DNA from: Sphingosinicella humi
GTDB lineage: Bacteria; Pseudomonadota; Alphaproteobacteria; Sphingomonadales; Sphingomonadaceae
Direction: 5' to 3'
Assembly: GCF_003129465.1 (NCBI RefSeq)
Contig: NZ_QFFF01000001.1
Span: forward strand, 310,001 to 374,000
DNA: 64,000 nucleotides
Shown piece by piece: positions 1 to 64,000 of the stretch. Positions within the stretch are counted from its first letter, which is position 1; each line of letters starts with the position of its first letter. The position numbers and the translations under genes are program-made. The notes beneath the pieces are model-generated. The model was not told the origin of the DNA. It worked only from the letters and a program-made list of their open reading frames with translations, and made no database searches.

Positions 1-2223
1 TTCTACGTCCGTGCGGCGCGCAAGCGGGGCGAAGCCATCCCTGCCTTTTTGGCGGTGATAGACCGCGACAAGGCGGCGATCATGCCGACGGAGAAAGCGC
101 TGGCGCTGCTCAATGATAAGAGCATCGTCTGGCCCAGATCGGGGTCCGGCGCGGGCAAAGAACTGGCCGCGCAGGTCGCTCCCTATGTCCAGGCGCATAT
201 CGTCGAATATGAGATCACGCATGATGAGGCCGCCTTCATCAAGGCGGTGAAGGACGCGATCCGCGAACGCCGGATTATACGCACGCCGATCACGCCGGAC
301 AATCTGCGCCAGGTTTTCGATCGCTGGGTGGACATGGTCGGCAGCGAATTGGGCGCGGTCGATCCCGCCGATTACGCGGTGCTGTTCTTCGCCGACATCA
401 TGCACGATGGCGCGCACGAGGCGATGAGCAACCTGCCCGCGCGGCTGCTGATGACGGCCGCCGGTCCGACGTTCCTGCTGGGGGGCAAGACTTACGAGCT
501 GGCTTCCCAGCGCGGATACCGCAACTTCTGGGCGATCTATCACCGTCCGCCGGAAGCCAAACACCGCCACTATTTGCTTGAACGGCGCGACAGCCTGCTC
601 CCCACCGACGAGCAGAAGTTCAAAGGCGCCTATTACACTCCGCTCCACATCGTCGACAAAGCCTATGACGAATTGAAGGCGACGCTGGGGGACAATTGGC
701 AAGACCGCTACATCGTCTGGGACATGTGCGCCGGCGTCGGCAATCTGGAGGCCAAGCACAGCAACCTGCGCAACGTGTTCATGTCTACGCTGGACCAGGC
801 GGACGTGACGATCATGAAGTCCAATCCGGCCTTCGCCGGGGCGGAGATATTCCAGTACGATTACCTCAACGACGACATCACCGATTTCGGAGAGATCGAC
901 TACAGCCTGTCCAACAAGCTGCCGCCCTCGCTGCGCCAAGCGATCGCCGAGGCGAAGGAGGGCAAGAAGGGCGCGAAGCCGATCTTAGTACTGATCAACC
1001 CGCCGTACGCGGAGGCAACCGGGGGTGGATTGGCGGTCCCACTGGCAGTTAGCCAGAACAAGCTTGGAGTCGCCAATACGCTCTTTGCCCGGGCCGGCAT
1101 GGCGGCCTACGGCAAAGCGACCAATGAGCTGTTTATGCAGTTCATCGCGCGGATCGACCGAGAGCTACCGAACTGCAAGCTCGCGATCTTTAGCAAGGTA
1201 AAATATATTAGCACGCCGACACTCAATGAGTTTCGGCAGGTATGGAGAGCCGAGTATCTGGGTGGCTTCGCAGTTCACAGCCGTTCATTTGAGGGCCTCA
1301 AGGGCGACTTTCCTATCGGTTTTCTAATCTGGGATACGAGCAAGGACGTTCCTATCGGTCATGTCACGGCGAACATGCTCGACAAAATGGGCAACCTTGT
1401 CGGCGAGAAGACATTCCTCAACTACGACGGCCTTCGATTGCTGACGGATTGGGTGCCAAGGCCTCCCTCGAACTCGCTCAAGGTTCTCCCGCTGAAGAGC
1501 GCCATTACGCCAGCTACAGCCACCAAGGATTTGCGTGGAGATCGCTGGTCGGATGGAGCCATCGGCTGGCTAAATTGCGCAGGCAATGATCTTCAGAACG
1601 CCACGGCCAAAACCATGCTGTTCTCGTCCGGCTATGGCAGCGCTCGCGGGTACTTCGTCACTCCCGAAAACCTTTGGCAAGCCGCCGTCGTCTTTGCCGT
1701 CCGGCGTCTCATCAAGCCGACGTGGCTCAACGACCGCGACCAATTTCTCCAGCCGTCGCGGCCGCTGAGCGAGGAGTTCAAGTCCGATTGCCTCGTCTGG
1801 ATGCTGTTCAATAACAGCAATCTCACCGCCGGGGCGGACGGACTCCAGTGGAACGGGTGCGACTGGTCGCTGGTGAATCATTTCATCCCTTTCACCGAGG
1901 CTGAGGTAGGGGCGAGCGGGCGCTTCGAGTCGGACTTCATGGTCCGATACATCGCGAACCTCACCTTCACGCCAGAGGCTAAGGCCGTTCTCGCCGAGGG
2001 TCGTGGCCTATTTCGGCGGTTTCACGCGACACAGTTCCCCCGAAGGATCAAGGAGGAGTTGAAGCTCGGCCGCCCCGACGCCGGCTGGTATCAGGTGCGC
2101 CGCGCACTCGAAGCCCACGGCGATACCGAATTGACCAACTTCGAACCGATCAAGATTGCCTACACCGCGTTGTGCGATAAGCTACGACCAATGGTCTTTT
2201 CGCTTGGCTTTTTGCCCGAATAG
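1..2223 (+). CDS. DNA adenine methyltransferase-like protein (type IIG/Eco57I-like), 5' end outside window
   Basis: The reading frame is open from base 1, so the N-terminus lies upstream; a TTG at 49 is unlikely to be the start. A SAM-binding motif I (WDMCAGVGN) lies at about residues 240-248 of the visible part. The catalytic motif IV NPPY is at residues 333-336, the N6-adenine (or N4-cytosine) type. A YYTP segment before motif I is typical of Eco57I-like and type IIG enzymes. The order of motifs, including a long middle region ending in FPIGFLIWD, recalls large R-M fusion proteins of epsilonproteobacteria. No nuclease motif is visible; it could lie in the missing N-terminal part. The neighbour 195 bp downstream on the same strand is a PHP/ATPase gene, suggesting a shared restriction or defence role. 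The methyltransferase fold is well supported; target sequence and nuclease activity are unknown. Confidence 0.8.
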   Translation, partial: FYVRAARKRGEAIPAFLAVIDRDKAAIMPTEKALALLNDKSIVWPRSGSGAGKELAAQVAPYVQAHIVEYEITHDEAAFIKAVKDAIRERRIIRTPITPDNLRQVFDRWVDMVGSELGAVDPADYAVLFFADIMHDGAHEAMSNLPARLLMTAAGPTFLLGGKTYELASQRGYRNFWAIYHRPPEAKHRHYLLERRDSLLPTDEQKFKGAYYTPLHIVDKAYDELKATLGDNWQDRYIVWDMCAGVGNLEAKHSNLRNVFMSTLDQADVTIMKSNPAFAGAEIFQYDYLNDDITDFGEIDYSLSNKLPPSLRQAIAEAKEGKKGAKPILVLINPPYAEATGGGLAVPLAVSQNKLGVANTLFARAGMAAYGKATNELFMQFIARIDRELPNCKLAIFSKVKYISTPTLNEFRQVWRAEYLGGFAVHSRSFEGLKGDFPIGFLIWDTSKDVPIGHVTANMLDKMGNLVGEKTFLNYDGLRLLTDWVPRPPSNSLKVLPLKSAITPATATKDLRGDRWSDGAIGWLNCAGNDLQNATAKTMLFSSGYGSARGYFVTPENLWQAAVVFAVRRLIKPTWLNDRDQFLQPSRPLSEEFKSDCLVWMLFNNSNLTAGADGLQWNGCDWSLVNHFIPFTEAEVGASGRFESDFMVRYIANLTFTPEAKAVLAEGRGLFRRFHATQFPRRIKEELKLGRPDAGWYQVRRALEAHGDTELTNFEPIKIAYTALCDKLRPMVFSLGFLPE

Positions 2224-2418
2224 CGCCGTCGAACATTGATCTCCTCGATCACGTTTGGCTGACGTTCCTAGCGGTGCCCGGGCGAGCTTGCCCAAGGTGC
2301 CTAGGTTATATGGTGGCCCCACGATCGAACAGTCCCGCTCACTTCACCTGCCGGTGGCATCTTGTATCCATCATTATCCGGCGTCAAAAATCGCCATGCT
2401 TGGACTTAAGGGGGCGAA

Positions 2419-5319
2419 ATGAGTGATCGGGGATCGGAGTGGCGACGCTGGGACCTGCACGTCCACACGCCCGAAAGCGCGCTCGCCAACCACTATGCAG
2501 ACTGGCCTAGCTATCTGGACGCGCTCGAGGCGAAGGGCAAAGGCATCTCGGTGCTTGGCGTCACCGACTACTGCAGCATCGAAGGTTACAAGAAGGTCGT
2601 CGCCGCCAGAGCCGAAGGAAGGTTGTCGAGCTTCGACCTCGTCATTCCCAACATAGAATTCCGCACCCATCCCGAAACAGGGAAGGGAAAGGCCATCAAC
2701 CTGCACATCCTGGTGGACCCGGACGCGCCGGACGCGACTGCCGAGATCGAACAGGCTCTCGGTCTTCTCACCTTTCGGTACAACGACATCGACTATCCCT
2801 GCTCGACTGAGGGCCTCCGCCGGCTCGGCCGCGCCGTCGACGGTAGCCAAACTGATCCTTGGGGCGCCTTCAAGGCGGGCGTGAATGCCTTCAAGCCCGA
2901 CTTCGCGGAGATCCGGCGCTGGCTCGACAATCAAGGCCGCTGGATACGTCGCAATGGGATCGTCGTCGTCGCGAACGGGAAGGACGGTCCCTCCGGCCTA
3001 TCCAAGGACGCCGGGTTCGCGGCGGTAAGGGAGGAGCTATACCGCTGCGCAGACATGGTCTTCTCGGGCAATCCTGCAGACCGGCTCTACTTCCTCGGTC
3101 ACGGGTCGGACGATCCGGACGAGGTGAAGGAGAAGAACGGATCGCTGAAGCCTTGCATCCACGGCTCCGACGCGCATGACGAGGACAAGCTTTTTCAGCC
3201 GGACGACGACCGGTACTGTTGGATCAAGGCCAAGCCAACGTTTGAGGGTCTGCGGCAGCTGCTTCACGAGCCGGAACACCGCGTCGCAATTGGACCTACG
3301 CCGCCAGCGCCAACCGACTCCAGCAAGATCATCGATCATGTGGCGCTCGCCGGCGCCCCCGAATGGTTCGCGGACGAGATCATCCATCTTAATTCTGGGC
3401 TGGTGACGATTATCGGCGAAAAAGGTGCAGGAAAGACCGCGCTCGCCGAGTTGATCGCGTTCACGACCGCAGCCTGGAAGAGTGAGGGCTCGCCGGCATC
3501 CTTCATCAGCAAGGCCTCGCCCACCATCGACGATCTGACGGTGGCGGTCACCTGGGCGGACGGGACCGTGACGAGCCGCCGCGTAGGAGACGGTCGGGCC
3601 GCCGACCTCGCTAGGGTGCGCTACCTATCGCAGGACTTCGTCGAGGAGCTGTGCTCGACCGACGTTTCCGGAAGCCGCCTTATTCGCGAAATCGAAGACG
3701 TCGTGTTCGGCTACATCGAAGAGGGCGACCGCCTTGATTCGTCTGACTTCGCAGGCTTGCGTCGACTGCGGACCGATCACGTCACGCAGAAGAAGCGCGA
3801 GGTAACCGCGCGAGTCTCGACCCTCAATCGTGAGATTCTCGCGATCGAAGAGCGGCTGACCGGCCGTTCCGAGAAGGAGATGCTGCTGCAGCGCATCAAG
3901 GACGACCTGACCGCCATCGACGCCCAGCTCCCCGCCCTGCAGGTGAGCGTCGACCCGGCCGTGGCCGCTGAGATCGAGCGGCTGACGGCGATCCGCAAGG
4001 ACAAGGGCTCACAGTTGGCCAGCGCAAACCGGCGGCTTGCTAGGCTTGCGACCGCGAGGGCTAAAGCGGTCGACTTCATCGCCGCAACCGAGCGGGCCTT
4101 CCTGGACATTCGGCCGGCGCTGATCGAGGTCGGCTTCACCGAGGCGGAAGCCGACCGGTTACGGCCGGTGATCCAGGCGGATGGGCTCAATCCGTTCGGG
4201 CCGATAGAGGCTCGGACGCGGCAAGACGTCGCCTCGCTTTCGGGGCTGCCCGAAAATCCTGATCCCGCTGGCGAAACCGTTGCCGACTTGGACCACAGAC
4301 TGGAGAAGCTAAACGGCAAGCTCGCGACCGACGAGCAGCAGAGGAAGCGCCTGATCGAGTTACAGAAACAACGTGCACGGATGGAGGGCGATCAGCGCCG
4401 CCTCGAAACCGAGATCGCCAATCTCGATGGTCCGGTGAAGGATGACATGGCCGCAAAGATCGAAGAGCGCTGGACGACCTACCTCTCCTATTTCAATCTT
4501 CTCGATGAGGAGCGCGCCGAGTTGGCGAAGCTGTATGCGCCGTTGGAGAAGGTGATCCCCGCAGACGGCGACGGCGCCGAGGCTGGCTTTGAGCTTCAGG
4601 TGAGACTCAGCGCGGCTCCGGCCGAGTGGATCGAGGTCGGTCGGGACATGTTCGACAAGCGCAGGAACGGTGTGGCGCTCGCGAACGATGAGATCCTGCG
4701 TGACGTCCGACGCACGTTGTTCGAAGCTTGGCGGTCTGCCGACAGGCAGGCAATCAGGACGTCCCTCGACTGGCTAATCACTCAGATGGGGAAGCCATCG
4801 GCGATCAGCGACCAGCTGCTAGGTCATGCGACCCTCGAGCGTGTCTACGACTGGCTGTTTTCCACCGACCACATCACGCTCGACTATGGTTTGAAGTATC
4901 GCGGCACGGATCTGGAGCGGCTCTCGCCCGGCACGCGCGGGATCGTCCTGCTGGTCCTTTATTTGGCGATGGACCGACAAGACCGCCGCCCCCTCATCAT
5001 CGACCAGCCAGAGGGCAACCTCGACAACTCGTCCATCTACGAGGCGCTCGTGCCTTTCCTCCGCAAGGCGAAGCTCACGCGGCAGGTGATCCTCGTCTCG
5101 CATAATCCGAACTTGGTCGTCACCACGGACGCCGATCAGGTTCTGGTCGCTCGCGCCGAACGGCCGGAGGGCGCCCGCCACCCCAAGATCTCGTATTCGG
5201 CAGGTGCGCTTGAGGATGTCGGAACGGAGGAGGCAATCCGAGCACAGACAGTCAAGCTGCTGGAAGGTGGTCGAGACCCCTTCAAGACACGTGAGAAGCG
5301 CTACGCTCTGCCGGCTTGA
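2419..5319 (+). CDS. TrlF-type PHP-domain SMC-like ATPase, putative defence protein
   Basis: This 966-residue protein begins with a PHP phosphoesterase domain: DLHVHT at residues 12-17, a VTDY segment near 55, and HGSDAH near 249-254 as later metal ligands. An ABC/SMC-like ATPase follows. Its Walker A (GEKGAGKT) is at about 333-340, then a long charged coiled coil spans about 445-680, and Walker B (LIIDQPEGNLDN) lies near 860-871 with an SHNPN switch near 894. This matches what is annotated as the TrlF family AAA-like ATPase. PHP domains hydrolyse phosphoesters, often on nucleic acid, and the SMC-like part probably senses DNA or RNA, as in the RecF/OLD/RecN class of defence ATPases. It is the second cargo gene after the methyltransferase-like gene, with its own 195-bp leader, so co-transcription is possible but not shown. 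The domain call is firm; the biological role is inferred. Confidence 0.8.
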   Translation: MSDRGSEWRRWDLHVHTPESALANHYADWPSYLDALEAKGKGISVLGVTDYCSIEGYKKVVAARAEGRLSSFDLVIPNIEFRTHPETGKGKAINLHILVDPDAPDATAEIEQALGLLTFRYNDIDYPCSTEGLRRLGRAVDGSQTDPWGAFKAGVNAFKPDFAEIRRWLDNQGRWIRRNGIVVVANGKDGPSGLSKDAGFAAVREELYRCADMVFSGNPADRLYFLGHGSDDPDEVKEKNGSLKPCIHGSDAHDEDKLFQPDDDRYCWIKAKPTFEGLRQLLHEPEHRVAIGPTPPAPTDSSKIIDHVALAGAPEWFADEIIHLNSGLVTIIGEKGAGKTALAELIAFTTAAWKSEGSPASFISKASPTIDDLTVAVTWADGTVTSRRVGDGRAADLARVRYLSQDFVEELCSTDVSGSRLIREIEDVVFGYIEEGDRLDSSDFAGLRRLRTDHVTQKKREVTARVSTLNREILAIEERLTGRSEKEMLLQRIKDDLTAIDAQLPALQVSVDPAVAAEIERLTAIRKDKGSQLASANRRLARLATARAKAVDFIAATERAFLDIRPALIEVGFTEAEADRLRPVIQADGLNPFGPIEARTRQDVASLSGLPENPDPAGETVADLDHRLEKLNGKLATDEQQRKRLIELQKQRARMEGDQRRLETEIANLDGPVKDDMAAKIEERWTTYLSYFNLLDEERAELAKLYAPLEKVIPADGDGAEAGFELQVRLSAAPAEWIEVGRDMFDKRRNGVALANDEILRDVRRTLFEAWRSADRQAIRTSLDWLITQMGKPSAISDQLLGHATLERVYDWLFSTDHITLDYGLKYRGTDLERLSPGTRGIVLLVLYLAMDRQDRRPLIIDQPEGNLDNSSIYEALVPFLRKAKLTRQVILVSHNPNLVVTTDADQVLVARAERPEGARHPKISYSAGALEDVGTEEAIRAQTVKLLEGGRDPFKTREKRYALPA

Positions 5320-5537
5320 ACGTCGCCGAATGTTGCGGCAGCACTGGCTTAACGCGGCCAAGCTCCATCAAGTCGGCACTATTCCGAAGTCATCGTTGTG
5401 CAGCCGACGAACATGAAGCGGACTGTCAGCATCTGGGAAGCGGCGCCGGCCCGTTAAAGGCCACAATGGGTGTATAGCGGAAATATCGGGCCTCAGTCGG
5501 GACGGCGGCTGCGAGCCACGGCTGAGCCTTTCGAGTC

Positions 5538-5936
5538 TCAGCTGAGCTGGCTTTCGAGATACTGTCGGACCAGGGAGAGGTCGCCCACGTCTCCGGATGT
5601 CATGCGATCCAGAGCGCTGCGACCGCCGAACAGTGGTGCCGTATTCGGAGCGCGGATCCAAGCGTCCGCCCTCTTCTGCTCCGGCAGCAGGGTGTTTATG
5701 GCTTTGAAGATCCCGAGCAGGTACGAGATGCGTTTGACGGTATCGTGATTCACCTCCGAGACCTGACCAGCCTTCCATCTCTGCAGTGTTGATCGGGACG
5801 TAAGTCCGAGCAGCTTCATCTGCTCCTTCTCGGTCAGGCGCCAGACTGTGACGAGTTGGAAGAACGCAAGCAGCGCAGGCGCACCGAGCTGTGCTTTGCT
5901 ATCGTTGAGATCCCAGCCTGAGCCACTTTGTTCCAT
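5538..5936 (-). CDS. MbcA/ParS/Xre-type antitoxin-like protein (DUF2384), orphan
   Basis: The C-terminal part follows the RES-Xre antitoxin family closely. An N-terminal helical Xre-like segment (LTEKEQMKLLGL then STLQRWK) leads to YLLGIFKAINTLLP and the toxin-binding end PLFGGRSALDRM. The start at 5936 gives 132 residues, typical of the family, and has an AAAGG-like ribosome site about eight bases upstream. An upstream ATG at 6104 would add 56 residues that do not look like the family. Such antitoxins neutralise RES-domain NAD+-degrading toxins and repress their own operon, and the toxin normally follows directly. Here the 218 bases downstream (5320-5537) contain no RES-like frame, so the gene is an orphan, perhaps a relic or a stand-alone regulator within the island. 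The family call is firm; the function in this setting is uncertain. Confidence 0.75.
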   Translation of the reverse strand: MEQSGSGWDLNDSKAQLGAPALLAFFQLVTVWRLTEKEQMKLLGLTSRSTLQRWKAGQVSEVNHDTVKRISYLLGIFKAINTLLPEQKRADAWIRAPNTAPLFGGRSALDRMTSGDVGDLSLVRQYLESQLS

Positions 5937-6260
5937 CAAACTCGCCTTTCTGCAAGCATGGCCATCGGCTACCTCAAGTCCCAGAGCGTGTGACTCTTCC
6001 GACGCCATGCGAGTGGCAGAACGCACGCCGTGCTCGAGTATCTCAAGGAAACGGCGACGGTCGCCATCGCTGATTGCCTGTAGAATGTTCCGCGAGCGAT
6101 CCATGGCGCAGATTACCCTTTGAAAGGCATCATTTGAAGCTTTCTATCGCCGGAAGCAGAAACTCACCTTTCACCTCAACTTACACTCAGCGAAACAGGC
6201 GACGTGCAAAGTGAGACGGCCGACGCAACGGCCACGTGCCCTTAGGATTGCTTGCTCGGG

Positions 6261-6953
6261 TCAGAGCATCCGCCGCAGAACGTCCGCAAATCCCGCCGGT
6301 GCGACGAGCCAATTTGTCGTCTCATCATAGATCGATCCGTCGGGGTCGATCCGCCACCCTCTTGCTTCGAGCCAGTCGGAGGACAGAAATGTATCGACGG
6401 CGCGCCGATCCACGATGCTTACGGAACCGATTTGTGTCTTCGAAACTTGATCTTCCTTGAGCGCGATCGACGCCGGCCCCGCGTCTCGAGCTCCCTGCTC
6501 GGAGGTGTCGATTGAGAGGCGCCTGAAGGCCAGGCGAAGCATGTCGTTTTCAGATTTGAGCCTTCGTGCCTCCTCGCGCTCCATTTTGAATAACGTCCGC
6601 ACACCGAGGTCCGTTATTTCGTCGATGAGCCTATCTATCTGATTTCCTTGTGGAGCAGCCGACTTGGATTGCGTTTTTCCGCGTTCACCAGCGAATGCGT
6701 CGATTAGCTCACGGTAAACGGCACCATTTTTATTTCTAATCGATTGTTCTTGCACACCTCCCAAATCCTGCGAGCGTTTGCCGACTGCAGAGATGCTAAA
6801 GTCGGTAACTCCCTCGTCACGTAGCTGGCTCAGCGCTTTCCACAACGTCTCTAAATTACTCCTCCTCGATCCCTTCGAGCCCTCTAGTAAGCGGGCAAAG
6901 CACTTCTCTGCATCAGTAGGCGGAAAGCTGGCGACGGAGGGCTTAGGAGGCAT
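6261..6953 (-). CDS. gmtX: GmtX-like gamma-mobile-trio protein
   Basis: The start at 6953 (MPPKPSVAS) leaves one base after the stop of the helicase gene upstream in the same operon, which argues for translational coupling. A longer frame to 7088 would run deep into that gene. The 230-residue product has an N-terminal helical region with the pattern DFSISAVGKRSQDLGG followed by QSIRNKNGAVYRELI. I recognise this as the hallmark segment of GmtX, where a 'sequence reading' helix pair resembles a small DNA-binding domain. A coiled stretch near 115-150 and a C-terminal domain ending NWLVAPAGFADVLRRML follow. In gamma-mobile-trio elements GmtX is the third, non-catalytic partner of the recombinases GmtY and GmtZ; its biochemical job is not known to me. 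The assignment rests on remembered family sequence, supported by its place at the end of the module. Confidence 0.7.
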   Translation of the reverse strand: MPPKPSVASFPPTDAEKCFARLLEGSKGSRRSNLETLWKALSQLRDEGVTDFSISAVGKRSQDLGGVQEQSIRNKNGAVYRELIDAFAGERGKTQSKSAAPQGNQIDRLIDEITDLGVRTLFKMEREEARRLKSENDMLRLAFRRLSIDTSEQGARDAGPASIALKEDQVSKTQIGSVSIVDRRAVDTFLSSDWLEARGWRIDPDGSIYDETTNWLVAPAGFADVLRRML

Positions 6954-6954
6954 G

Positions 6955-8955
6955 TTACTTGTCCATCGATGATGTGCGGAATAGGTCGTGAGCAAACGCC
7001 GTAACCCGCCCCCTGAACGCCGGTGGCCTACGTAGGGCGTCCGCCAACGCCTCAGGGGGGCCGACAAGGACGGCCTGCTTCTCCGCACGTGTGATAGCTG
7101 TATACAGCCAGGTCGGATCCAAGAGCGTGGATGGCTCCACCACGATCACGACGCGCGCTGCCTGGCTACCTTGAAGCTTATGGCAGGTGAGCGCGTATGC
7201 CAGCGCTAGCCGGACAGTGGCCTTAGCGTCGAACGAAACCAGCCGTTCCTCGAACCGAACGGTCAATCCACGGCGTTCTACGTCGGCCTCTACAACATGA
7301 CCTAGCATGCCGTTGAACAGCGCCTTCTGATAATCGTTCTCCAGGTGAACCACCGGGTCACCGACGCAGAACCAAGATCCCAAGTGCCCCTTCACTTCTG
7401 GCTTTCCCGCCTTGTGGCGGTCATGGAAGTGGCTGTTGAGGCGGTCTACGGTCCTGTTCAGGGCAGCGATGACCAGGAGGTCATGACGGTCGGAGGTGAA
7501 CCCCCCGAGGTCAGCCACAACCCGAACAACTTCCCGATCAATGTCTGGTAGGCCACACCCGATGTGTGACACTCCGTCTGCCGCGCCAGAGTACCTCTTC
7601 AGTGCTGGCTCAATTCGCTTTCGGATCGCCAGCGAGACCTCAGGAATGCCGCTTTCCCCGGTTTGTCGATGGATCGTCTCGAGCTGCGCTACTCGAGATT
7701 TTTCCTGCGCGAGCGTGTGAAAGATGGTGCCCGGGCCAATTGGCGGCAGCTGCGCCACATCGCCCGTTATCAGTAGGCGAGCACCTGACGCTTCCACGCG
7801 GTCCGTGATGTGCATCCATTGACCGACGTCCACCATGCTGGCTTCGTCAATGACGAGCAGCGTCGTCGCGTCTAGCAGTGACAATCCCTCCGGCGCGGCT
7901 TTCCCTTCCTCAATCCGCTCGTCGCGTTCATCCAGTTCTCGCAGTAGTCGGTGAATGGTTCTTGCAAGCCGCGACGTGGCCTGCCCGAGCCTGAGTGCTG
8001 CCTTTCCGGACAATGTAGCCAGGAGAACTCGCCCGCCCAACTCCGCCCAAGTGTTCGCTATCGCACGAATGGTGGAGGTTTTGCCCGTTCCAGCCCCTCC
8101 GCACATGATAGAGAAGCGGCGGCTTAATGTGGCTATTACGGCCTGCCGCTGCTCTTGGTGGAGCGAGTGCGGCATCGTTCTTTCAACATGAGCCAAGGCA
8201 CGATCAATCGCTGATCCGAGGATCGCGCCTTCTGTTGACCAACGAGAGATGCGTACTGCGATCTTCCCCTCCATCCAGGCAAAGCCAGGAGAGCGAAACA
8301 GCTCACCGCACATGATAAGCCGGCGTCTGTGGACCGCAAATCGAACCGCGCGCTCCACCAACTCAGACTGCGGGTGGACACATAGGAGGCCTGCGAGGCC
8401 CTTCCTAAGCTCAATGCCACCGACAGCAGTGTGCCCGCGCTGCGTGCAATTTGACATGAAGCGATCGACACAACCTTGCAGCCGCTCGGGTGATGCTCGC
8501 GCTTCAGCAAGTGGCATTCTAGTTGTGAGTACCTGCAACCCGAGCTTGTCGACCTTCAGCCAAGGCACGGTTCTGGCGAGGACATATGGATTGTCGGCCA
8601 GGATCTCGATGGCGTTCGGGCCGCAGATACCAACGATTTTTCGCGCAAGACCTACCTCATGTATCCCGTGCCCTTCGAGCCATTCGTGAGCAGCATACCC
8701 GGCTGCCTCACGCGGCCAGCGTGCGTGCATGGCGTAGCCAATCCGCGTGGCAACTACGCCACGCGTCTCGTCTAAGGCGGGTATAAGCTCCTGAAGTACG
8801 AGCTCTTCGCTGGCGAGTATCTCCGGCAGCCCCGTCCCGAAGCGATCCAGCAGTTTCTCAGCCCTTACGGGTCCAATACCGGGGAAAGATTCTAGGAAAG
8901 TCGCGCGCAATCGGCGGCCGTCGAGTTTGCCGTAGTCGAATGTGAGGCGGCTCAT
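6955..8955 (-). CDS. RecD2-like superfamily 1B helicase of the island module
   Basis: This is a 666-residue SF1 helicase. Near residues 25-40 there is a helix-hairpin-helix (GIGPVRAEKLLDRFG), then a RecD2-type N-terminal region. The motor carries Walker A (GGAGTGKTST) near 285, Walker B (VIDEASM) near 370, motif III (ITGDVAQLPP) near 397, a UvrD_C_2-like segment (ALTCHKLQGSQ) near 590 and motif VI (YTAITRAEKQ) near 620. All ATPase motifs look intact. RecD2 proteins unwind DNA 5'-3' without RecBC. The length is slightly below typical RecD2 (about 720-750). It starts 4 bases inside the upstream coiled-coil gene and ends one base before gmtX, so it belongs to the recombination operon. It may act in excision, replication or strand processing of the element. 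A chromosomal repair role is less likely given the location. Confidence 0.85.
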   Translation of the reverse strand: MSRLTFDYGKLDGRRLRATFLESFPGIGPVRAEKLLDRFGTGLPEILASEELVLQELIPALDETRGVVATRIGYAMHARWPREAAGYAAHEWLEGHGIHEVGLARKIVGICGPNAIEILADNPYVLARTVPWLKVDKLGLQVLTTRMPLAEARASPERLQGCVDRFMSNCTQRGHTAVGGIELRKGLAGLLCVHPQSELVERAVRFAVHRRRLIMCGELFRSPGFAWMEGKIAVRISRWSTEGAILGSAIDRALAHVERTMPHSLHQEQRQAVIATLSRRFSIMCGGAGTGKTSTIRAIANTWAELGGRVLLATLSGKAALRLGQATSRLARTIHRLLRELDERDERIEEGKAAPEGLSLLDATTLLVIDEASMVDVGQWMHITDRVEASGARLLITGDVAQLPPIGPGTIFHTLAQEKSRVAQLETIHRQTGESGIPEVSLAIRKRIEPALKRYSGAADGVSHIGCGLPDIDREVVRVVADLGGFTSDRHDLLVIAALNRTVDRLNSHFHDRHKAGKPEVKGHLGSWFCVGDPVVHLENDYQKALFNGMLGHVVEADVERRGLTVRFEERLVSFDAKATVRLALAYALTCHKLQGSQAARVVIVVEPSTLLDPTWLYTAITRAEKQAVLVGPPEALADALRRPPAFRGRVTAFAHDLFRTSSMDK

Positions 8956-9446
8956 TCGATGACTTCGTCGATCACGGGAGCGGGAAGATCGCCGGACGAG
9001 TAGATTTCGCGGAGAGCCGATCTGTAGCGATCCCGCTCAACGACGACCTTCTCGAGTTTTGCCGTGAGGAACTCAATTTGGCGCTGGGCCTCTGTCAGAT
9101 CGGATTGAGCTCTCCGCGCGTCACCGCCAAGGCGTTTGACTTTCTGCCTTACAACGTCGTCTACCTGATCCAGCTGGGTTCTGCTGCCAATCGGTTTTAC
9201 GCCTTGGCTCTCTGCGAACGAATTTACAAGATCGCGGATTTCGGGCTTCGTATGGAACCACTTCTGATCAGCGGGCTTAAGTTTCAACTCTCGGACAATC
9301 GCGACGACGTTCACCTTGCCGTCAGGTGTCAACGGGAGCGTCGGCCGTAGTTCGGTCGGCGGCTGCGCCGCATATTCCTTTTCGATGCCTTCCAGCCACG
9401 GCTCCAGCACCTCAAGTATGGCGGGCACCACCGCGCGTCTCGTCAC
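8952..9446 (-). CDS. Small coiled-coil protein of the recombinase operon (unknown)
   Basis: The 164-residue product has an N-terminal globular half (residues 1-85), including PEIRDLVNSFAESQGVKPIG, and a C-terminal coiled coil from about 95 to 150 rich in A, E, K, Q and R. It overlaps the upstream gmtZ-like gene by 4 bases and the downstream helicase gene by 4 bases, so it is translated with the recombination machinery. The plan of a short DNA-associated coiled-coil protein beside two large tyrosine recombinases recalls TnpC of Tn554-type transposons, which influences orientation and frequency of transposition. This is an analogy of layout only; I see no clear sequence match. It could alternatively be a directionality or loading factor for the adjacent helicase. 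Confidence 0.6.
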   Translation of the reverse strand: MTRRAVVPAILEVLEPWLEGIEKEYAAQPPTELRPTLPLTPDGKVNVVAIVRELKLKPADQKWFHTKPEIRDLVNSFAESQGVKPIGSRTQLDQVDDVVRQKVKRLGGDARRAQSDLTEAQRQIEFLTAKLEKVVVERDRYRSALREIYSSGDLPAPVIDEVIE

Positions 9447-12400
9447 TCCGCAGCCTCCGTAGCTGTCTGCTCGATGAGGAGATTCTGTCCGCGCCTCGAC
9501 AGCCGGGTGCCGGTAAGCCCCTCCAGCTTAGCCCGAAATGCTGTTTGCTCCTCATAACCTAATGATTGGAGCAATCGTTCGCCAGCCATGAGGGCGTTTG
9601 TCTCATCCCGACCAAATTGTGTGTACATGAATTTTGCCAATTCGTTGGCGATCCTTAGTCCATCTTCCTCAGAGATATGAAGGAAGAGCGCCTCGAGGCC
9701 AGCCCGGGCCAGGAAGGCGTCGAACATCCTCAGTCGCTTCAAATTGGGAACGCTTGCGTCGATCGATTGGTAGAAAACGGCTGCCTGGCATACGTTATCG
9801 ATCAGCTCGAATTCCCGTTCTCCTCGGTCATCCAGCTCCACGACAAACTCTAAATCTTCTGCGCTGCCCAGAGTGATTAGTGAGACGTTTCTCTCCGCAC
9901 CGCCGCCGTCACTTCCACGCAGGAGCTGTTGGCACTGCATAATCAGGTTGTAGGTGGCGTGCCATGTGAGCGCCCAATCATCAGCCTCGTTCGTGCGCTG
10001 GTCGAGGACCGCCGAAGCAGTATCCCATTGTTTTACCTTGTCGAAAATAGAGCCAGTTTGGGCTGCCTGAACACGGAGGTGGTCCAATTGCTCAAACTCA
10101 CGCTGAGCTTCTTTGTAGCGGCGGGAGGCCTCGCGGAACCTGAAGCCCACTTCGTTGAACCGCGCGTGCAATCCAATCAGGAAGGCAGGGCCAGACATGA
10201 AAAACCGGCACCGCACGCAATTCTTGCTGCCTGGGCCCGGCACCGGCCCGTGGACGGTGTAGCCGTCCGCCCGACGGTGGAGGAGTGGGCCTCCTTCGTG
10301 ACACCGCATGCAACCGACTGGGCAAATGCCGTAGTCAATGCGGACCCAGGACGCCCGTGCACCCTTCGCTGCAGCATCAACCGCATCGACATCGTTATAG
10401 GCGATTGCCGATTTCAACTCATCGTATGCCTTGGATTTTAGATGTGCCTCCCAGCCCTCCTGTTGCCTAGCTTGCATCTCAGCGGAGGCAGAGTTCAGAA
10501 CACGCGAGATATGGCCGATTGAATGCTTCTGATAATAGGCCGTCATGATTGCGGTGCAGTGGCCCGCCACCTTCATCAGAATGGCCAGATCGACACCCTT
10601 CTCCGCCATGGCGGTAATCCACGTGACGCGAAGGGAGTGCAGGTCGTAGGCGACTGCAGAAGGAGCACCATCAGCTCTGCGCGAGAGGATCAGTTTGTCC
10701 TCGATGCCCATGTCGCGCAGTCGACGCTCGAGCTCGGTGAGCAGCTTGATCCAATAGCTCCGAAGCCGGCCGTCGGTCACCGGCTGATCCCGATGTTCGG
10801 AGCATGGGTCGCGGAAGAGGAAAGTTTCCGCCCCACGTGCAGCGAGAGCTTCTGCCGTGTGGCGGATCATGAGCTCCCTCGCGGCGAGGTCTTGCCATTG
10901 TGTTTGGTGAGAGACTGGGTTGTATTTTTCCTGCCACTGCCTGAGTTCATCGAGCAGTCTGACGACAGGCTCATGATTCCAAGGTATTTCGTAGCCCCGC
11001 TCCTGATCTCTCCGGCCCACGTCCGCCGTCTTATTTGTGTTGATATATAGACATAGGTCATCACCACGGCGACGAATGACCCCCTTTGGGGGATCCGCTT
11101 CGCCGGCTAACTCATGGGAGTTCTCTTCCCACTTTCCGGTAGCGATGTTGAAGCGCGAACGATCTGCCTCGCCAGAGTTCAACATCCTCACTTGGAATGT
11201 ACGAAGCGGCGTCTCTAGCTTGAGCAATATGGCTGAATTACGGACTGGCGACCAAACTTCCACATAGCAGCCGAGTTGCTCATCAAACCAATTGAGCCAG
11301 TCGCCGCCCTTCCAACCGAGTTTAGATCTTCCGATTACCTTAGGCGTAGCTGCATCATCTGCCGTCAGGATTTCCTTCAGCAGGGTGACATATTTTGTAG
11401 GCATCGCCTCGCGATATGTTTCCGGTAGGTTCTGGCGCCTTTCGCCGGAAATGATAATCGGATTACGAAAGCCGGGCAGAATATACGGGTGACCGTCCTC
11501 GCCTTCTTCCACGCAACGAGTGACGATTAGCCATTCCAGAAACGAGTGAGCGTTGCGGGTATTCCGCTCAACTTCCGCTCTGAAGGGCTTGATATCTGAA
11601 CGCGCCCACGTGGTGCCCCTCAAGTATTCGATCGGCTCTCTCGGCAGACGCGAGTCGTCGAGGAGATGCTCCAGAAAAACCGTGAGAGCGCTGAGTGCTC
11701 CATTTCGGCTCCGCTGCCGCTGCGCGAACCACTCTTCAGATGCGGACCGCCACGCCTCCATTTCCGGTTCGCGCTTGACGACCCATTCGAATCTGACGTC
11801 CTGCTTTTTCGAGACGGGCCTTACCCAGCCAACGTAGTCGGTCACGGTCGACGTGACCGCCGTTTGGCCATACGCGCGAGTCATGGCCGCGATTATGAGC
11901 CGTGGAAGACTCCGGTGCGTGTTGGTATTAATTTTTCGGCCTTCAAGGCAGAGTCGATAAACCTCCGGGGTGAGGTCACCGACCTCCTGCACTCCTTGTG
12001 TCGAAATCAGGACGTCTATCAGCCCGCGATACCGGTTAAGCGGACTCTTGTTCGTTCCACTTGCCTTGTCGTCATGCGCTTTGAAGTCATCAAGGATCGC
12101 CTTGATGTGCGGCATGCACCGACCCGAGCTGATCCAGGCTAAGCTACCTAGTCGAACGACGCCGACGATCGCGCTTGGATCCCGAGGCCAGACTATCAAG
12201 CCCTCTCTCCACAGCTCGAGGAGGTACTCACTCAGCCTCCCCTTGTCCGCTCCTACCTTGGCCCGACGAAAGGAGAGAGCGATGTCGTCAAGGACGGTTG
12301 CAAATTCTTCCCGCGTCTCGGCGGCACGCGCTCTCGCAACTAGGGCGCGGCCGGTGGCAGACATCGAGTAGCCCGGCCGATCCACAAACCTTTGGTAGTC

Positions 12401-12514
12401 GTCCCAGGCCTCGAACGCTCTACGAACAACTGACGGATCGAATGACTTACTGAGCCAGAACTGATTGAGGCTCGGGTTGACCCCGATTAGGTTGCCAGTC
12501 TGCTCAACCCGCAA
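9443..12514 (-). CDS. gmtZ: GmtZ/VPA1269-like large tyrosine recombinase
   Basis: This 1023-residue protein has a tyrosine-recombinase catalytic core near residues 620-660. DLHSLRVTW supplies the H..R pair, AGHCT the second histidine region and TAYYQKH the nucleophilic tyrosine. A cysteine-rich element (CPVGCMRCHEGG, then NCVRCRFF) lies near 730-760 and probably binds zinc. A long helical C-terminal part follows. This architecture fits the VPA1269/GmtZ family of the gamma-mobile-trio. The start chosen is TTG at 12514; there is no ATG before codon 50. The frame is the same as that of the upstream gmtY-like gene, separated from it by a single TAG and 16 sense codons, and no ribosome-binding site is obvious. 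The protein is expected to act with GmtY in integration or excision of the island. Confidence 0.75.
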   Translation of the reverse strand: MRVEQTGNLIGVNPSLNQFWLSKSFDPSVVRRAFEAWDDYQRFVDRPGYSMSATGRALVARARAAETREEFATVLDDIALSFRRAKVGADKGRLSEYLLELWREGLIVWPRDPSAIVGVVRLGSLAWISSGRCMPHIKAILDDFKAHDDKASGTNKSPLNRYRGLIDVLISTQGVQEVGDLTPEVYRLCLEGRKINTNTHRSLPRLIIAAMTRAYGQTAVTSTVTDYVGWVRPVSKKQDVRFEWVVKREPEMEAWRSASEEWFAQRQRSRNGALSALTVFLEHLLDDSRLPREPIEYLRGTTWARSDIKPFRAEVERNTRNAHSFLEWLIVTRCVEEGEDGHPYILPGFRNPIIISGERRQNLPETYREAMPTKYVTLLKEILTADDAATPKVIGRSKLGWKGGDWLNWFDEQLGCYVEVWSPVRNSAILLKLETPLRTFQVRMLNSGEADRSRFNIATGKWEENSHELAGEADPPKGVIRRRGDDLCLYINTNKTADVGRRDQERGYEIPWNHEPVVRLLDELRQWQEKYNPVSHQTQWQDLAARELMIRHTAEALAARGAETFLFRDPCSEHRDQPVTDGRLRSYWIKLLTELERRLRDMGIEDKLILSRRADGAPSAVAYDLHSLRVTWITAMAEKGVDLAILMKVAGHCTAIMTAYYQKHSIGHISRVLNSASAEMQARQQEGWEAHLKSKAYDELKSAIAYNDVDAVDAAAKGARASWVRIDYGICPVGCMRCHEGGPLLHRRADGYTVHGPVPGPGSKNCVRCRFFMSGPAFLIGLHARFNEVGFRFREASRRYKEAQREFEQLDHLRVQAAQTGSIFDKVKQWDTASAVLDQRTNEADDWALTWHATYNLIMQCQQLLRGSDGGGAERNVSLITLGSAEDLEFVVELDDRGEREFELIDNVCQAAVFYQSIDASVPNLKRLRMFDAFLARAGLEALFLHISEEDGLRIANELAKFMYTQFGRDETNALMAGERLLQSLGYEEQTAFRAKLEGLTGTRLSRRGQNLLIEQTATEAAE

Positions 12515-12562
12515 CGGTACTAGTTCTGCGTCATGAAAAGAGCGCTGATTGATCGCCGCCCC

Positions 12563-13951
12563 CTAAGGTATCGAAGCTACAGGAATTGCCGCGCCAACCT
12601 CGGCAAGGCGACGTTGCACGAGATGGGCCTCTCGGTCATTGTAGACCTCCTGCGACAGTATCGAAGTCTGCCCCATGCCCACTTGGAAAATCTTCTTGTC
12701 AATCAGACCAGCGTCGACGAGATCCTGCATCCGCTGACCGTAGCCGTGACGAAGCCCATGCGGCGTGGTGCCGTCGGCTTCGCGGCTTCGAAGACCAATT
12801 CTCCGGCAGGCGGCAGCCATGCTACGACGAATGGCCTCTGGGTTCATCGGCTCACCCTCTTTGGTGACGAACAACCACGGGTGGTTAACATTGGCTGGAC
12901 GAACGTATCGTACATACAGCCGGTAAAGTTGAAGGAATAGCCTTCCGTACTCCGCAGGAAGCCAAAGCAGAGGCCTGAACTTCCCGTGCCTCTTTAGTAG
13001 CATTCCCTTCCATCCACTTTTATCATCCCAATGGAGTGGACTCCTGTCATACATCACCTTCAGGAATGTTGCTCGATTAGTCGAAATGTACTTCCCAGTC
13101 CTTGGATCGATCCATTCTATTTCACCTTCAGAGGGGTGATACATTCTAACGTGAGACATCGTCTTATCAAATGGGTCCTCATAGACGTCGCCGACGAACA
13201 TATGACACGCTTCCGAGACGCGGACGCTAGCGCCGTACATCAGGATACATATCATCTGATCACGGATATTATATTTCACCCAAGGTATAGTAGACTTCGA
13301 CTTTCCTGGATTGATGAAGCCGGACCCTATGAGGTCTCCAAATCGCTCGTGTGGAAAAAATTTTGGCCGGCCCGCGACAGCTGGAGCTCTTGATGGAAGG
13401 GCAAACCGCCGAGCCACGGACGCATTTGCCTCCGCCACGGCGCGATCCTTGGTATGTGCAAGCAGAGCTGCGGAGCGCATCTTGTTCCAGCTACGCCAGA
13501 ACGCGATGCGCTCTGCATGTGAAGCCTGGCGATATGGGTTCAGCGGCCTCGTCTTGTACTTGTCGACGAGCCAGTCCGAGAATTCGCATGCCGCCACGGT
13601 GAGACTCTCAACGGTGTCAGAGCTGCAGGGCAGCCAGTATAGCCCGTGCGGGTCTTCTTCTCCCGCGCCCAAGGTGCCTCGGTGCAGAGCATGTGAGAAG
13701 CTCGTGAAAAGCTGATGGCGGTTCCTTTCCTCTGCGAAATCAGCAGCTCGGGCAGCCATGAACTCGATGAGACGAACGATGGCTTGAGCGTACGCCCTTT
13801 CCCTGCTGAGGCTGAGGCTACGCTCCGCGAGATATTCCCCGAAGGGTTGAAATATTTCGCCATTGATGAGGACGACCGCAGTAAGGCGGTTCTCGCGCGC
13901 CCTATCCCGTGCGATAACGTATGTCGCTACTCGTCCACGAACTGAGCGCAC
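12563..13951 (-). CDS. gmtY: GmtY-like tyrosine recombinase/integrase
   Basis: This 462-residue site-specific recombinase starts with GTG at 13951. Catalytic residues are visible: R in GASVRVSEA near residue 241, HGLRHGYG near 398 giving H and R, and the tyrosine in SQEVYND near 437. The N-terminal 180 residues form a SAM-like core-binding domain. It is the first gene of the minus-strand operon and begins only about 140 bases from the junction with the chromosomal rarA fragment, the usual place for an integrase near an att site. In gamma-mobile-trio islands GmtY is the recombinase partner of GmtZ and GmtX. The tyrosine-recombinase call is firm; naming it GmtY depends on the neighbours. Confidence 0.8.
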   Translation of the reverse strand: MRSVRGRVATYVIARDRARENRLTAVVLINGEIFQPFGEYLAERSLSLSRERAYAQAIVRLIEFMAARAADFAEERNRHQLFTSFSHALHRGTLGAGEEDPHGLYWLPCSSDTVESLTVAACEFSDWLVDKYKTRPLNPYRQASHAERIAFWRSWNKMRSAALLAHTKDRAVAEANASVARRFALPSRAPAVAGRPKFFPHERFGDLIGSGFINPGKSKSTIPWVKYNIRDQMICILMYGASVRVSEACHMFVGDVYEDPFDKTMSHVRMYHPSEGEIEWIDPRTGKYISTNRATFLKVMYDRSPLHWDDKSGWKGMLLKRHGKFRPLLWLPAEYGRLFLQLYRLYVRYVRPANVNHPWLFVTKEGEPMNPEAIRRSMAAACRRIGLRSREADGTTPHGLRHGYGQRMQDLVDAGLIDKKIFQVGMGQTSILSQEVYNDREAHLVQRRLAEVGAAIPVASIP

Positions 13952-14089
13952 CAGGCTTCCTTATCTTGGGTATAAACCTTGAGGGTTATTTCTCACTGCG
14001 TCAAGGCACCAGAAGGACTGCGAAATAGGGTTCCTTCGGGCCTCGAGACGGTTTTGCGCCGTCAAGTGAGTAGACCGGGTGGGGGTGAT
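13952..14089. other. Island-chromosome junction, presumed att region
   Basis: This non-coding stretch lies between the integrase start codon and the first rarA-like codons. It must contain the integrase promoter and the right attachment site. An ACCTTGAGGGTT near 13976 and a spaced inverted pair CTCACT (about 13992) and AGTGAG (about 14065), each close to a GTCAAG element, are possible recombinase-binding arms. The rarA-like frame runs open upstream to 13979 but the protein similarity starts at about 14090. The exact crossover point cannot be set without the left end. Confidence 0.45.
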
Positions 14090-14677
14090 TTCGACAAGGA
14101 CCGGGAGGGCCATTACAACCTCATCTCCGCCCTCCACAAAGCGATACGCGGCTCGGACCCGCAGGCGGCGCTCTACTATCTCGCGCGCATGCTGGTCGCC
14201 GGCGAGGAGCCGCTCTACGTCCTGCGCCGCCTGACCCGCGCCGCCACCGAGGATATCGGCCTCGCCGATCCCCAGGCCCTGGTCCAGTGCCTCGCGGCCA
14301 AGGACGCCTATGATTTCCTCGGCTCTCCGGAGGGCGAGCTCGCCATCGTCCAGGCCTGCCTCTATCTCGCGACCGCGCCCAAATCGAACGCGGTCTACAT
14401 GGCTCAGAAAGGAGCCTGGCGGACGGCGAAGGACACGGGCTCGCTGAAGCCGCCCAAGAACATCTTGAACGCGCCGACCAAGCTCATGAAGCAGGTCGGC
14501 TACGGCAGGGGGTACCAATATGATCACGACGCTCCGGAGGGCTTTTCCGGCGACAATTACTGGCCCGAGGAAATGGAGCCGCAGACCTTCTACGCCCCCG
14601 TCGACCGCGGCTTCGAAAAGCGCATCGCCGAACGCATCGCCTGGTGGGAGGAGCGTCGCGCTGAAATGCGCAAGTAA
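14090..14677 (+). pseudogene. rarA: rarA (mgsA) C-terminal fragment, disrupted by the island
   Basis: The translation from FDKDREGHYNL to the stop matches the C-terminal part of replication-associated recombination protein A: the ALHKAIRGSDPQAALYYLARML helices, the EDIGLADP segment, and the end YAPVDRGFEKRIAERIAWW typical of alphaproteobacterial RarA. The N-terminal AAA+ domain with Walker A and B, over 200 residues, is missing. RarA is a tetrameric, MgsA/WRNIP1-type ATPase acting at stalled forks. The sequence just upstream belongs to the mobile island, so the gene was cut by the insertion. The N-terminal part may lie beyond the far end of the island. A TTG at 13979 could theoretically start a 232-residue chimaeric product, but without the ATPase domain it would not be a working RarA. 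Confidence 0.85.
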
Positions 14678-16043
14678 GCTTCTCCTCGCCGCTGCCTTGG
14701 CGACAACGCCGGCAGCGGCGCAGGACGGCGACCGCTACACCCGCGCGCTGGCCGCCGGCTACAAGGCCTCCTTTCTCTGCAGCGATCTGTTCAACGCGGG
14801 CCAGACGGTGGAGCAGGTCGAGCGCGACGACCTCCAGCGTACCTATGCGAGCCTTGAGCCGCTTTTCCCCGAGCTGAAGGCCGACATCGACCGCCAAGCC
14901 AGGACCGTCAGAGTCGCCTTCGACGAGACGCTGCCGCCGCGCGTCGCCGCCTGGCGCCCGCATCTCGGCTGCGCCCAGCTCCCGATAGGCGCCGATCCCG
15001 CCAGCGCCTCGCTGCTGCCCCGGCTGTCGGTGGATCCGGCGATCGACCGCTCGGACCGCCTCCCCTGGCCCCACGGTGATCAGAAGGCGGCGGCGAAGCC
15101 GAAGGGCGACGCCAAGGCGCTTGCCGAAGCCGTCGACGATGCCTTCGACCGCCGCACCTATGGACAGGGCAGCGAAACGACGGCGGTGCTCGTGGTCCAG
15201 AACGGCAAGATCGTCGCCGAGCGCTATCGCCACGATTTCGACATGCACATGTCGCAGCGCACCTGGTCGGTCGCGAAGAGCATCTCCGCCACTCTGATCG
15301 GCGCCGCCGTCCAGCAGGGCCTGATCGACGTCGAGGCGCCCGCGCCGGTCCCGGAGTGGCAGAGCCCCGGCGATCCCCGCGCCGCCATCACCACCGACCA
15401 GCTGCTGCGCATGGCCAGCGGCCTCCATTCGGATCATGCCGGCAACCGCACCGACGCGCTCTATTTCGGCGGCACCGCCGTCACCGAACAGGCGGTCGCC
15501 TGGCCGCTGGAGGCGGCGCCCGGTACGCGCTGGCGCTATGCCAACAACGACACCCTGCTCGCCATCCGGGGTTTGCGCGCGAAGCTGGAGGGCGAGGCAA
15601 AGCTCGCCTTTCCGATGACGGACCTCTTCTGGCGCATCGGCATGACGCGCACCGTCCCGGAGACCGACTGGAAGGGGAATTTCATCCTTTCCAGCCAGGT
15701 CTGGACCACTGCCCGCGACCTCGTCCGCCTCGGCCTCCTCTACCTGAATGACGGCGTCTGGAACGGCGAGCGCATCCTGCCGCCGGGCTGGGGCGATTAC
15801 GTCTCCCGCCTGGGGTCGGCGCAGCCGCCCGCCGGCGGCTATGGCTATGGCGCCGGCTTCTGGACCTTCCCCAAGGGCAGCGGCTTGCCGGAGGACGCCT
15901 ATATCGGCCGCGGCAATAGGGGTCAGTATCTGGTCATCGTCCCCTCGCGAAACATCGTCATCGTCCGCCGCGGCTATGACGGGCCGGGCACCGGCTTCGA
16001 TCTCGACAGCTTCACCCGCGACCTGCTCGCCGCCCTCGAATGA
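14661..16043 (+). CDS. Secreted serine hydrolase of the class C beta-lactamase-like family
   Basis: The product has a signal peptide (KLLLAAALATTPAAAQ) and a serine beta-lactamase/penicillin-binding-like domain. The SxxK motif is SVAK with Ser203 and Lys206, and YAN corresponds to the YxN motif near residue 293. The terminal motif is a GxGNRGQ segment instead of KTG, as in esterase and 6-aminohexanoate-dimer-hydrolase relatives. The start is a problem. The frame has an ATG at 14520 inside rarA, but the signal peptide would then be internal. A CTG at 14661, seven bases after a strong GGAGGAG (14647-14653), would give a standard secreted protein of 460 residues. The gene overlaps the rarA fragment by 17 bases. 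The substrate is unknown; beta-lactam resistance should not be assumed. Confidence 0.75.
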   Translation: MKCASKLLLAAALATTPAAAQDGDRYTRALAAGYKASFLCSDLFNAGQTVEQVERDDLQRTYASLEPLFPELKADIDRQARTVRVAFDETLPPRVAAWRPHLGCAQLPIGADPASASLLPRLSVDPAIDRSDRLPWPHGDQKAAAKPKGDAKALAEAVDDAFDRRTYGQGSETTAVLVVQNGKIVAERYRHDFDMHMSQRTWSVAKSISATLIGAAVQQGLIDVEAPAPVPEWQSPGDPRAAITTDQLLRMASGLHSDHAGNRTDALYFGGTAVTEQAVAWPLEAAPGTRWRYANNDTLLAIRGLRAKLEGEAKLAFPMTDLFWRIGMTRTVPETDWKGNFILSSQVWTTARDLVRLGLLYLNDGVWNGERILPPGWGDYVSRLGSAQPPAGGYGYGAGFWTFPKGSGLPEDAYIGRGNRGQYLVIVPSRNIVIVRRGYDGPGTGFDLDSFTRDLLAALE

Positions 16044-16131
16044 TCGGGCGGAGGAACCAGGGCGCGGCTAAGGCATTTCTTTCGGCAGCGGCACGAATTA
16101 TGCCTACGACATCATGCAAGGGGGAATGAGG

Positions 16132-17421
16132 ATGTACGAGACCTATCCGGAGCGCTCCTATTGGCAGGACCAGGCGCTGGAATGGCTGCCGCGCATCATC
16201 GGCGCGATCGCCATCCTCCTCATCGCCTGGATATTGGCGCGCGCCGCCAAATGGGCGATCGCCAAGATGGTCGATCGCATCCCGGCCCTCAAGCGCCATA
16301 GCGAGGCGCAGCCCGGCAAGACGGTCGGCAGCCTCATCGGCGACATCGCCTTCTGGCTGATCCTGCTGGTCGGCATCCTCCTCGCGCTGCAGCCGCTCGG
16401 CCTCAGCCAGGTCCTCGATCCGGTGCGCGAGCTCACCACCAACACCTTCGCCTTCATCCCCAATCTCGTCGCCGGCGGCCTGCTCTTCTTCCTGGGCCTC
16501 GTCATCGCTCGGATCGTGCAGCGCGTGGTCGAAGGCTCGCTGCTCGCCGCCAACGCCGATGGATGGCTGCGAAAGACCGGCCTCATCGACGGCGCCGGCA
16601 CCGTCCCCGCTCAGCCCGCCGAGGCGCCGCCGGCGGTGACCGGAAGGGCCTCGATCAGTCGCTCGGCCGGCCTCATCGCCTTCTTCCTCGTCATCATCCC
16701 CTTCGCCATCGCCGCTTTGGAGGCACTTCAGATCTCCTCCATCTCCGGCCCCGCCACCGAGATGTTGCGGACCATCCTCGATGCGATCCCCAACGTGCTC
16801 GGCGCGGTGATCCTGCTCGCCATCGGCTATTTCCTCGGCAAGCTTGCCAAGCAGGCGATCGAGCAGATCCTTCCCTCCATGGGCTTCGACCGCTCGGTGA
16901 ACGCGCTCGGCTTCTCGTCGGACAGCACGACGCCCTCGCGCACCGTGGGCACGATCGTGATGATCGCGATCCTCATCTTCTTCGCGATCAAGGCCGCCGA
17001 GCTGCTCAACTCCCCGATCATCGCGATCATGCTGGCGCAGACGCTGGAGCTCGGCACCAAGATCCTGTTCGGCACCGGCATCATCCTGGCGGGCGTGATC
17101 ATCGCCCGCATCGTCTCGCGGCTGGTGAGCGGTGCCGGCACGGAAGGTTGGCTTCCGGCCATCCTCAAATGGTCTATCATCGCCCTCGCCGTCGCCATGG
17201 GCCTCCGGTTCATGGGTCTTGCCAACGAGATCGTGATCATCGCCTTCGCCTCGATCATCGGCTCGGCGGCGGTCGCCTGCGCCCTCGCCTTCGGCCTCGG
17301 CGGCCGACCGACCGCGCACAAGCTGCTGGAGGAATGGACGGAGCGCAACCAGCCGCCCAAAGCCCCGGCGCGCCCGCGCACCCCCAAGCCCCCCAGCGAC
17401 GACCAGCCGCCGCTAGTGTGA
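16132..17421 (+). CDS. Mechanosensitive-channel-like membrane protein (TM-helix repeat family)
   Basis: The protein has about ten hydrophobic segments arranged as repeated pairs, with the pattern IPNLVAGGLLFFLGLVIARIV recurring in variants such as IPNVLGAVILLAIGYFLGKL. This is the conserved TM-helix repeat found in MscS-related proteins of the YdeI/CmpX type. It sits in the inner membrane and is presumed to take part in osmotic responses; no full MscS beta-domain is visible. The C-terminus is proline-rich. Of three ATGs (16114, 16126, 16132), the last is chosen because AAGGGGGA (16118-16125) lies six bases before it, giving 429 residues. A palindromic repeat follows the stop. Confidence 0.75.
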   Translation: MYETYPERSYWQDQALEWLPRIIGAIAILLIAWILARAAKWAIAKMVDRIPALKRHSEAQPGKTVGSLIGDIAFWLILLVGILLALQPLGLSQVLDPVRELTTNTFAFIPNLVAGGLLFFLGLVIARIVQRVVEGSLLAANADGWLRKTGLIDGAGTVPAQPAEAPPAVTGRASISRSAGLIAFFLVIIPFAIAALEALQISSISGPATEMLRTILDAIPNVLGAVILLAIGYFLGKLAKQAIEQILPSMGFDRSVNALGFSSDSTTPSRTVGTIVMIAILIFFAIKAAELLNSPIIAIMLAQTLELGTKILFGTGIILAGVIIARIVSRLVSGAGTEGWLPAILKWSIIALAVAMGLRFMGLANEIVIIAFASIIGSAAVACALAFGLGGRPTAHKLLEEWTERNQPPKAPARPRTPKPPSDDQPPLV

Positions 17422-17428
17422 GGCAGGG

Positions 17429-17510
17429 CGTCATCCCGGCGAAGGCCGGGGTCTCGTGGAGAAGGGCCGTGACATCTCGTCCGGAGATCCCGGCCTTCGC
17501 CGGGATGACG
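17429..17510. repeat. REP-like palindromic element
   Basis: Arms at 17429-17450 and 17489-17510 form a perfect 22-base inverted repeat around a 38-base loop; the arm core is CATCCCGGCGAAGGCCGGG. Elements of this CATCCCGGCGAA type are widely dispersed in sphingomonad intergenic DNA. It lies between the stop of the channel-like gene and the start codon at 17519, so it may also end transcription or protect the upstream mRNA. Confidence 0.8.
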
Positions 17511-17518
17511 TATAGCAC

Positions 17519-18367
17519 ATGACCCACATTCAACGCTTCGCCGCCATCGACTGGTCGGGCGCCAAGGGGCGTCGGCACAAGGGCATTGCCGTTGCCGTCT
17601 GCGAGGACGGTGACGCCGCGCCGCGGCTAATCGAGCGGAATAGTCCCTGGTCGCGGACGCACGTGCTGGAATGGCTGATGGAAACGGCGGAGGAAGCCCC
17701 GACCCTCTACGGCTTCGATTTCAGCTACGCCCCGCCGATCATTGAGCGCGGCGCCTATCTGCCGGGCGACACGGCGCCGGAGGAAGCCAAGGCTTTCTGG
17801 GCCTATGTCGACAGCCTTTGCGAGGACGAGGATCTCGGCGCCGCCAGCTTCCTCGAGCAGCATCATCGACGCCATTTCTATTTCGGCGCCGCCGACGGAG
17901 TGAAGGCCGACTTCCTCCACCACCGCGTCTGCGAACACGCCTTCAACGCGGGCGGCGGCGGCAAGGCCTCAACCCTCTACGACGCCATCGGAGCCGCGCA
18001 GGTGGCCAAGGCCAGCTTCGCCGGCATGCGCCTCCTCCACCGCCTGGAAGGACGAGTCCCGATCTGGCCCATGGACCCCTTCCCCGCCTCGGGCAGTCTC
18101 GTCGTCGAAATCTACACCCGCGTCTTCATCCGCCTCGCCGGGCTCAGCGGCCGCAAGGTCCGCAGCCTTGATGCGCTGAACCAGGCGCTGACCGCCCTCG
18201 GCAGCCGCCCTGCGGCGCTGGCCCATGACCCCAACGACCATGAAACCGATGTGTTGATCGCCGCCGCCGGCCTTCGCCGTATCGCCGGCGATGCCGCCTA
18301 CTGGAACCCGCCTGCCCTCACCCCCAATATAGCGCGAACCGAGGGCTGGACCTTCGGCGTCTTGTAA
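17519..18367 (+). CDS. Hypothetical protein with RNase H-like (DUF429-type) character
   Basis: The 282-residue soluble protein opens with RFAAIDWSGAKG, an acidic strand-turn like the first catalytic strand of RNase H-fold proteins. A second acidic position lies in YGFDFSYAPP near residue 66, and NDHETDVLIAAAGL near 240 resembles the DExDAxxAA end of DUF429 proteins. No catalytic role has been established for this type as far as I know. It is probably expressed alone: the REP-like palindrome lies immediately upstream and a tRNA gene immediately downstream. Confidence 0.6.
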   Translation: MTHIQRFAAIDWSGAKGRRHKGIAVAVCEDGDAAPRLIERNSPWSRTHVLEWLMETAEEAPTLYGFDFSYAPPIIERGAYLPGDTAPEEAKAFWAYVDSLCEDEDLGAASFLEQHHRRHFYFGAADGVKADFLHHRVCEHAFNAGGGGKASTLYDAIGAAQVAKASFAGMRLLHRLEGRVPIWPMDPFPASGSLVVEIYTRVFIRLAGLSGRKVRSLDALNQALTALGSRPAALAHDPNDHETDVLIAAAGLRRIAGDAAYWNPPALTPNIARTEGWTFGVL

Positions 18368-18383
18368 AGCATGGAAAGGCCAA

Positions 18384-18459
18384 GCCGCGTTAGCTCAGCT
18401 GGTAGAGCAACCGCCTTGTAAGCGGTAGGTCGTCCGTTCGAGTCGGACACGCGGCACCA
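18384..18459 (+). tRNA. tRNA-Thr (anticodon TGT)
   Basis: A full cloverleaf can be drawn. The acceptor GCCGCGT (18384-18390) pairs with ACGCGGC (18449-18455), the D arm is GCTC/GAGC, and the anticodon stem ACCGC/GCGGT holds loop CTTGTAA with anticodon TGT at 18417-18419. The T arm is GTCCG/CGGAC with TTCGAGT. The discriminator is A, and CCA is encoded (18457-18459). It reads ACA and, by wobble, other threonine codons. Confidence 0.97.
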
Positions 18460-18524
18460 TCCTCGATCCCTCCGGCAGCACACTCAGCTGAGGCCGGCCA
18501 TCGTTCTACCGATTGGCGCCAGGA

Positions 18525-18575
18525 GAATTTTCTTCTATTTCCTTTGATTCTAGGGTGCGGGCTAGAAGAATTTTC
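18525..18575. promoter_or_regulatory. Paired GAATTTTC elements, candidate Lrp-type operator
   Basis: GAATTTTC occurs at 18525-18532 and again at 18568-18575. The first is flanked right by TTCT and the second left by AGAA, so both are halves of one palindromic consensus AGAAGAATTTTCTTCT. They are 43 bp apart, about four helical turns, and the second ends just before the Lrp-type start codon. AT-rich palindromes repeated in phase are typical of Lrp/AsnC autoregulation. This is inferred from pattern only. Confidence 0.5.
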
Positions 18576-18579
18576 CAAT

Positions 18580-19053
18580 ATGAAGCCAAAGTCGAAGCTG
18601 GATCGCACCGATCTCAAGATCCTCGCCATCCTTCAGCAGGATGCGTCGCTGTCGGTGGCGGAGGTAGCAAGCCGCGTGAACCTGTCGCAGACGCCCTGCT
18701 GGCGCCGCATCCAGCGGCTCGAGGAAAGCGGCGTCATCGAACGGCGGGTGGCGATCGTCGATCCGGACGCGATCGGCGTCGGCCTCTCCATCTTCGTGTC
18801 GATCGAAACCGGCGACCACTCCGCCGAGTGGCTGTCCCGCTTCGCCGAGACGGTCTCGGCCCTGACGCAGGTGATGGAGGTGTACCGCATGGCCGGCGAG
18901 GTCGATTACATGCTGCGCATCGCCGTTCCGAACATGGCCGCTTATGACGATTTCTACCGCACGCTGATCGAGCGCGTCCCGCTGAAAAACGTCACCTCCC
19001 ATTTCGCGATGGAACGGGTGAAGAGCACGACCGCCTATCCCCTGCCCCTGTAG
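18580..19053 (+). CDS. Lrp/AsnC family transcriptional regulator
   Basis: The 157-residue protein shows the family's plan. An N-terminal winged helix (LDRTDLKILAILQQDASLS, with recognition helix LSQTPCWRRIQRLEESGVI) is followed by a linker strand and a C-terminal RAM/ligand-binding domain (VMEVYRMAGEVDYMLRI). Such proteins form octamers that wrap DNA and sense amino acids. The start at 18580 gives the standard length; an in-frame ATG at 18544 lies inside the candidate operator. The C-terminus resembles Lrp-like regulators rather than AsnC. No amino-acid gene is adjacent, so its targets are unknown. It is likely autoregulated through the paired upstream palindromes. Confidence 0.9.
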   Translation: MKPKSKLDRTDLKILAILQQDASLSVAEVASRVNLSQTPCWRRIQRLEESGVIERRVAIVDPDAIGVGLSIFVSIETGDHSAEWLSRFAETVSALTQVMEVYRMAGEVDYMLRIAVPNMAAYDDFYRTLIERVPLKNVTSHFAMERVKSTTAYPLPL

Positions 19054-19064
19054 CGCCGACCTTT

Positions 19065-19415
19065 TCACTGGCTGGGGCGCGTCCAAATCCAGCGTCCGCC
19101 TACTAGGGCGACGAGCAGCGGGATCAGGGACCATGGCAAGGCCAGCAGCATGAGCCCCAACAGGGCGCTAAGTGCAAAGGCGAACAGGGCGGCGCGCTTT
19201 CCTGCCGGGCTGATGGCGCCGCGGCTCCGCCAGGCCTGGATGTGAGGACCGAAGCGTCGATGCCCGACCAGCCATGTCTCCAGCCTCGGGCTACTGCGCG
19301 CGAAGCAGAACGCCGCCAGGATCACGAACGGCACGGTGGGCAGCAGCGGGACAAACGCTCCCACCAGACCCAGCAGGAGCGAGATCGCTCCACCTGCAAG
19401 ATAGGCCAGCCTCAT
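19065..19415 (-). CDS. DUF454 (YbaN-like) small inner-membrane protein
   Basis: The start at 19415 gives 116 residues, the family's size. An N-terminal membrane hairpin contains GLVGAFVPLLPTVPFVILAA, the signature of DUF454, and FARSSPRLETWL follows. The C-terminal half holds a second hydrophobic pair. The function of YbaN-like proteins is unknown. It converges with the Lrp-type gene, leaving only 11 bases between stops. A decayed, internally deleted copy of this gene with its upstream DNA lies at 54581-54739. Confidence 0.85.
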   Translation of the reverse strand: MRLAYLAGGAISLLLGLVGAFVPLLPTVPFVILAAFCFARSSPRLETWLVGHRRFGPHIQAWRSRGAISPAGKRAALFAFALSALLGLMLLALPWSLIPLLVALVGGRWIWTRPSQ

Positions 19416-19522
19416 CACTGCCTTGGTCCTAGCAGCGTCGCGGCCAGCGAGGAATTGTGGCCAGCAACGCAGCGCAAGTGAAGCCGAAGGATAGCCGGTA
19501 AAGTGCGGGTGAAGGCTCGCGC

Positions 19523-20281
19523 CTAGCGCGGCCTTGTGCATGAGGTGCGGGCGGGGTCTACGATGTGCACTCCGTCAGGTCCGCGATTGTCGTCGATGTC
19601 GAAGTAGACGGCGGGTTCGCCCGACCTGTCGCGCTCCAGGCGGCCACGCGCGCCTGCGAAGGCGCCACTCGTCAACCTGATGCTGTCGCCTTCGCGGAGG
19701 AACCGGCCACTGGCCTTGTTGGTCTTGTAGCTTCCGTCCGACGCAAGGGTGAGCGTCACCATGTTCGAAATGCGCAGTTCGTAGTTGGGGAGGTCCCCGG
19801 CCACGTTTCCTCCCATGCGCTCCATCCAGGCGCAGCTGAGCTTCGCGGTCGGAAGGATGCCCGCCGTCGCTGGCGCCGCCTCGCCCGACGCTCCGAAGGC
19901 GAGACTGCCCTTGATCGTCCCCACCTTGCTGTCGCCCGCGACGAACCCGCCCAGGCGCCCCTCGATGCTGGTCGTGGTGCATGGCCCTCCGATCTCGACC
20001 CGGTTTCGGCCTTGCTCGAACTTGAAGTAGCATTTGCCATTCTCAAGATATGACGCGCTCTTCGTCAGCGGGCCCTCGACAACCGCATCGCCGATGACGG
20101 CGCGGCCGCTGCCCTCGAAATTCCCATCCCTTAGCACGGCTTCGACAGCCCAATTGCCCGTGTTGCCGTCACTGTCCGACAGGCTGCCTTCGCCCAGCAT
20201 CGGCCCGGCATTGGGGCCCACGGGACCGGCGGCCGTTAGCGGGGCCGCGACCAGGCCGAAGATGAGCAAGCCATATTTCAT
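19523..20281 (-). CDS. Secreted hypothetical protein
   Basis: The 252-residue product starts with a cleavable signal peptide (KYGLLIFGLVAAPLTAAG), so it is probably periplasmic. A glycine-rich beta-structured region follows, with two cysteines near 83 and 100, a further one in SCAWMERMGG near 150 and one near the end. The C-terminal half (LASDGSYKTNKASGRFLREGDSIRLTSG) looks like a lipocalin-like or SH3-like beta sheet, as in proteins that judge a 'fraction of solvent-exposed strands' in small secreted folds. I do not recognise a family. It is monocistronic, with about 110 bp free on each side or less. Confidence 0.6.
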   Translation of the reverse strand: MKYGLLIFGLVAAPLTAAGPVGPNAGPMLGEGSLSDSDGNTGNWAVEAVLRDGNFEGSGRAVIGDAVVEGPLTKSASYLENGKCYFKFEQGRNRVEIGGPCTTTSIEGRLGGFVAGDSKVGTIKGSLAFGASGEAAPATAGILPTAKLSCAWMERMGGNVAGDLPNYELRISNMVTLTLASDGSYKTNKASGRFLREGDSIRLTSGAFAGARGRLERDRSGEPAVYFDIDDNRGPDGVHIVDPARTSCTRPR

Positions 20282-20390
20282 CGATTACCCCCGTTTATGA
20301 GAGGAGCCTCTGCTTCGCCCCTCCCCATCCCATGGCTTCTATAACCATTGTAAGAGGCTGGCACAGCACAAGAAAAGCAGGGGGCGACGA

Positions 20391-20924
20391 TCAGCCGGCC
20401 AGGTCCTTGCTGACGAGGACGAGGCTGGCATCTCCCGGATAGGCTTCGGCCCGGAATCCCATGTCGGCCTCCACTGCAAGCGCCTGCCGATTTTCGCGAC
20501 TTTCGACCGATTCGATCCGCTTGATCCCGCGCGCCTGTGCGGTTCGGGCGAGATGGTCGAGCAAGGCCCAGCCGATCCCCATGTCCTTGTAATCAGCGCG
20601 AAGTGAGATGGCGACTTCCGCGCGCTGAAGGTTCGGATCGGGCGCGAGCATCGCGGTCCCGATCAGCGTCTCATCATCGAAGGCGAGGAAATTCTCGCTC
20701 CCCTCGTGATCGACCGAGACCAGTTGCTCGAGCATGGCGTCGCTCACCTTCGCGACGCTCGAAAGAAAGCGGAAGCGCCGGTCGTCGGGCGACACATGCG
20801 TGAAGAATTCGGCGAGGAGCGGCTCGTCCTCCGGCGTCGCGGGCCGGACGCGGAACTTGAAGTTCTTCCACGTGGTCAGGCTCGTCTCGCCGGCTTGGGG
20901 CGTGAGGGATGAACTGTCGACCAT
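20391..20924 (-). CDS. GNAT family N-acetyltransferase
   Basis: The 177-residue protein has the GNAT core. An opening beta strand (FRVRPATPEDEPLLAEFF) is followed by SPDDRRFRFLS, a central sheet (AEVAISLRADYKDMGIGWALL) carrying the acetyl-CoA loop in the variant form DYKDMGIG, and a last helix/strand. The first part resembles the acetyltransferase domain of Pat/AcuA-type protein lysine acetyltransferases, which control acyl-CoA synthetases. It is divergent from an acetyl-CoA hydrolase/CoA-transferase gene 94 bp away, so a link to acetyl-CoA metabolism is possible but inferred. A good ribosome site (AGGAAGGG) precedes the start. Confidence 0.85.
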   Translation of the reverse strand: MVDSSSLTPQAGETSLTTWKNFKFRVRPATPEDEPLLAEFFTHVSPDDRRFRFLSSVAKVSDAMLEQLVSVDHEGSENFLAFDDETLIGTAMLAPDPNLQRAEVAISLRADYKDMGIGWALLDHLARTAQARGIKRIESVESRENRQALAVEADMGFRAEAYPGDASLVLVSKDLAG

Positions 20925-20940
20925 GAACCACCCTTCCTGA

Positions 20941-22530
<1,590 letters not shown>

Positions 22531-22562
22531 AGACCGCGGCGGCGCTTATCCGGATCCGGCGT

Positions 22563-23954
22563 CTATATGGCCCTCGAATGCCGGGCGGGGGCCTGTCCGA
22601 GATATTGATCGAAGGTGGCGGCGAGGACCCGCACAAGGGGTCGGGCCTCGTCGGCGATAGCGATGACATTGTCGCGGCGATGGGCGATGTCGTCAGCGAT
22701 CAGCGCCTCGAGGCCGTCCGCGCTTCGCGCTAGCCGGTCGGGGTCGGCATCGAAACGGGCGCAGACCGCATCGAGGTCGACGCGGTAATCGCACATGATC
22801 CGCTCGATCACCGCGGCGCGCAGCCGATCCTCGGGCGCGAAGGCGCGGCCTTTGCTCACCGCCGGCGTGCCTTCGGCGATGCGGCGCTGATAATCGCCGA
22901 TGAGCACCGCGTTCTGGACATAGCCCTGCGGCAGCCGGCCGATCGAGGAAGCGCCGAAGCCTATCAACGTGTCGCAGTCGTCGGTGGTGTAGCCCTGGAA
23001 ATTGCGATGGAGGGCCCCGCGCGCGGATGCGAGGGCGAGGCTGTCGTCCGGGCGGGCGAAATGGTCGAGGCCGATGCGGACATAGCCGGCATCGACGAGC
23101 GCGGCCGCGATCGCCTCCGCCTGGGCGTGGCGGGCGGCGCCGTCCGGCAGGGCGGCCTCCTCGATCTTGCGCTGGTGGAGCTTGAAGCTCGGCACATGGG
23201 CGTAGCCGAAGACGGCGAACCGGTCCGGCGCCAGCGAGACCGCCTGCTCCACGGTCTCAAGACAAGATGCGACGCTCTGGTGAGGAAGGCCGTAGATGAG
23301 GTCGAAATTGACCGCTCCGATGCCCGCCGCCCGCAGCCCCCGGGTCGCGACCGCCGTCTGCTCCCACGTCTGGACGCGGTTGATCGCGCGCTGGACGACG
23401 GGATCGAAGCTCTGGACGCCCAGGCTGGCGCGGGTGACCCCGCCCTTCGCTAGCGCCTCGACCATCTCGGGCTCGAGCGTGCGAGGATCGATCTCGATCG
23501 CCACCTCGCTGTCCGGCCCAATTCCGAAGCGGCTCCGCAGCGCGTCCATCAGCGCCACGAATTGTTCCGGCTTCATCAACGTCGGCGTGCCGCCGCCGAA
23601 ATGGATGTGCCGGGCCGGGAGCTTCCCGGAGATGGCGTCGGCAACCAGGTCGATTTCGCGGTGCAGCGCGTCGAGGTAGCGCGCGATCGGCTCGTCGCGG
23701 GCAGTGATGGTTGTGTGACACCCGCAATACCAGCACATCGACCGGCAGAAGGGCACGTGAAGATAGAGCGAAACGGCCGTATCCGCGGATAACCCCGCCA
23801 GCCACTCGCCGTAGCGGTCCGCGTTCACGTCGGCGCCGAAATGCGGCGCGGTCGGGTAACTGGTGTAGCGGGGCAGCGGCCGGTCGGCGTAGCGCGCCAG
23901 TATCTCTGGCCTCACGACGGCCTCCTTCAACAATTCGGCTGGCGTGTTTCGCAC
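22563..23954 (-). CDS. hemN: Oxygen-independent coproporphyrinogen III oxidase HemN
   Basis: This 463-residue radical-SAM enzyme makes protoporphyrinogen IX from coproporphyrinogen III without O2, supplying haem during low-oxygen growth. The signature CRSMCWYCGCH (CxxxCxxC) binds the SAM cluster and is preceded by SLYLHVPF. RYTSYPTAPHF near residue 29 and HFGGGTPT are further HemN motifs, and the length matches. It is divergent from ccoN, and a perfect FNR box (24080-24093) lies about 130 bases upstream, so anaerobic induction together with the cbb3 oxidase is likely. HemN, rather than HemW, is supported by the N-terminal YTSYPTAPHF segment. Confidence 0.93.
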   Translation of the reverse strand: MRNTPAELLKEAVVRPEILARYADRPLPRYTSYPTAPHFGADVNADRYGEWLAGLSADTAVSLYLHVPFCRSMCWYCGCHTTITARDEPIARYLDALHREIDLVADAISGKLPARHIHFGGGTPTLMKPEQFVALMDALRSRFGIGPDSEVAIEIDPRTLEPEMVEALAKGGVTRASLGVQSFDPVVQRAINRVQTWEQTAVATRGLRAAGIGAVNFDLIYGLPHQSVASCLETVEQAVSLAPDRFAVFGYAHVPSFKLHQRKIEEAALPDGAARHAQAEAIAAALVDAGYVRIGLDHFARPDDSLALASARGALHRNFQGYTTDDCDTLIGFGASSIGRLPQGYVQNAVLIGDYQRRIAEGTPAVSKGRAFAPEDRLRAAVIERIMCDYRVDLDAVCARFDADPDRLARSADGLEALIADDIAHRRDNVIAIADEARPLVRVLAATFDQYLGQAPARHSRAI

Positions 23955-24079
23955 GCGTGGCGTCCGAATGCGCCTCCGGGATTGTCCTTAGGTGGAAGTC
24001 CTGAATTTCGCTTTTCTGTCAGAAATCTAATCGCCCGGCGAAGGAGCGGCCATCCGCAAGGGGCGCCGCCGACACATTT

Positions 24080-24093
24080 TTGATCTGGATCAA
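24080..24093. promoter_or_regulatory. FNR box between hemN and ccoN
   Basis: TTGATCTGGATCAA is a perfect match to the FNR/FnrL palindrome TTGAT-N4-ATCAA. Its centre is 63 bp before the ccoN start codon, suited to a class II activated promoter, and 132 bp before hemN. The likely ligand is the FnrL-type protein encoded at 61389-62114. Confidence 0.9.
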
Positions 24094-24149
24094 AGAAGGG
24101 TCCCGGCCGCCCCGTCAGGGCGGCGCGACGAGCGACGGCAGGGAGCACG

Positions 24150-25862
24150 ATGGACACTCTGATATTCAAGGGCGGCGGTTGGCTGCTCGCTGCGCTGCTG
24201 GCGCTGATGGCGGCCGTCGTGGCGGCCGATTTCGGCTTTGCGGTGCACATGGGCATCGTCGCGCTGGCGGCGCTCGCGGCCATGGCCGCAACCTTGGGGC
24301 GCGCCGACTATGGCGCCTTCTCGCTCGGCCTGCCAGGCGCGCGGCCGGACGAAAGCCGCTACGACGACGATCCCGTCCGCTGGGGCGTCGCGGCGACGGT
24401 CGGCTGGTGCATCGTCGGTCTCGCCGCCGGCCTGTTCATCGCCCTCCAGCTCGCCTTCCCCGTTCTCAATCTCGGCAGCGAGTTCACCAGCTTCGGTCGC
24501 CTGAGGCCGCTTCATACCTCGGGCGTCATCTTTGCCTTCGGCGGCAATATCCTGATCGCGTCGAGCTTCTACGTCGTCCAGCGTACCTGCCGGACGCGGC
24601 TCGCCTTTCCCGGCCTCGCCCGCTTCGTCTTCTGGGGCTACCAGCTTTTCATCGTGCTCGCCGCCACCGGCTATATGCTCGGCATCACCGGCGCGCGCGA
24701 ATATGCCGAGCCCGAATGGTATGTGGACCTGTGGCTGACCATCGTCTGGGTCGCCTATCTCGTCGTCTTCGTCGGCACGCTCGCCAAGCGCAACGAGCCG
24801 CACATCTACGTCGCCAACTGGTTCTACCTCAGTTTCATCATCACGATCGCGCTGCTGCACGTGGTGAACAACCTCGCCATCCCGGTCTCGCTGGTGGGCT
24901 CCAAATCCTACTCCGCCTTTGCCGGGGTGCAGGATGCGCTGACCCAATGGTGGTACGGGCATAACGCGGTCGCCTTCTTCCTGACCGTGCCCTTCCTCGC
25001 CATGATGTATTATTTCGTGCCGAAGGAGGCCGAGCGGCCGGTCTACAGCTACCGGCTCTCGATCATCCACTTCTGGTCCCTGATCTTCCTCTACATCTGG
25101 GCGGGGCCGCACCACCTCCACTACACGGCGCTGCCCGACTGGGCGCAGACGCTGGGCATGGTCTTCTCGATCATGCTGTGGATGCCGAGCTGGGGCGGCA
25201 TGATCAACGGCCTCATGACCTTGAACGGCGCGTGGGACAAGATCCGCACCGATCCCATCATCCGCATGATGGTCATGGCGCTCGCCTTCTACGGCATGGC
25301 GACCTTCGAAGGCCCGATGCTGTCGATCAAGGCGGTGAACTCGCTCTCGCACTATACCGACTGGACGATCGGCCACGTTCACGCCGGCGCCTTGGGCTGG
25401 AACGGCATGATCAGCTTCGCGGCCGTCTACTACCTGGCGCCGCGTCTCTGGGGCCGGGAGCGGCTCTATTCACTGCGCATGGTCAACTGGCACTTCTGGT
25501 GCGCGACCCTGGGCATCGTCCTCTACGCCGCCGCCATGTGGGTCGCGGGCGTCATGCAGGGTCTGATGTGGCGCGAATATGGGGCGGACGGCTACCTCGT
25601 CTATTCCTTCGTCGAGGTCGTCGCGGCGATGTTCCCGATGTATCTGATCCGCGCCGCCGGCGGCGCCCTCTACCTCGCCGGCGCCGTGCTGATGGTCTGG
25701 AACGTCTGGATGACGATCAAGGGCAGGCAGCGCCAGGAACAGGGGCTGAGCGTCGCCGCGCACAATCCGGACGCCGACCGCCCGCTCCCGCCGCGGCGCA
25801 GGACACCGGCGCACGCTCTCCCCGCAAACGATCCCGACGCCGCCCAGGTCGCGGCCGAATAG
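24150..25862 (+). CDS. ccoN: cbb3-type cytochrome c oxidase subunit I
   Basis: This is the 570-residue catalytic subunit of the high-affinity terminal oxidase. It is a 12+ helix membrane protein with the haem and CuB histidines visible: [12 protein letters not shown] (low-spin haem His), [11 protein letters not shown] (CuB His), GPHHLHYT (CuB His pair) and [13 protein letters not shown] (haem ligands). A longer than usual N-terminus adds two helices before the core at about residue 75. It reduces O2 to water and pumps protons at very low oxygen. It is first in ccoNOQP-GHIS and preceded by a perfect FNR box. The C-terminal tail is proline-rich. Confidence 0.96.
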
Positions 25863-25872
25863 GACCCTTCGA

Positions 25873-26607
25873 ATGGCAAGCAAGTTCCTCGACCACGGCA
25901 AGATTGAGCGCAATGTCACGGTGCTCGCCGTCCTCTCCTTCATCGCGGTGGCGATCGGCGGCATCGTCGAGATCGCCCCGCTCTTCTGGATCGACTCCAC
26001 GGTCGAGAAGGTGGAGGGCGTACGGCCCTACACGCCGCTCGAGCTCGCCGGGCGCAACATCTACATCCGCGAGGGCTGCTACAGCTGCCATAGCCAGATG
26101 ATCCGCCCGTTCCGCGACGAGGTGGAGCGCTACGGCCACTACAGCCTCGCCGCCGAGAGCATGTACGACCACCCCTTCCAGTGGGGCTCGAAGCGCACCG
26201 GGCCGGACCTCGCCCGTGTCGGCGGCCGCTATTCGGACGAATGGCACGTCCAGCACATGAAGGATCCGCGCGCGGTCGTGCCGGAATCGGTGATGCCGGC
26301 CTATGCCTTCCTGGCCGATCGCGATCTCGACCAGGGCGACATGCGCGAGCATCTGATCGCGCAGAAACGCGTCGGCGTGCCCTACAGCAAGGAAGCGATC
26401 GAGGCGGCGAACGAGGATCTGAGGGCGCAGGCGACGCCCGACGCCGACACCGAAGGCCTCGCGTCCCGCTATCCGAAGGTCCAGTTCCGCGACTTCGACG
26501 GCAATCCATCGCGCCTCACCGAGATGGACGCGCTGGTCGCCTACCTCCAGATGCTCGGCACGCTCGTCGATTTCGAGGCCGCCGCTCCGCAGGAGGAGCC
26601 GCGATGA
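25873..26607 (+). CDS. ccoO: cbb3 oxidase monohaem cytochrome c subunit II
   Basis: The 244-residue protein has one N-terminal membrane anchor ([18 protein letters not shown]) and a periplasmic cytochrome c domain with CYSCH near residue 65, followed by the CcoO-typical SQMIRPF and the haem methionine in [11 protein letters not shown]. It passes electrons from CcoP to CcoN. It starts 10 bases after ccoN, and its stop overlaps the ccoQ start (ATGA), showing tight coupling. Confidence 0.96.
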
Positions 26608-26765
26608 CCTACGACGCCTTCCGGCATTTCGCCGACAGCTGGGGCCTCCTCTTCATGGCGCTTTGCTACCTCGCCTTCGTCGGCTGGGCGCTGCTGCCCC
26701 GCAACCGCGAGCGCTCGGACGCCGCCGCGCGGATGATCTTCGACAAGGACAATCAAGATGGCTGA
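26604..26765 (+). CDS. ccoQ: cbb3 oxidase small subunit CcoQ
   Basis: This 53-residue protein has a single membrane helix ([20 protein letters not shown]) followed by [14 protein letters not shown], which closely follows CcoQ/FixQ. The subunit stabilises the cbb3 complex. The start overlaps the end of ccoO by 4 bases, and the end overlaps the ccoP start. Confidence 0.9.
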
Positions 26766-27678
26766 GAAGCGGGTCGACGAGCCCACCGGCACCGAGACGA
26801 TGGGCCATGAGTGGGACGGCATCGAGGAGCTGAACACGCCGCTGCCGCGCTGGTGGCTGTGGGCCTTCTACGCCTCGATCGCCTGGGCGGCCGTCTATGT
26901 CGTCCTCTATCCCGCCTGGCCCCTCATCGACCGCGCCACCGCCGGCGCTCTCGGCTGGACCAGCACCGGTCAGCTCGAGCAGGAGCTGGCGAAGGAGCAG
27001 GCGCGCAAGGCGCCGCTGCTCAGCGCCATCGCCGCGACGCCGATCGAGCGCCTTGCCGACGATCCGCGGCTGATGCAGGCGGCGATCGAGGGCGGCCGCT
27101 CCGCCTTCAAGGTGTCCTGCGTCCAGTGCCACGGCTCGGGCGCGGCGGGCTCCAAGGGCTATCCCAACCTCAACGACGACGATTGGCTGTGGGGCGGCGA
27201 CATCGCCTCCATCCACTTCACCATCGAGCACGGCATTCGCCAGCCCGATCATGACGAGACCCGGATGTCGCAGATGCCGGCGTTCGGCGGCATGCTCTCG
27301 CCCGACCAGATCGCCGACCTCACCGCGCATGTCCGCACCATTTCGGGCCAGCAGAAGGCGGACGTGGCGGCAGCGCGCGGCGCGGAGCTGTTCGCGCAGA
27401 ATTGCGCCGCCTGCCACGGCCCCGGCGGGAAGGGCGACCGCGGCCTCGGCGCGCCCAATCTCACCGACGCGATCTGGCTCTATGGCGGCGATGCCGAGAC
27501 GATCGGGCAGACGATCGCCAACAGCCGCTACGGCGTGATGCCGCGCTGGTCGGGTCGCCTCGATCCGGTGACGATCAAGATGCTCGCCGCCTACGTCCAC
27601 TCGCTGGGTGGCGGCGAGGCGATGCCGAAGTCTCAAATGGCCGAGGCGGAAGGGACAAAGGCCGATGGTCAGCCCTGA
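26758..27678 (+). CDS. ccoP: cbb3 oxidase dihaem cytochrome c subunit III
   Basis: The 306-residue protein has a cytosolic N-terminus with the CcoP motif HEWDGIEELNTPLPRWW, two hydrophobic segments, then two c-type haem domains: CVQCH near residue 122 and CAACH near residue 218. Distal methionines are expected in MPAFGGML and MPRWSG. It accepts electrons from soluble cytochrome c or the bc1 complex. The length and order are standard. Confidence 0.95.
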   Translation: MAEKRVDEPTGTETMGHEWDGIEELNTPLPRWWLWAFYASIAWAAVYVVLYPAWPLIDRATAGALGWTSTGQLEQELAKEQARKAPLLSAIAATPIERLADDPRLMQAAIEGGRSAFKVSCVQCHGSGAAGSKGYPNLNDDDWLWGGDIASIHFTIEHGIRQPDHDETRMSQMPAFGGMLSPDQIADLTAHVRTISGQQKADVAAARGAELFAQNCAACHGPGGKGDRGLGAPNLTDAIWLYGGDAETIGQTIANSRYGVMPRWSGRLDPVTIKMLAAYVHSLGGGEAMPKSQMAEAEGTKADGQP

Positions 27679-29128
27679 AGACCTGACCGGTCTCAAGAAG
27701 AAGAGCCTCTACGCGAAGCGGGAGCCCGTCTACCCCAAGGCGGTGACGGGCAGGTTCCGCCGGCTCAAGTGGCTCGTCATGGCGGTGACGCTCACCATCT
27801 ACTACGTCACCCCCTGGCTGCGCTGGGACCGGGGCCCCTATGCCCCCGACCAGGCGGTGCTGATCGATCTCGCCCATCGCCGCTTCTACATGTTCGGCAT
27901 CGAGATCTGGCCCCACGAATTCTACTATGTCGCGGGCCTGCTCATCATGGCCGGAATCGGCCTGTTCCTGGCGACCTCGGCGGTGGGGCGCGCCTGGTGC
28001 GGGTACGCCTGCCCGCAGACCGTCTGGACCGACGTCTACCAACATGTCGAGCGCTGGATCGACGGCGATCGCAACGCGCAGATCCGCCTAGCCAAGGCGC
28101 CCTGGACGGCGTCCAAACTCGCGCGGCGGCTGTTCAAATATGCCGCCTTCCTCGCCATTGCGATCGCGACCGGCGGCGCCTGGATCTTCTATTTCGCCGA
28201 CGCGCCGACCCTGCTCCGCGACTTCATCGCCGGCGACGCGCCCTTCGTCGCATACGCGACCGTCGGCGTGCTGACCGCCACCACCTTCACCTTGGGCGGC
28301 TTCATGCGCGAGCAGGTCTGCATCTACATGTGCCCGTGGCCGCGCATCCAGACGGCGATGATGGACGAGAAGTCGCTGACCGTCACCTATAAGGAATGGC
28401 GCGGCGAGCCGCGGGCGCGCGGCACGAAGAAGGCGACGCTGGTCGATCTCAATCGCGGCGACTGCATCGACTGCAACGCCTGCGTCGCCGTCTGCCCGAC
28501 CGGCATCGATATCCGCAACGGGCCGCAGGTCGGCTGCATCACCTGCGCGCTCTGCATCGACGCCTGCGACCGGGTGATGACCCAGATCGGCCGTCCGCGC
28601 GGCCTGATCGACTATGCGACCCTGGAGGACTGCAGGACGGAGGCGGCCGGCGGCACGCCGAAGCCGCTCGCGAAAACGATCTTCCGGCCGCGCACCCTCA
28701 TCTACTTCACTTTGTGGGCGGCGATCGGCCTTGCCATGCTGTTCGCGCTCGGCGCGCGAACGCGCCTCGACATCAGCGCGCAGCAGGAGCGCAACCCGAT
28801 CTACGTCCGCCTGTCCGACGGCGACATCCGCAACAGCTACACTGTCAAGATCCGCAACATGGAGGCCCGCCCGCGCCAGGTCGAGGTGGGGATCAGTGAC
28901 CTGCCCGAAGCCGTCGCCTGGACGATTGAGGGCAGTCGCGAGGCGGCCGAAGGAACGGTGCCGGTGAACGTGCCCGCCGACAGCGTCGCCAAGGTGAAGC
29001 TGTTCGTCGCCGCCCCGGCAGCGGGACCGCAGGAAGACGATTTCGTTTTCACCGTCCGCTCGCTGGACATGGAAGGCGCCACCGCCACCGTCGAGAGCCG
29101 CTTCGAGCGGCCGGAGGAAGGACGATGA
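27665..29128 (+). CDS. ccoG: Cytochrome c oxidase accessory protein CcoG (FixG-like)
   Basis: The chosen ATG at 27665 overlaps the ccoP end by 14 bases and gives 487 residues starting MVSPEDLTGLKKKSLYAKRE, which fits the family; the longer frame from 27608 is a shadow. Membrane helices surround WCGYACPQTVW, and two ferredoxin-type clusters follow (CIDCNACVAVCPTGI and CITCALCIDACD). CcoG is a membrane Fe-S protein needed for cbb3 maturation, with cupric reductase activity reported for homologues. An Ig-like C-terminal domain is periplasmic. Confidence 0.94.
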   Translation: MVSPEDLTGLKKKSLYAKREPVYPKAVTGRFRRLKWLVMAVTLTIYYVTPWLRWDRGPYAPDQAVLIDLAHRRFYMFGIEIWPHEFYYVAGLLIMAGIGLFLATSAVGRAWCGYACPQTVWTDVYQHVERWIDGDRNAQIRLAKAPWTASKLARRLFKYAAFLAIAIATGGAWIFYFADAPTLLRDFIAGDAPFVAYATVGVLTATTFTLGGFMREQVCIYMCPWPRIQTAMMDEKSLTVTYKEWRGEPRARGTKKATLVDLNRGDCIDCNACVAVCPTGIDIRNGPQVGCITCALCIDACDRVMTQIGRPRGLIDYATLEDCRTEAAGGTPKPLAKTIFRPRTLIYFTLWAAIGLAMLFALGARTRLDISAQQERNPIYVRLSDGDIRNSYTVKIRNMEARPRQVEVGISDLPEAVAWTIEGSREAAEGTVPVNVPADSVAKVKLFVAAPAAGPQEDDFVFTVRSLDMEGATATVESRFERPEEGR

Positions 29129-29580
29129 CCAGAAAATTCACCGGCCGTCACATGCTGGCGATCATGGTCGCCTTCTTCGGCACGATCATCGCCGTCAACC
29201 TCACCATGGCGATGTTCGCCACGCGCACGTTCGGCGGCACCGTCGTCGACAACAGCTATGTCGCCAGCCAGAAGTTCAACGACTGGCTGGCTGCGGCCCG
29301 GGAGCAGGAGGCGCTCGGCTGGGACACGCAGGTCCGCCTCGACGAGTCCCGCCGGGTCCTGATCGCCCTTGGGACCAACGGACAGCCGCTGGCCGGCGCC
29401 ACCGTCTCCGCCCTCGCCCGCCACCCGCTGGGACGCGAGACCGACGTCGCCCTCCGCTTCGAGGCGGCCGGCGAAGGCGTCGTCCGGTCCACGGAACCGC
29501 TGCCGACGGGCCGCTGGCTGGTTCATGTCGAGGTGCGGCGGGGCGGCGACACCGCGCGCCTGATCGAGACGCTGTCATGA
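29125..29580 (+). CDS. ccoH: FixH family protein CcoH
   Basis: The 151-residue protein has one N-terminal helix (HMLAIMVAFFGTIIAVNLTMA) and a periplasmic beta-rich domain, as in FixH/CcoH. It takes part in cbb3 assembly. Its start overlaps the stop of ccoG and its stop overlaps the start of ccoI (ATGA), so all three are translationally coupled. Confidence 0.92.
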   Translation: MTRKFTGRHMLAIMVAFFGTIIAVNLTMAMFATRTFGGTVVDNSYVASQKFNDWLAAAREQEALGWDTQVRLDESRRVLIALGTNGQPLAGATVSALARHPLGRETDVALRFEAAGEGVVRSTEPLPTGRWLVHVEVRRGGDTARLIETLS

Positions 29581-31691
29581 CCGCGGCCGCGACTGCCCCG
29601 GCCGAGCCGCTCGCTCGCACGCTCTTCGCCGTGCCGGGCATGCGCTGCGCCGGCTGCATCTCCAAGCTGGAGGGCGGCCTCGCCCCCCTCCCCGGCATCG
29701 CCTCGGCGCGCGTCAACTTCACCTCCAAGCAGGTGGCGATCGAGCACGCGCCCGAACTCCAGCTCCCCGACCTCCAGTCCGCCATCGCCGGCCTCGGCTT
29801 CGAGGCGCAGCCGGTCCGGGACGGGGGTTTGCCAGCCGACAAGTCCGAGAGTCGCTCGCTGGTCAGGGCGACCGCCGTCGCCGGCTTCGCGTCGATGAAC
29901 GTGATGCTGCTCTCGGTCTCCGTCTGGTCGGGAGCGGAGGGTGCCACCCGCGACCTCTTCCATCTCCTTTCCGCGCTGATCGCGATCCCCACCGTCGCCT
30001 ATTCGGGCCGACCCTTCTTCCGCTCGGCCTGGAATGCCGTCCGCCACGGCCGCACCAACATGGACGTGCCGATCTCGATCGGCGTGCTACTCGTCACCGC
30101 GCTCAGCCTGTTCGAGACGCTGACCAGCGGCCCCCACGCCTATTTCGACGGCGCGGTGATGCTGCTCTTCTTCCTGCTCGTCGGGCGGCTGCTCGACAGC
30201 GTCATGCGCGACCGCGCCCGCGACGGCGTGACGGCGCTCCTGAAGCAAAGGGCCGTCGGCGCCCTGACGATCGGGGCCGACGGAAAGACGGAATGGCGCG
30301 CGGCGGAAGATCTGGCGCCGGGAATGCGGATGATCGTCGCGGCAGGCGAGCGGCTCGCGGCCGACGGCATCGTCGAGTCCGGGACGAGCAGCCTCGACCT
30401 CTCGCTCCTCACCGGCGAAAGCGCACCCCGGCGCGCGGACGTTGGCGATGCGGTTCACGCCGGCACGCTGAACCTCGACGGACCGCTGACGGTGCGCATC
30501 ACTGCCGCCGGCGCCGACACCGCGATAGCCGATATCGCGCGCTTGATGGAGCAGGCGGGTCAAGCCAAGTCCCGCTACGTCCGTATCGCCGATCGTGCCG
30601 CGCGACTCTACGCGCCGGCGGTGCATACGCTGGCGATCCTGGCCTTTGTCGGCTGGATGCTGTCGGGCGCAGGATGGCACCACTCGCTGCTCATCGCCGC
30701 CGCCGTCCTCATCATCACCTGCCCCTGTGCGCTCGGCCTGGCCGTTCCCGCCGCGCAGATCGTCGCCGCCGGCGCCCTGATGCGGGCGGGTGTCCTCATC
30801 AAGGACGGATCCGCGCTCGAGCGATTGGCGGAAGCGAACCGCGCCTTGTTCGACAAGACGGGCACGCTCACTCTCGGCCGTCCGGTGCCCCTGGACCTGG
30901 ATCGGCTTGCGATGAAGCCCGTCATCCTCGCCCTGGCACGAGCCAGCAGCCATCCGCTCAGCCGCGCGCTTCGAAAGGCGCTGGAGCGGGAGGGAATCGT
31001 CGCCGAGCAGGTCGAGGCCTTGGTAGAGAAGCCCGGCTTCGGCATGCGTGGTCGCTATCTGGGCCTTCCCGTATCACTTGGCCGCCCCAATGCCGCCGCT
31101 CCGGGCCTAGCGACAGCCTTCACCATCGGCGACCTCCAACCGGCCCTCATCCGCTTTGAAGATGGAATACGGCCCGACGTCAGGCCCGCCCTCGGCCGCC
31201 TGGCCGAACTCGGGCTGGAATCGTCCATCGTCTCGGGCGACACCGCCGCATCGGTGGCACCGGTCGCCGGGCAACTGGGTCTCACCGCGCAGACGAGCAT
31301 GCGCCCGCAGGACAAGCTCGACGCCATTGCCCGGCTTTCGGCGGGCGGCGCGAAGGTGCTGATGGTCGGCGACGGCCTCAACGACGGCCCCGCTCTTGCC
31401 GCCGGCCATGTCTCGATGGCGCCCGGCTCGGCCAGCGACGTCGGCCAGATGGCGGCCGACGCCGTCTTCATGGGCGACAGCCTCGCGCCCGTCGCGACGG
31501 CGATCCTGGTGGCGCGCCGGACGATGCGCGTCGTGCGCCAGAACTTCGTCATCGCCATCGGCTACAACATGATCGCGATCCCGCTGGCGCTGATGGGTCT
31601 CGTCACCCCGCTCGTCGCCGCCGTCGCCATGTCCGGCTCCTCGATCATCGTCGTCGGCAACGCCCTTCGCCTGAGGGGCGCGGCCAAATGA
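29577..31691 (+). CDS. ccoI: Copper-transporting P-type ATPase CcoI (FixI)
   Basis: This 704-residue P1B ATPase supplies copper for the CuB site of cbb3 oxidase. It has an N-terminal metal-binding domain with GMRCAGC, the membrane CPC motif (TCPCALGLAVP), the phosphorylation site DKTGTLTLG, an HP-type segment in ASSHPLSRA and the hinge GDGLNDGPAL. All catalytic motifs are intact. The position in ccoGHIS separates it from the general export ATPase CopA. Confidence 0.95.
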   Translation: MTAAATAPAEPLARTLFAVPGMRCAGCISKLEGGLAPLPGIASARVNFTSKQVAIEHAPELQLPDLQSAIAGLGFEAQPVRDGGLPADKSESRSLVRATAVAGFASMNVMLLSVSVWSGAEGATRDLFHLLSALIAIPTVAYSGRPFFRSAWNAVRHGRTNMDVPISIGVLLVTALSLFETLTSGPHAYFDGAVMLLFFLLVGRLLDSVMRDRARDGVTALLKQRAVGALTIGADGKTEWRAAEDLAPGMRMIVAAGERLAADGIVESGTSSLDLSLLTGESAPRRADVGDAVHAGTLNLDGPLTVRITAAGADTAIADIARLMEQAGQAKSRYVRIADRAARLYAPAVHTLAILAFVGWMLSGAGWHHSLLIAAAVLIITCPCALGLAVPAAQIVAAGALMRAGVLIKDGSALERLAEANRALFDKTGTLTLGRPVPLDLDRLAMKPVILALARASSHPLSRALRKALEREGIVAEQVEALVEKPGFGMRGRYLGLPVSLGRPNAAAPGLATAFTIGDLQPALIRFEDGIRPDVRPALGRLAELGLESSIVSGDTAASVAPVAGQLGLTAQTSMRPQDKLDAIARLSAGGAKVLMVGDGLNDGPALAAGHVSMAPGSASDVGQMAADAVFMGDSLAPVATAILVARRTMRVVRQNFVIAIGYNMIAIPLALMGLVTPLVAAVAMSGSSIIVVGNALRLRGAAK

Positions 31692-31885
31692 ACGGCCTCG
31701 CCATCCTCATTCCGATCGCCTTGTCCTTCGGGCTGCTCGGCTTGGCGGCCTTCTTCTGGGCGCTTCGGTCGGGGCAGTTCGACGACATGGACGGCGCGGC
31801 GCTCAGGATATTCGTCGAGGAAGGCGATCTTGAGAATGGACGTCCCGAGGGCAGTGCACACGCCCCTGCCGATCACCTCCGGTAA
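31688..31885 (+). CDS. ccoS: cbb3 oxidase assembly protein CcoS
   Basis: The 65-residue protein has one membrane helix (LIPIALSFGLLGLAAFFWAL) followed by the CcoS signature SGQFDDMDGAALRI. It is required for cofactor insertion into cbb3 oxidase. It overlaps the ccoI stop by 4 bases and ends the operon's recognised part. Confidence 0.92.
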   Translation: MNGLAILIPIALSFGLLGLAAFFWALRSGQFDDMDGAALRIFVEEGDLENGRPEGSAHAPADHLR

Positions 31886-31938
31886 CCTCCTTAGGGAGAA
31901 TATCCGAATTCAGGACCGGGCGCCGATTACCTAGTTTC

Positions 31939-31976
31939 GCTCCTGTCAAAGCGGCCGGTGGGCCGGATACAGGAGC
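31939..31976 (+). promoter_or_regulatory. Leader hairpin masking a ribosome-binding site
   Basis: GCTCCTGT (31939-31946) pairs with ACAGGAGC (31969-31976), and an inner CGGCC/GGCCG stem lies between. The right arm contains AGGAG (31971-31975), the only good ribosome site for the ATG at 31984, eight bases on. The RNA fold would hide the site, so translation of the following gene may be controlled. The pairing is seen; the regulation is inferred. Confidence 0.5.
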
Positions 31977-31983
31977 AGCTCCG

Positions 31984-32472
31984 ATGCGACACGAAGTCCT
32001 GAAAGAACGCGACAGCTTCGACATGGTCGATGTGGCGGCCGTATGGCCGACCAGCGCGCAGGTCGCCCCCCTCCCGATCCCCGAGATCGAGCCCGCGGCC
32101 GAGCGCGCGCCCGTTTACGGGGCGCCCGCCGCGCCCGACGTTCCGGTGGCCGTCGGCGGCCTGATCGTGGCCGCCTATGTGTCGCTGATCGCGACCTTCG
32201 CCGTCGCCACCGTCGCCTCGCGCGAATCGATCTTCATGATCGTCGTCGCCGGCTTCTTCCTCTTCATGTTCTTCGCCGTGCCGCGGCTCTTCTTCAAATA
32301 TGAGGCCGATCACGGCGTCCGCCAGAGCTTCTCCCGCTTCATGAGCGAGGGGATGCAGACCTTCACCGGTCACAGCGCCGGCGGCGCGGCGCTGGTCCAG
32401 ATGCTGATCGTCCCCGTGTTCCTCACCCTCGGCGTGGTCGCCATGGGCATAGCCGCCGCCCTGATCTTCTAG
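31984..32472 (+). CDS. Unknown membrane protein downstream of ccoS
   Basis: The 162-residue product has a charged and proline-rich N-terminus (about 1-50), then three hydrophobic segments: VAVGGLIVAAYVSLIATFAV, FMIVVAGFFLFMFFAVPRLF, and a C-terminal VPVFLTLGVVAMGIAAALIF. The middle loop has FKYEADHGVRQSFSRFM. I do not recognise a characterised family. It lies 98 bases after ccoS and 19 before an Nfu-type gene, in the same direction, so it may belong to the cbb3/Fe-S transcription unit. Its ribosome site lies inside a hairpin. Confidence 0.65.
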   Translation: MRHEVLKERDSFDMVDVAAVWPTSAQVAPLPIPEIEPAAERAPVYGAPAAPDVPVAVGGLIVAAYVSLIATFAVATVASRESIFMIVVAGFFLFMFFAVPRLFFKYEADHGVRQSFSRFMSEGMQTFTGHSAGGAALVQMLIVPVFLTLGVVAMGIAAALIF

Positions 32473-32491
32473 GGCGGCCGGGGGGAAGGTC

Positions 32492-33127
32492 GTGACGGCG
32501 CCTCTGATCCAGATCGAACGCACGCCCAATCCGGAGGCGCTGCGCATCCTTCCGGGCCGGCAGCTCATGGCCGGCGCGCCGCTCGAGTTCCGGCTCGGCG
32601 ACGACTGCAGGGGAGCCCCTCTCGCGGAGGAACTCCTCGAGATCGAAGGCGTCAAGAGCGTCATGCTCGCGCCGGACTTCGTCACCGTCTTGCGTTCCTC
32701 GCCCGAGCGGGACTGGGCGTCGCTCAAGCCATTCCTTCTCGCGGTTATCGCCGACTTCCTCTTGTCGGACCGACCAGCCGTCGTCGTCCAAAGCCGTAGC
32801 GACGCGCCGGATTTTGGCGACGATCGCGTGAGCGCCCAGATCCATGAGGTCATCGAACGCTTCGTCAGGCCCCTGCTCGCCCGCGACGGCGGCGAGGCGA
32901 CGCTGGAAAGCTTCGACCCGGAAACGGGCGTGGCTCATGTCCGGATGGGCGGCGCCTGCGGCGGTTGTCCCTCCGGCCGGACCACCCTCAAGGGCGGCAT
33001 CGAGCAGACCATCAAGCGCTATGTGCCGGAAGTGAGGCGCGTCGAGAGCACCGAAGCCGCGCCCATCATCGCCGATCCGAAAGCCCGCTTCAGAGCCTGG
33101 GTCTCCTCGCGATGGGGGCGGGACTGA
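32492..33127 (+). CDS. Nfu/NifU-type Fe-S cluster carrier
   Basis: The 211-residue protein (GTG start, preceded by GGGGGAAGG) has an Nfu N-terminal domain (IERTPNPEALRILPGR) and a C-terminal NifU-like domain. The cluster-binding CxxC lies in GGACGGCPSG near residue 163. Such proteins carry [4Fe-4S] clusters to apoproteins. Clusters for CcoG, FnrL, HemN, NarG/H and MoaA would all be needed under the conditions in which this region is expressed. Alphaproteobacteria normally carry another Nfu copy elsewhere; whether this is a dedicated low-oxygen copy cannot be told here. Confidence 0.88.
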   Translation: MTAPLIQIERTPNPEALRILPGRQLMAGAPLEFRLGDDCRGAPLAEELLEIEGVKSVMLAPDFVTVLRSSPERDWASLKPFLLAVIADFLLSDRPAVVVQSRSDAPDFGDDRVSAQIHEVIERFVRPLLARDGGEATLESFDPETGVAHVRMGGACGGCPSGRTTLKGGIEQTIKRYVPEVRRVESTEAAPIIADPKARFRAWVSSRWGRD

Positions 33128-33131
33128 GGGC

Positions 33132-33746
33132 CTATTCGGCCATCTCCGCGATGGTGGCCATCCGCACCAGCTCGGAAAGGCTTCGCGCCTGCATCTTCGC
33201 CATCACATTGGCGCGATAGACCTCGACCGTCCGGGCGCTGATATCGAGGTCGAACGCAATCACCTTGTTGGCGTGACCCTCGACCAGGCCTCCCAATACC
33301 TCTCGCTCCCGCTGCGACAACGTCTCCATGCGGGCGCGGATCTCGTCCCTCTGGGCGTCCTTCTCATTGCGGTCGCTTGCCCGTGCCAGCGCCGACCGGA
33401 TGGCGCCGAGGATCGCTTCGTCGCTGAACGGCTTTTCGATGAAATCGGCGACACCCTGTTTCATCGCCTGGATGGCCATGGGCACGTCGGCATGGCCGGT
33501 GATGACGATGACCGGATCGGTGACGCCCAGGCTCTTCAGCCGACCCACCAGCTCGATCCCGTTCATTTCCGGCATGCGGACGTCGGTGACGATGCACCCC
33601 TGATCGATGTCCGGCACCGACTTCAGGAAGTCGATCGCCGATTCGTAGGAACGAACCTTGAGGCCGGCGCAGTCGATCAGGAATTCCAGAGAATGACGGG
33701 CGGAATCATCGTCGTCGATCACATGCACCATGGGCTCAGTCGCCAT
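33132..33746 (-). CDS. fixJ: FixJ-type response regulator
   Basis: This 204-residue two-domain regulator has a receiver with the acidic pocket (DDDD near 11-14), phosphoacceptor Asp55 in [11 protein letters not shown] and Lys in IEKPFSD. A LuxR/NarL-type helix-turn-helix follows ([22 protein letters not shown]). The start at 33746 overlaps fixL by 11 bases, so the two are made together; the longer frame to 33836 is rejected. It should be phosphorylated by the adjacent FixL. In rhizobia FixJ turns on fixK and nif genes; here the nearest candidate target is the alternative oxidase gene. Confidence 0.9.
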
Positions 33747-35244
33747 CGAATAATTCCTCCTTGCCAATTCTCTGAAGCGTGAATCGGAAAATGGCCCCGC
33801 CACCTTCATTCTCTTCGACCCAGATGCGCCCGCCATGCGCTTCGATGATCGTGCGCGATATGGACAGACCGACGCCCATACCCGTTAGCTTGGTCGTGAT
33901 GAACGGCTGGAAAAGCTGGCTGGCGATTTCCGGACTGATCCCCGGGCCGGTATCGGCGACGCTGATCAGCGCCATGTCATTCTCCGTCGGAACAACGGTC
34001 ACCTTGAGGTCGCGGCGCTCGCATTCGATCATGGCATCGACGGCATTGCGGATGAGGTTCAGGACGACCTGCTGGATCTGCACCTTGTCGGCCAGCACGA
34101 GGTCCACCTCACGATTCAGATCGAAGCGCACGCGCAGGCCGTACTGCTTGGCCCCGACGAGGGCGAGGGCGCTCGCCTCCTCGATCAGCTTGGGCAGGCT
34201 CTCGACGCTGCGCTCCGTCTCGCCTCTCGCTACGAAGTCCCTGAGGCGCCGGATGATCTGGCCGGCGCGAAGCGCCTCGTCGGCGGCCCGGTCCATGGCG
34301 TCGCCGACGCGGTCGCGCGGAATCTCCTCCTGGGCCAGCAGCATCTTGCTCCCCTTGAGATAATTGGCGATGGCCGAAAGCGGCTGGTTCAGTTCATGGG
34401 CTAGCGCGGAAGCCATCTCGCCCAGCGCGGTCAGGCGCGAGACGTGAACGAGTTCGCTCTGGAGCTCCTGGAGCCTGGTCTCGGTCTGCTGACGCTCGGT
34501 GAGATCGCGGACGAAGCCGGTGAAGAAGCGGCCCTCCTCGCCGCGCATCTCGCCCACGGCCAGTTCCATCGGAAAGGTCGATCCGTCCCGGCGCTCGCCA
34601 ACGACGACCCGGCCCACGCCGATGATGCGCCGCTCGCCGGTCCGGTAATAGCGCTCCAGATAGCCGTCATGCTCTTCCCGGTAGGGCGAGGGCATCAGCA
34701 TCTTGACGTTCCGCCCCGCTGCCTCCTCGGCTTTCCAGCCAAACAGCCTCTCGGCGGCATGGCTGAAATCCCGGATCAGCCCGTCCTCATCGATCACGAC
34801 CATGGCATCGGGGATCGTTTCCAGGATGGAGCGAAGGTGCCCCTCGCGCTGCACGAGCCCCTTATGGACCTCCTCGGCGCGTCTCCAGGCGCGCTGGAAC
34901 CATTCGCCGCCGACCGCGACGACCGCCCCGACGAGCATATAGGCGCCCGCTCCGATCAGGTTTCCGGTCGCAATGCCCCCCGTCATCGCGTCGACGGCAA
35001 GACCGGCACCGGCGCCGAGCGTCACCGCCAGAAGGCCCGGCCAAACTCCTCCCACGGCGGCGGCGAGCACCACCGCCGGGACGAAGAAGATGAAGGTGTC
35101 GCGCTGCCCGATGAACGGATCCACCGCCCAGCGGGCGGACATGCCCGCCGTCACCGCCAGTACCGCCAGGACGCACGCCGCCCCGGCCCCGATCCGGGAT
35201 AGGAAGGCGGCGAGCTCGTCCTGACGCAAACCGTTCAACTCCAT
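33736..35244 (-). CDS. fixL: FixL-type haem-PAS oxygen sensor histidine kinase
   Basis: The 502-residue kinase has about four N-terminal membrane helices (25-115), a PAS domain (about 135-250), a HisKA helix with the phosphorylated His283 in [12 protein letters not shown], and a HATPase domain ending FQPFITTK and GVGLSISR. The PAS domain follows FixL strikingly: [12 protein letters not shown] places His192 at the haem-ligand position, and Arg212 in IIGVGRVV matches the arginine that holds bound O2. It is therefore a genuine oxygen sensor, with kinase activity blocked by O2. The start at 35244 has GGAGG upstream. The gene is divergent from alternative oxidase. Confidence 0.92.
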
Positions 35245-35297
35245 GCCGCCTCCATAGGGGGATGTGCCACTGCGTGCGACCTCCGTGTTTCTACTTA

Positions 35298-35309
35298 GGG
35301 TCAAGACCC
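35298..35309. promoter_or_regulatory. Inverted repeat in the fixL-aox divergent region
   Basis: GGGTC-AA-GACCC (35298-35309), extended imperfectly by TTA/CAAG, is the only clear palindrome between the divergent fixL and aox starts. It could be a response-regulator operator. No TTGAT-type FNR box is present here. The assignment is speculative. Confidence 0.3.
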
Positions 35310-35392
35310 AAGTTTTGGCCAGTTCGGTCGGCGACTAGATCGGCTCCGAGAGTGAAGGCGGGCTTTGGCTCGCCCATTCAGAGGAGACCACA

Positions 35393-36082
35393 ATGACCGC
35401 GCCGTTCATCGATCTTGCCGTCCATCATCAGCCCAAGGGGCTGTCGGACCGGGTCGCCTATGGCTTCACCAAGGCGCTTCGCTGGTGCGCCGACACTTTC
35501 TTCGCCGAGCGCTACGGCCATCGTGCGGTCGTGCTGGAGACGGTCGCCGCCGTTCCGGGTATGGTCGGCGCCACCATCAACCACCTCGCCTGCCTTCGCC
35601 GCATGTGCGACGACAAGGGTTGGATCAAGACGCTCATGGACGAAGCCGAAAATGAGCGCATGCACCTGATGACCTTCATCGAGATCTCCAAGCCCACGTG
35701 GTTCGAGCGGGCGGTGATCATCGGCGTGCAGTGGGTCTTCTACCTGTTCTTCTTCGCCCTCTATCTCGTCAGCTCGAAGACCGCTCACCGCGTCGTCGGC
35801 TATTTCGAGGAGGAGGCGGTGATCAGCTACACCCACTATCTCGCCGAGATCGACGAAGGCCGCTCCGAGAATGTGCCCGCGCCCGAGATCGCCAAGCGCT
35901 ATTGGGGCCTGCCCGACAGCGCCACTCTCCGCGACGTGGTGCTGGTCGTGCGCGCCGACGAAGCCCATCACCGCGACGTCAACCACGGCTTCGCCAACGA
36001 GCTCGCCGGGCTCCCGCAGGGCAAGGTGGCTCCCTGCCCGCCGCACGAGGCACTGGAACCGATCTGGAAGCAGGCGGCCTGA
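35393..36082 (+). CDS. aox: Alternative (ubiquinol) oxidase
   Basis: The 229-residue protein is a bacterial alternative oxidase, a cyanide-resistant, non-pumping quinol oxidase bound to one face of the inner membrane. The di-iron ligands are visible: Glu49 in [10 protein letters not shown], Glu88 and His91 in NERMH, a glutamate at 139-141 in YFEEEAV, and Glu190 with His193 in [12 protein letters not shown]. Two hydrophobic helices anchor it. AOX is known in a minority of alphaproteobacteria, including sphingomonads. Its divergent position beside fixLJ suggests oxygen-dependent control, and it may protect against NO or cyanide that inhibits haem oxidases. Confidence 0.93.
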
Positions 36083-36092
36083 CCATCGGTAA

Positions 36093-36121
36093 CGGATCGG
36101 GGAAACCATTTCCCCGATCCG
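36093..36121 (+). terminator. Stem-loop after aox
   Basis: A 13-base perfect stem, CGGATCGGGGAAA (36093-36105) with its complement (36109-36121) and a three-base loop, lies just after the aox stop. It lacks a U-run, so termination may be partial, allowing readthrough into the response regulator. Confidence 0.65.
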
Positions 36122-36137
36122 CCTTGGAGAGAGCAGA

Positions 36138-36536
36138 ATGAAGGTCGCTCAGAAGGTCTTTCTAGTCGACGACGATCCGGCCATCCGCGCCTCGCTCAAA
36201 TTCTCGTTCGAGCTTGAAGGATTCGAGGTGGTGGAATTTGCCGACGCCGAAACCATCGCTGAGCATGCACCATCCTTGGGTGGGGGCTGCCTGGTGATCG
36301 ATTACCGGCTCCCTGGCATGAACGGCCTGGCGCTACTGGCCTTGCTCCGGATGCAGGGAGTCACCCTTCCCGCCGTGGTGATAACCAGCAATCCTACTCG
36401 CCAGGTTCGCCAAGCGGTGGCGGATGCGAAAGCAGTGCTGATCGAGAAACCCCTCCTTTGCGACGCTCTTACGGCGGCCATACGATCCTTGATCTCGTCC
36501 ACAGAGATGTCGTTGCCCGTTGATTTGACTCAATGA
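36138..36536 (+). CDS. Single-domain response regulator
   Basis: The 132-residue protein is a receiver domain only: acidic pocket LVDDDPAIR near 9-17, phosphoacceptor Asp55 in VIDYRLPGMNG and Lys in IEKPLL. No output domain follows. Stand-alone receivers beside FixL/FixJ systems (FixT-like in function, though different in fold) often act as phosphate sinks or connectors. It could take phosphate from the FixL-type kinase next door. The 3' end contains an FNR-like box that probably serves the nar operon. Confidence 0.85.
   Translation: MKVAQKVFLVDDDPAIRASLKFSFELEGFEVVEFADAETIAEHAPSLGGGCLVIDYRLPGMNGLALLALLRMQGVTLPAVVITSNPTRQVRQAVADAKAVLIEKPLLCDALTAAIRSLISSTEMSLPVDLTQ
36520..36533. promoter_or_regulatory. 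FNR-like box upstream of the nar operon
   Basis: TTGATTTGACTCAA fits TTGAT-N4-CTCAA, one mismatch from the FNR consensus and the same variant as the box before nirK. It sits in the last codons of the response-regulator gene, 177 bp before the narK start. A transcript start near 36570 would leave a leader of about 130 bases. Confidence 0.65.
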
Positions 36537-36702
36537 CAGCCTTTGCCGATCAAAGGCAGGAGGGGTGCGGTCGGTTACGACATCGGCTGGAACCGAGTGT
36601 GTTGGGGAGCGTCTAGTCTACGGCTGCTGAAAATCAGGGGGGCGACCTTTTGCATTTTCGATCGACAGGGCTCCGCGAAAGCGGATCGGGGTTCCAAGCG
36701 CC

Positions 36703-39453
36703 GTGACGCCGGGGCAGCCGCCTCCCACGCCGGGCGCCTCCAACGCCTTGTGGGCCAGCACGGCTGCGTTCACTGCCTGCTTCGCGATCTGGACGATCTT
36801 CTCGATCATCGGCCTCGGCATCAAGGATGAGCTGGGGCTTTCCGAAACAGAGTTCGGTCTCCTCGTCGGGACGCCCATCCTCACCGGCTCTCTCAGCCGC
36901 GTCTTCCTCGGCATCTGGGCGGATCAGCTCGGCGGGCGACGGGTTCTCGCTGCCGTGATGCTGCTCGCTGCCGGGGCGACATTCCTCACCTCCTATGCCG
37001 ACAGCTATGCCGAGCTGCTGATCGCCGCCCTCGGAGTCGGCATCGCCGGCGGTGGCTTCTCCGTCGGCGTCACCTACGTCTCCAAATTCTTTCCACGGGA
37101 GCGCCAAGGAACCGCCCTCGGCATTTTCGGCGCCGGCAATGTCGGAGCGGCCGTTACCAAGTTCCTTGCGCCCTTCGTGATGATCGCCATGGGTTGGCAG
37201 GCGGTGGCGCAGCTATGGGCGGCAGCGCTTGCCCTCATGGCCGTCGCCTTCCTGCTGCTGACCCGCGAGGATCCCGGCCAGATCGCGCGCCGCGGCGGCG
37301 GCAAGCTCGCCGGTTCGATGGCCGAGCAGCTCTCCGTCCTCAGGAACATCCAGGTCTGGCGCTTCGCGCTCTATTATTTCTTCGTTTTCGGGGCGTTCGT
37401 GGCGCTGGCGTTGTGGCTGCCGCGTTATTTGATGGGAGTCTACGGTCTCGACGTCGAGACGGCGGGCGTGCTCGCCGCCCTCTTCTCGGTCGCGGCCAGC
37501 CTGTTCCGCATCTACGGCGGACGCCTTTCGGACCGCTACGGCGCGCGGTCGGTTCTATATGTCACCTTCGGCATGTCGGTGCTGTGCACCTTCTTGCTGT
37601 CCTACCCGCCAACCACGTACATCATTGAGGGCGTCCGCGGACCAATCACCTTCCGCACGTCGATGGGGCTCATCCCCTTCCTGCTCACCGTCCTCGTCCT
37701 CGGCTTCTTCATGAGCCTCGGCAAGGCGGCGGTGTTCAAGCATATTCCGGTCTACTATCCCAACCATGTCGGCGCCGTCGGCGGGCTGGTCGGCATGGTC
37801 GGCGGCCTCGGCGGCTTCATGCTGCCGCTCTCTTTCGGCGCCCTCAGCGACCTCACCGGCATCTGGACAAGCTGCTTCGCCCTGCTGTTCCTGCTCGTTT
37901 CCATCGCGCTCGTCTGGATGCACGGGGCGATCCGCCACATGGAGCGCGTCGCCATGCGCCAGGGCCGGGAGGAGCCCCTGCCCGAGCTTCCGGAGATGCA
38001 GGGACTCGGCGAGCCCGGCGTGGTCGTGCCGCCCCGAGGCCCCGGCCCCATCGCTGACTGGCGGCCGGAGGATCCGGAGTTCTGGCGCACGACGGGGCGG
38101 CCCATCGCGCGGCGCAACCTCTGGATCTCGACCTATTGCCTGCTCCTCTCCTTTGCCGTGTGGATGGTGTGGAGCGTCGTCGTCGCGCGGCTGCCCGCGA
38201 TCGGCTTCGACTTCACGACCGACCAGCTTTTCTGGCTGGCCGCGCTGCCGGGCTTGTCGGGAGCCACCTTGCGCATCTTCTACGCCTTCCTGGTGCCGAT
38301 CTTCGGCGGCCGCCTTTGGACGACCTTGGCGACGGCATCGCTCCTCATCCCCGCCTTCGGCATCGGCTATGCGGTGCGAAATGCCGACACGCCCTATCTG
38401 ATCTTCCTGGTTCTCTCCCTTCTGTGCGGCCTGGGTGGCGGCAATTTCGCGTCGTCCGTCGCCAATATCAGCTTCTTCTTCCCCAAGTCCGAGAAGGGCA
38501 GCGCCCTGGCGATCAACTCCGGCCTCGGCAATCTTGGCGTCAGCCTGATGCAATTCCTCGTGCCGATCGTCGTCACCATGAGCCTCTTCGGTGCGCTCGG
38601 CGGGCAGAGTCAGGTGGCGAGCGACGGAACCCAGGTCTGGATGCAGAACGCCGGTTTCATCTGGGTCCCGCTGATCATCGTTGGTGCGCTCGCCGCCTGG
38701 TTCGGCATGAACGACATATTGAGCGCGAAATCCTCCTTTTCCGATCAGGCGGCGATCTTCCGCCGGAGCCATACCTGGCTGATGTGCTGGCTCTACACCG
38801 GCACATTCGGCACCTTCATCGGCATGTCGGCCGGATTCCCGCTTCTCGCCGGCCTCGTCTTCCCTGAGGTGAATGCACTCAGCTACGCCTTCATGGGCCC
38901 GCTGGTCGGTGCCCTCTCGCGCGCCGGGAGCGGCTGGATTGCCGATCGCCTGGGCGGCGCCCGCGTTACCTTCTGGGTTTTCGTCATCATGATCGGAGCG
39001 GTGATGGGGATGATCTGGTTCCTTGATGCCCGAAGCTTTTGGGGATTCTTCGCGATGGTTCTGCTGCTGTTCCTCGCCAGCGGCATCGGCAACGCCTCCA
39101 CCTTCCAGATGGTGCCCGGCATCATGCGCCAGGAGATCGACCGCACCGCCTCGGGTGTCTCCGAAGCGGATCGCAGGCTGCGGGCGGAGCGCGAGTCCGC
39201 CGCCATCATCGGCTTCATCTCGGCCATCGCCGCCTATGGCGCCTTCTATATCCCCAAGGCCTACGGCTCCTCGATCGAACTGACCGGCGCGCCCGAGGCA
39301 GCGCTGTGGGGCTTCCTCCTCTTCTACCTGAGCTGCGCGGCGCTGACCTGGCTGGTCTATTCGGGACCCAAGGGGATGCTGCGAAGCCTCGAGCGCGGGA
39401 TCCGCAACAAGGAGCCGGCGCTTGCCCATGCCACCAAAGGGAGCCATCGATGA
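36703..39453 (+). CDS. narK: Fused NarK1-NarK2 nitrate/nitrite transporter
   Basis: The 916-residue protein joins two 12-helix major-facilitator modules. The first half (about 15-420) has NarK1-type motifs, including SKFFPRERQGTALGIFGAGN. The second half (about 465-900) is NarK2-like, with NISFFFPKSEKGSALAINSG and the nitrate signature region GLGGGNFASS. Fusions of this kind are known in Paracoccus-type denitrifiers: NarK1 acts in proton-linked nitrate uptake and NarK2 in nitrate/nitrite exchange. The start is GTG at 36703 and the stop overlaps the narG start by 4 bases (ATGA). It opens the narKGHJI operon. Confidence 0.93.
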   Translation: MTPGQPPPTPGASNALWASTAAFTACFAIWTIFSIIGLGIKDELGLSETEFGLLVGTPILTGSLSRVFLGIWADQLGGRRVLAAVMLLAAGATFLTSYADSYAELLIAALGVGIAGGGFSVGVTYVSKFFPRERQGTALGIFGAGNVGAAVTKFLAPFVMIAMGWQAVAQLWAAALALMAVAFLLLTREDPGQIARRGGGKLAGSMAEQLSVLRNIQVWRFALYYFFVFGAFVALALWLPRYLMGVYGLDVETAGVLAALFSVAASLFRIYGGRLSDRYGARSVLYVTFGMSVLCTFLLSYPPTTYIIEGVRGPITFRTSMGLIPFLLTVLVLGFFMSLGKAAVFKHIPVYYPNHVGAVGGLVGMVGGLGGFMLPLSFGALSDLTGIWTSCFALLFLLVSIALVWMHGAIRHMERVAMRQGREEPLPELPEMQGLGEPGVVVPPRGPGPIADWRPEDPEFWRTTGRPIARRNLWISTYCLLLSFAVWMVWSVVVARLPAIGFDFTTDQLFWLAALPGLSGATLRIFYAFLVPIFGGRLWTTLATASLLIPAFGIGYAVRNADTPYLIFLVLSLLCGLGGGNFASSVANISFFFPKSEKGSALAINSGLGNLGVSLMQFLVPIVVTMSLFGALGGQSQVASDGTQVWMQNAGFIWVPLIIVGALAAWFGMNDILSAKSSFSDQAAIFRRSHTWLMCWLYTGTFGTFIGMSAGFPLLAGLVFPEVNALSYAFMGPLVGALSRAGSGWIADRLGGARVTFWVFVIMIGAVMGMIWFLDARSFWGFFAMVLLLFLASGIGNASTFQMVPGIMRQEIDRTASGVSEADRRLRAERESAAIIGFISAIAAYGAFYIPKAYGSSIELTGAPEAALWGFLLFYLSCAALTWLVYSGPKGMLRSLERGIRNKEPALAHATKGSHR

Positions 39454-42400
39454 GCCATTTCCTGGATCGCTTGACCTATTTTCGGAGGCAGCGGGAGAAA
39501 TTCTCGGACGGACACGGCATCACGACCGACGAGCCCCGCGAATGGGAGGACGCCTATCGCAAGCGCTGGGCAGCCGACAAGATCGTCCGCTCGACCCACG
39601 GCGTGAACTGCACCGGCTCCTGTTCGTGGAAAATCTACGTCAAGGGCGGCATCGTCACGTGGGAGACGCAGCAGACCGACTATCCACGCACCCGCCCCGA
39701 CCTTCCGAACCATGAGCCCCGCGGCTGCCCACGCGGAGCGAGCTACAGCTGGTATCTCTATTCCGGCACCCGCATCAAATATCCGCTCGTGCGCGCCCGC
39801 CTGATCCGCCATTGGCGCGAGGCGCGTAAGTCGATGGCACCCGTCGCCGCGTGGAAGTCGATCGTCCAGGATCCAGACAAGCGGCGCGACTGGGTCGCGA
39901 AGCGCGGCCGCGGCGGATTCGTGCGCGCCGGCTGGGACGAGGTGACCGAACTGATCGCCGCCGCCAACGCCTACACGATCAAGGAATATGGACCCGATCG
40001 GATCGCCGGCTTCTCGCCGATCCCGGCCATGTCGATGATCTCCTACGCGGCCGGCAGCCGCTATCTGTCCCTGATCGGCGGCAATCTCCTTTCCTTTTAC
40101 GACTGGTATTGCGACCTGCCGCCGTCCAGCCCGCAGACCTGGGGCGAGCAGACCGACGTCCCCGAGAGCGCCGACTGGTACAATGCCGGATTCCTGCTCG
40201 TCTGGGGTTCGAACATCCCGATGACGCGCGCACCCGACGCGCATTTCTATTCCGAGGTCCGCTACCGCGGCGCAAAGAGCGTGGTCATCGCTCCCGACTT
40301 CAACGAGGCGGCCAAGTTCTCGGACATGTGGCTGCACCCGAAACAGGGAACCGATGCGGCGCTCGCACTGGCGCTCGGCCACGTCGTGCTTAAGGAGTTC
40401 TACGTCGACCGAAGGTGCGAATATTTCGCCGACTATACCCGCAAATATTCGGACTTCCCGCTGCTGGTGAAGCTCGTTGAGCGGGATGGCAAGCTGGTCG
40501 CTGACCGCTTCGTCCGCGCCGCCGACATCGAGGGTGCCGTTGGCGAAGCGAACAATCCCGACTGGAAGACCGTCGCCTATGACGAACTGAGCGGTGATCT
40601 CGTCGTTCCGACCGGCTCGGCGGGTCACCGCTGGGGCGATCCCGGCAAATGGAATTTGGAGGAGAAGGCGGGCGCCGGCCGCGCCGTGCGGCTCCGCATG
40701 ACGCTGGCCGGTCATCATGATGAAATCCTTGCCGTGGCCTTCCCCTATTTCGGCGCCGTCGCGCCCCATGACTTCGTCGCCACCGCGCATGATGAAGTGC
40801 TGATGCGCAACGTGCCCGTGAAGGCGCTTTCGTTCGCGGACGGCACGAAGGGCTATGTCGCGACGGTCTTCGATCTGTTCTGCGCCAATTATGGTGTCGA
40901 CCGCGGCTTCGGCGGCGACAATGTCGCCACCAGCTATGACGACGACGTGCCCTTCACCCCCGCCTGGGCGGAGAAGGTGACCGGCGTGCCGCGCCAGGCG
41001 ATCATCCAGGTCGCGCGCGAGTTCGCCGCCAATGCCGAGACGACCAAGGGCCGCTCGATGGTGATCCTCGGTGCCGGGCTCAATCACTGGTACCACATGG
41101 ACATGAGCTATCGCGGCATCATCGCGTTGCTCGTCATGTGCGGCTGCATCGGCCAGTCCGGCGGCGGCTGGTCCCACTATGTCGGCCAGGAGAAGCTTCG
41201 CCCGCAGACCGGATGGCTGCCGATGGCCTTCGCCCTCGATTGGACGCGCCCGCCGCGGCAGATGAACGGCACCAGCTTCTTCTACACGCACACCGACCAG
41301 TGGCGCTACGAGACGCTGAAGATGTCGGAGATATTGTCGCCGCTGGCGCCGGAGGGCGACTGGTCCGGCAGCATGCTCGACTATAATGCCAAGGCCGAGC
41401 GCATGGGTTGGCTGCCGTCGGCACCGCAGTTCGACGCCAATCCGATCGAATGGGGCAATCGAATCCACGAAGCCGGAGCCGATCCGGCGACCGTCGTTGC
41501 CGATGCGATGAAGGCGGGCGACATCAAGCCTTCCAGTCTCGATCCCGACAATCCGGTCAACTGGCCGCGCAACATGTTCTTCTGGCGATCGAACGTGCTT
41601 GGCGCGTCGGGCAAGGGCCACGAATATTTCCTGAAGCACCTGGTCGGCTCGATGCACGGCGTCGTCGGCACCGACGAGGATCTGGAGCGGATCGATCGGC
41701 CGAAGGACGTCGTCTGGCACGAAGAGGCACCGGTCGGAAAGCTCGACCTGATGGTCAACATCGATTTCCGCATGTCGACGACCAGCATCTATGCCGACGT
41801 CGTGCTGCCGACCGCCACCTGGTACGAGAAGCACGATCTCAACACGTCCGACATGCACCCCTTCATCCACCCGCTCTCAGCAGCGGTGGACCCGGCCTGG
41901 GAGACCAAGAGCGACTGGAATATCTTCCGCGCCATCGCGAAGAAATTCTCCGACGTCGCTCCCGAGGTGCTGGGGATCGAGCATGACCTCGTCACCCAGC
42001 CGATCCTGCACGACACTCCGGGCGAGCTGGCGCAGCCTTACGAGCCCAAGGACTGGCTCAAGGGCGAATGCGACCCCATCCCGGGCAAGACCATGCCGAA
42101 CGTGCATCTGGTCGAGCGCAACTATCCGGAGACCTTTGCCCGTTTCACCTCAATGGGGCCGCTGCTGGAGAAGCTCGGCAATGGCGGCAAGGGGATCGGC
42201 TGGGACACGAAGCGCGAGATCGAGCTGCTTGGCGACCTGAACGGTCGCGTGCTGGAGGGCCCGACCGCCGGCCGGCCCAAGATCGACACCGATATCGACG
42301 CCTGCGAGACGATCCTGATGCTGGCGCCGGAGACGAACGGCGAGGTCGCCGTCAAGGCATGGGCCGCCCTGTCGAAGGCGACCGGGCGCGACCATAGCCA

Positions 42401-43244
42401 TCTCGCCGAGGGCAAGGAGGAGGAGAAGATCCGTTTCCGTGACGTCGCCGCACAGCCGAGGAAGATCATCTCCTCGCCGACCTGGTCCGGGCTGGAAAGC
42501 GAGCATGTCTGCTACAATGCCGGCTACACCAACGTCCACGAGCTGATCCCATGGCGGACGCTGACGGGTCGGCAGCAGCTATACCAGGATCATCACTGGA
42601 TGCGGGCGTTCGGCGAGGGGTTCGTCACCTGGCGACCGCCGATCGACACCAAGACCGTGATGCAGGTGCTCGGCAAGCTGCCCAACGGCAACCAGGAGAT
42701 CATGCTGAACTTCCTGACGCCGCACCAGAAGTGGGGCATCCACTCGACCTATGCCGAGAACCTCATCATGCTGAGCCTCAACCGCGGCGGGCCGATGTTC
42801 TGGATCAGCGAGGACGACGCCAAGGCCGCCGGCATCGTCGACAATGACTGGATCGAGGCATTCAACGTCAATGGGGCCCTGACAGCGCGGGCGATCGTCT
42901 CGCAGCGCATCCGGCCGGGCTCGGCGATCATGTACCACGCGCAGGAGAAGCTGGTGAACACCGTCGGCTCCGAGATCACCGGACAGCGCGGCGGCATCCA
43001 CAACAGCGTCACGCGCATCAACATGAAGCCGACGCACATGATCGGCGGCTACGTCCAGCTCGCCTACGGCTTCAACTATTACGGCACGGTCGGCGCCAAC
43101 CGCGACGAGTGGGTGATCGTGAGAAAGATGAGCGAGGTGAACTGGTTCGACAAATCGGCGGACGACACGGCGAACGTGGCCGGAGGCACCGCGGACTGGG
43201 GCACGGGGACAAGGGGCGCGAACGCCCGGGAGGCGGCGGAATGA
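39450..43244 (+). CDS. narG: Respiratory nitrate reductase alpha subunit
   Basis: This 1264-residue molybdenum subunit reduces nitrate to nitrite on the cytosolic face. The ligands of the FS0 cluster lie at exactly the E. coli positions: His50, Cys54, Cys58 and Cys93 (THGVNCTGSC...GCPRGAS). The Mo ligand Asp222 is in YCDLPPSSPQTWGEQ. The N-terminus keeps the vestigial twin-arginine-like RRQREKF. The true start is 39450, overlapping the narK stop; the frame upstream to 39039 is a shadow. All accessory functions (narH, J, I and Mo-cofactor genes) are nearby. Confidence 0.97.
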   Translation: MSHFLDRLTYFRRQREKFSDGHGITTDEPREWEDAYRKRWAADKIVRSTHGVNCTGSCSWKIYVKGGIVTWETQQTDYPRTRPDLPNHEPRGCPRGASYSWYLYSGTRIKYPLVRARLIRHWREARKSMAPVAAWKSIVQDPDKRRDWVAKRGRGGFVRAGWDEVTELIAAANAYTIKEYGPDRIAGFSPIPAMSMISYAAGSRYLSLIGGNLLSFYDWYCDLPPSSPQTWGEQTDVPESADWYNAGFLLVWGSNIPMTRAPDAHFYSEVRYRGAKSVVIAPDFNEAAKFSDMWLHPKQGTDAALALALGHVVLKEFYVDRRCEYFADYTRKYSDFPLLVKLVERDGKLVADRFVRAADIEGAVGEANNPDWKTVAYDELSGDLVVPTGSAGHRWGDPGKWNLEEKAGAGRAVRLRMTLAGHHDEILAVAFPYFGAVAPHDFVATAHDEVLMRNVPVKALSFADGTKGYVATVFDLFCANYGVDRGFGGDNVATSYDDDVPFTPAWAEKVTGVPRQAIIQVAREFAANAETTKGRSMVILGAGLNHWYHMDMSYRGIIALLVMCGCIGQSGGGWSHYVGQEKLRPQTGWLPMAFALDWTRPPRQMNGTSFFYTHTDQWRYETLKMSEILSPLAPEGDWSGSMLDYNAKAERMGWLPSAPQFDANPIEWGNRIHEAGADPATVVADAMKAGDIKPSSLDPDNPVNWPRNMFFWRSNVLGASGKGHEYFLKHLVGSMHGVVGTDEDLERIDRPKDVVWHEEAPVGKLDLMVNIDFRMSTTSIYADVVLPTATWYEKHDLNTSDMHPFIHPLSAAVDPAWETKSDWNIFRAIAKKFSDVAPEVLGIEHDLVTQPILHDTPGELAQPYEPKDWLKGECDPIPGKTMPNVHLVERNYPETFARFTSMGPLLEKLGNGGKGIGWDTKREIELLGDLNGRVLEGPTAGRPKIDTDIDACETILMLAPETNGEVAVKAWAALSKATGRDHSHLAEGKEEEKIRFRDVAAQPRKIISSPTWSGLESEHVCYNAGYTNVHELIPWRTLTGRQQLYQDHHWMRAFGEGFVTWRPPIDTKTVMQVLGKLPNGNQEIMLNFLTPHQKWGIHSTYAENLIMLSLNRGGPMFWISEDDAKAAGIVDNDWIEAFNVNGALTARAIVSQRIRPGSAIMYHAQEKLVNTVGSEITGQRGGIHNSVTRINMKPTHMIGGYVQLAYGFNYYGTVGANRDEWVIVRKMSEVNWFDKSADDTANVAGGTADWGTGTRGANAREAAE

Positions 43245-44770
43245 AGGTTCGTGCTCAGATCGCGATGGTCCTGAACCTCGACAAGTGCATCGGCTGTCAC
43301 ACCTGCTCGATCACCTGCAAGAACGTTTGGACCAACCGCGAAGGCGTCGAATATGTCTGGTTCAACAATGTCGAAACCAAACCGGGCATCGGCTATCCCA
43401 AGGATTGGGAGAACCAGGAGCGTTGGAAGGGCGGTTGGGTAAGGAAGAAGAACGGCAAGATCGTTCCCCGCCAGGGTGCCAAGTGGCGGATCCTCTCCAA
43501 GATCTTCGCCAACCCGCACCTCCCGGAAATTGACGATTTCTACGAGCCCTATACGTTCGAATATGAGTGGCTGCAGGCCGCGCCCGAGCTCCAGGCGCAG
43601 CCCACTGCCCGGCCCCGTTCGCTGGTGACGGGGGAACTGCTCAACAAGATCGAGTGGAGCGGCAATTGGGAGGACATGCTCGGCGGCGAGTTCGAGAAGC
43701 GGTCCTGCGACTATAATTTCGACGGCGTCCAGAAGGAGATTTACGGCCAGTTCGAGAAGACCTTCATGATGTATCTGCCGAGGCTGTGCGAGCACTGCCT
43801 CAACCCCTCCTGCCTCGCCTCCTGTCCGTCAGGCGCGATCTACAAGAGGGCGGAGGACGGGATCGTCCTCATCGACCAGGAGAAGTGCCGCGGCTGGCGG
43901 ATGTGCGTGTCGGGCTGCCCGTACAAGAAGATCTACTACAATTGGTCGACGGGAAAGTCGGAGAAGTGCATCTTCTGCTATCCGCGCATCGAGACGGGCC
44001 AGCCAACCGTCTGCTCCGAGACCTGCGTCGGCCGTATCCGCTACCTGGGAGTCGTGCTGTACGACGCCGACCGCATCGAGGCGGCCGCCTCGGTCGAAAA
44101 TCCGAAGGATCTCTACCCGGCGCAACTCGGCTTATTCCTCGATCCGAACGACGTCTCTATTCAGGAAGCCGCTCGGCGCGAAGGCATTCCCGAACAATGG
44201 CTCGAAGCGGCGACCCGCTCGCCCGTCTACAAGATGGCGATGGAGTGGAAGATCGCCTTCCCGCTCCACCCGGAATATCGCACCTTGCCGATGGTCTGGT
44301 ACGTGCCGCCGCTGTCGCCGATCCAGTCGGCGGCCGAGGCCGGCAAGATGTCGGTCCAGGACGGCATGCCGGACGTGCGATCCCTCCGCATACCCCTGCG
44401 CTACCTCGCCAATCTGCTGACAGCCGGCGACGAGGAGCCGATCGCCGCGGCGCTGGAGCGGATGCTGGCGATGCGCGCCTATATGCGCGCCAAGAGCGTC
44501 GAAGGACGGATCGACGAGTCGATCCCCGAGCGCGTCGGCCTCACCCGCGCCCGCATCGAGGAGATGTACAAGATCATGGCGCTGGCCGCCTATGAGGATC
44601 GCTACGTCATCCCGACCGCTCGGCGTGAGCTCGAGGAGGATGCCTACGTGCTGCGCGGTGCCACCGGCTTCGGCTTTCGCGAAGGGACGAACGGCGCCAG
44701 CAAGGTCAACCTTTTCGGCGGCGCCAAGCGCACACCCCGCCACAAATATATGACGGACGTCCCAACATGA
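43241..44770 (+). CDS. narH: Respiratory nitrate reductase beta subunit
   Basis: This 509-residue ferredoxin-like subunit carries four Fe-S clusters. The visible cysteine groups are CIGCHTCSITC near residue 16, CEHCLNPSCLASCP near 184, CRGWRMCVSGCP (with the Trp that makes a [3Fe-4S] site) near 217, and CIFC with CSETC near 244-263. It transfers electrons from NarI to NarG. The start at 43241 overlaps the narG stop. Confidence 0.97.
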   Translation: MKVRAQIAMVLNLDKCIGCHTCSITCKNVWTNREGVEYVWFNNVETKPGIGYPKDWENQERWKGGWVRKKNGKIVPRQGAKWRILSKIFANPHLPEIDDFYEPYTFEYEWLQAAPELQAQPTARPRSLVTGELLNKIEWSGNWEDMLGGEFEKRSCDYNFDGVQKEIYGQFEKTFMMYLPRLCEHCLNPSCLASCPSGAIYKRAEDGIVLIDQEKCRGWRMCVSGCPYKKIYYNWSTGKSEKCIFCYPRIETGQPTVCSETCVGRIRYLGVVLYDADRIEAAASVENPKDLYPAQLGLFLDPNDVSIQEAARREGIPEQWLEAATRSPVYKMAMEWKIAFPLHPEYRTLPMVWYVPPLSPIQSAAEAGKMSVQDGMPDVRSLRIPLRYLANLLTAGDEEPIAAALERMLAMRAYMRAKSVEGRIDESIPERVGLTRARIEEMYKIMALAAYEDRYVIPTARRELEEDAYVLRGATGFGFREGTNGASKVNLFGGAKRTPRHKYMTDVPT

Positions 44771-45465
44771 AGATCACGCTACGTGCCTTGGCGGCCCTGC
44801 TCGGCTACCCGTCTGCCGAGCTCCAGGCGAACATCCGGGCGGTGCGGGAGGCGATCGCCGCCGAGCGTTCGCTGCCGACTGCTGAGACCCGCCGTCTGGA
44901 GCCGCTGCTGAACCGGCTCGAGACCGCGGACCTGCTCGATGTTCAGTCCGACTATAGCGAGCTGTTCGACCGTTCGCGTTCGCTGTCGCTCCATCTGTTC
45001 GAGCATGTTCATGGCGACAGCCGTGAACGCGGACAGGCGATGATAGATCTCGGCCAGCAATATCTGGAGGCGGGGTTCTTCTTGGATTCGACCGAGCTGC
45101 CAGACTTCGTGCCCGTATTCCTGGAGTTCGCCTCCTGCCTGCCACCTGCCGAGGCCTCAGAGATGGTCGGGCAACCGGCGCATGTGTTCGCCGCGCTTGC
45201 CGAGCGGTTGGACAAGAGGGGTTCGCTTTACGCGGCGATCTTCCACGGCCTCGTCGCGCTGGTCGGGGTGCGGCCCGACGCCGAGGCGCTGGCCGAGCTG
45301 CAGGAGCGCGCGCCGGAGGAGGATCCAGCGAAGATCGACGAGGAGTGGGAGGAAGCGCCCGTCTCCTTCAGCTCAGGCGCGGTGCATGAAATGGGCGGGC
45401 CCACCGGTTTCGTCGCCAAGATCAGGGCGGCCAACCGGCCGATCAACAGGGAGAGCAGACGATGA
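44767..45465 (+). CDS. narJ: Nitrate reductase molybdenum cofactor assembly chaperone
   Basis: This 232-residue helical protein of the NarJ/TorD family has LAALLGYPSAELQANI at the start and LSLHLFEHVHGDSRERGQAM near 75, the conserved core of NarJ. It binds apo-NarG until cofactor insertion and membrane attachment. It overlaps both neighbours by 4 bases. Confidence 0.95.
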   Translation: MKITLRALAALLGYPSAELQANIRAVREAIAAERSLPTAETRRLEPLLNRLETADLLDVQSDYSELFDRSRSLSLHLFEHVHGDSRERGQAMIDLGQQYLEAGFFLDSTELPDFVPVFLEFASCLPPAEASEMVGQPAHVFAALAERLDKRGSLYAAIFHGLVALVGVRPDAEALAELQERAPEEDPAKIDEEWEEAPVSFSSGAVHEMGGPTGFVAKIRAANRPINRESRR

Positions 45466-46256
45466 ACGACTTTATCAATCAGCTCGCGTTCGGCTGGTAT
45501 CCCTATCTCGCCGTCACCGTGCTGGTGGTCGGCAGCATTCTCCGCTTCGATGCCGACCAATATAGCTGGCGCTCGCAGTCGAGCCAGTTCCTACGCCGCA
45601 AGCAGATGGTCATCGGTTCCAACCTCTTCCACATGGGCGTGCTGATCCTGCTCGTCGGCCACTTCGTTGGCCTCCTGACGCCCGTCACCGTCATCGACCG
45701 GCTCGGCATCGGCCATGACGTCAAGCAGCTCATGGCGCTGGTGGTGGGCGGCATCGCCGGTGTCGCAGCCTTCGTCGGCTGCTCGCTGCTGCTCCACAGG
45801 CGTTTGTTCGACCCGCGCATCCGGCGAAGCTCGTCGATCGGGGACATTGCGGTCCTCGTCCTCATCTGGTCCCAGCTCGTACTCGGCATCCTCACCACAT
45901 ATTGGACCATCCAGCATCTCGACGGCAGCGAGATGCTGCGTTTCATGAGTTGGGCGCAGGGCGTGCTCACCTTCGATCCGAACGCACCGACAGCGATCAA
46001 GGAGGTGGCGCTCGTCTACAAACTCCACATCATTCTAGGCCTGACTTTGTTCCTGATCACGCCGTTCACGCGGCTGGTGCACATCTGGAGCGCGCCGATC
46101 TGGTTCCTGCTGCGGCCCGGCTATCAGATCGTCCGGTCGCGGCGATCGGGAAAGCCGGATTATTCCCGCACGCGGGGACCAGTCGGTGTAGCACCGAGCT
46201 ACGGCGGGACGACCATGATGCGGCAACATTCCGAGGAAGGGCAGGCAGGCGCATGA
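45462..46256 (+). CDS. narI: Respiratory nitrate reductase gamma subunit
   Basis: The 264-residue membrane subunit has five helices and binds two b haems that take electrons from quinol. It opens with FINQLAFGWYPYLAVTVLVVG. Haem histidines are in NLFHMGVLILLVGHFVG near 55-65 and VYKLHIILGLTLFL near 187, with PFTRLVHIWS near 200. The C-terminal tail is about 30 residues longer than in E. coli. Confidence 0.95.
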   Translation: MNDFINQLAFGWYPYLAVTVLVVGSILRFDADQYSWRSQSSQFLRRKQMVIGSNLFHMGVLILLVGHFVGLLTPVTVIDRLGIGHDVKQLMALVVGGIAGVAAFVGCSLLLHRRLFDPRIRRSSSIGDIAVLVLIWSQLVLGILTTYWTIQHLDGSEMLRFMSWAQGVLTFDPNAPTAIKEVALVYKLHIILGLTLFLITPFTRLVHIWSAPIWFLLRPGYQIVRSRRSGKPDYSRTRGPVGVAPSYGGTTMMRQHSEEGQAGA

Positions 46257-47167
46257 CGAGGCGGCTCGACGTCATCAATCTTGGTGATCCGGAACAGGGC
46301 CGCCCAGCGCCGGTGATGCCAAGCGCCTGCGAAGTGGGCGGCTGCGGCGGCGGTCCGGAGCCGCGGATCCCGCCGCCGCCGAGCTTCGGCGACGTGATCG
46401 TCAATGGTGTCGAAATTGCCCCAGAGGCCATCGCCGAGGAGATCCAGCACCACCCGGCTCCCGACGCCGAGACGGCATGGATTGAGGCGGCGCGGGCGCT
46501 CGCCGTCCGTGAGCTCCTCCTGCAGGAGGCCCGTCGGCTCGGCCTCGATCCGGATCCCGAGGCTGACGACGCCGGCCGCAGAGAAGCGGAAGATGATGCG
46601 CTCATTAGAGAGCTGCTTGAACAGGAGGTCCAGCCCGCGCGAGCAGGTGAAGAGGAGTGCCGCCGATATTATGAGGCGAAGGTCGAGCGTTTCCGCACTC
46701 CCGACCTGTTCGAGGCATCGCATATTCTGATCGAGCCCGAAGGAATGGACGACAGCGGCTGGGCTGCGGCACAAGCGCGCGCGCGCGCCGTCGCGGCTGA
46801 TGTCGGCGACGATCCCACCAAATTCGCCGCCGCCGCCCGAACCTTCTCGGGCTGCGCGTCGGCCCAGCAGGACGGGTCGCTGGGACAGATCAGGCGCGGT
46901 GAGCTCGTTCCCGCCGTTCAAGCGGGCCTGGAGGCGCTGCAGGACGGCGAGACGGGGCGGGAGCCGGTGCGTTCCCGCTTCGGATGGCATGTGCTCCGCC
47001 TCCAGCGACGCATCCCGGGACGCACCATCCCCTTCGAAGTGGCACAGGCCAAGATTGCCGACATGCTCGAGGCACGCAGCTGGTCGGTGGAAGCGGCCCG
47101 CTACGTGGCCGAACTTGCAAGACGCGGCCAAGTCGAGGGGGTGCTGATCGAAGGGGCAAGCGCCTGA
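46253..47167 (+). CDS. Parvulin-type peptidylprolyl isomerase of the nar operon
   Basis: The 304-residue protein has a PpiC/parvulin domain near 155-265 (FEASHILIEPEG, DGSLGQIRRGELVPAVQAGL, SRFGWHVLRLQ). No signal peptide is visible, so it should be cytosolic. It has an NifM-like helical N-terminal half. The first 40 residues contain a CEVGGCGGG cysteine pair that could bind metal. It overlaps narI by 4 bases. Parvulins in nar operons are thought to help fold or mature nitrate reductase, by analogy with NifM for NifH. The start at 46253 is set by the overlap. Confidence 0.88.
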   Translation: MTRRLDVINLGDPEQGRPAPVMPSACEVGGCGGGPEPRIPPPPSFGDVIVNGVEIAPEAIAEEIQHHPAPDAETAWIEAARALAVRELLLQEARRLGLDPDPEADDAGRREAEDDALIRELLEQEVQPARAGEEECRRYYEAKVERFRTPDLFEASHILIEPEGMDDSGWAAAQARARAVAADVGDDPTKFAAAARTFSGCASAQQDGSLGQIRRGELVPAVQAGLEALQDGETGREPVRSRFGWHVLRLQRRIPGRTIPFEVAQAKIADMLEARSWSVEAARYVAELARRGQVEGVLIEGASA

Positions 47168-47523
47168 TGCCGATGCTCGGCGATATCCTTGCCGCAGCCC
47201 GCAACTCGGCTGGGTCTTTTCAGGCATGGTTGAAGGCATCGGACCCGGAGCTTGCAGCGCGGATCACCGCGGCCGCCGCGGCTCTAGGCATGACCCCAAG
47301 CGGCTATGCCCGAATGGCGGTCGCCGATTTCTCGCGTCTGGCTTCGGAGGAAGACTGGGCAACGCTCATATCGAGCCTCAGGGACAGCGACGATCCAGGC
47401 ACCCTTTGTCTTCTCGCCATGGTGCACTGGCGCTTGACCGTATCCGGCTGCGACGCCCATTCTCATTCTCCACATGATCACGTTGGTGAAGGAACGTCCC
47501 ATGAGCGATTCCGGACAGCCTAA
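47167..47523 (+). CDS. Small hypothetical protein at the end of the nar operon
   Basis: This 118-residue soluble protein is coupled to the parvulin gene (overlap of one base). The helical body includes ITAAAAALGMTPSGYARMAVADF, a ribbon-helix-like or TusE-like segment, and WATLISSLRDSDDPGTLCLLAMVHW. The C-terminus is rich in histidine (CDAHSHSPHDH), a possible metal site. I do not recognise a named family. Its place suggests a role in NarG/H maturation or regulation, which is inference only. Confidence 0.65.
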   Translation: MPMLGDILAAARNSAGSFQAWLKASDPELAARITAAAAALGMTPSGYARMAVADFSRLASEEDWATLISSLRDSDDPGTLCLLAMVHWRLTVSGCDAHSHSPHDHVGEGTSHERFRTA

Positions 47524-47707
47524 GCCCGAAGACGCGCCGCTCAACCCGGCGCTGAAGAGCACGACCGAAAGAATCTATGACACAAGCTCTTCGCCTGCCC
47601 CCGTCGACACGACGTCGGCGAAAGAGAATGAGGGAGAAGGATGGCCCATCGTCTGGCTCGTCGTGCTGGCGATCTGCGTGGCGCTCACCCTTTACTTCAT
47701 TTTCTGA
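47501..47707 (+). CDS. Small single-helix membrane protein of the nar operon
   Basis: The 68-residue protein has a polar N-terminus (residues 1-45) and one C-terminal membrane helix (WPIVWLVVLAICVALTLYFIF). The start at 47501 lies after GAAGGAA, overlapping the preceding gene by 23 bases in another frame. It may be a tail-anchored subunit or assembly factor of the nitrate reductase complex. No homologue is recognised. Confidence 0.6.
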   Translation: MSDSGQPKPEDAPLNPALKSTTERIYDTSSSPAPVDTTSAKENEGEGWPIVWLVVLAICVALTLYFIF

Positions 47708-47716
47708 CCCGGCCGC

Positions 47717-48730
47717 TCAACCGCCGGTGACGCTCATATGGCGGGCAACCGCGGGTCGTGCGGCGTCGATACGGAAATCGTGGCGGCGGGGCTTTGCGGC
47801 CATCACGGCATCGAGCGCCCGGTGCACCGCGTCGCGCGCCCCGCTCCGCATCGCATCCCTCAATTCCACTCTCTGGTCGTGCCCCAGACACCCGTAGATC
47901 GTGCCGGTCGCCGTGATACGGATGCGGTTGCAGCCGTCGCAGAAATTGTTGGTCATGGGCGTGATGAAGCCGATCCGCCCGCCGGTCTCGACGACGTCGA
48001 AATAGCGCGCCGGCCCGCCCGTGCGATGCAAAGACGGGATGAGGCTATAGCGCTCCTGCAGCCGACGCTTCACCGCATCGAGCGGCAGATACTGGTCGGT
48101 CCGGTCCCCCTCGACGTCTCCGAGCGGCATGGTCTCGATCAGGGTAAGCCCGAAGCCCTGCTCGCCGCACCAGGCGACCATGGCCTCGATCTCATCCTCG
48201 TTGATGTCCTTGAGGGCGACCATGTTGATCTTGACCGCGAGGCCGGCGCGGCGGGCGGCCGCGATCCCGCCGAGCACCTGGCGCAGGTCGCCGCGCCGGG
48301 TAATGGCGCGAAATCGATCCTCGTTCAGGCTGTCGAGGCTGATGTTGATTCGCCGAACGCCGCATTCGCGGAGGCGCTGGGCAATCGGGGCGAGCTGGGT
48401 AGCGTTCGTCGTCATGGTGATTTCGTCGAGGCCGTCACCAAGGCGGTGCCCGATCGTCTCGACGAGCCACAGGATGTTGCGGCGGACCAGGGGCTCGCCG
48501 CCGGTGAGGCGGATACGCCGCACGCCGCGATCGACGAGGATAGCGGCAAGCTCGGCCAGTTCCTCCAATGTCATCAGCTCGGACTTCGGTAGGAACTGCA
48601 TTCGTTCCGACATGCAGTAGCGGCAGCGAAGATCGCAGCGGTCGGTCACCGATAGACGGACGTAGGTGATCCGGCGACCGAAGCCATCGACCAATCCCGG
48701 TATCGTGCCCGACATGGAGTGCCCGTCCAT
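47717..48730 (-). CDS. moaA: GTP 3',8-cyclase MoaA
   Basis: This radical-SAM enzyme performs the first step of molybdopterin synthesis. The N-terminal cluster motif CDLRCRYC lies in SVTDRCDLRCRYCMSE, the C-terminal cluster in NNFCDGCNRIRITATG with a later GCLG, and GGEPLVRR is also conserved. The length is 337 residues from 48730, where AGGAG lies three bases upstream; ATG 48715 is an alternative. The very last residues end TGG rather than the usual GG tail position, which still provides a diglycine end. It supplies cofactor for NarG and shares a divergent region with nnrS that holds an FNR-like box. Confidence 0.94.
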   Translation of the reverse strand: MDGHSMSGTIPGLVDGFGRRITYVRLSVTDRCDLRCRYCMSERMQFLPKSELMTLEELAELAAILVDRGVRRIRLTGGEPLVRRNILWLVETIGHRLGDGLDEITMTTNATQLAPIAQRLRECGVRRINISLDSLNEDRFRAITRRGDLRQVLGGIAAARRAGLAVKINMVALKDINEDEIEAMVAWCGEQGFGLTLIETMPLGDVEGDRTDQYLPLDAVKRRLQERYSLIPSLHRTGGPARYFDVVETGGRIGFITPMTNNFCDGCNRIRITATGTIYGCLGHDQRVELRDAMRSGARDAVHRALDAVMAAKPRRHDFRIDAARPAVARHMSVTGG

Positions 48731-48782
48731 CCGCTCCTGCCCCGACCTACAGCCCACCTCCTATAACAGAGGCGAGGCGACA

Positions 48783-48796
48783 TTGATCCATGTCAC
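48783..48796. promoter_or_regulatory. FNR/NNR-like box between moaA and nnrS
   Basis: TTGATCCATGTCAC fits TTGAT-N4-GTCAA at nine of ten positions. The centre is about 60 bp from the moaA start and about 72 bp from the nnrS start, so it could serve both divergent genes. GTCA half-sites are also read by NO-responsive Crp/Fnr proteins (DNR/NnrR). Confidence 0.6.
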
Positions 48797-48861
48797 GCAG
48801 CCGTCCTATCGACGATGGCATGGCTCGGCTATTCCGGCTCCTTGGAGGCAAGTCACGATCG

Positions 48862-50052
48862 ATGAAGACGACGGCCCAGATCCTTCGCGACTATCGCGGC
48901 CCCGCCCTGTTCAGCTTCGGCTTCCGCCCTTTCTTTCTTCTTGCCTCCGTCTGGGCGGCGCTGGCGGTGCCGTTGTGGATGCTGGCCCTGTTCGGCGCGG
49001 GCGAGGACATGGCCGCGATCTTCACCCGCGACTGGCACGTGCACGAGATGCTGTTCGGCTACACCGGCGCCGTCATCGTCGGCTACATGATCGTCGCCGG
49101 CGCGAACTGGACCGGACATTATCCGGTGGCGGGCCGGCCCGTCGTCCTGCTGGCCGCGCTTTGGATCGCCGGGCGTGCGGCCATGCTGGCGATTTCCGCT
49201 CTCGGCCCCGCCGCCGCGGTTATCGACGCCGCCTTCCTCGTCCTGTTCGCGCTGGCCATGTGGCGGGAGCAACTCGCCGCCAGCAACTGGCGCAGCCTCG
49301 GCCCCTGCATCGTCATCAGCCTCATCGCGATCGCCGACATCGGCTTCCATGCGCGCGCGATCGTGCCGGAGCTCGGGCCGGCATCCGAGCGGATGGCGCT
49401 CGGCCTCGTCACCTTCCTCATCACCCTGATGGGCGGGCGCCTGGTGCCGAGCTTCACCAGCAATTGGATGATGCAGCAGAAGATCAAGCCCGTCCCCCCT
49501 CCCCCCGGCCGCTTCGATCAGGCGACCGTCGGCGTGACGGGCGCGGCGATCCTCCTATGGCTGCTCCTGCCTTCGAGCCCGTTGACGGGCGCAACACTGG
49601 TCGTAGCCGGGACCGGCCTTTTCGTTCGCCTGCTGCGATGGCGGGGATGGGTCGCCGGGCGCGACGGCATGGTCCTCATTCTCCACCTCGGCTATTTCTG
49701 GTGCGTGCTCGGCCTCGTCCTGCTCGGCGCCTCGATCCTGGCGCCGGCCGATGTTCCCGTCACCGCCGCCGTTCACGCGCTGACCGCCGGAGCGATCGGG
49801 GTGATGACCCTGGCGATGATGACCCGCACTAGCCGCAGCCATACCGGCCGCGAGCGCCGCGCCGACGAGATCACCCTCGTCATCTATGCCCTGGTCAATG
49901 CCGCCGCCGTCATGCGGGTGCTCGCGCCCTTCCTCATCCCGATCCATCTGGAGCTTCTGGGCCTCTCCTCCGCCTGCTGGTCGCTTGCCTTCGCCCTGTT
50001 CGCCCTGAGCTACGGCCCGATGCTCACCCGCCCCTGGCGCCGCCGGACCTGA
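48862..50052 (+). CDS. nnrS: NnrS family membrane protein (first copy)
   Basis: The protein has about twelve hydrophobic helices and NnrS hallmarks: FSFGFRPFFLLASVWA, DWHVHEMLFGYTGAVIVGY (histidines thought to bind haem and copper), GGRLVPSFTSNWM and MMTRTSRSHTGR. NnrS proteins relieve nitrosative stress during denitrification, in part by limiting iron-dinitrosyl formation. The start at 48862 gives 396 residues beginning as in homologues; an upstream in-frame ATG at 48790 overlaps the FNR-like box. A second paralogue lies at 57211-58416. Confidence 0.9.
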   Translation: MKTTAQILRDYRGPALFSFGFRPFFLLASVWAALAVPLWMLALFGAGEDMAAIFTRDWHVHEMLFGYTGAVIVGYMIVAGANWTGHYPVAGRPVVLLAALWIAGRAAMLAISALGPAAAVIDAAFLVLFALAMWREQLAASNWRSLGPCIVISLIAIADIGFHARAIVPELGPASERMALGLVTFLITLMGGRLVPSFTSNWMMQQKIKPVPPPPGRFDQATVGVTGAAILLWLLLPSSPLTGATLVVAGTGLFVRLLRWRGWVAGRDGMVLILHLGYFWCVLGLVLLGASILAPADVPVTAAVHALTAGAIGVMTLAMMTRTSRSHTGRERRADEITLVIYALVNAAAVMRVLAPFLIPIHLELLGLSSACWSLAFALFALSYGPMLTRPWRRRT

Positions 50053-50059
50053 CCTACGG

Positions 50060-50800
50060 ATGGATTCCGTCACCCTCGTCTCCATCGCCCTGCTGATGGC
50101 GCTCGCCGCCGCGCTCTACTCCGCGGTGGGGCATGGCGGGGCGTCGGCCTATCTGGCGATCATGGCGCTGTTCGCCCTGCCCGTCGCGACGATGCGGCCG
50201 ACGGCGCTCGCCCTCAATCTGCTCGTCGCCGGCTTTGGCACAGTGCGCTACGCCCGCGCCGGGCAGTTCAACCTGCGCCTGTTCCTCGCCTTTGCGATAA
50301 CGGCCATGCCCTTGGCCTATATTGGCGGGACGATCGATGTTCCGCCGCACATCTACCGACCCCTGGTGGGCATCGTCCTGTGGTGCGCCGCCTTGCGCCT
50401 GCTGTGGAAACCGAAAGCCATGGCCGAGCGGCCCGTCCATGCGCCGCCGCTCTGGATCAGCCTGCCGGCGGGCGCGGTGCTGGGCTTGCTCGCCGGCCTC
50501 ACCGGCACGGGTGGCGGCATTTTCCTCAGCCCGCTCATCCTGCTCCTCGGCTGGGAGAAGCCGCGCGCCACCTCCGGTGTCGCCGCCGCCTTCATCCTTG
50601 CCAACTCCGCCTCCGGGCTTGCCGGCAATGTCGCGAGCCTCGGCCATGTTCCCACCGAGATGCCGCTGCTCCTCGCCGCCGTCGCCGCCGGAGCGCTGCT
50701 CGGCGTCTGGCTCGGCGTTCGGCGGCTGCCGCAGTCGGCGCTGCTTCAGCTGCTGGGGCTCGTCCTGGCCGTGGCCGGCGCGAAGCTGATCTTCACATGA
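50060..50800 (+). CDS. TauE/SafE family permease
   Basis: This 246-residue protein has eight hydrophobic segments in two repeats. The repeat motifs SAVGHGGASAYLAIMAL and GLTGTGGGIFLSPLILLLG are typical of TauE/SafE (DUF81) anion exporters, which move sulfite or sulfonates. It sits seven bases after nnrS and overlaps mobA by 4 bases. A role in exporting sulfite or nitrite, or in molybdate/sulfur balance, is possible. The substrate is not known. Confidence 0.85.
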   Translation: MDSVTLVSIALLMALAAALYSAVGHGGASAYLAIMALFALPVATMRPTALALNLLVAGFGTVRYARAGQFNLRLFLAFAITAMPLAYIGGTIDVPPHIYRPLVGIVLWCAALRLLWKPKAMAERPVHAPPLWISLPAGAVLGLLAGLTGTGGGIFLSPLILLLGWEKPRATSGVAAAFILANSASGLAGNVASLGHVPTEMPLLLAAVAAGALLGVWLGVRRLPQSALLQLLGLVLAVAGAKLIFT

Positions 50801-51384
50801 GGTTGGCCGCCGTCATCCTGGCGGGCGGCGAAGGCCGTCGCATCGGCGGGAACAAGCCCCTGGCCCTAATGGGTGGACAGACGCTGCTCGACCGCGCCCT
50901 CGCGTTCGCACGAACCTGGACCGGCGACGTGGCTGTGTCCCTTCGCGAGCCGGGTCAGTTCCCGCTTCCTGACGACGTGACCGCCCTCATCGACGAAGAG
51001 GGCGCGGGGCCGCTGGCGGGCCTTCAGCCGGCGCTCCGCTTCGCACGCCAGAAGGGTCTCCAGGCGACGCTCACCATTCCCTGCGACACGCCGTTCGTGC
51101 CCCGCGACCTTCCTCACAGGCTCTGCGACAAATTGGGCGGAGGCGTCGGTGCTGTATTGGCGACGAGCGGCGGGATGCTGCATCCTGCCTGCGCGCTGTG
51201 GAGGAGCAACGTCATCGACGCCCTACCGAGCTATCGCACGACCGGGCGATCGTCGCTCAAGGGCTTTGCCGCCCATGTGGGCTTCACGACCGCCGACTGG
51301 CCGTGCGAGCCGTTCGACCCCTTCTTCAACGTCAACAACCTGGATGACCTGGCCACGGCGGAGCGGCTGCTCAGAAATCGATAA
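50797..51384 (+). CDS. mobA: Molybdenum cofactor guanylyltransferase MobA
   Basis: The 195-residue nucleotidyltransferase has the signature LAGGEGRRIGGNKPLA with the GTP-binding lysine, IPCDTPFVP around the Mg-binding Asp, and FFNVNNLDDL near the end. It converts Mo-molybdopterin to the bis-MGD form needed by NarG. The start overlaps the TauE-like stop. Its end overlaps the end of convergent moeA by 14 bases. Confidence 0.94.
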   Translation: MRLAAVILAGGEGRRIGGNKPLALMGGQTLLDRALAFARTWTGDVAVSLREPGQFPLPDDVTALIDEEGAGPLAGLQPALRFARQKGLQATLTIPCDTPFVPRDLPHRLCDKLGGGVGAVLATSGGMLHPACALWRSNVIDALPSYRTTGRSSLKGFAAHVGFTTADWPCEPFDPFFNVNNLDDLATAERLLRNR

Positions 51385-52555
51385 CGTCGACCATGTCCCC
51401 GGCCACCAGAGCGGCGGTGCCGGGCCGGCGGCGGATCAGGAGGTCCGCCTCGGCGAGCGCCCGCTGCGCTCCCGAATCCTGATTGGAGAGAGGTTGCACT
51501 CGCTCGCCCGTCCAGCGCGCCCGGACGAAGGTTTCCCGGTCGCCGCAGGCGGGCAGTGCATCGGTCAATGGCGCGGCCCGCCAATGCAGCGCGCTCTCGT
51601 CCTCCCGTCCGCCGAGACCCGCGACCAGCGGCACCAGCAGCAGGCGGGCCGTGACCAGTGCCGATGTCGGATTGCCCGGCAGGCCCATCACGAGGCGATC
51701 GCCGACGCGGCCGAGCCAGACCGGCTTCCCCGGCTTGATCGCAACCTTGGAGAAGATGATCTCCATCCCCAGGGAGGCGAACACTGGTTTGGCAAAATCC
51801 TTCTCGCCGACCGAGGCGCCGCCGGTCATCACGACGAGGTCAGCCTCGGAGAGTGCCGTCTCCGCCGCCTCCTTCATCGCGTCGGGCTCGTCGCGCAGCC
51901 GGCGCCGGCCCATGACGGCCGCACCCCATTGTTCGGCCAGCGCCGCGACGCCGAGCGAGACGCTTTCCGGGATGCGTCCCGGCGTATGACGGGCTTGCCC
52001 GGGCTCTTCCAACTCGTCGCCGGTACCGAGGATGGCGACGCGCGGCCGCCGCCATACCTGCACCTCTGCGACGTCGGCCCCCGCCGCGGCGACAAGGCTG
52101 CGGTGGTCGAGCCGCAGCCCCGGCTCCAGCAGCCGGTCGCCGGTCCGGAAATCGGAGCCGCGCGGCCGCACATGACGTCCTGAACCGACTGGCCCTCGCA
52201 CCCGGACCTGATCGTCCGCGCGGTCCACGATCTCCTGGATCACCACTCTGTCCGCACCCGCGGGCAAGGGCGCTCCGGTGAAGATCCGGGCGCACTCGCC
52301 GGTGCCGATCGCGCCGCCAAATCCGGAGCCAGGCCAGGAGCTCCCGACCAGCCGAAGCGATCCGCCCGCCTTCAGGTCTCTCTCGCGCACCGCGTAGCCG
52401 TCCATCGCCGACACGTCGGCGGGCGGCGCATCCATCATCGCGACAACGGGAGCGGCGAGGAGGCGGCCCCGCGCATCCGCCAGCGCGATCGTCTCGGTTC
52501 CCAGCGGCCGCGCCGCCCGCACAACCAGGGCGAACGCCTCGTCAAAATCGATCAT
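51371..52555 (-). CDS. moeA: Molybdopterin molybdenumtransferase MoeA
   Basis: This 394-residue enzyme inserts molybdate into adenylated molybdopterin. It shows [10 protein letters not shown] near 46, [13 protein letters not shown] near 90, [11 protein letters not shown] near 245 and [11 protein letters not shown] near 300. The C-terminal domain IV is present. The start overlaps the moaC stop by 4 bases in the minus-strand moaD-moaE-moaB-moaC-moeA operon. Confidence 0.95.
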
Positions 52556-53040
52556 GAAGCCCCGCCGCCGGCGCCCCAGTCTCCCGACCGCCCTCCGGAC
52601 TTGGCGGTGACGCGTATCCCCTCGATCGCCATCTCCCGATCCACAGCCTTCAGCATATCGAATAGGGTGAGGCAGGCGACGCTCACCGCCGTCAGCGCCT
52701 CCATCTCGACTCCTGTAGGCCCGCTGGTCCGTACCTCCGCGCGCACCTCAAAGCCGGGCAACGCGTCGTTTGGAGCGATCGTCACGTCGATGCCGGTCAG
52801 CGCGAGCGGGTGGCAGAGCGGAATGAGATCGCCGGTGCGCTTTGCCGCCATCACGCCCGCCAACTCCGCCGTCTGCACGACGGATCCCTTCGGCGCGCGG
52901 CCTTCCTTCACCAGCGCGAGCGTTTCGGCTCGACAGCGTAACCGCCCCTCGGCCGCAGCCCGCCGCGCGGTGGTCGGCTTGTCGGTCACGTCGACCATGC
53001 GCGCGCGGCCGCTCTCGTCGAGATGGCTGAGCCGGCTCAT
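52552..53040 (-). CDS. moaC: Cyclic pyranopterin monophosphate synthase MoaC
   Basis: The start at 53040 ([18 protein letters not shown]) overlaps moaB by 4 bases and gives 162 residues. KPTTARRA, the active-site region [15 protein letters not shown], and [23 protein letters not shown] are the conserved MoaC blocks. It completes the first step of molybdopterin synthesis together with MoaA. The longer frame to 53085 is not needed. Confidence 0.95.
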
Positions 53041-53573
53041 GCGCAGACGTCCCGGAGGCGCGGTATCTGCCCGGCCAGCGAGCATGGCCGGTAGCGGCTG
53101 TCCAGTTCCAGCGCGAGCACAAGGTCCCAGCCGTCGCGGCAGGCGCCGGTCGATCCCGGCAGGCAGAAAACGAACGTGTCGTCCGCCTGGCCCGCGAAGG
53201 CCCGCGACTGAAGCGTCGAGACGCCGACCGTGTCGAGGCTCGCCTGATGGAAGACGACGGAAAAGCCGTCCATCTCGCGGCGGAACAAGGGCTTCACCGC
53301 TTCAGGCGTCACATCGCGCGGCGCAAAGCCGGTGCCGCCGGTCGTCAGGACCACGTCCACCGCGGGATCTTGCACCCAGGCCTGCACCTGGATTCGTATC
53401 GCCTCGACCTCGTCGGTGACGATCGCCCTGGCGGCAAGCTTGTGCCCGGCCGCGGTCAGTCGCTCGGCCAACAGCGCGCCGGAGCGGTCGCTTGCCTCGT
53501 CCCTCGTGTCCGAAACGGTCAGCACCGCGATATTCAGCGGGTAGAAGGTCAGGTTCTCATCGATCCCCGGCAC
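53037..53573 (-). CDS. moaB: Molybdopterin adenylyltransferase-type protein MoaB
   Basis: The 178-residue protein shows the MoaB/MogA fold motifs [16 protein letters not shown] near 13 and [19 protein letters not shown] near 75-93, with a C-terminal [13 protein letters not shown] loop that favours MoaB over MogA. It adenylates molybdopterin before MoeA acts. It overlaps the moaE end by 17 bases. Confidence 0.92.
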
Positions 53574-54030
53574 TCGGCTCTCTCCAGCGGTCGCGATCGG
53601 TGTGATCTCCCTCGGTTGGCTCTATCCAGCGCGAGCCGTCAACCCCGTCCTCCCGCTTCCAGAACACGGCGTCGGTCTTCAGCCTGTCCATCAGATAGTC
53701 GGCGGCGAGGAAGGCGGAGCGGCGATGCGGTGCGGCGGCCGCGGCGAACACGATCGGATCGCCGGGCGATACATGCCCGCAGCGGTGGACCACCGCGACG
53801 TCGCTGACCTCGAAGCGTTTCAGGGCATCGGCCGCGATCTCGGCGAGCGATGCTTCCGTCATGCCGGGATAATGATCCAGGTGAAGCCCGATCACGGGCT
53901 CCCCATCCCGGCCCGTCGGTCGTGCAATGCCGACGAAGCTGACCACCGCTCCATCACCCGACAGGCGCCGTATGAACGCCTCCAATTCTCGCTCCGGCCG
54001 AAGCCGGCTAGGCTTTAGGCGCGCTTCCAT
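53557..54030 (-). CDS. moaE: Molybdopterin synthase catalytic subunit MoaE
   Basis: The 157-residue protein has GAVVSFVGIARPTG, LHLDHYPGMTEASL, VVHRCGHVSPGDPIVF and the active-site lysines in DRLKTDAVFWKRE. It transfers sulfur from MoaD thiocarboxylate to precursor Z. The start codon is one base after the moaD stop. The C-terminus extends about 15 polar residues past the usual end and overlaps moaB. Confidence 0.94.
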   Translation of the reverse strand: MEARLKPSRLRPERELEAFIRRLSGDGAVVSFVGIARPTGRDGEPVIGLHLDHYPGMTEASLAEIAADALKRFEVSDVAVVHRCGHVSPGDPIVFAAAAAPHRRSAFLAADYLMDRLKTDAVFWKREDGVDGSRWIEPTEGDHTDRDRWREPSAGDR

Positions 54031-54031
54031 C

Positions 54032-54277
54032 TCAACCGCCCGACAGAGGAGGAATGAAGGCGACCTCCTGACCGGGTCTCAGCTGAACGTCGTCGGGAAC
54101 GATGACTTGATCCACGCAGGCCCGAACGCCGGGACGTCCCAGCGCCTCCCGAAACAGCTCGCTTCGCGAGCACAGACTCTCCCGGAGCTCGGCGATGGTC
54201 CAGCTCTCCCCTGGCGAATCGATTTCGAGCTCGCTCCCGAGCTGTTCACCCAATCGTCCGAAGAAAAGGATCCTCAT
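54032..54277 (-). CDS. moaD: Molybdopterin synthase sulfur carrier subunit MoaD
   Basis: This 81-residue ubiquitin-like protein begins MRILFFGRLGEQLG and ends with the essential double glycine in AFIPPLSGG, which is thiocarboxylated. The start at 54277 fits the family; the frame to 54343 would run over the FNR-like box. It is the first gene of the minus-strand moaD-E-B-C-moeA operon. Confidence 0.94.
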   Translation of the reverse strand: MRILFFGRLGEQLGSELEIDSPGESWTIAELRESLCSRSELFREALGRPGVRACVDQVIVPDDVQLRPGQEVAFIPPLSGG

Positions 54278-54323
54278 CGCCTCACCTGCTTGGGCAGCTT
54301 CGTCCCGACCCATCGCCCACGCT

Positions 54324-54337
54324 TTGAGCCAGATCAA
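54324..54337. promoter_or_regulatory. FNR box before moaD and a small plus-strand gene
   Basis: TTGAGCCAGATCAA matches the FNR palindrome at nine of ten positions. Its centre is 53 bp before the moaD start and 63 bp before the plus-strand start at 54394, so it may act on either side. It makes anaerobic induction of the Mo-cofactor operon likely. Confidence 0.75.
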
Positions 54338-54393
54338 TGCCATGCGCGATCTGCCCCGGCAGAGCGATCCTTATCAAGGATGAGGGCACAGCC

Positions 54394-54564
54394 ATGGAAA
54401 CCAGCCACGACTACCATGTTCGACGGGCACGCGAGGAACTCGACCTCGCCTATCGGAGCGACCGCCGAGCCGTTTCAGCCGCACATCTCCGGCTTTCCGC
54501 GCTTCACATGGCGCGCCTTCGGTCGGCGACGGGCAGTGAGGCGCTGGCTCAGGCGGTGGCCTGA
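54394..54564 (+). CDS. Small hypothetical protein
   Basis: A 56-residue, highly charged, probably all-helical protein (YHVRRAREELDLAYRSDRRAVSAAHLRLSALHMARLR). The start at 54394 was chosen because a longer frame begins inside the FNR box. No domain is recognised. Similar short helical proteins with a 'ARxELD...A..AH..L..LHM.R' pattern occur in sphingomonads. Its expression would follow the FNR box 63 bp upstream. Confidence 0.6.
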   Translation: METSHDYHVRRAREELDLAYRSDRRAVSAAHLRLSALHMARLRSATGSEALAQAVA

Positions 54565-54580
54565 CGGCGCTGGCCTTCGT

Positions 54581-54739
54581 TCACTGGCTGCGACACGTAC
54601 AAGTCCAGGGTCCGCCTATCAGGGCGAGGAGCAGCTGGATCAGCGCGCCCTCCCATCCTCCGCAGGAGCGAAATCGCCCTACCTGCAGGATCGGCCATCC
54701 TCATCTGCGGCGCCCTAGCAGGGTCGCGGCCAGCGAGGA
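54581..54739 (-). pseudogene. Decayed, internally deleted copy of the DUF454 gene
   Basis: The first about 68 bases align with 19065-19133, the 3' end of the DUF454 gene, and the last about 77 bases with 19373-19453, its 5' end and upstream DNA. The roughly 240 bases between are missing. Shared runs include TCCGCCTA, CAGGAGCGA and TCGCGGCCAGCGAGGA, with many point changes. Neither the start nor the frame survives. It fills most of the 297-base gap between the small gene and norB; the remainder (54740-54861) is the norB leader, in which no TTGAT box was seen. Confidence 0.75.
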
Positions 54740-54861
54740 CCCAACCGGAGCGATCACACCCCTGAGCCTCCGGCAAGTTACGTAGGGGGAACTCCTGAAT
54801 CCCGAGTTGCTCCCAAACTCCTTATCCACCCGTGAAATAACCAGCCCAAAGGGGGGCCAAA

Positions 54862-57135
54862 ATGGAATATTCAAAGAAATTGTGGCTCTGGCTGGGGGGG
54901 ATCTTCGTTCTTTCCTTCGCCGTGCTCGGCCTCATCGGCCGTGAAATCTACGTCAAGGCGCCGCCTGTCCCCGAAATGGTGGCGACGGCCAGCGGCGAGA
55001 CGCTCTACACGCGCGCGGACATCCAGACCGGGCGCGAAGTCTGGCAGACATTAGGCGGCATGCAGCTCGGCTCGGTCTGGGGCCATGGCGGCTACGTCGC
55101 GCCGGATTGGGGGGCCGACTGGCTTCATCGCGAGGCCATCGCCCTGCTCGACATATGGGCACGCGCCGAGGGGGTGAAGGATTTCGCCTCGCTCGACGCG
55201 GAGGCGCAAGCTGGCCTCAAGGAGCGGCTGAAGCGCGAGCTGCGTACCAACAGCTATGACGAGGCGACCGGCACGATCACCGTGTCGGAGGCGCGCGCGG
55301 AGGCGATAGCGGCGGTGGCCGACCATTATGCCACGCTGTTCAGCAGCGACCCCGCGCTGAAGGAACTGCGCGTCCAATATGCTATTCCCGAAAAGTCGAT
55401 CACGCAGGCCCGGCAGCGCGAGCAGCTCGGCGCCTTCTTCTTCTGGACCGCCTGGACGAGCGTCACCGAACGGCCGGGCGACACCATCACCTACACCAAC
55501 AACTGGCCGCACGAGCCACTCGTCGGCAACACGCCGTCGGCCGCGCTCGGCATCTGGTCGATCGCCAGCGTCCTTTTCCTTATCGCCGGCATCGGCTGGC
55601 TGCTCTGGTATCAGGCGCGGCGGGGCGAAGAGGAGCATGCCGCCGCACCGGCGCGCGATCCGCTGCTGTCGATGAAGCCGACGCCTTCGATGAAGGCGAC
55701 GACAAAATATTTCGTCACCGTCATGGGCCTGTTTCTCGCCCAGGTGCTGCTCGGTGCCATCACCGCCCACTATGCGGTCGAGGGCCAGGAATTCTACGGC
55801 TACAACATCTCCGAGCTCATTCCTTACGCGCTGACCCGCACCTGGCATACGCAGCTCGGCATCTTCTGGATCGCGGTCGCCTGGCTTGCGACCGGCCTTT
55901 ACGTCGCGCCGATGCTGTCGGGGCATGAGCCCAAATATCAGAAGCTCGGCGTCAACCTGCTGTTCGGCGCTCTGCTGGTGGTCGTCGTCGGCTCGTTCGC
56001 CGGCGAATGGATGGCGATCCAGCAGAAGCTCGGCCATGGCGCCAACTTCTGGTTCGGTCATATGGGCTATGAGTTCGTCGATCTCGGCCGCTTCTGGGCG
56101 ATCCTGCTGTTCGTCGGGCTGATGATCTGGCTGACGCTCGTCGGGCGCGCGCTTTGGCCGGCGCTCAAGACGAAGAGCGACTCGCGCGGACTGATCGGGA
56201 TGGTGTTCGTATCCACGGTCTGCATCGGCCTATTCTTCGGCGCCGCGCTCACCTGGGGCCGGCACAGCCCGCTCTCCATGATCGAATATTTCCGCTGGTG
56301 GGTGGTCCATCTCTGGGTCGAGGGCTTCTTCGAGGTCTTCGCGACGGCGGTGATCGCGCTCATCTTCGCCGGGCTCGGCCTGGTCCGTGCCCGCGCGGCG
56401 AACACGGCGGTCGTCTTCTCGACCGCGGTGTTCCTGACGGGCGGCATCCTCGGCACGCTCCACCACCTCTATTTCTCGGGCACGACGACCCCGATCATCG
56501 CCTGGGGCGCCATGTTCTCGGCGCTGGAGGTGGTGCCGTTGTCGCTGCTCGGCGTGGAGGCGTTCCACAATTACCGCATGACCAGGGCCGCCCCGTGGGT
56601 CGACACCTACAAATGGCCGATCCTGTTCTTCGTCGCGGTCGCGTTCTGGAACCTGGTCGGCGCCGGCGTGCTCGGCTTCGCCATCAATCCACCGATCTCG
56701 CTCTACTACATCCAAGGGCTCAACATGACGCCGAGCCACGCCCATGCGGCGCTGTTCGGGGTCTATGGCATGCTCGGCATCGGCCTGATGCTGTTCTGCC
56801 TGCGCACCGCCTTCCGCGACGGTGTCTGGTCGGACCGGCTCCTGAAGCCGACCTTCTGGGCCCTGAACGGAGGTCTCGCGATGATGGTGTTCATGAGCCT
56901 GGTGCCGGCCGGCCTCTACCAGGCCTGGCACAGCATCACGACCAGCTTCTGGTATGCCCGTTCGCCGGAGATCATCCACTCGACGGTCATGGAGACCCTG
57001 GTGTGGCTGCGAGTGCCGGGGGACATCGTGTTCAGCATTGGCGTCCTGACGCTGGCGCTGTTCATGCTGAGGCTCCTCGCCGGCAAGCGCCGCGCAACCA
57101 TCGACGCCGAGCCGGCGCTGGTCCCGGCCGAGTAA
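54862..57135 (+). CDS. norB: Quinol-dependent nitric oxide reductase (qNOR)
   Basis: The 757-residue single-subunit reductase turns two NO into N2O using quinol. The N-terminal extension (residues 1-270), with one helix and a periplasmic domain like NorC without a CxxCH haem motif, marks the quinol type. The 12-helix core holds histidines in RTWHTQLGIFWIA, LWVEGFFEVF (with the Glu of the FeB site), LHHLYFSG and PSHAHAALFGVYG. No norC, norQ or norD is needed or present. A strong hairpin follows. It also serves NO detoxification, and its own promoter shows no FNR box. Confidence 0.95.
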   Translation: MEYSKKLWLWLGGIFVLSFAVLGLIGREIYVKAPPVPEMVATASGETLYTRADIQTGREVWQTLGGMQLGSVWGHGGYVAPDWGADWLHREAIALLDIWARAEGVKDFASLDAEAQAGLKERLKRELRTNSYDEATGTITVSEARAEAIAAVADHYATLFSSDPALKELRVQYAIPEKSITQARQREQLGAFFFWTAWTSVTERPGDTITYTNNWPHEPLVGNTPSAALGIWSIASVLFLIAGIGWLLWYQARRGEEEHAAAPARDPLLSMKPTPSMKATTKYFVTVMGLFLAQVLLGAITAHYAVEGQEFYGYNISELIPYALTRTWHTQLGIFWIAVAWLATGLYVAPMLSGHEPKYQKLGVNLLFGALLVVVVGSFAGEWMAIQQKLGHGANFWFGHMGYEFVDLGRFWAILLFVGLMIWLTLVGRALWPALKTKSDSRGLIGMVFVSTVCIGLFFGAALTWGRHSPLSMIEYFRWWVVHLWVEGFFEVFATAVIALIFAGLGLVRARAANTAVVFSTAVFLTGGILGTLHHLYFSGTTTPIIAWGAMFSALEVVPLSLLGVEAFHNYRMTRAAPWVDTYKWPILFFVAVAFWNLVGAGVLGFAINPPISLYYIQGLNMTPSHAHAALFGVYGMLGIGLMLFCLRTAFRDGVWSDRLLKPTFWALNGGLAMMVFMSLVPAGLYQAWHSITTSFWYARSPEIIHSTVMETLVWLRVPGDIVFSIGVLTLALFMLRLLAGKRRATIDAEPALVPAE

Positions 57136-57140
57136 GAGGA

Positions 57141-57170
57141 GCGCCCGGTCTCCATCAGGAGGCCGGGCGC
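57141..57170 (+). terminator. Rho-independent-like terminator after norB
   Basis: GCGCCCGGTCTCC (57141-57153) pairs with GGAGGCCGGGCGC (57158-57170) with one G-U pair and a four-base loop, followed by the T-rich TTCCCTGTTTGTT. It lies six bases after the norB stop. Confidence 0.85.
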
Positions 57171-57210
57171 TTCCCTGTTTGTTATCAGACGCACATTGTA
57201 AGAGGTCGCC

Positions 57211-58416
57211 ATGGACATGAAGGTCGAACGAAGCCGCCACGACCGGCTGATGGGCCTGCCGCCGCTGCTGCGGGGCGGGTTTCGGCCCTTCTTCCTGGGC
57301 GGCGCGGTCTGGGCGCTGGTCGTGGTCGCGCTCTGGGTCTGCGCGCTGTCGGGCGCCGTCACCCTCCCGACCGCCTTCGATCCCCTCGCCTGGCATCGGC
57401 ACGAGATGCTGTTCGGCTATCTCGGCGCCGTCATCGCCGGGTTCCTGCTCACCGCCATACCCAACTGGACCGGGCGGCCGCCGCTCGCCGGTGCCCCGCT
57501 GGCCGCCTTGGCCGTCCTGTGGCTGGCGGCGCGGTTCGCCATTCTCTTTTCTGCAACGATCGGGTCCTCGATCGCCCTCGCCCTCGACGTCGGCTTCCTC
57601 CTCGTCCTTGCGGCGGTGGCGGGGCGGGAGATCGTCGCCGCCAAGAACCGCAACGTGCCGATCGTCATCGTCATCCTGCTGTTCGCGGCGGCAAGCGCGC
57701 TCGACCATACCGAGACACTGGGGCTCGCATCAACGACGGGCGCAGGCTGGCGCGCCGGTTTCGCTCTCGTGCTGATGCTGATCGGCCTGATCGGCGGGCG
57801 GATCATCCCCGCCTTCACCCGCAACTGGCTGATGAAGCAGGGACGCAAGCACGGACTTCCGGCCCAGCCGAGCCGGTTCGATATCGGCTCCCTTGCCCTC
57901 ACCGCCCTCGCCCTTGGCGGCTGGACCTTCGCGCCCGACGCACGTCTGGTCGCCATCCTGCTACTCGGGGCCGGATTGCTCCAGGCGGTTCGGCTGAGCC
58001 GCTGGTCGGGCCTGAGCGCCGCGCGCGATCCGCTCGTGTTAATCCTCCACATCGCCTACGCTTGGCTGCCGATCGGCCTGCTGCTGCTTGGCGCCAGCAT
58101 CCTTTCGCCCGCCGTGCCGGCAACCTCAGCGCTCCATGCGCTCGCCGCAGGCGCGATGGCGTCGATGACGCTGGCGGTGATGACCCGCGCCACCCGCGGC
58201 CACACCGGCTATCCGTTGACGGCGGATCGCTGGACCGTACTGATCTACTCGCTCGTGACGTTCGGCGCAGCGGTGAGGGTCGGTTCGCCGCTTATCCCCT
58301 TCGATTATATGCGCGTCATCGAATTGGCGGGGACTTTGTGGGGCGGCGCGTTCCTGGTCTTCGTGCTCGCTTACGGACCGAAACTGATCGGCCCGCGAAG
58401 GGACGGGCAGCCCTGA
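57211..58416 (+). CDS. nnrS: NnrS family membrane protein (second copy)
   Basis: The 401-residue paralogue of the protein at 48862-50052 has the same signature blocks: GGFRPFFLGGAVWAL, WHRHEMLFGYLGAVIAGF, GGRIIPAFTRNWLM and MTRATRGHTG. About twelve helices are predicted. It lies 75 bases after norB, past the terminator, so it may have its own promoter or be reached by readthrough. The role is presumed protection against NO-derived stress. The two copies differ considerably, so this is not a recent duplication. Confidence 0.9.
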   Translation: MDMKVERSRHDRLMGLPPLLRGGFRPFFLGGAVWALVVVALWVCALSGAVTLPTAFDPLAWHRHEMLFGYLGAVIAGFLLTAIPNWTGRPPLAGAPLAALAVLWLAARFAILFSATIGSSIALALDVGFLLVLAAVAGREIVAAKNRNVPIVIVILLFAAASALDHTETLGLASTTGAGWRAGFALVLMLIGLIGGRIIPAFTRNWLMKQGRKHGLPAQPSRFDIGSLALTALALGGWTFAPDARLVAILLLGAGLLQAVRLSRWSGLSAARDPLVLILHIAYAWLPIGLLLLGASILSPAVPATSALHALAAGAMASMTLAVMTRATRGHTGYPLTADRWTVLIYSLVTFGAAVRVGSPLIPFDYMRVIELAGTLWGGAFLVFVLAYGPKLIGPRRDGQP

Positions 58417-58426
58417 ACCGCTGCCG

Positions 58427-58771
58427 TCAACGATGCTGGCGACCATCGAACAGGATCGTCAGGAGCAAGGACGAATCCTCCAGCCCTCTCACCGAATGGG
58501 CGGCACCTCGCTCGAGGTAGATCCAGTCCCCGGCTTGTAGCTCGATGTCCTTCCCGATGCCGAGGACGACGCGGCCCTCGAGGCAGTGCAAGGTAAGGAA
58601 CCCTTCCACTTTGTGCGGTGGGATCGTCGTTCCCGCAGGAACGATCAGCCGCACGGCCTCGAAACGGTCGGATTTGACGAGGGCGGATGTCTTGGCGTCC
58701 TTGAGCCCGGACCCGAGCGGGCGGAGGTCGACGACTTCTCCCGGATTTGCGTGCTTCAGTGCCATGTTCAC
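58427..58771 (-). CDS. Cupin-domain protein
   Basis: This small single-domain beta-barrel of 114 residues (or 112 from the second ATG) has the two cupin motifs: AGTTIPPHKVEGFLTLHCLEG (PHx..E..) and DWIYLERGAAHSVRGLEDS. Metal-binding histidines are present. The function is not known. Similar cupins often accompany nnrS or nnrU and may be NO or metal responsive. It is last in the hemA-nnrU-cupin direction. Confidence 0.8.
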   Translation of the reverse strand: MNMALKHANPGEVVDLRPLGSGLKDAKTSALVKSDRFEAVRLIVPAGTTIPPHKVEGFLTLHCLEGRVVLGIGKDIELQAGDWIYLERGAAHSVRGLEDSSLLLTILFDGRQHR

Positions 58772-58808
58772 CCCTCTTGTAGTTGCTAGGTGGCGCCGGC
58801 GGGGCCGC

Positions 58809-59495
58809 TTACGAAAAGACGATACGGGGATCCGGCCCGAACAGCCATGGGTGGAGCCAGAGCAGGAGCAGGTAGAGCCCGGCGCCCCCGATCAGCGTCG
58901 CCGCGAGAGTGCCGCGCGGCCAGCGCCAGGGCGCATCCCCGGCAAATGGCAGGATCGACGTGCCCGCTGCCAGCCTTTCCCAGTCGGCGCCGAGCTGCCG
59001 TCGTTTGCGGCGGTCGGTGAGCGGCATCGCAGCGAGGGCGAACAGCCCGAACCCCCCGAACATGATCAGCGAGACCAGGTCGCCGTTGGGGACGACATGG
59101 GCGAAGGCCCACAGCGCGAAGCCCCCCAAGATCGGGTGGCGCGTGACGGCGACGATCCCGGGTCTCGCGGGATCGTAGGGGCGGCGGCTGAAGCTGATCG
59201 AAAACGGGTTCGGGGAGACGGCGCCGCCGGCGAACAGCATGAAGGTCGGCAGCATCAGGATGACGGGCACATAATATTGCCCGATGGCGAGATTCCAGAC
59301 CGGAACGTAGGGCGAGCGCGTCGCCGCGCTGATCAGCCAGGCGAGCAGCCCCAGCGAGAGCAGGGAATACAAGATGACATAGGTCCGTTCGCCAAATGCT
59401 CCAGTGAGGCGGCCGCGGATCTCGGGGCGCGCGGGAATGGAGTGGCTGAGTAGGAACAGCGCCAGGGCCAGGAAGAATTCAACCATGCCCAGCAA
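58809..59495 (-). CDS. nnrU: NnrU family membrane protein
   Basis: The 228-residue protein has about six helices and the NnrU family pattern FFLALALFLLSHSIPARPEIRGRL, then VTRHPILGGFALWAFAHVVPNGD near 115, similar to isoprenylcysteine methyltransferase-like (MddA/NnrU) proteins. NnrU is needed for nitrite and NO reduction in some alphaproteobacteria; its chemistry is unclear. It lies 10 bases after hemA in the same operon. Confidence 0.9.
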   Translation of the reverse strand: MLGMVEFFLALALFLLSHSIPARPEIRGRLTGAFGERTYVILYSLLSLGLLAWLISAATRSPYVPVWNLAIGQYYVPVILMLPTFMLFAGGAVSPNPFSISFSRRPYDPARPGIVAVTRHPILGGFALWAFAHVVPNGDLVSLIMFGGFGLFALAAMPLTDRRKRRQLGADWERLAAGTSILPFAGDAPWRWPRGTLAATLIGGAGLYLLLLWLHPWLFGPDPRIVFS

Positions 59496-59505
59496 TCATG
59501 TCGGG

Positions 59506-60744
59506 TCAGGCCGCCAGTTTCAATTCGATCCGGTCCCAGATTTCGACCAGCGCGCTGGCGAGGTCGCTCATCATCGCTTCGGTGTGGGCCGGGCCGGGCG
59601 TGAACCTCAGGCGCTCGGTGCCGCGCGGGACGGTGGGGAAATTGATCGGCTGGACGTAGACGCCATATTCGGCGAGCAGGATGTCGCTGATCCGCTTGGC
59701 CTTGACGGGATCGCCGACCATCAGCGGCACGATGTGGGTGGTCGAGTTCATCACCGGCAGGTGCGCCTCGGCGAAGATCGCCTTGAGCCTGGCGGCGGCG
59801 GCCTGCTGGCCCTCGCGCTCCGCCGAGGACTGCTTCAAGTGCTTGACGCTGGCGAGCGCGCCCGCGACCAGCACCGGCGACAGCGAGGTGGTGAAGATGA
59901 AGCCGGGCGCATAGCTCCTGACCACGTCGACGATGTTCTTGTCGGCCGTGATATAGCCGCCCATCACGCCGAACGCCTTGCCCAAGGTGCCCTCGATGAT
60001 GGTGAGGCGGTGGGCGAGGCCGTCGCGCTCCGAGATGCCGCCGCCCCGCGCGCCGTACATGCCGACGGCGTGGACCTCGTCGAGATAGGTGATGGCGTTG
60101 TATTTGTCGGCGAGGTCGCAGATCGCCTCGATCGGGCCGATGTCGCCGTCCATCGAATAGACGCTCTCGAACGCGATGAGCTTGGGCAGCTCCGCCGGCG
60201 TGGCGGCGAGCAGTTCCTCTAGGTGAGCGACGTCGTTGTGGCGGAACACCCGCTTCTCGCAGCCCGAGTTGCGGATGCCGGCGATCATCGAGGCGTGGTT
60301 GAGTTCGTCGGAGAAGATGACGCAGCCGGGGAGCAGCTTGCCGATGGTCGACAGCGTCGCCTCGTTCGAGATGTAGCCCGAGGTGAAGATGAGCCCGGCT
60401 TCCTTGCCGTGCAGGTCGGCAAGCTCGGCCTCCAGCTCGACATGATAATGGGTGTTGCCCGAGATGTTGCGGGTGCCGCCGGCGCCGGCGCCGACATCGT
60501 GCAGCGCCTCCTCCATCGCCGCGATCACAGAAGGATGCTGGCCCATGGCCAGATAGTCGTTCGAGCACCACACCGTGATCGGCTTCGGCCCGTTATGCCC
60601 GGCAAAGCAGCGCGCGTCCGGAAAGGAGCCGCGGTTGCGCAATATGTCGATGAATACGCGATACCGGCCCTCGGCATGCAGCCGATCGATGGCCTGCGCG
60701 AAGATGCGGTCGTAGTCGGGTGAGGCGGTCTCAAGTGCAAACAT
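59506..60744 (-). CDS. hemA: 5-aminolevulinate synthase
   Basis: The 412-residue PLP enzyme condenses glycine and succinyl-CoA in the C4 (Shemin) haem pathway of alphaproteobacteria. Signatures include [13 protein letters not shown] near 63, [17 protein letters not shown] near 95, [12 protein letters not shown] near 222 and the PLP lysine in [14 protein letters not shown] near 255. The N-terminus [21 protein letters not shown] is typical. Placed in a denitrification block, it may be a haem supply gene induced at low oxygen, whether or not another copy exists elsewhere. Confidence 0.95.
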
Positions 60745-60752
60745 GCCCTCCG

Positions 60753-61301
60753 CTAGACCGCAATTGCCGGAACGGCGCCACTCCGGGCTTTTACGGAGGT
60801 GCCCGCTCCTCGCTTGCCGGCAGGTCGCCCTTTGTCGAGGGCTACGGCGGCGGCAAGAGTCTTCACGAAGAAGGCGCCGTCCAGCGCGTAACCGAGGCCG
60901 GTCCAGACCCCTGCCCTTCCATTATCGACATAGGCTCGACGGCTCGTCCGCAGCTCGATCGATCCGCACCCGCGTGCGCGTGCCAGCGCCTCCAAAGCAT
61001 TCTGTAGAGCGCGCCGCGCCGCCCCGGCGCCGCTCAACTCGAAAATGACGAAATGATCGACATGGAGTATTCGGCCATGCTTCAGAGCGATCCTCACCTC
61101 ATAGGTGGCGAAGCCGAAGAGGGATCCATCCGGCCCGCTGAGGCCGAGCACGCCGCCGGAGCCGCCTAGGCCGCTTCCATAGGCAAGCCACTGCTCCAGC
61201 GACACGTCCGGCATCGCCGCCCGCACCAGTGGATAGACCGGCCCGAGCCCGTCCTCTTCGATGTCAACTACGGTATGTTCCGCTAAGGTATATTCCTGCA
61301 T
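60753..61301 (-). CDS. GNAT-like acetyltransferase heading the hemA operon
   Basis: The start at 61301 ([12 protein letters not shown]) gives 182 residues; the frame to 61436 runs through the divergent promoter. The fold is GNAT-like: a mid sheet ([23 protein letters not shown], a modified acetyl-CoA loop) and a final strand with [12 protein letters not shown]. The usual Q/RxxGxG/A is weak, so activity is uncertain. Eight bases separate it from hemA, and an FNR-like box lies 65 bp upstream. The C-terminal tail is basic. The substrate is unknown. Confidence 0.7.
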
Positions 61302-61359
61302 CGTCCGCACATTTGAAAAGCTGTAGTCGCTCTTGTGGACGTAAACGGCGGATCGATCC

Positions 61360-61373
61360 TTGATCTGCCTCAC
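61360..61373. promoter_or_regulatory. FNR-like box between the GNAT-hemA operon and fnrL
   Basis: TTGATCTGCCTCAC reads GTGAG-N4-ATCAA on the minus strand: one perfect half-site and a degenerate one. Its centre is 65 bp before the GNAT start, suitable to activate the minus-strand operon, and only about 22 bp before the fnrL start, where it could repress fnrL. Confidence 0.6.
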
Positions 61374-61388
61374 AAGCAAGAGCGAGCC

Positions 61389-62114
61389 ATGGCCACCGCA
61401 ACCCTGGACCTGAAACCCGACCTCGACACGGGGCACCCCTGTTTCGGCTGCACCGTGCGTGAGATATCCCTGTGCGGCATTCTCGATAACGAGGAGCTGC
61501 GGGCGTATAAGCAGACGGGAGCGACGGTCCGCTATGACGCCGGCGCCACCATCTTCTTCGAGGGAGATCCGGCCGACAGCGTCTACACCCTCACCTCCGG
61601 GACGCTAAGGCTGTCGAAGCTGTTGCCGGACGGGCGACGCCAGATCGCCGGTTTCATCTTTCCCGGCAATTTCCTCGGGATCACGATGGAGGACGAGCAC
61701 GCCTTCACCGCCGAGGCGATCACCGCCTCGGAGCTATGCCGCTTTTCGCGGCCGAAATTCGAGACCTATCTCGATGAGCATCCCCTGATGGAGCGGCGCC
61801 TTTACGCCCTCGTCGCCCACGAGCTGGCCGCGACGCGGCAGCAGCTGGTGCTGCTTGGGCGCAAGACCGCCACCGAACGGGTCGTGTCGTTCCTGCTGAT
61901 GCTTGGCAGCCGATGCCGCATGGACGGAGGCCTGGCCGACGAGGTGCACCTTCCCATGAGCCGTTCCGACATCGCCGATTATCTAGGCCTCAGGATCGAG
62001 ACGGTGAGCCGGGAGCTCAGCGCGCTCAAGGCGGCGCGCCTCATCCAGCTGACCGGCACCCATTCGGTACGGCTGCTCGAAAAGGCGCGGCTGGAGGCAC
62101 TGGCCGAAGGCTAA
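61389..62114 (+). CDS. fnrL: FnrL-type oxygen-sensing Crp/Fnr regulator
   Basis: The 241-residue regulator begins with CFGCTVREISLC (Cys18, Cys21, Cys29; the C-x2-C-x7-C pattern of alphaproteobacterial FnrL) and has Cys117 in TASELCRFS, the fourth ligand position. It can therefore hold an oxygen-labile [4Fe-4S] cluster, unlike most FixK proteins. A cyclic-nucleotide-like barrel (30-140), dimer helix and helix-turn-helix follow. The recognition helix IETVSRELS has Glu204, Ser207 and Arg208, the E..SR code for TTGAT. It is the natural reader of the six TTGAT/TTGAG-type boxes in this window. Start at 61389; the GTG at 61335 would overlap the divergent promoter. Confidence 0.93.
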   Translation: MATATLDLKPDLDTGHPCFGCTVREISLCGILDNEELRAYKQTGATVRYDAGATIFFEGDPADSVYTLTSGTLRLSKLLPDGRRQIAGFIFPGNFLGITMEDEHAFTAEAITASELCRFSRPKFETYLDEHPLMERRLYALVAHELAATRQQLVLLGRKTATERVVSFLLMLGSRCRMDGGLADEVHLPMSRSDIADYLGLRIETVSRELSALKAARLIQLTGTHSVRLLEKARLEALAEG

Positions 62115-62125
62115 GCCGGCGCGAA

Positions 62126-62139
62126 TTGATCCTGCTCAA
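62126..62139. promoter_or_regulatory. FNR-like box before nirK
   Basis: TTGATCCTGCTCAA matches TTGAT-N4-ATCAA at nine of ten positions and is the same CTCAA variant as before narK. Its centre is about 69 bp upstream of the nirK start, a class II activator position. Confidence 0.8.
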
Positions 62140-62201
62140 TTCCAGTTGAAAAACTCGGCTCTAAATCACTGTTATCCTTCACGTAGGAAAGAGATGTTGC
62201 G

Positions 62202-63233
62202 ATGAAACGCTTACCCCTGTTCCTCGCCGGCGCCGCCCTGTTAGCGGGCCCCGCATGGGCTGACAAAGCCCACGATCACGCGCCCGCCGCCGTAGCCGAC
62301 ATCGTTCGAGAGGCAAGCGATCTACCCGGGCCGCTGACTCGGCGCGGGCCCCAGACCGTCAAGGTCGACCTGGAGACGGTCGAAGTCACCGGCCAGCTCG
62401 CGGACGGCTCCACTTATCACTACTGGACCTTCAACGGGAAGGTGCCGGGGCCCTTCGTCCGCGTGCGCGTCGGCGACACCGTCGAGGTGCGGATGAAGAA
62501 TGCCGACGACAGCGCGATCATGCACAATGTCGACTTCCACGCCGTCACCGGTCCCGGCGGCGGCGCGGCCGCGACCATGGCCGCGCCCGGGGAAAGCAAG
62601 GGCTTCACCTTCAAGGCGCTCGCGCCCGGCCTCTATGTCTATCATTGCGCGGCGCCGATGGTGGCGCAGCACATCGCCAACGGCATGTACGGCATGATCC
62701 TGGTCGAGCCCGAGGAGGGCCTCCCTGCCGTCGACCGCGAATTCTACGTCATGCAGGGCGAAATCTATACCGAAGAGGCGCATGGCAGCGAAGGCGCGCT
62801 CACCGAAAGCATCGACAAGCTGCTTGCGGAGCAGCCTGAATATTACGTTTTCAACGGAGCGGCCGACGGGCTCATCAAGAAGCCGCTCCAGGCGAAGGTG
62901 GGCGAGACGGTTCGCGTCTTCTTCGGCGTCGGCGGTCCCAACAAGACGTCGAGCTTTCACGTGATCGGTGAGATATTCGACCGCGCCTACCCCTTGGCGT
63001 CGATCACCTCCGCGCCAATGACGGACGTGCAGACCATCACCGTCCCGCCCGGCGGCGCTGCGGTGACGGAGTTCAAGCTGGACGTGCCCGGCCGCTTCGT
63101 CCTGGTCGACCATGCGCTGTCCCGCATGGAGCGGGGCCTGAAGGCGCTGCTGGTCGTCGATGGCGACGAGCGCGCCGATCTCTTCAAGTCCCACCAGGAA
63201 GACGATCCTTCCGGGGAAGAGATGGGGCATTGA
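62202..63233 (+). CDS. nirK: Copper-containing nitrite reductase NirK
   Basis: The 343-residue periplasmic enzyme reduces nitrite to NO. A Sec signal peptide (LPLFLAGAALLAGPAWA) precedes two cupredoxin domains. Type 1 Cu ligands are in the HCAAPMVAQHIANGMYGM region (Cys, His, Met) with the earlier HNVDFHAVTG block (type 1 and type 2 His). The third type 2 histidine is in SSFHVIGEIFD of the second domain. The substrate-positioning Asp of IMHNVDFH is conserved. Electrons should come from the pseudoazurin encoded at the right edge. An FNR-like box precedes it and a strong terminator follows. Confidence 0.95.
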   Translation: MKRLPLFLAGAALLAGPAWADKAHDHAPAAVADIVREASDLPGPLTRRGPQTVKVDLETVEVTGQLADGSTYHYWTFNGKVPGPFVRVRVGDTVEVRMKNADDSAIMHNVDFHAVTGPGGGAAATMAAPGESKGFTFKALAPGLYVYHCAAPMVAQHIANGMYGMILVEPEEGLPAVDREFYVMQGEIYTEEAHGSEGALTESIDKLLAEQPEYYVFNGAADGLIKKPLQAKVGETVRVFFGVGGPNKTSSFHVIGEIFDRAYPLASITSAPMTDVQTITVPPGGAAVTEFKLDVPGRFVLVDHALSRMERGLKALLVVDGDERADLFKSHQEDDPSGEEMGH

Positions 63234-63247
63234 TCCCGTAACGGCAG

Positions 63248-63284
63248 ACAAGGGCGGCGAGGAGACTATCCTCGCCGCCCTTGT
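63248..63284 (+). terminator. Stem-loop terminator after nirK
   Basis: ACAAGGGCGGCGAGGA (63248-63263) pairs perfectly with TCCTCGCCGCCCTTGT (63269-63284) around a five-base loop, 15 bases after the nirK stop. It is a very stable 16-bp stem with a short T-containing tail. Confidence 0.85.
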
Positions 63285-63627
63285 CCGTTCGACCACCCCA
63301 GCTTGGCTGAGCCGCTCGAGTCGTAGGGTCGGATCGACGCGCAGGTACCCGATGCCGGGACGGCGATGTTCGCAATATCCACCGGAAACGCTTGCCGGGG
63401 TTGCCGCCCACAAAGCGCCTGCCGAACACCACTCTTCGCGAATGCACGATGTTGCCCTGGGGTCGCGGCACCTTGGCGCCCGCCGTTCAGCGGTCCGGCC
63501 CGTTTCCCTTGAGGAAGGCCGTTCCAGTTCCTCCAGCTCTCATTCTGGAACTTCGGGTCGGCGCCACTCAAGCGTGGTGGCGCGAAACGGCGCATCCGGG
63601 GGACACGGACCAGCTGCTGACATAAGA
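63285..63627. other. Gene-free stretch between nirK and pseudoazurin
   Basis: This is about 340 bases between two terminator-like hairpins. The frames crossing it have no recognisable protein character or good ribosome site. One minus-strand stretch near 63545-63605 reads ATTLEW followed by RRPEVPE, faintly like the end of cytochrome oxidase subunit I, but it is too short to call. I see nothing else in it. Confidence 0.55.
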
Positions 63628-63659
63628 AAGGGCGCCGACCTGGGAGTGTCGGCGCCCTT
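63628..63659 (-). terminator. Stem-loop terminator after the pseudoazurin gene
   Basis: AAGGGCGCCGAC (63628-63639) and GTCGGCGCCCTT (63648-63659) form a 12-bp perfect stem with an eight-base loop. It lies about 20 bases downstream of the minus-strand pseudoazurin stop, and is followed by TTCTTATG on that strand. Confidence 0.85.
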
Positions 63660-63680
63660 GGACCACGGCGGGAGCCAGGA

Positions 63681-64000
63681 TTATCGGGCCGCGGTCTGAA
63701 CCTTGGTCTTGTTGAGAAGGCCGGTGAAGACCTGCTTGGCCTTGCCGGGGTGGCTCACCTTCTGGGCGGCCGGGAGGTTGCCGGCATCGCCGACCACCAC
63801 AACCCCGACCATCCCCATCCCGTAGTGCGGCAGGCATTTATAGCCATAGACGCCGGGCTTGCTGAAGGTGACTTTGATCGGCTGGTTCATCTTGCCCTTG
63901 AAGGGCTGCGCGCCCGCCGGGATCATGCCGGCAATGCTCTCGGCATTGTGGCTCTTATCAGTCGGCACGAAGGTGACGGTGTCGCCGGGGGCGACCTTCA
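63681..64000 (-). CDS. paz: Pseudoazurin, 5' end outside window
   Basis: The visible 106 residues are the C-terminal part of a blue-copper protein. All four copper ligands are present: His in DKSHNAES, and Cys, His and Met in [11 protein letters not shown]. The end includes the amphipathic C-terminal helix [16 protein letters not shown]. The signal peptide and first strand lie past 64000. Pseudoazurin is the soluble periplasmic electron donor to copper nitrite reductase, which agrees with the convergent nirK gene. An ATG-like start within the window is not used, since the frame is open to the edge with matching sequence ([12 protein letters not shown]). Confidence 0.93.

Follow-up and report, generated by a model that had tools for sequence, protein, structure and literature searches.

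Most integrases land in tRNA genes, at gene ends or in gaps, and so avoid harm. The founding paper on the Gamma-Mobile-Trio (GMT) islands is reportedly that of Mahata et al. 2024 (doi 10.1038/s41564-024-01840-5), and NCBIfam has models named after their proteins. One paper that cites it calls the GMT islands of Vibrio mobile armouries (PMC12039261).

Other elements have features in common with the locus described here. The recA mobile elements of Vibrio are islands of about 30 kb inside recA, at bp 494 or 491; according to the available portions of the two reports, they bear, near one end, a full recA with 23-24% divergence, have short repeats or an overlap at the joins, and were shown experimentally to insert in both orientations, and their recombinases are described as a phage integrase and a XerS-like protein and are not named there as GMT (PMC4405046, PMC4334540). 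SE elements have paired tyrosine recombinases in the gene set intA-tfp-intB-srap, and the accessible text describes them as limited to Gammaproteobacteria (PMC10214605); Tn6283/SE-6283 inactivates bcp, for which its authors, in the section available, suggest partial compensation by the cargo (PMC5991714). In excerpts of its description, GInt has a ginABCD operon with three integrases at one end, variable cargo and short imperfect repeats; staggered cuts of 6-7 nt were inferred, a circular form was detected, and insertion is for the most part intergenic or at the ends of genes, which are not completely inactivated (PMC5385486). In other elements, replacement of recA has thus already been published, and for bcp it has been suggested.

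The locus analyzed here lies in a stretch of 64,000 nucleotides, referred to as the window. Like the GMT islands, it has GmtX, GmtY and GmtZ above curated cut-offs and a candidate defence gene in its cargo, but its host is outside the Gammaproteobacteria, two genes stand between gmtZ and gmtX, and the island lies in rarA with a replacement copy aboard. With the Vibrio recA islands, as far as the available text describes them, it shares a split DNA-repair gene and a complete, diverged copy near one end; the targets differ (recA versus rarA). SE elements resemble it in their paired recombinases, and the compensation suggested for Tn6283 is a parallel, but their gene set differs. GInt resembles it in the terminal recombinase operon, variable cargo and short repeats, but differs in its genes and its three integrases, and the part of its description at hand contains no replacement gene (PMC5385486). 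The wider host range to which the preliminary description pointed is not new: NCBI annotation already names gmtY and gmtX in Betaproteobacteria, 148 plasmid records contain a GmtZ relative, and among alphaproteobacteria GMTs turned up in Microvirga splendida and Camelimonas fluminis in our genome scan. No GmtZ relatives were found in phages and viral contigs, and PHROGs gave general integrase matches only.

Extent and operon of the island

The whole island occupies G000:C1:295194-324091 (28,898 bp, 28.9 kb), and the operon sits at one end of this insert. The preliminary description had placed it at 1-14089 of the window (window base x is C1 position 310000+x); the right end was roughly correct (Table 1), but the start was merely the window edge, the left end being located in the full contig with 14,806 bp (14.8 kb) of island to the left of window base 1. 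The sequence CGACAAG is found once at each join, on the left at C1:295187-295193, so that attL reads GTCTA-CGACAAG-AGTAACCCCC and attR reads GGTGATTT-CGACAAG-GACCGG; the empty site in uninterrupted relatives reads GTCTACGACAAGGACCGG. The island is thus a discrete insert with mapped ends, a 7-bp repeat and an empty site represented by the uninterrupted rarA of relatives. Its G+C content is 59.4%, versus 66.3% and 66.0% in the 10-kb flanks.

Table 1. Features of the island and of the interrupted gene; positions are those of the window unless given for contig C1.
Feature	Position	Strand	Basis or remark
Host rarA, N-terminal piece	C1:294444-295193		left of window
Island's own rarA, full-length, 435 aa	C1:296574-297881	+	left of window
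GMT island, part in window	1..14091	.	right end 14091
Large ORF, 3' part, cargo (start C1:309740)	1..2223	+	NPPY motif seen by eye
TrlF-family AAA-like ATPase, candidate defence cargo	2419..5319	+	NF045780 562 bits, cut-off 350
Xre/MbcA/ParS antitoxin-like cargo	5538..6104	-	PF20432 and PF09722 above cut-offs
gmtX	6261..6953	-	NF040692 125 bits, cut-off 40; start is the chosen ATG at 6953
RecD2-like SF1B helicase	6955..8955	-	TIGR01448 315 bits (below cut-off 500); HHH_RecD2, AAA_30, UvrD_C_2
CC, small protein, predicted C-terminal coiled coil	8952..9446	-	Acidiphilium homologue in equivalent place
gmtZ, large tyrosine recombinase, long form, 1023 aa	9443..12514	-	NF047926 710 bits, cut-off 600
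gmtY, tyrosine recombinase	12563..13951	-	NF040693 366 bits, cut-off 340
CGACAAG, 7 bp, once at each join (candidate crossover core)	14092..14098	+	join sequences
Host rarA, C-terminal piece (MgsA_C domain)	14092..14677	+	Pfam PF12002 210 bits

The operon has the order gmtY-gmtZ-coiled coil (CC)-recD2-like-gmtX, with all five genes on the minus strand and at the places given for them in the preliminary description. GmtX, GmtY and GmtZ were called with NCBIfam models that have curated cut-offs, and by these models the feature is a GMT island, which agrees with the initial assignment. Family-model searches gave no meaningful match for CC. The start of CC overlaps the stop of gmtZ, and that of the recD2-like gene overlaps the stop of CC; the most likely start of gmtX is the ATG at 6953, one base past the recD2 stop, so that the listed ORF, which runs from 7088, is probably longer than the gene. 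GInt and SE-type elements also have two or three recombinases and a small protein, in the text available (PMC5385486, PMC10214605), and the recombinases might accordingly derive from an unrelated tyrosine-recombinase element of the GInt, SE, RIT or Tn554 type. However, all three GMT models score above their curated cut-offs, and we regard such an origin as very unlikely.

The R..H..R..Y residues that had been called intact in both recombinases are indeed found: R244, H398, R401 and Y437 in GmtY, and R438, H626, R629, H652 and Y660/Y661 in GmtZ. At two further positions GmtY has Gly427-Gln428, each of which is His in 79 of 81 relatives, and given the missing His-His this copy may be inactive. 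Large stretches in the left half of the island have only short or unassigned ORFs, which likewise favors a genuine GMT island that has lost its mobility with part of the GmtY active site and persists by holding the sole complete rarA. The catalytic R, H, R and Y of GmtY and all GmtZ residues checked are nevertheless present, the five operon genes are all open and the island joins are clean; we regard loss of mobility as possible rather than probable.

The cargo plausibly includes a defence gene, the candidate TrlF-family ATPase, which in PADLOC also matched Ppl, though partially and less well. PADLOC showed no complete system on the island, and its further matches were partial. The product of the large ORF at the left edge of the window is perhaps an adenine methyltransferase; its best library match was TIGR02987 (E 0.015), and nothing was found for it in Pfam or PADLOC.

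The CC and RecD2-like genes

Our comparison set consisted of 84 other GMT loci, in 81 of which gmtX was found. An uninterrupted gmtY-gmtZ-gmtX order with gaps under 300 bp is present in 76 of the 84, and in the remaining 8 a gene was undetected or gmtZ was split. The window operon breaks this pattern, and its arrangement gmtZ-CC-recD2-gmtX, with two genes between gmtZ and gmtX, occurs in none of the 81. The search for the five-gene order in alphaproteobacteria that the preliminary description had proposed found it once, complete, on a plasmid of Acidiphilium multivorum, where recA follows directly after gmtX. The CC in the equivalent position there matches the window CC at 45% over 78 aa (E 2e-20). 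A further arrangement, in G649, has a Y-like gene, a Z-like gene, an unmatched gene, CC and RecD in a row, and the window CC is clearly homologous only to the CCs of Acidiphilium and G649. Homology to the CCs beside recD2 elsewhere was considered and rejected (hmmsearch E 0.015 against two sequences, not significant; hhalign E 0.19, with a colinear aligned segment), and there is no significant similarity between CC and GmtX.

CC and the RecD2-like helicase could be passengers that entered the operon by chance and have no part in movement. In 66 of the 84 other loci no RecD2-like gene was seen in the stretch searched, and where the CC-recD2 pair occurs its position varies, being upstream of gmtY in 6 loci and downstream of gmtX in 12. 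The lack of significant similarity between the window CC and those of the other loci points the same way, as does the division of the RecD2-like proteins into two groups with plasmid helicases in between. Against this, start/stop overlaps tie the five genes together, the Acidiphilium plasmid has the same order with homologous CC and RecD2, the row of genes in G649 is similar, and in 17 of the 18 loci with recD2 the gene before it is CC-like (the contig of the 18th begins inside recD2). We think the passenger explanation possible but less likely than not, and the recurring CC-RecD2 pair is a candidate for two further components of the machinery, its fourth and fifth, in a portion of the family. 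Two loci, L118 and L124, lie in a branch with RecD2, yet none was seen in either.

Host rarA and the carried copy

The insert divides host rarA after the codons for ..VAVYDK and before those for DREGHYN.., and CGACAAG stands at each join. The island's own rarA lies 1.4 kb inside the end opposite the operon, and its product has the AAA, AAA_assoc_2 and MgsA_C domains. The genome has no full-length match other than this gene: the island RarA found matches of 100%, 65% (residues 11-242) and 48% (222-428), together with two weak partial matches to other ATPases. The island thus shows a target-gene-replacing design, in which a conserved gene is split and a full, diverged copy is carried. The preliminary description noticed neither this insertion and copy, because the left half of the island is outside the window, nor the recurrence of the design.

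In all 25 related genomes (15 of the same genus, 10 of the same order) rarA is unsplit by an island; it is one continuous match in 24 and, in G135, two pieces within one open frame. This bears out a mobile insert as against a fixed chromosomal locus. Among 396 genomes of the order, taken as one genome per species, GmtY exceeded its cut-off in only one island of this type. The best match of the broken host RarA in that search, at 75.7% identity, is the RarA of a Sphingomonas parapaucimobilis plasmid, in keeping with the sphingomonad-like host surmised earlier. A literature search covering papers other than the founding GMT paper found none with rarA as the landing site of such an element.

Our main reading, to which we assign a probability of about 80%, is that a GMT island entered rarA by site-specific recombination and brought with it a complete, diverged rarA. 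The attI site would lie on a circular form, and GmtY and GmtZ would cut it and attB and join the two by a crossover of about 7 bp; GmtX and CC would be accessory proteins that bind DNA, and the RecD2-like helicase would assist in DNA processing. The carried rarA would be expressed and make the insertion tolerable, so that a conserved gene could serve the element as landing site. Dependence would follow as a by-product: if the island were lost imprecisely, the only working rarA would go with it.

Target and carried gene in other GMT loci

The other loci were searched for a split gene and a copy over 10 kb on each side and, for 36 of them, up to about 60 kb further. Seven more islands among the 84 lie inside a gene whose full copy they carry, the targets being rarA at another codon (2), srkA (3), gdhA (1) and TMEM175 (1). 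An N piece, a full copy and a C piece were found for rarA in L071, srkA in L063 and L082, and gdhA in L093; the same three parts are spread across contigs in L080 (srkA) and L096 (rarA). In L123 the full TMEM175 copy and one piece were found, the other half not being seen. Target and carried gene therefore agree in eight islands, which fall in five separate branches of the recombinase tree. The cases of rarA (at the other codon), srkA and gdhA show the same plan in unrelated GMT branches. In most of the 84 loci, the searched stretch showed no split gene accompanied by a copy. The glmS-linked GMT loci need no replacement copy.

Similar pairs within a locus were left uncounted in L043, L048, L049, L052, L054, L056, L068, L069, L070, L072, L073, L074, L081, L086, L109, L110, L113, L116, L120 and L122, as were some further pairs in L063 and L123; of these, L110, with two similar 166-aa ORFs, one of them near gmtY, could be a further case of target and copy. 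Also excluded from the count was L090, which carries srkA while the native srkA is intact elsewhere in the same genome. This locus, and the observation that divergence of the copy at the target DNA is much like that in the rest of it, would suit a second rarA that is chance cargo, unlinked to the target as a replacement. The agreement of target and carried gene across eight islands argues otherwise, and L090 rather shows that the srkA copy travels with the element, so that chance cargo is in our judgment very unlikely.

Two ideas on landing sites did not prove general. The first was that the carried copy is recoded specifically where its element lands. At the protein level, the rarA copies of L071 and L096, two close relatives, do differ most around their own site (at the site itself rank 2 and 8 of 426 in 11-residue windows; rank 1 within 4 residues of the site). 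The window rarA copy, however, ranked 156 of 426 versus 51 mixed orthologues, and 24, 51 and 63 of 431 (windows of 9, 11 and 15 residues) versus 24 orthologues of the host's order; the gdhA copy ranked 44 of 427, and the four srkA copies, at 203 to 252 of 327, showed no sign of recoding. In DNA-level divergence at its own site, none of five cases stood out. The general divergence of the copy (about 35-41% of bases) may be enough without site recoding. Nor are landing sites generally the most conserved motifs: conservation ranks were 7 of 426 for rarA site B, 57 of 327 for srkA, 108 of 427 for gdhA, and 301 of 426 for rarA site A (152 of 431 within the order).

The recurrence suggests a way of entering conserved genes without crippling the host. 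On balance we lean toward the view that GMT self-rescue evolved repeatedly: each branch would home into one conserved gene (rarA at two codons, srkA, gdhA, probably TMEM175 and, by analogy, the recA of Acidiphilium) and carry a complete copy too diverged to be a target, leaving the host healthy and island-dependent, and the alphaproteobacterial GMTs would be an old branch of five genes into which the CC-RecD2 pair is built. Landing in mid-gene with a spare copy would make well-conserved sites usable and the element hard to lose. The rule that the interrupted gene is the carried gene is testable, and it could serve to find island ends and to predict landing sites. The same plan would move diverged housekeeping genes (rarA, srkA, gdhA, perhaps recA) between bacteria, and such copies can mislead trees built from these genes.

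The island within rarA

The island splits the rarA gene of its host. The C-terminal domain of RarA (MgsA_C) is found at the end of an ORF in the window, and the N-terminal part of host RarA lies 29 kb further left. The search of the full contig for the left end of the island, as proposed in the preliminary description, located the left join to the left of the window. This join reads GTCTA-CGACAAG-AGTAACCCCC, and the right join reads GGTGATTT-CGACAAG-GACCGG; relatives with an uninterrupted rarA have GTCTACGACAAGGACCGG or near variants at the site. By chance, 7 bp would agree at a given position with a probability of about 6 in 100,000. Read inwards, the two ends of the island resemble each other in an imperfect motif (AGTAACCCCC and AAATCACCCCC). 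The island measures 28,898 bp and has a G+C content of 59.4% versus 66% in the flanks. A tRNA-Thr (tgt) gene 4.3 kb to its right is not its landing site.

The island carries a complete rarA of its own. Searched with this island RarA, the whole genome yielded the protein itself (100%) and the host pieces, one at 65% and the other at 48%; two further matches were partial and weak. rarA without the island split was found in all 25 other genomes searched (15 from the genus and 10 from the order), as one continuous match in 24 and, in one (G135), as two pieces within one 501-aa open frame; island RarA is 56-62% identical to the 24 continuous-match orthologues. Among plasmid records, the nearest to the host RarA piece is from Sphingomonas parapaucimobilis (75.7%), where a homologue of the window gene 17519-18367 is also located just downstream of rarA; the best plasmid match of island RarA is from Azospirillum (61.7%).

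The cargo includes a methyltransferase-like ORF, in which an NPPY motif was noted by eye, with a TrlF-family ATPase gene coming after it; the two may form a two-gene defence unit. No toxin partner was recognised beside an Xre/ParS-type antitoxin-like gene, whose product weakly matches AAA_assoc_2 over its first 61 residues (E 0.0027).

Coordinates of features in the window (window positions unless contig C1 is named) and in comparison loci (L)
Source	Feature	Position	Details
Window	Methyltransferase-like ORF, TrlF-family ATPase	1-5319	
Window	Antitoxin-like gene	5538-6104	
Window	gmtY	12563-13951	
Window	ORF ending in MgsA_C	13979-14677	
Window	tRNA-Thr (tgt)	18384-18459	
Island	Complete rarA	C1:296574-297881	435 aa; AAA, AAA_assoc_2, MgsA_C domains; 1.4 kb inside left end
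L071 (Burkholderiales MAG)	rarA, split between GATT and ENPSF	Pieces 4749-5441, 17865-18761; full copy 13168-14577	Copy directly after gmtX
L096 (Alcaligenaceae)	rarA		gmtX followed by full copy; both pieces (N and C) located on other contigs
L082 (Rhodocyclaceae MAG)	Serine/threonine protein kinase gene, split within HGDCH		Both pieces and full copy
L063 (Pseudomonadota MAG)	Serine/threonine protein kinase gene, split within HGDCH		Both pieces and full copy
L080 (Herminiimonas)	Same kinase codon as L082/L063		Pieces and copy spread over two contigs
L093 (Noviherbaspirillum)	gdhA, interrupted after DIPA	N-terminal piece C23:16029-16490; C-terminal piece C23:94355-95185	Full copy directly after gmtX
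L123 (Duganella)	TMEM175-family gene without first residues, adjoining gmtY		Full copy after gmtX
L057	GMT just after intact glmS	6369-8470	
L099	GMT just after intact glmS	6447-8461	
L110 (Camelimonas)	166-aa ORF near gmtY	3301-3801	
L256	Extra RarA	G793:C66:95183-96484	
L344 (Acidiphilium multivorum plasmid)	Annotated recombinase, VPA1269 family, hypothetical, RecD-like, gmtX, recA	2592-11821	
L349 (G649, alphaproteobacterium)	Y-like, Z-like, unmatched 250-aa gene, CC, RecD in succession	6410-14623	
L350 (G173, genus of the window)	Y-like, Z-like, 277-aa gene, further large restriction-modification-looking genes	6940-19001	

Identity of the operon

The window corresponds to positions 310001-374000 of contig C1 (G000). 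In this genome (3.03 Mb, 4 contigs), the five minus-strand genes claimed in the preliminary description, gmtY-gmtZ-CC-recD2-like-gmtX (CC, small coiled-coil protein), are all present and open, and adjacent genes overlap or almost touch. The proposed GMT membership was borne out by profile search against NCBIfam: GmtY (366 bits, cut-off 340), GmtZ (710, cut-off 600) and GmtX (125, cut-off 40) all exceed their thresholds. The helicase scored 315 bits against the RecD2 model, under the cut-off of 500, and CC was assigned to no NCBIfam family. Both GmtY and GmtZ have the catalytic residues ascribed to them. GmtY has Gly427-Gln428, where His is found at each position in 79 of 81 relatives; with Gly-Gln for His-His, it may be impaired or may use another residue.

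Species genomes were scanned with a GmtZ alignment, and the best 80 of 142 relatives, plus four plasmid loci, formed a comparison set of 84 loci. GmtZ is present in all, GmtY in 81, GmtX in 81 and all three in 78. Of the 84, 6 have a RecD2-like gene upstream of gmtY and 12 have one downstream of gmtX; none of the 81 comparison loci with gmtX has it between gmtZ and gmtX. In 17 of the 18 loci with such a gene, it is preceded by a CC-like gene, whose product shows no significant similarity to the window CC.

The exact five-gene order, sought in alphaproteobacteria, was found on the A. multivorum plasmid, with a full recA directly after gmtX. Each of the five proteins matches its window counterpart (26-45% identity, E 2e-17 to 1e-74); GmtY (295 bits) and GmtZ (429) are below the cut-offs and GmtX (75) is above. 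In the helicase tree, the window protein pairs with that of Acidiphilium (0.935), and the other GMT helicases fall elsewhere. The G649 recombinase locus is a distant, wider relative, below the GMT cut-offs. The window element is a genuine GMT, representing a new variant. In a tree of GmtY and GmtZ from 81 loci and the window, it groups with three loci (L042, L048, L049) with a support of 0.999, the distance being about 2 substitutions per site.

Of 396 genomes from the order, one has GmtY above its cut-off; of 385 from the class, one has GmtZ and one has GmtX above theirs, in every case the window's own genome. Other collections supplied further alphaproteobacterial GMT hosts: Microvirga splendida, Camelimonas fluminis and Acidiphilium. 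With the G173 locus, the genus has a second type of recombinase element.

Split target genes with carried copies in other GMT islands

Pairs of similar ORFs were sought within each locus, 36 loci being extended by up to 60 kb, and the copies served as queries against every locus and 30 of the genomes concerned. Among the 84 loci, seven other islands have the same plan (L071, L096, L082, L063, L080, L093 and L123); several further pairs were set aside, outside this count. The N piece of rarA in L096 ends at the same residue as that of L071, and no second piece of the TMEM175-family gene was seen in L123. The kinase split in L082 and L063 matches NF008738 and is of the srkA/yihE type. The piece adjoining gmtY is the N piece in L080 and the C piece in L063 and L082, and therefore islands have entered this one codon in either orientation. 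L090, which belongs to the branch of these three, also carries srkA, and its genome has an intact srkA elsewhere.

The gene-replacing islands occupy five places in the recombinase tree: the window; L071/L096; L063/L080/L082 (with L090); L093; and L123. Since the rarA islands are at separate places, rarA was probably selected on two occasions, at different codons, the operon being in opposite orientation to the gene.

For the majority of the 84 loci, the stretch searched yielded no split gene with a copy, which speaks against a general rule. L057 and L099, both checked, have GMT just after an intact glmS, where no copy is needed; L060 was placed with them by similarity. This branch (Acinetobacter, Pseudoalteromonas) starts about 180-200 bp past the end of glmS, in the region of the Tn7 landing site.

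Two other loci may be mentioned. About 29 kb beyond the L110 ORF lies a stretch 83% similar to it over 64 aa; this may be a further interrupted gene and copy. The extra RarA of L256 is 68% identical to the L071 island copy, with a normal rarA elsewhere in G793; this is perhaps another gene-replacing island.

Mechanism and precedents

The two catalytic tyrosine recombinases, the short core and the clean joins point to entry by site-specific recombination, in which a circular form of the island would integrate, as described for GInts (PMC5385486). GmtX, CC and the RecD2-like helicase would have putative roles in this mechanism, and the spare rarA would be a working gene.

A Vibrio cholerae recA island with a diverged recA was shown experimentally to insert in both orientations (PMC4405046), a similar island is reported in V. 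parahaemolyticus (PMC4334540), and compensation for bcp is proposed for Tn6283 (PMC5991714). Thus, the gene-replacement principle is already known for other or unclassified elements. No report of gene replacement by GMT islands, or in rarA, was found in the literature searched, a set outside which the founding GMT paper falls. The recurring gene-replacement plan among GMT islands deserves a systematic survey.
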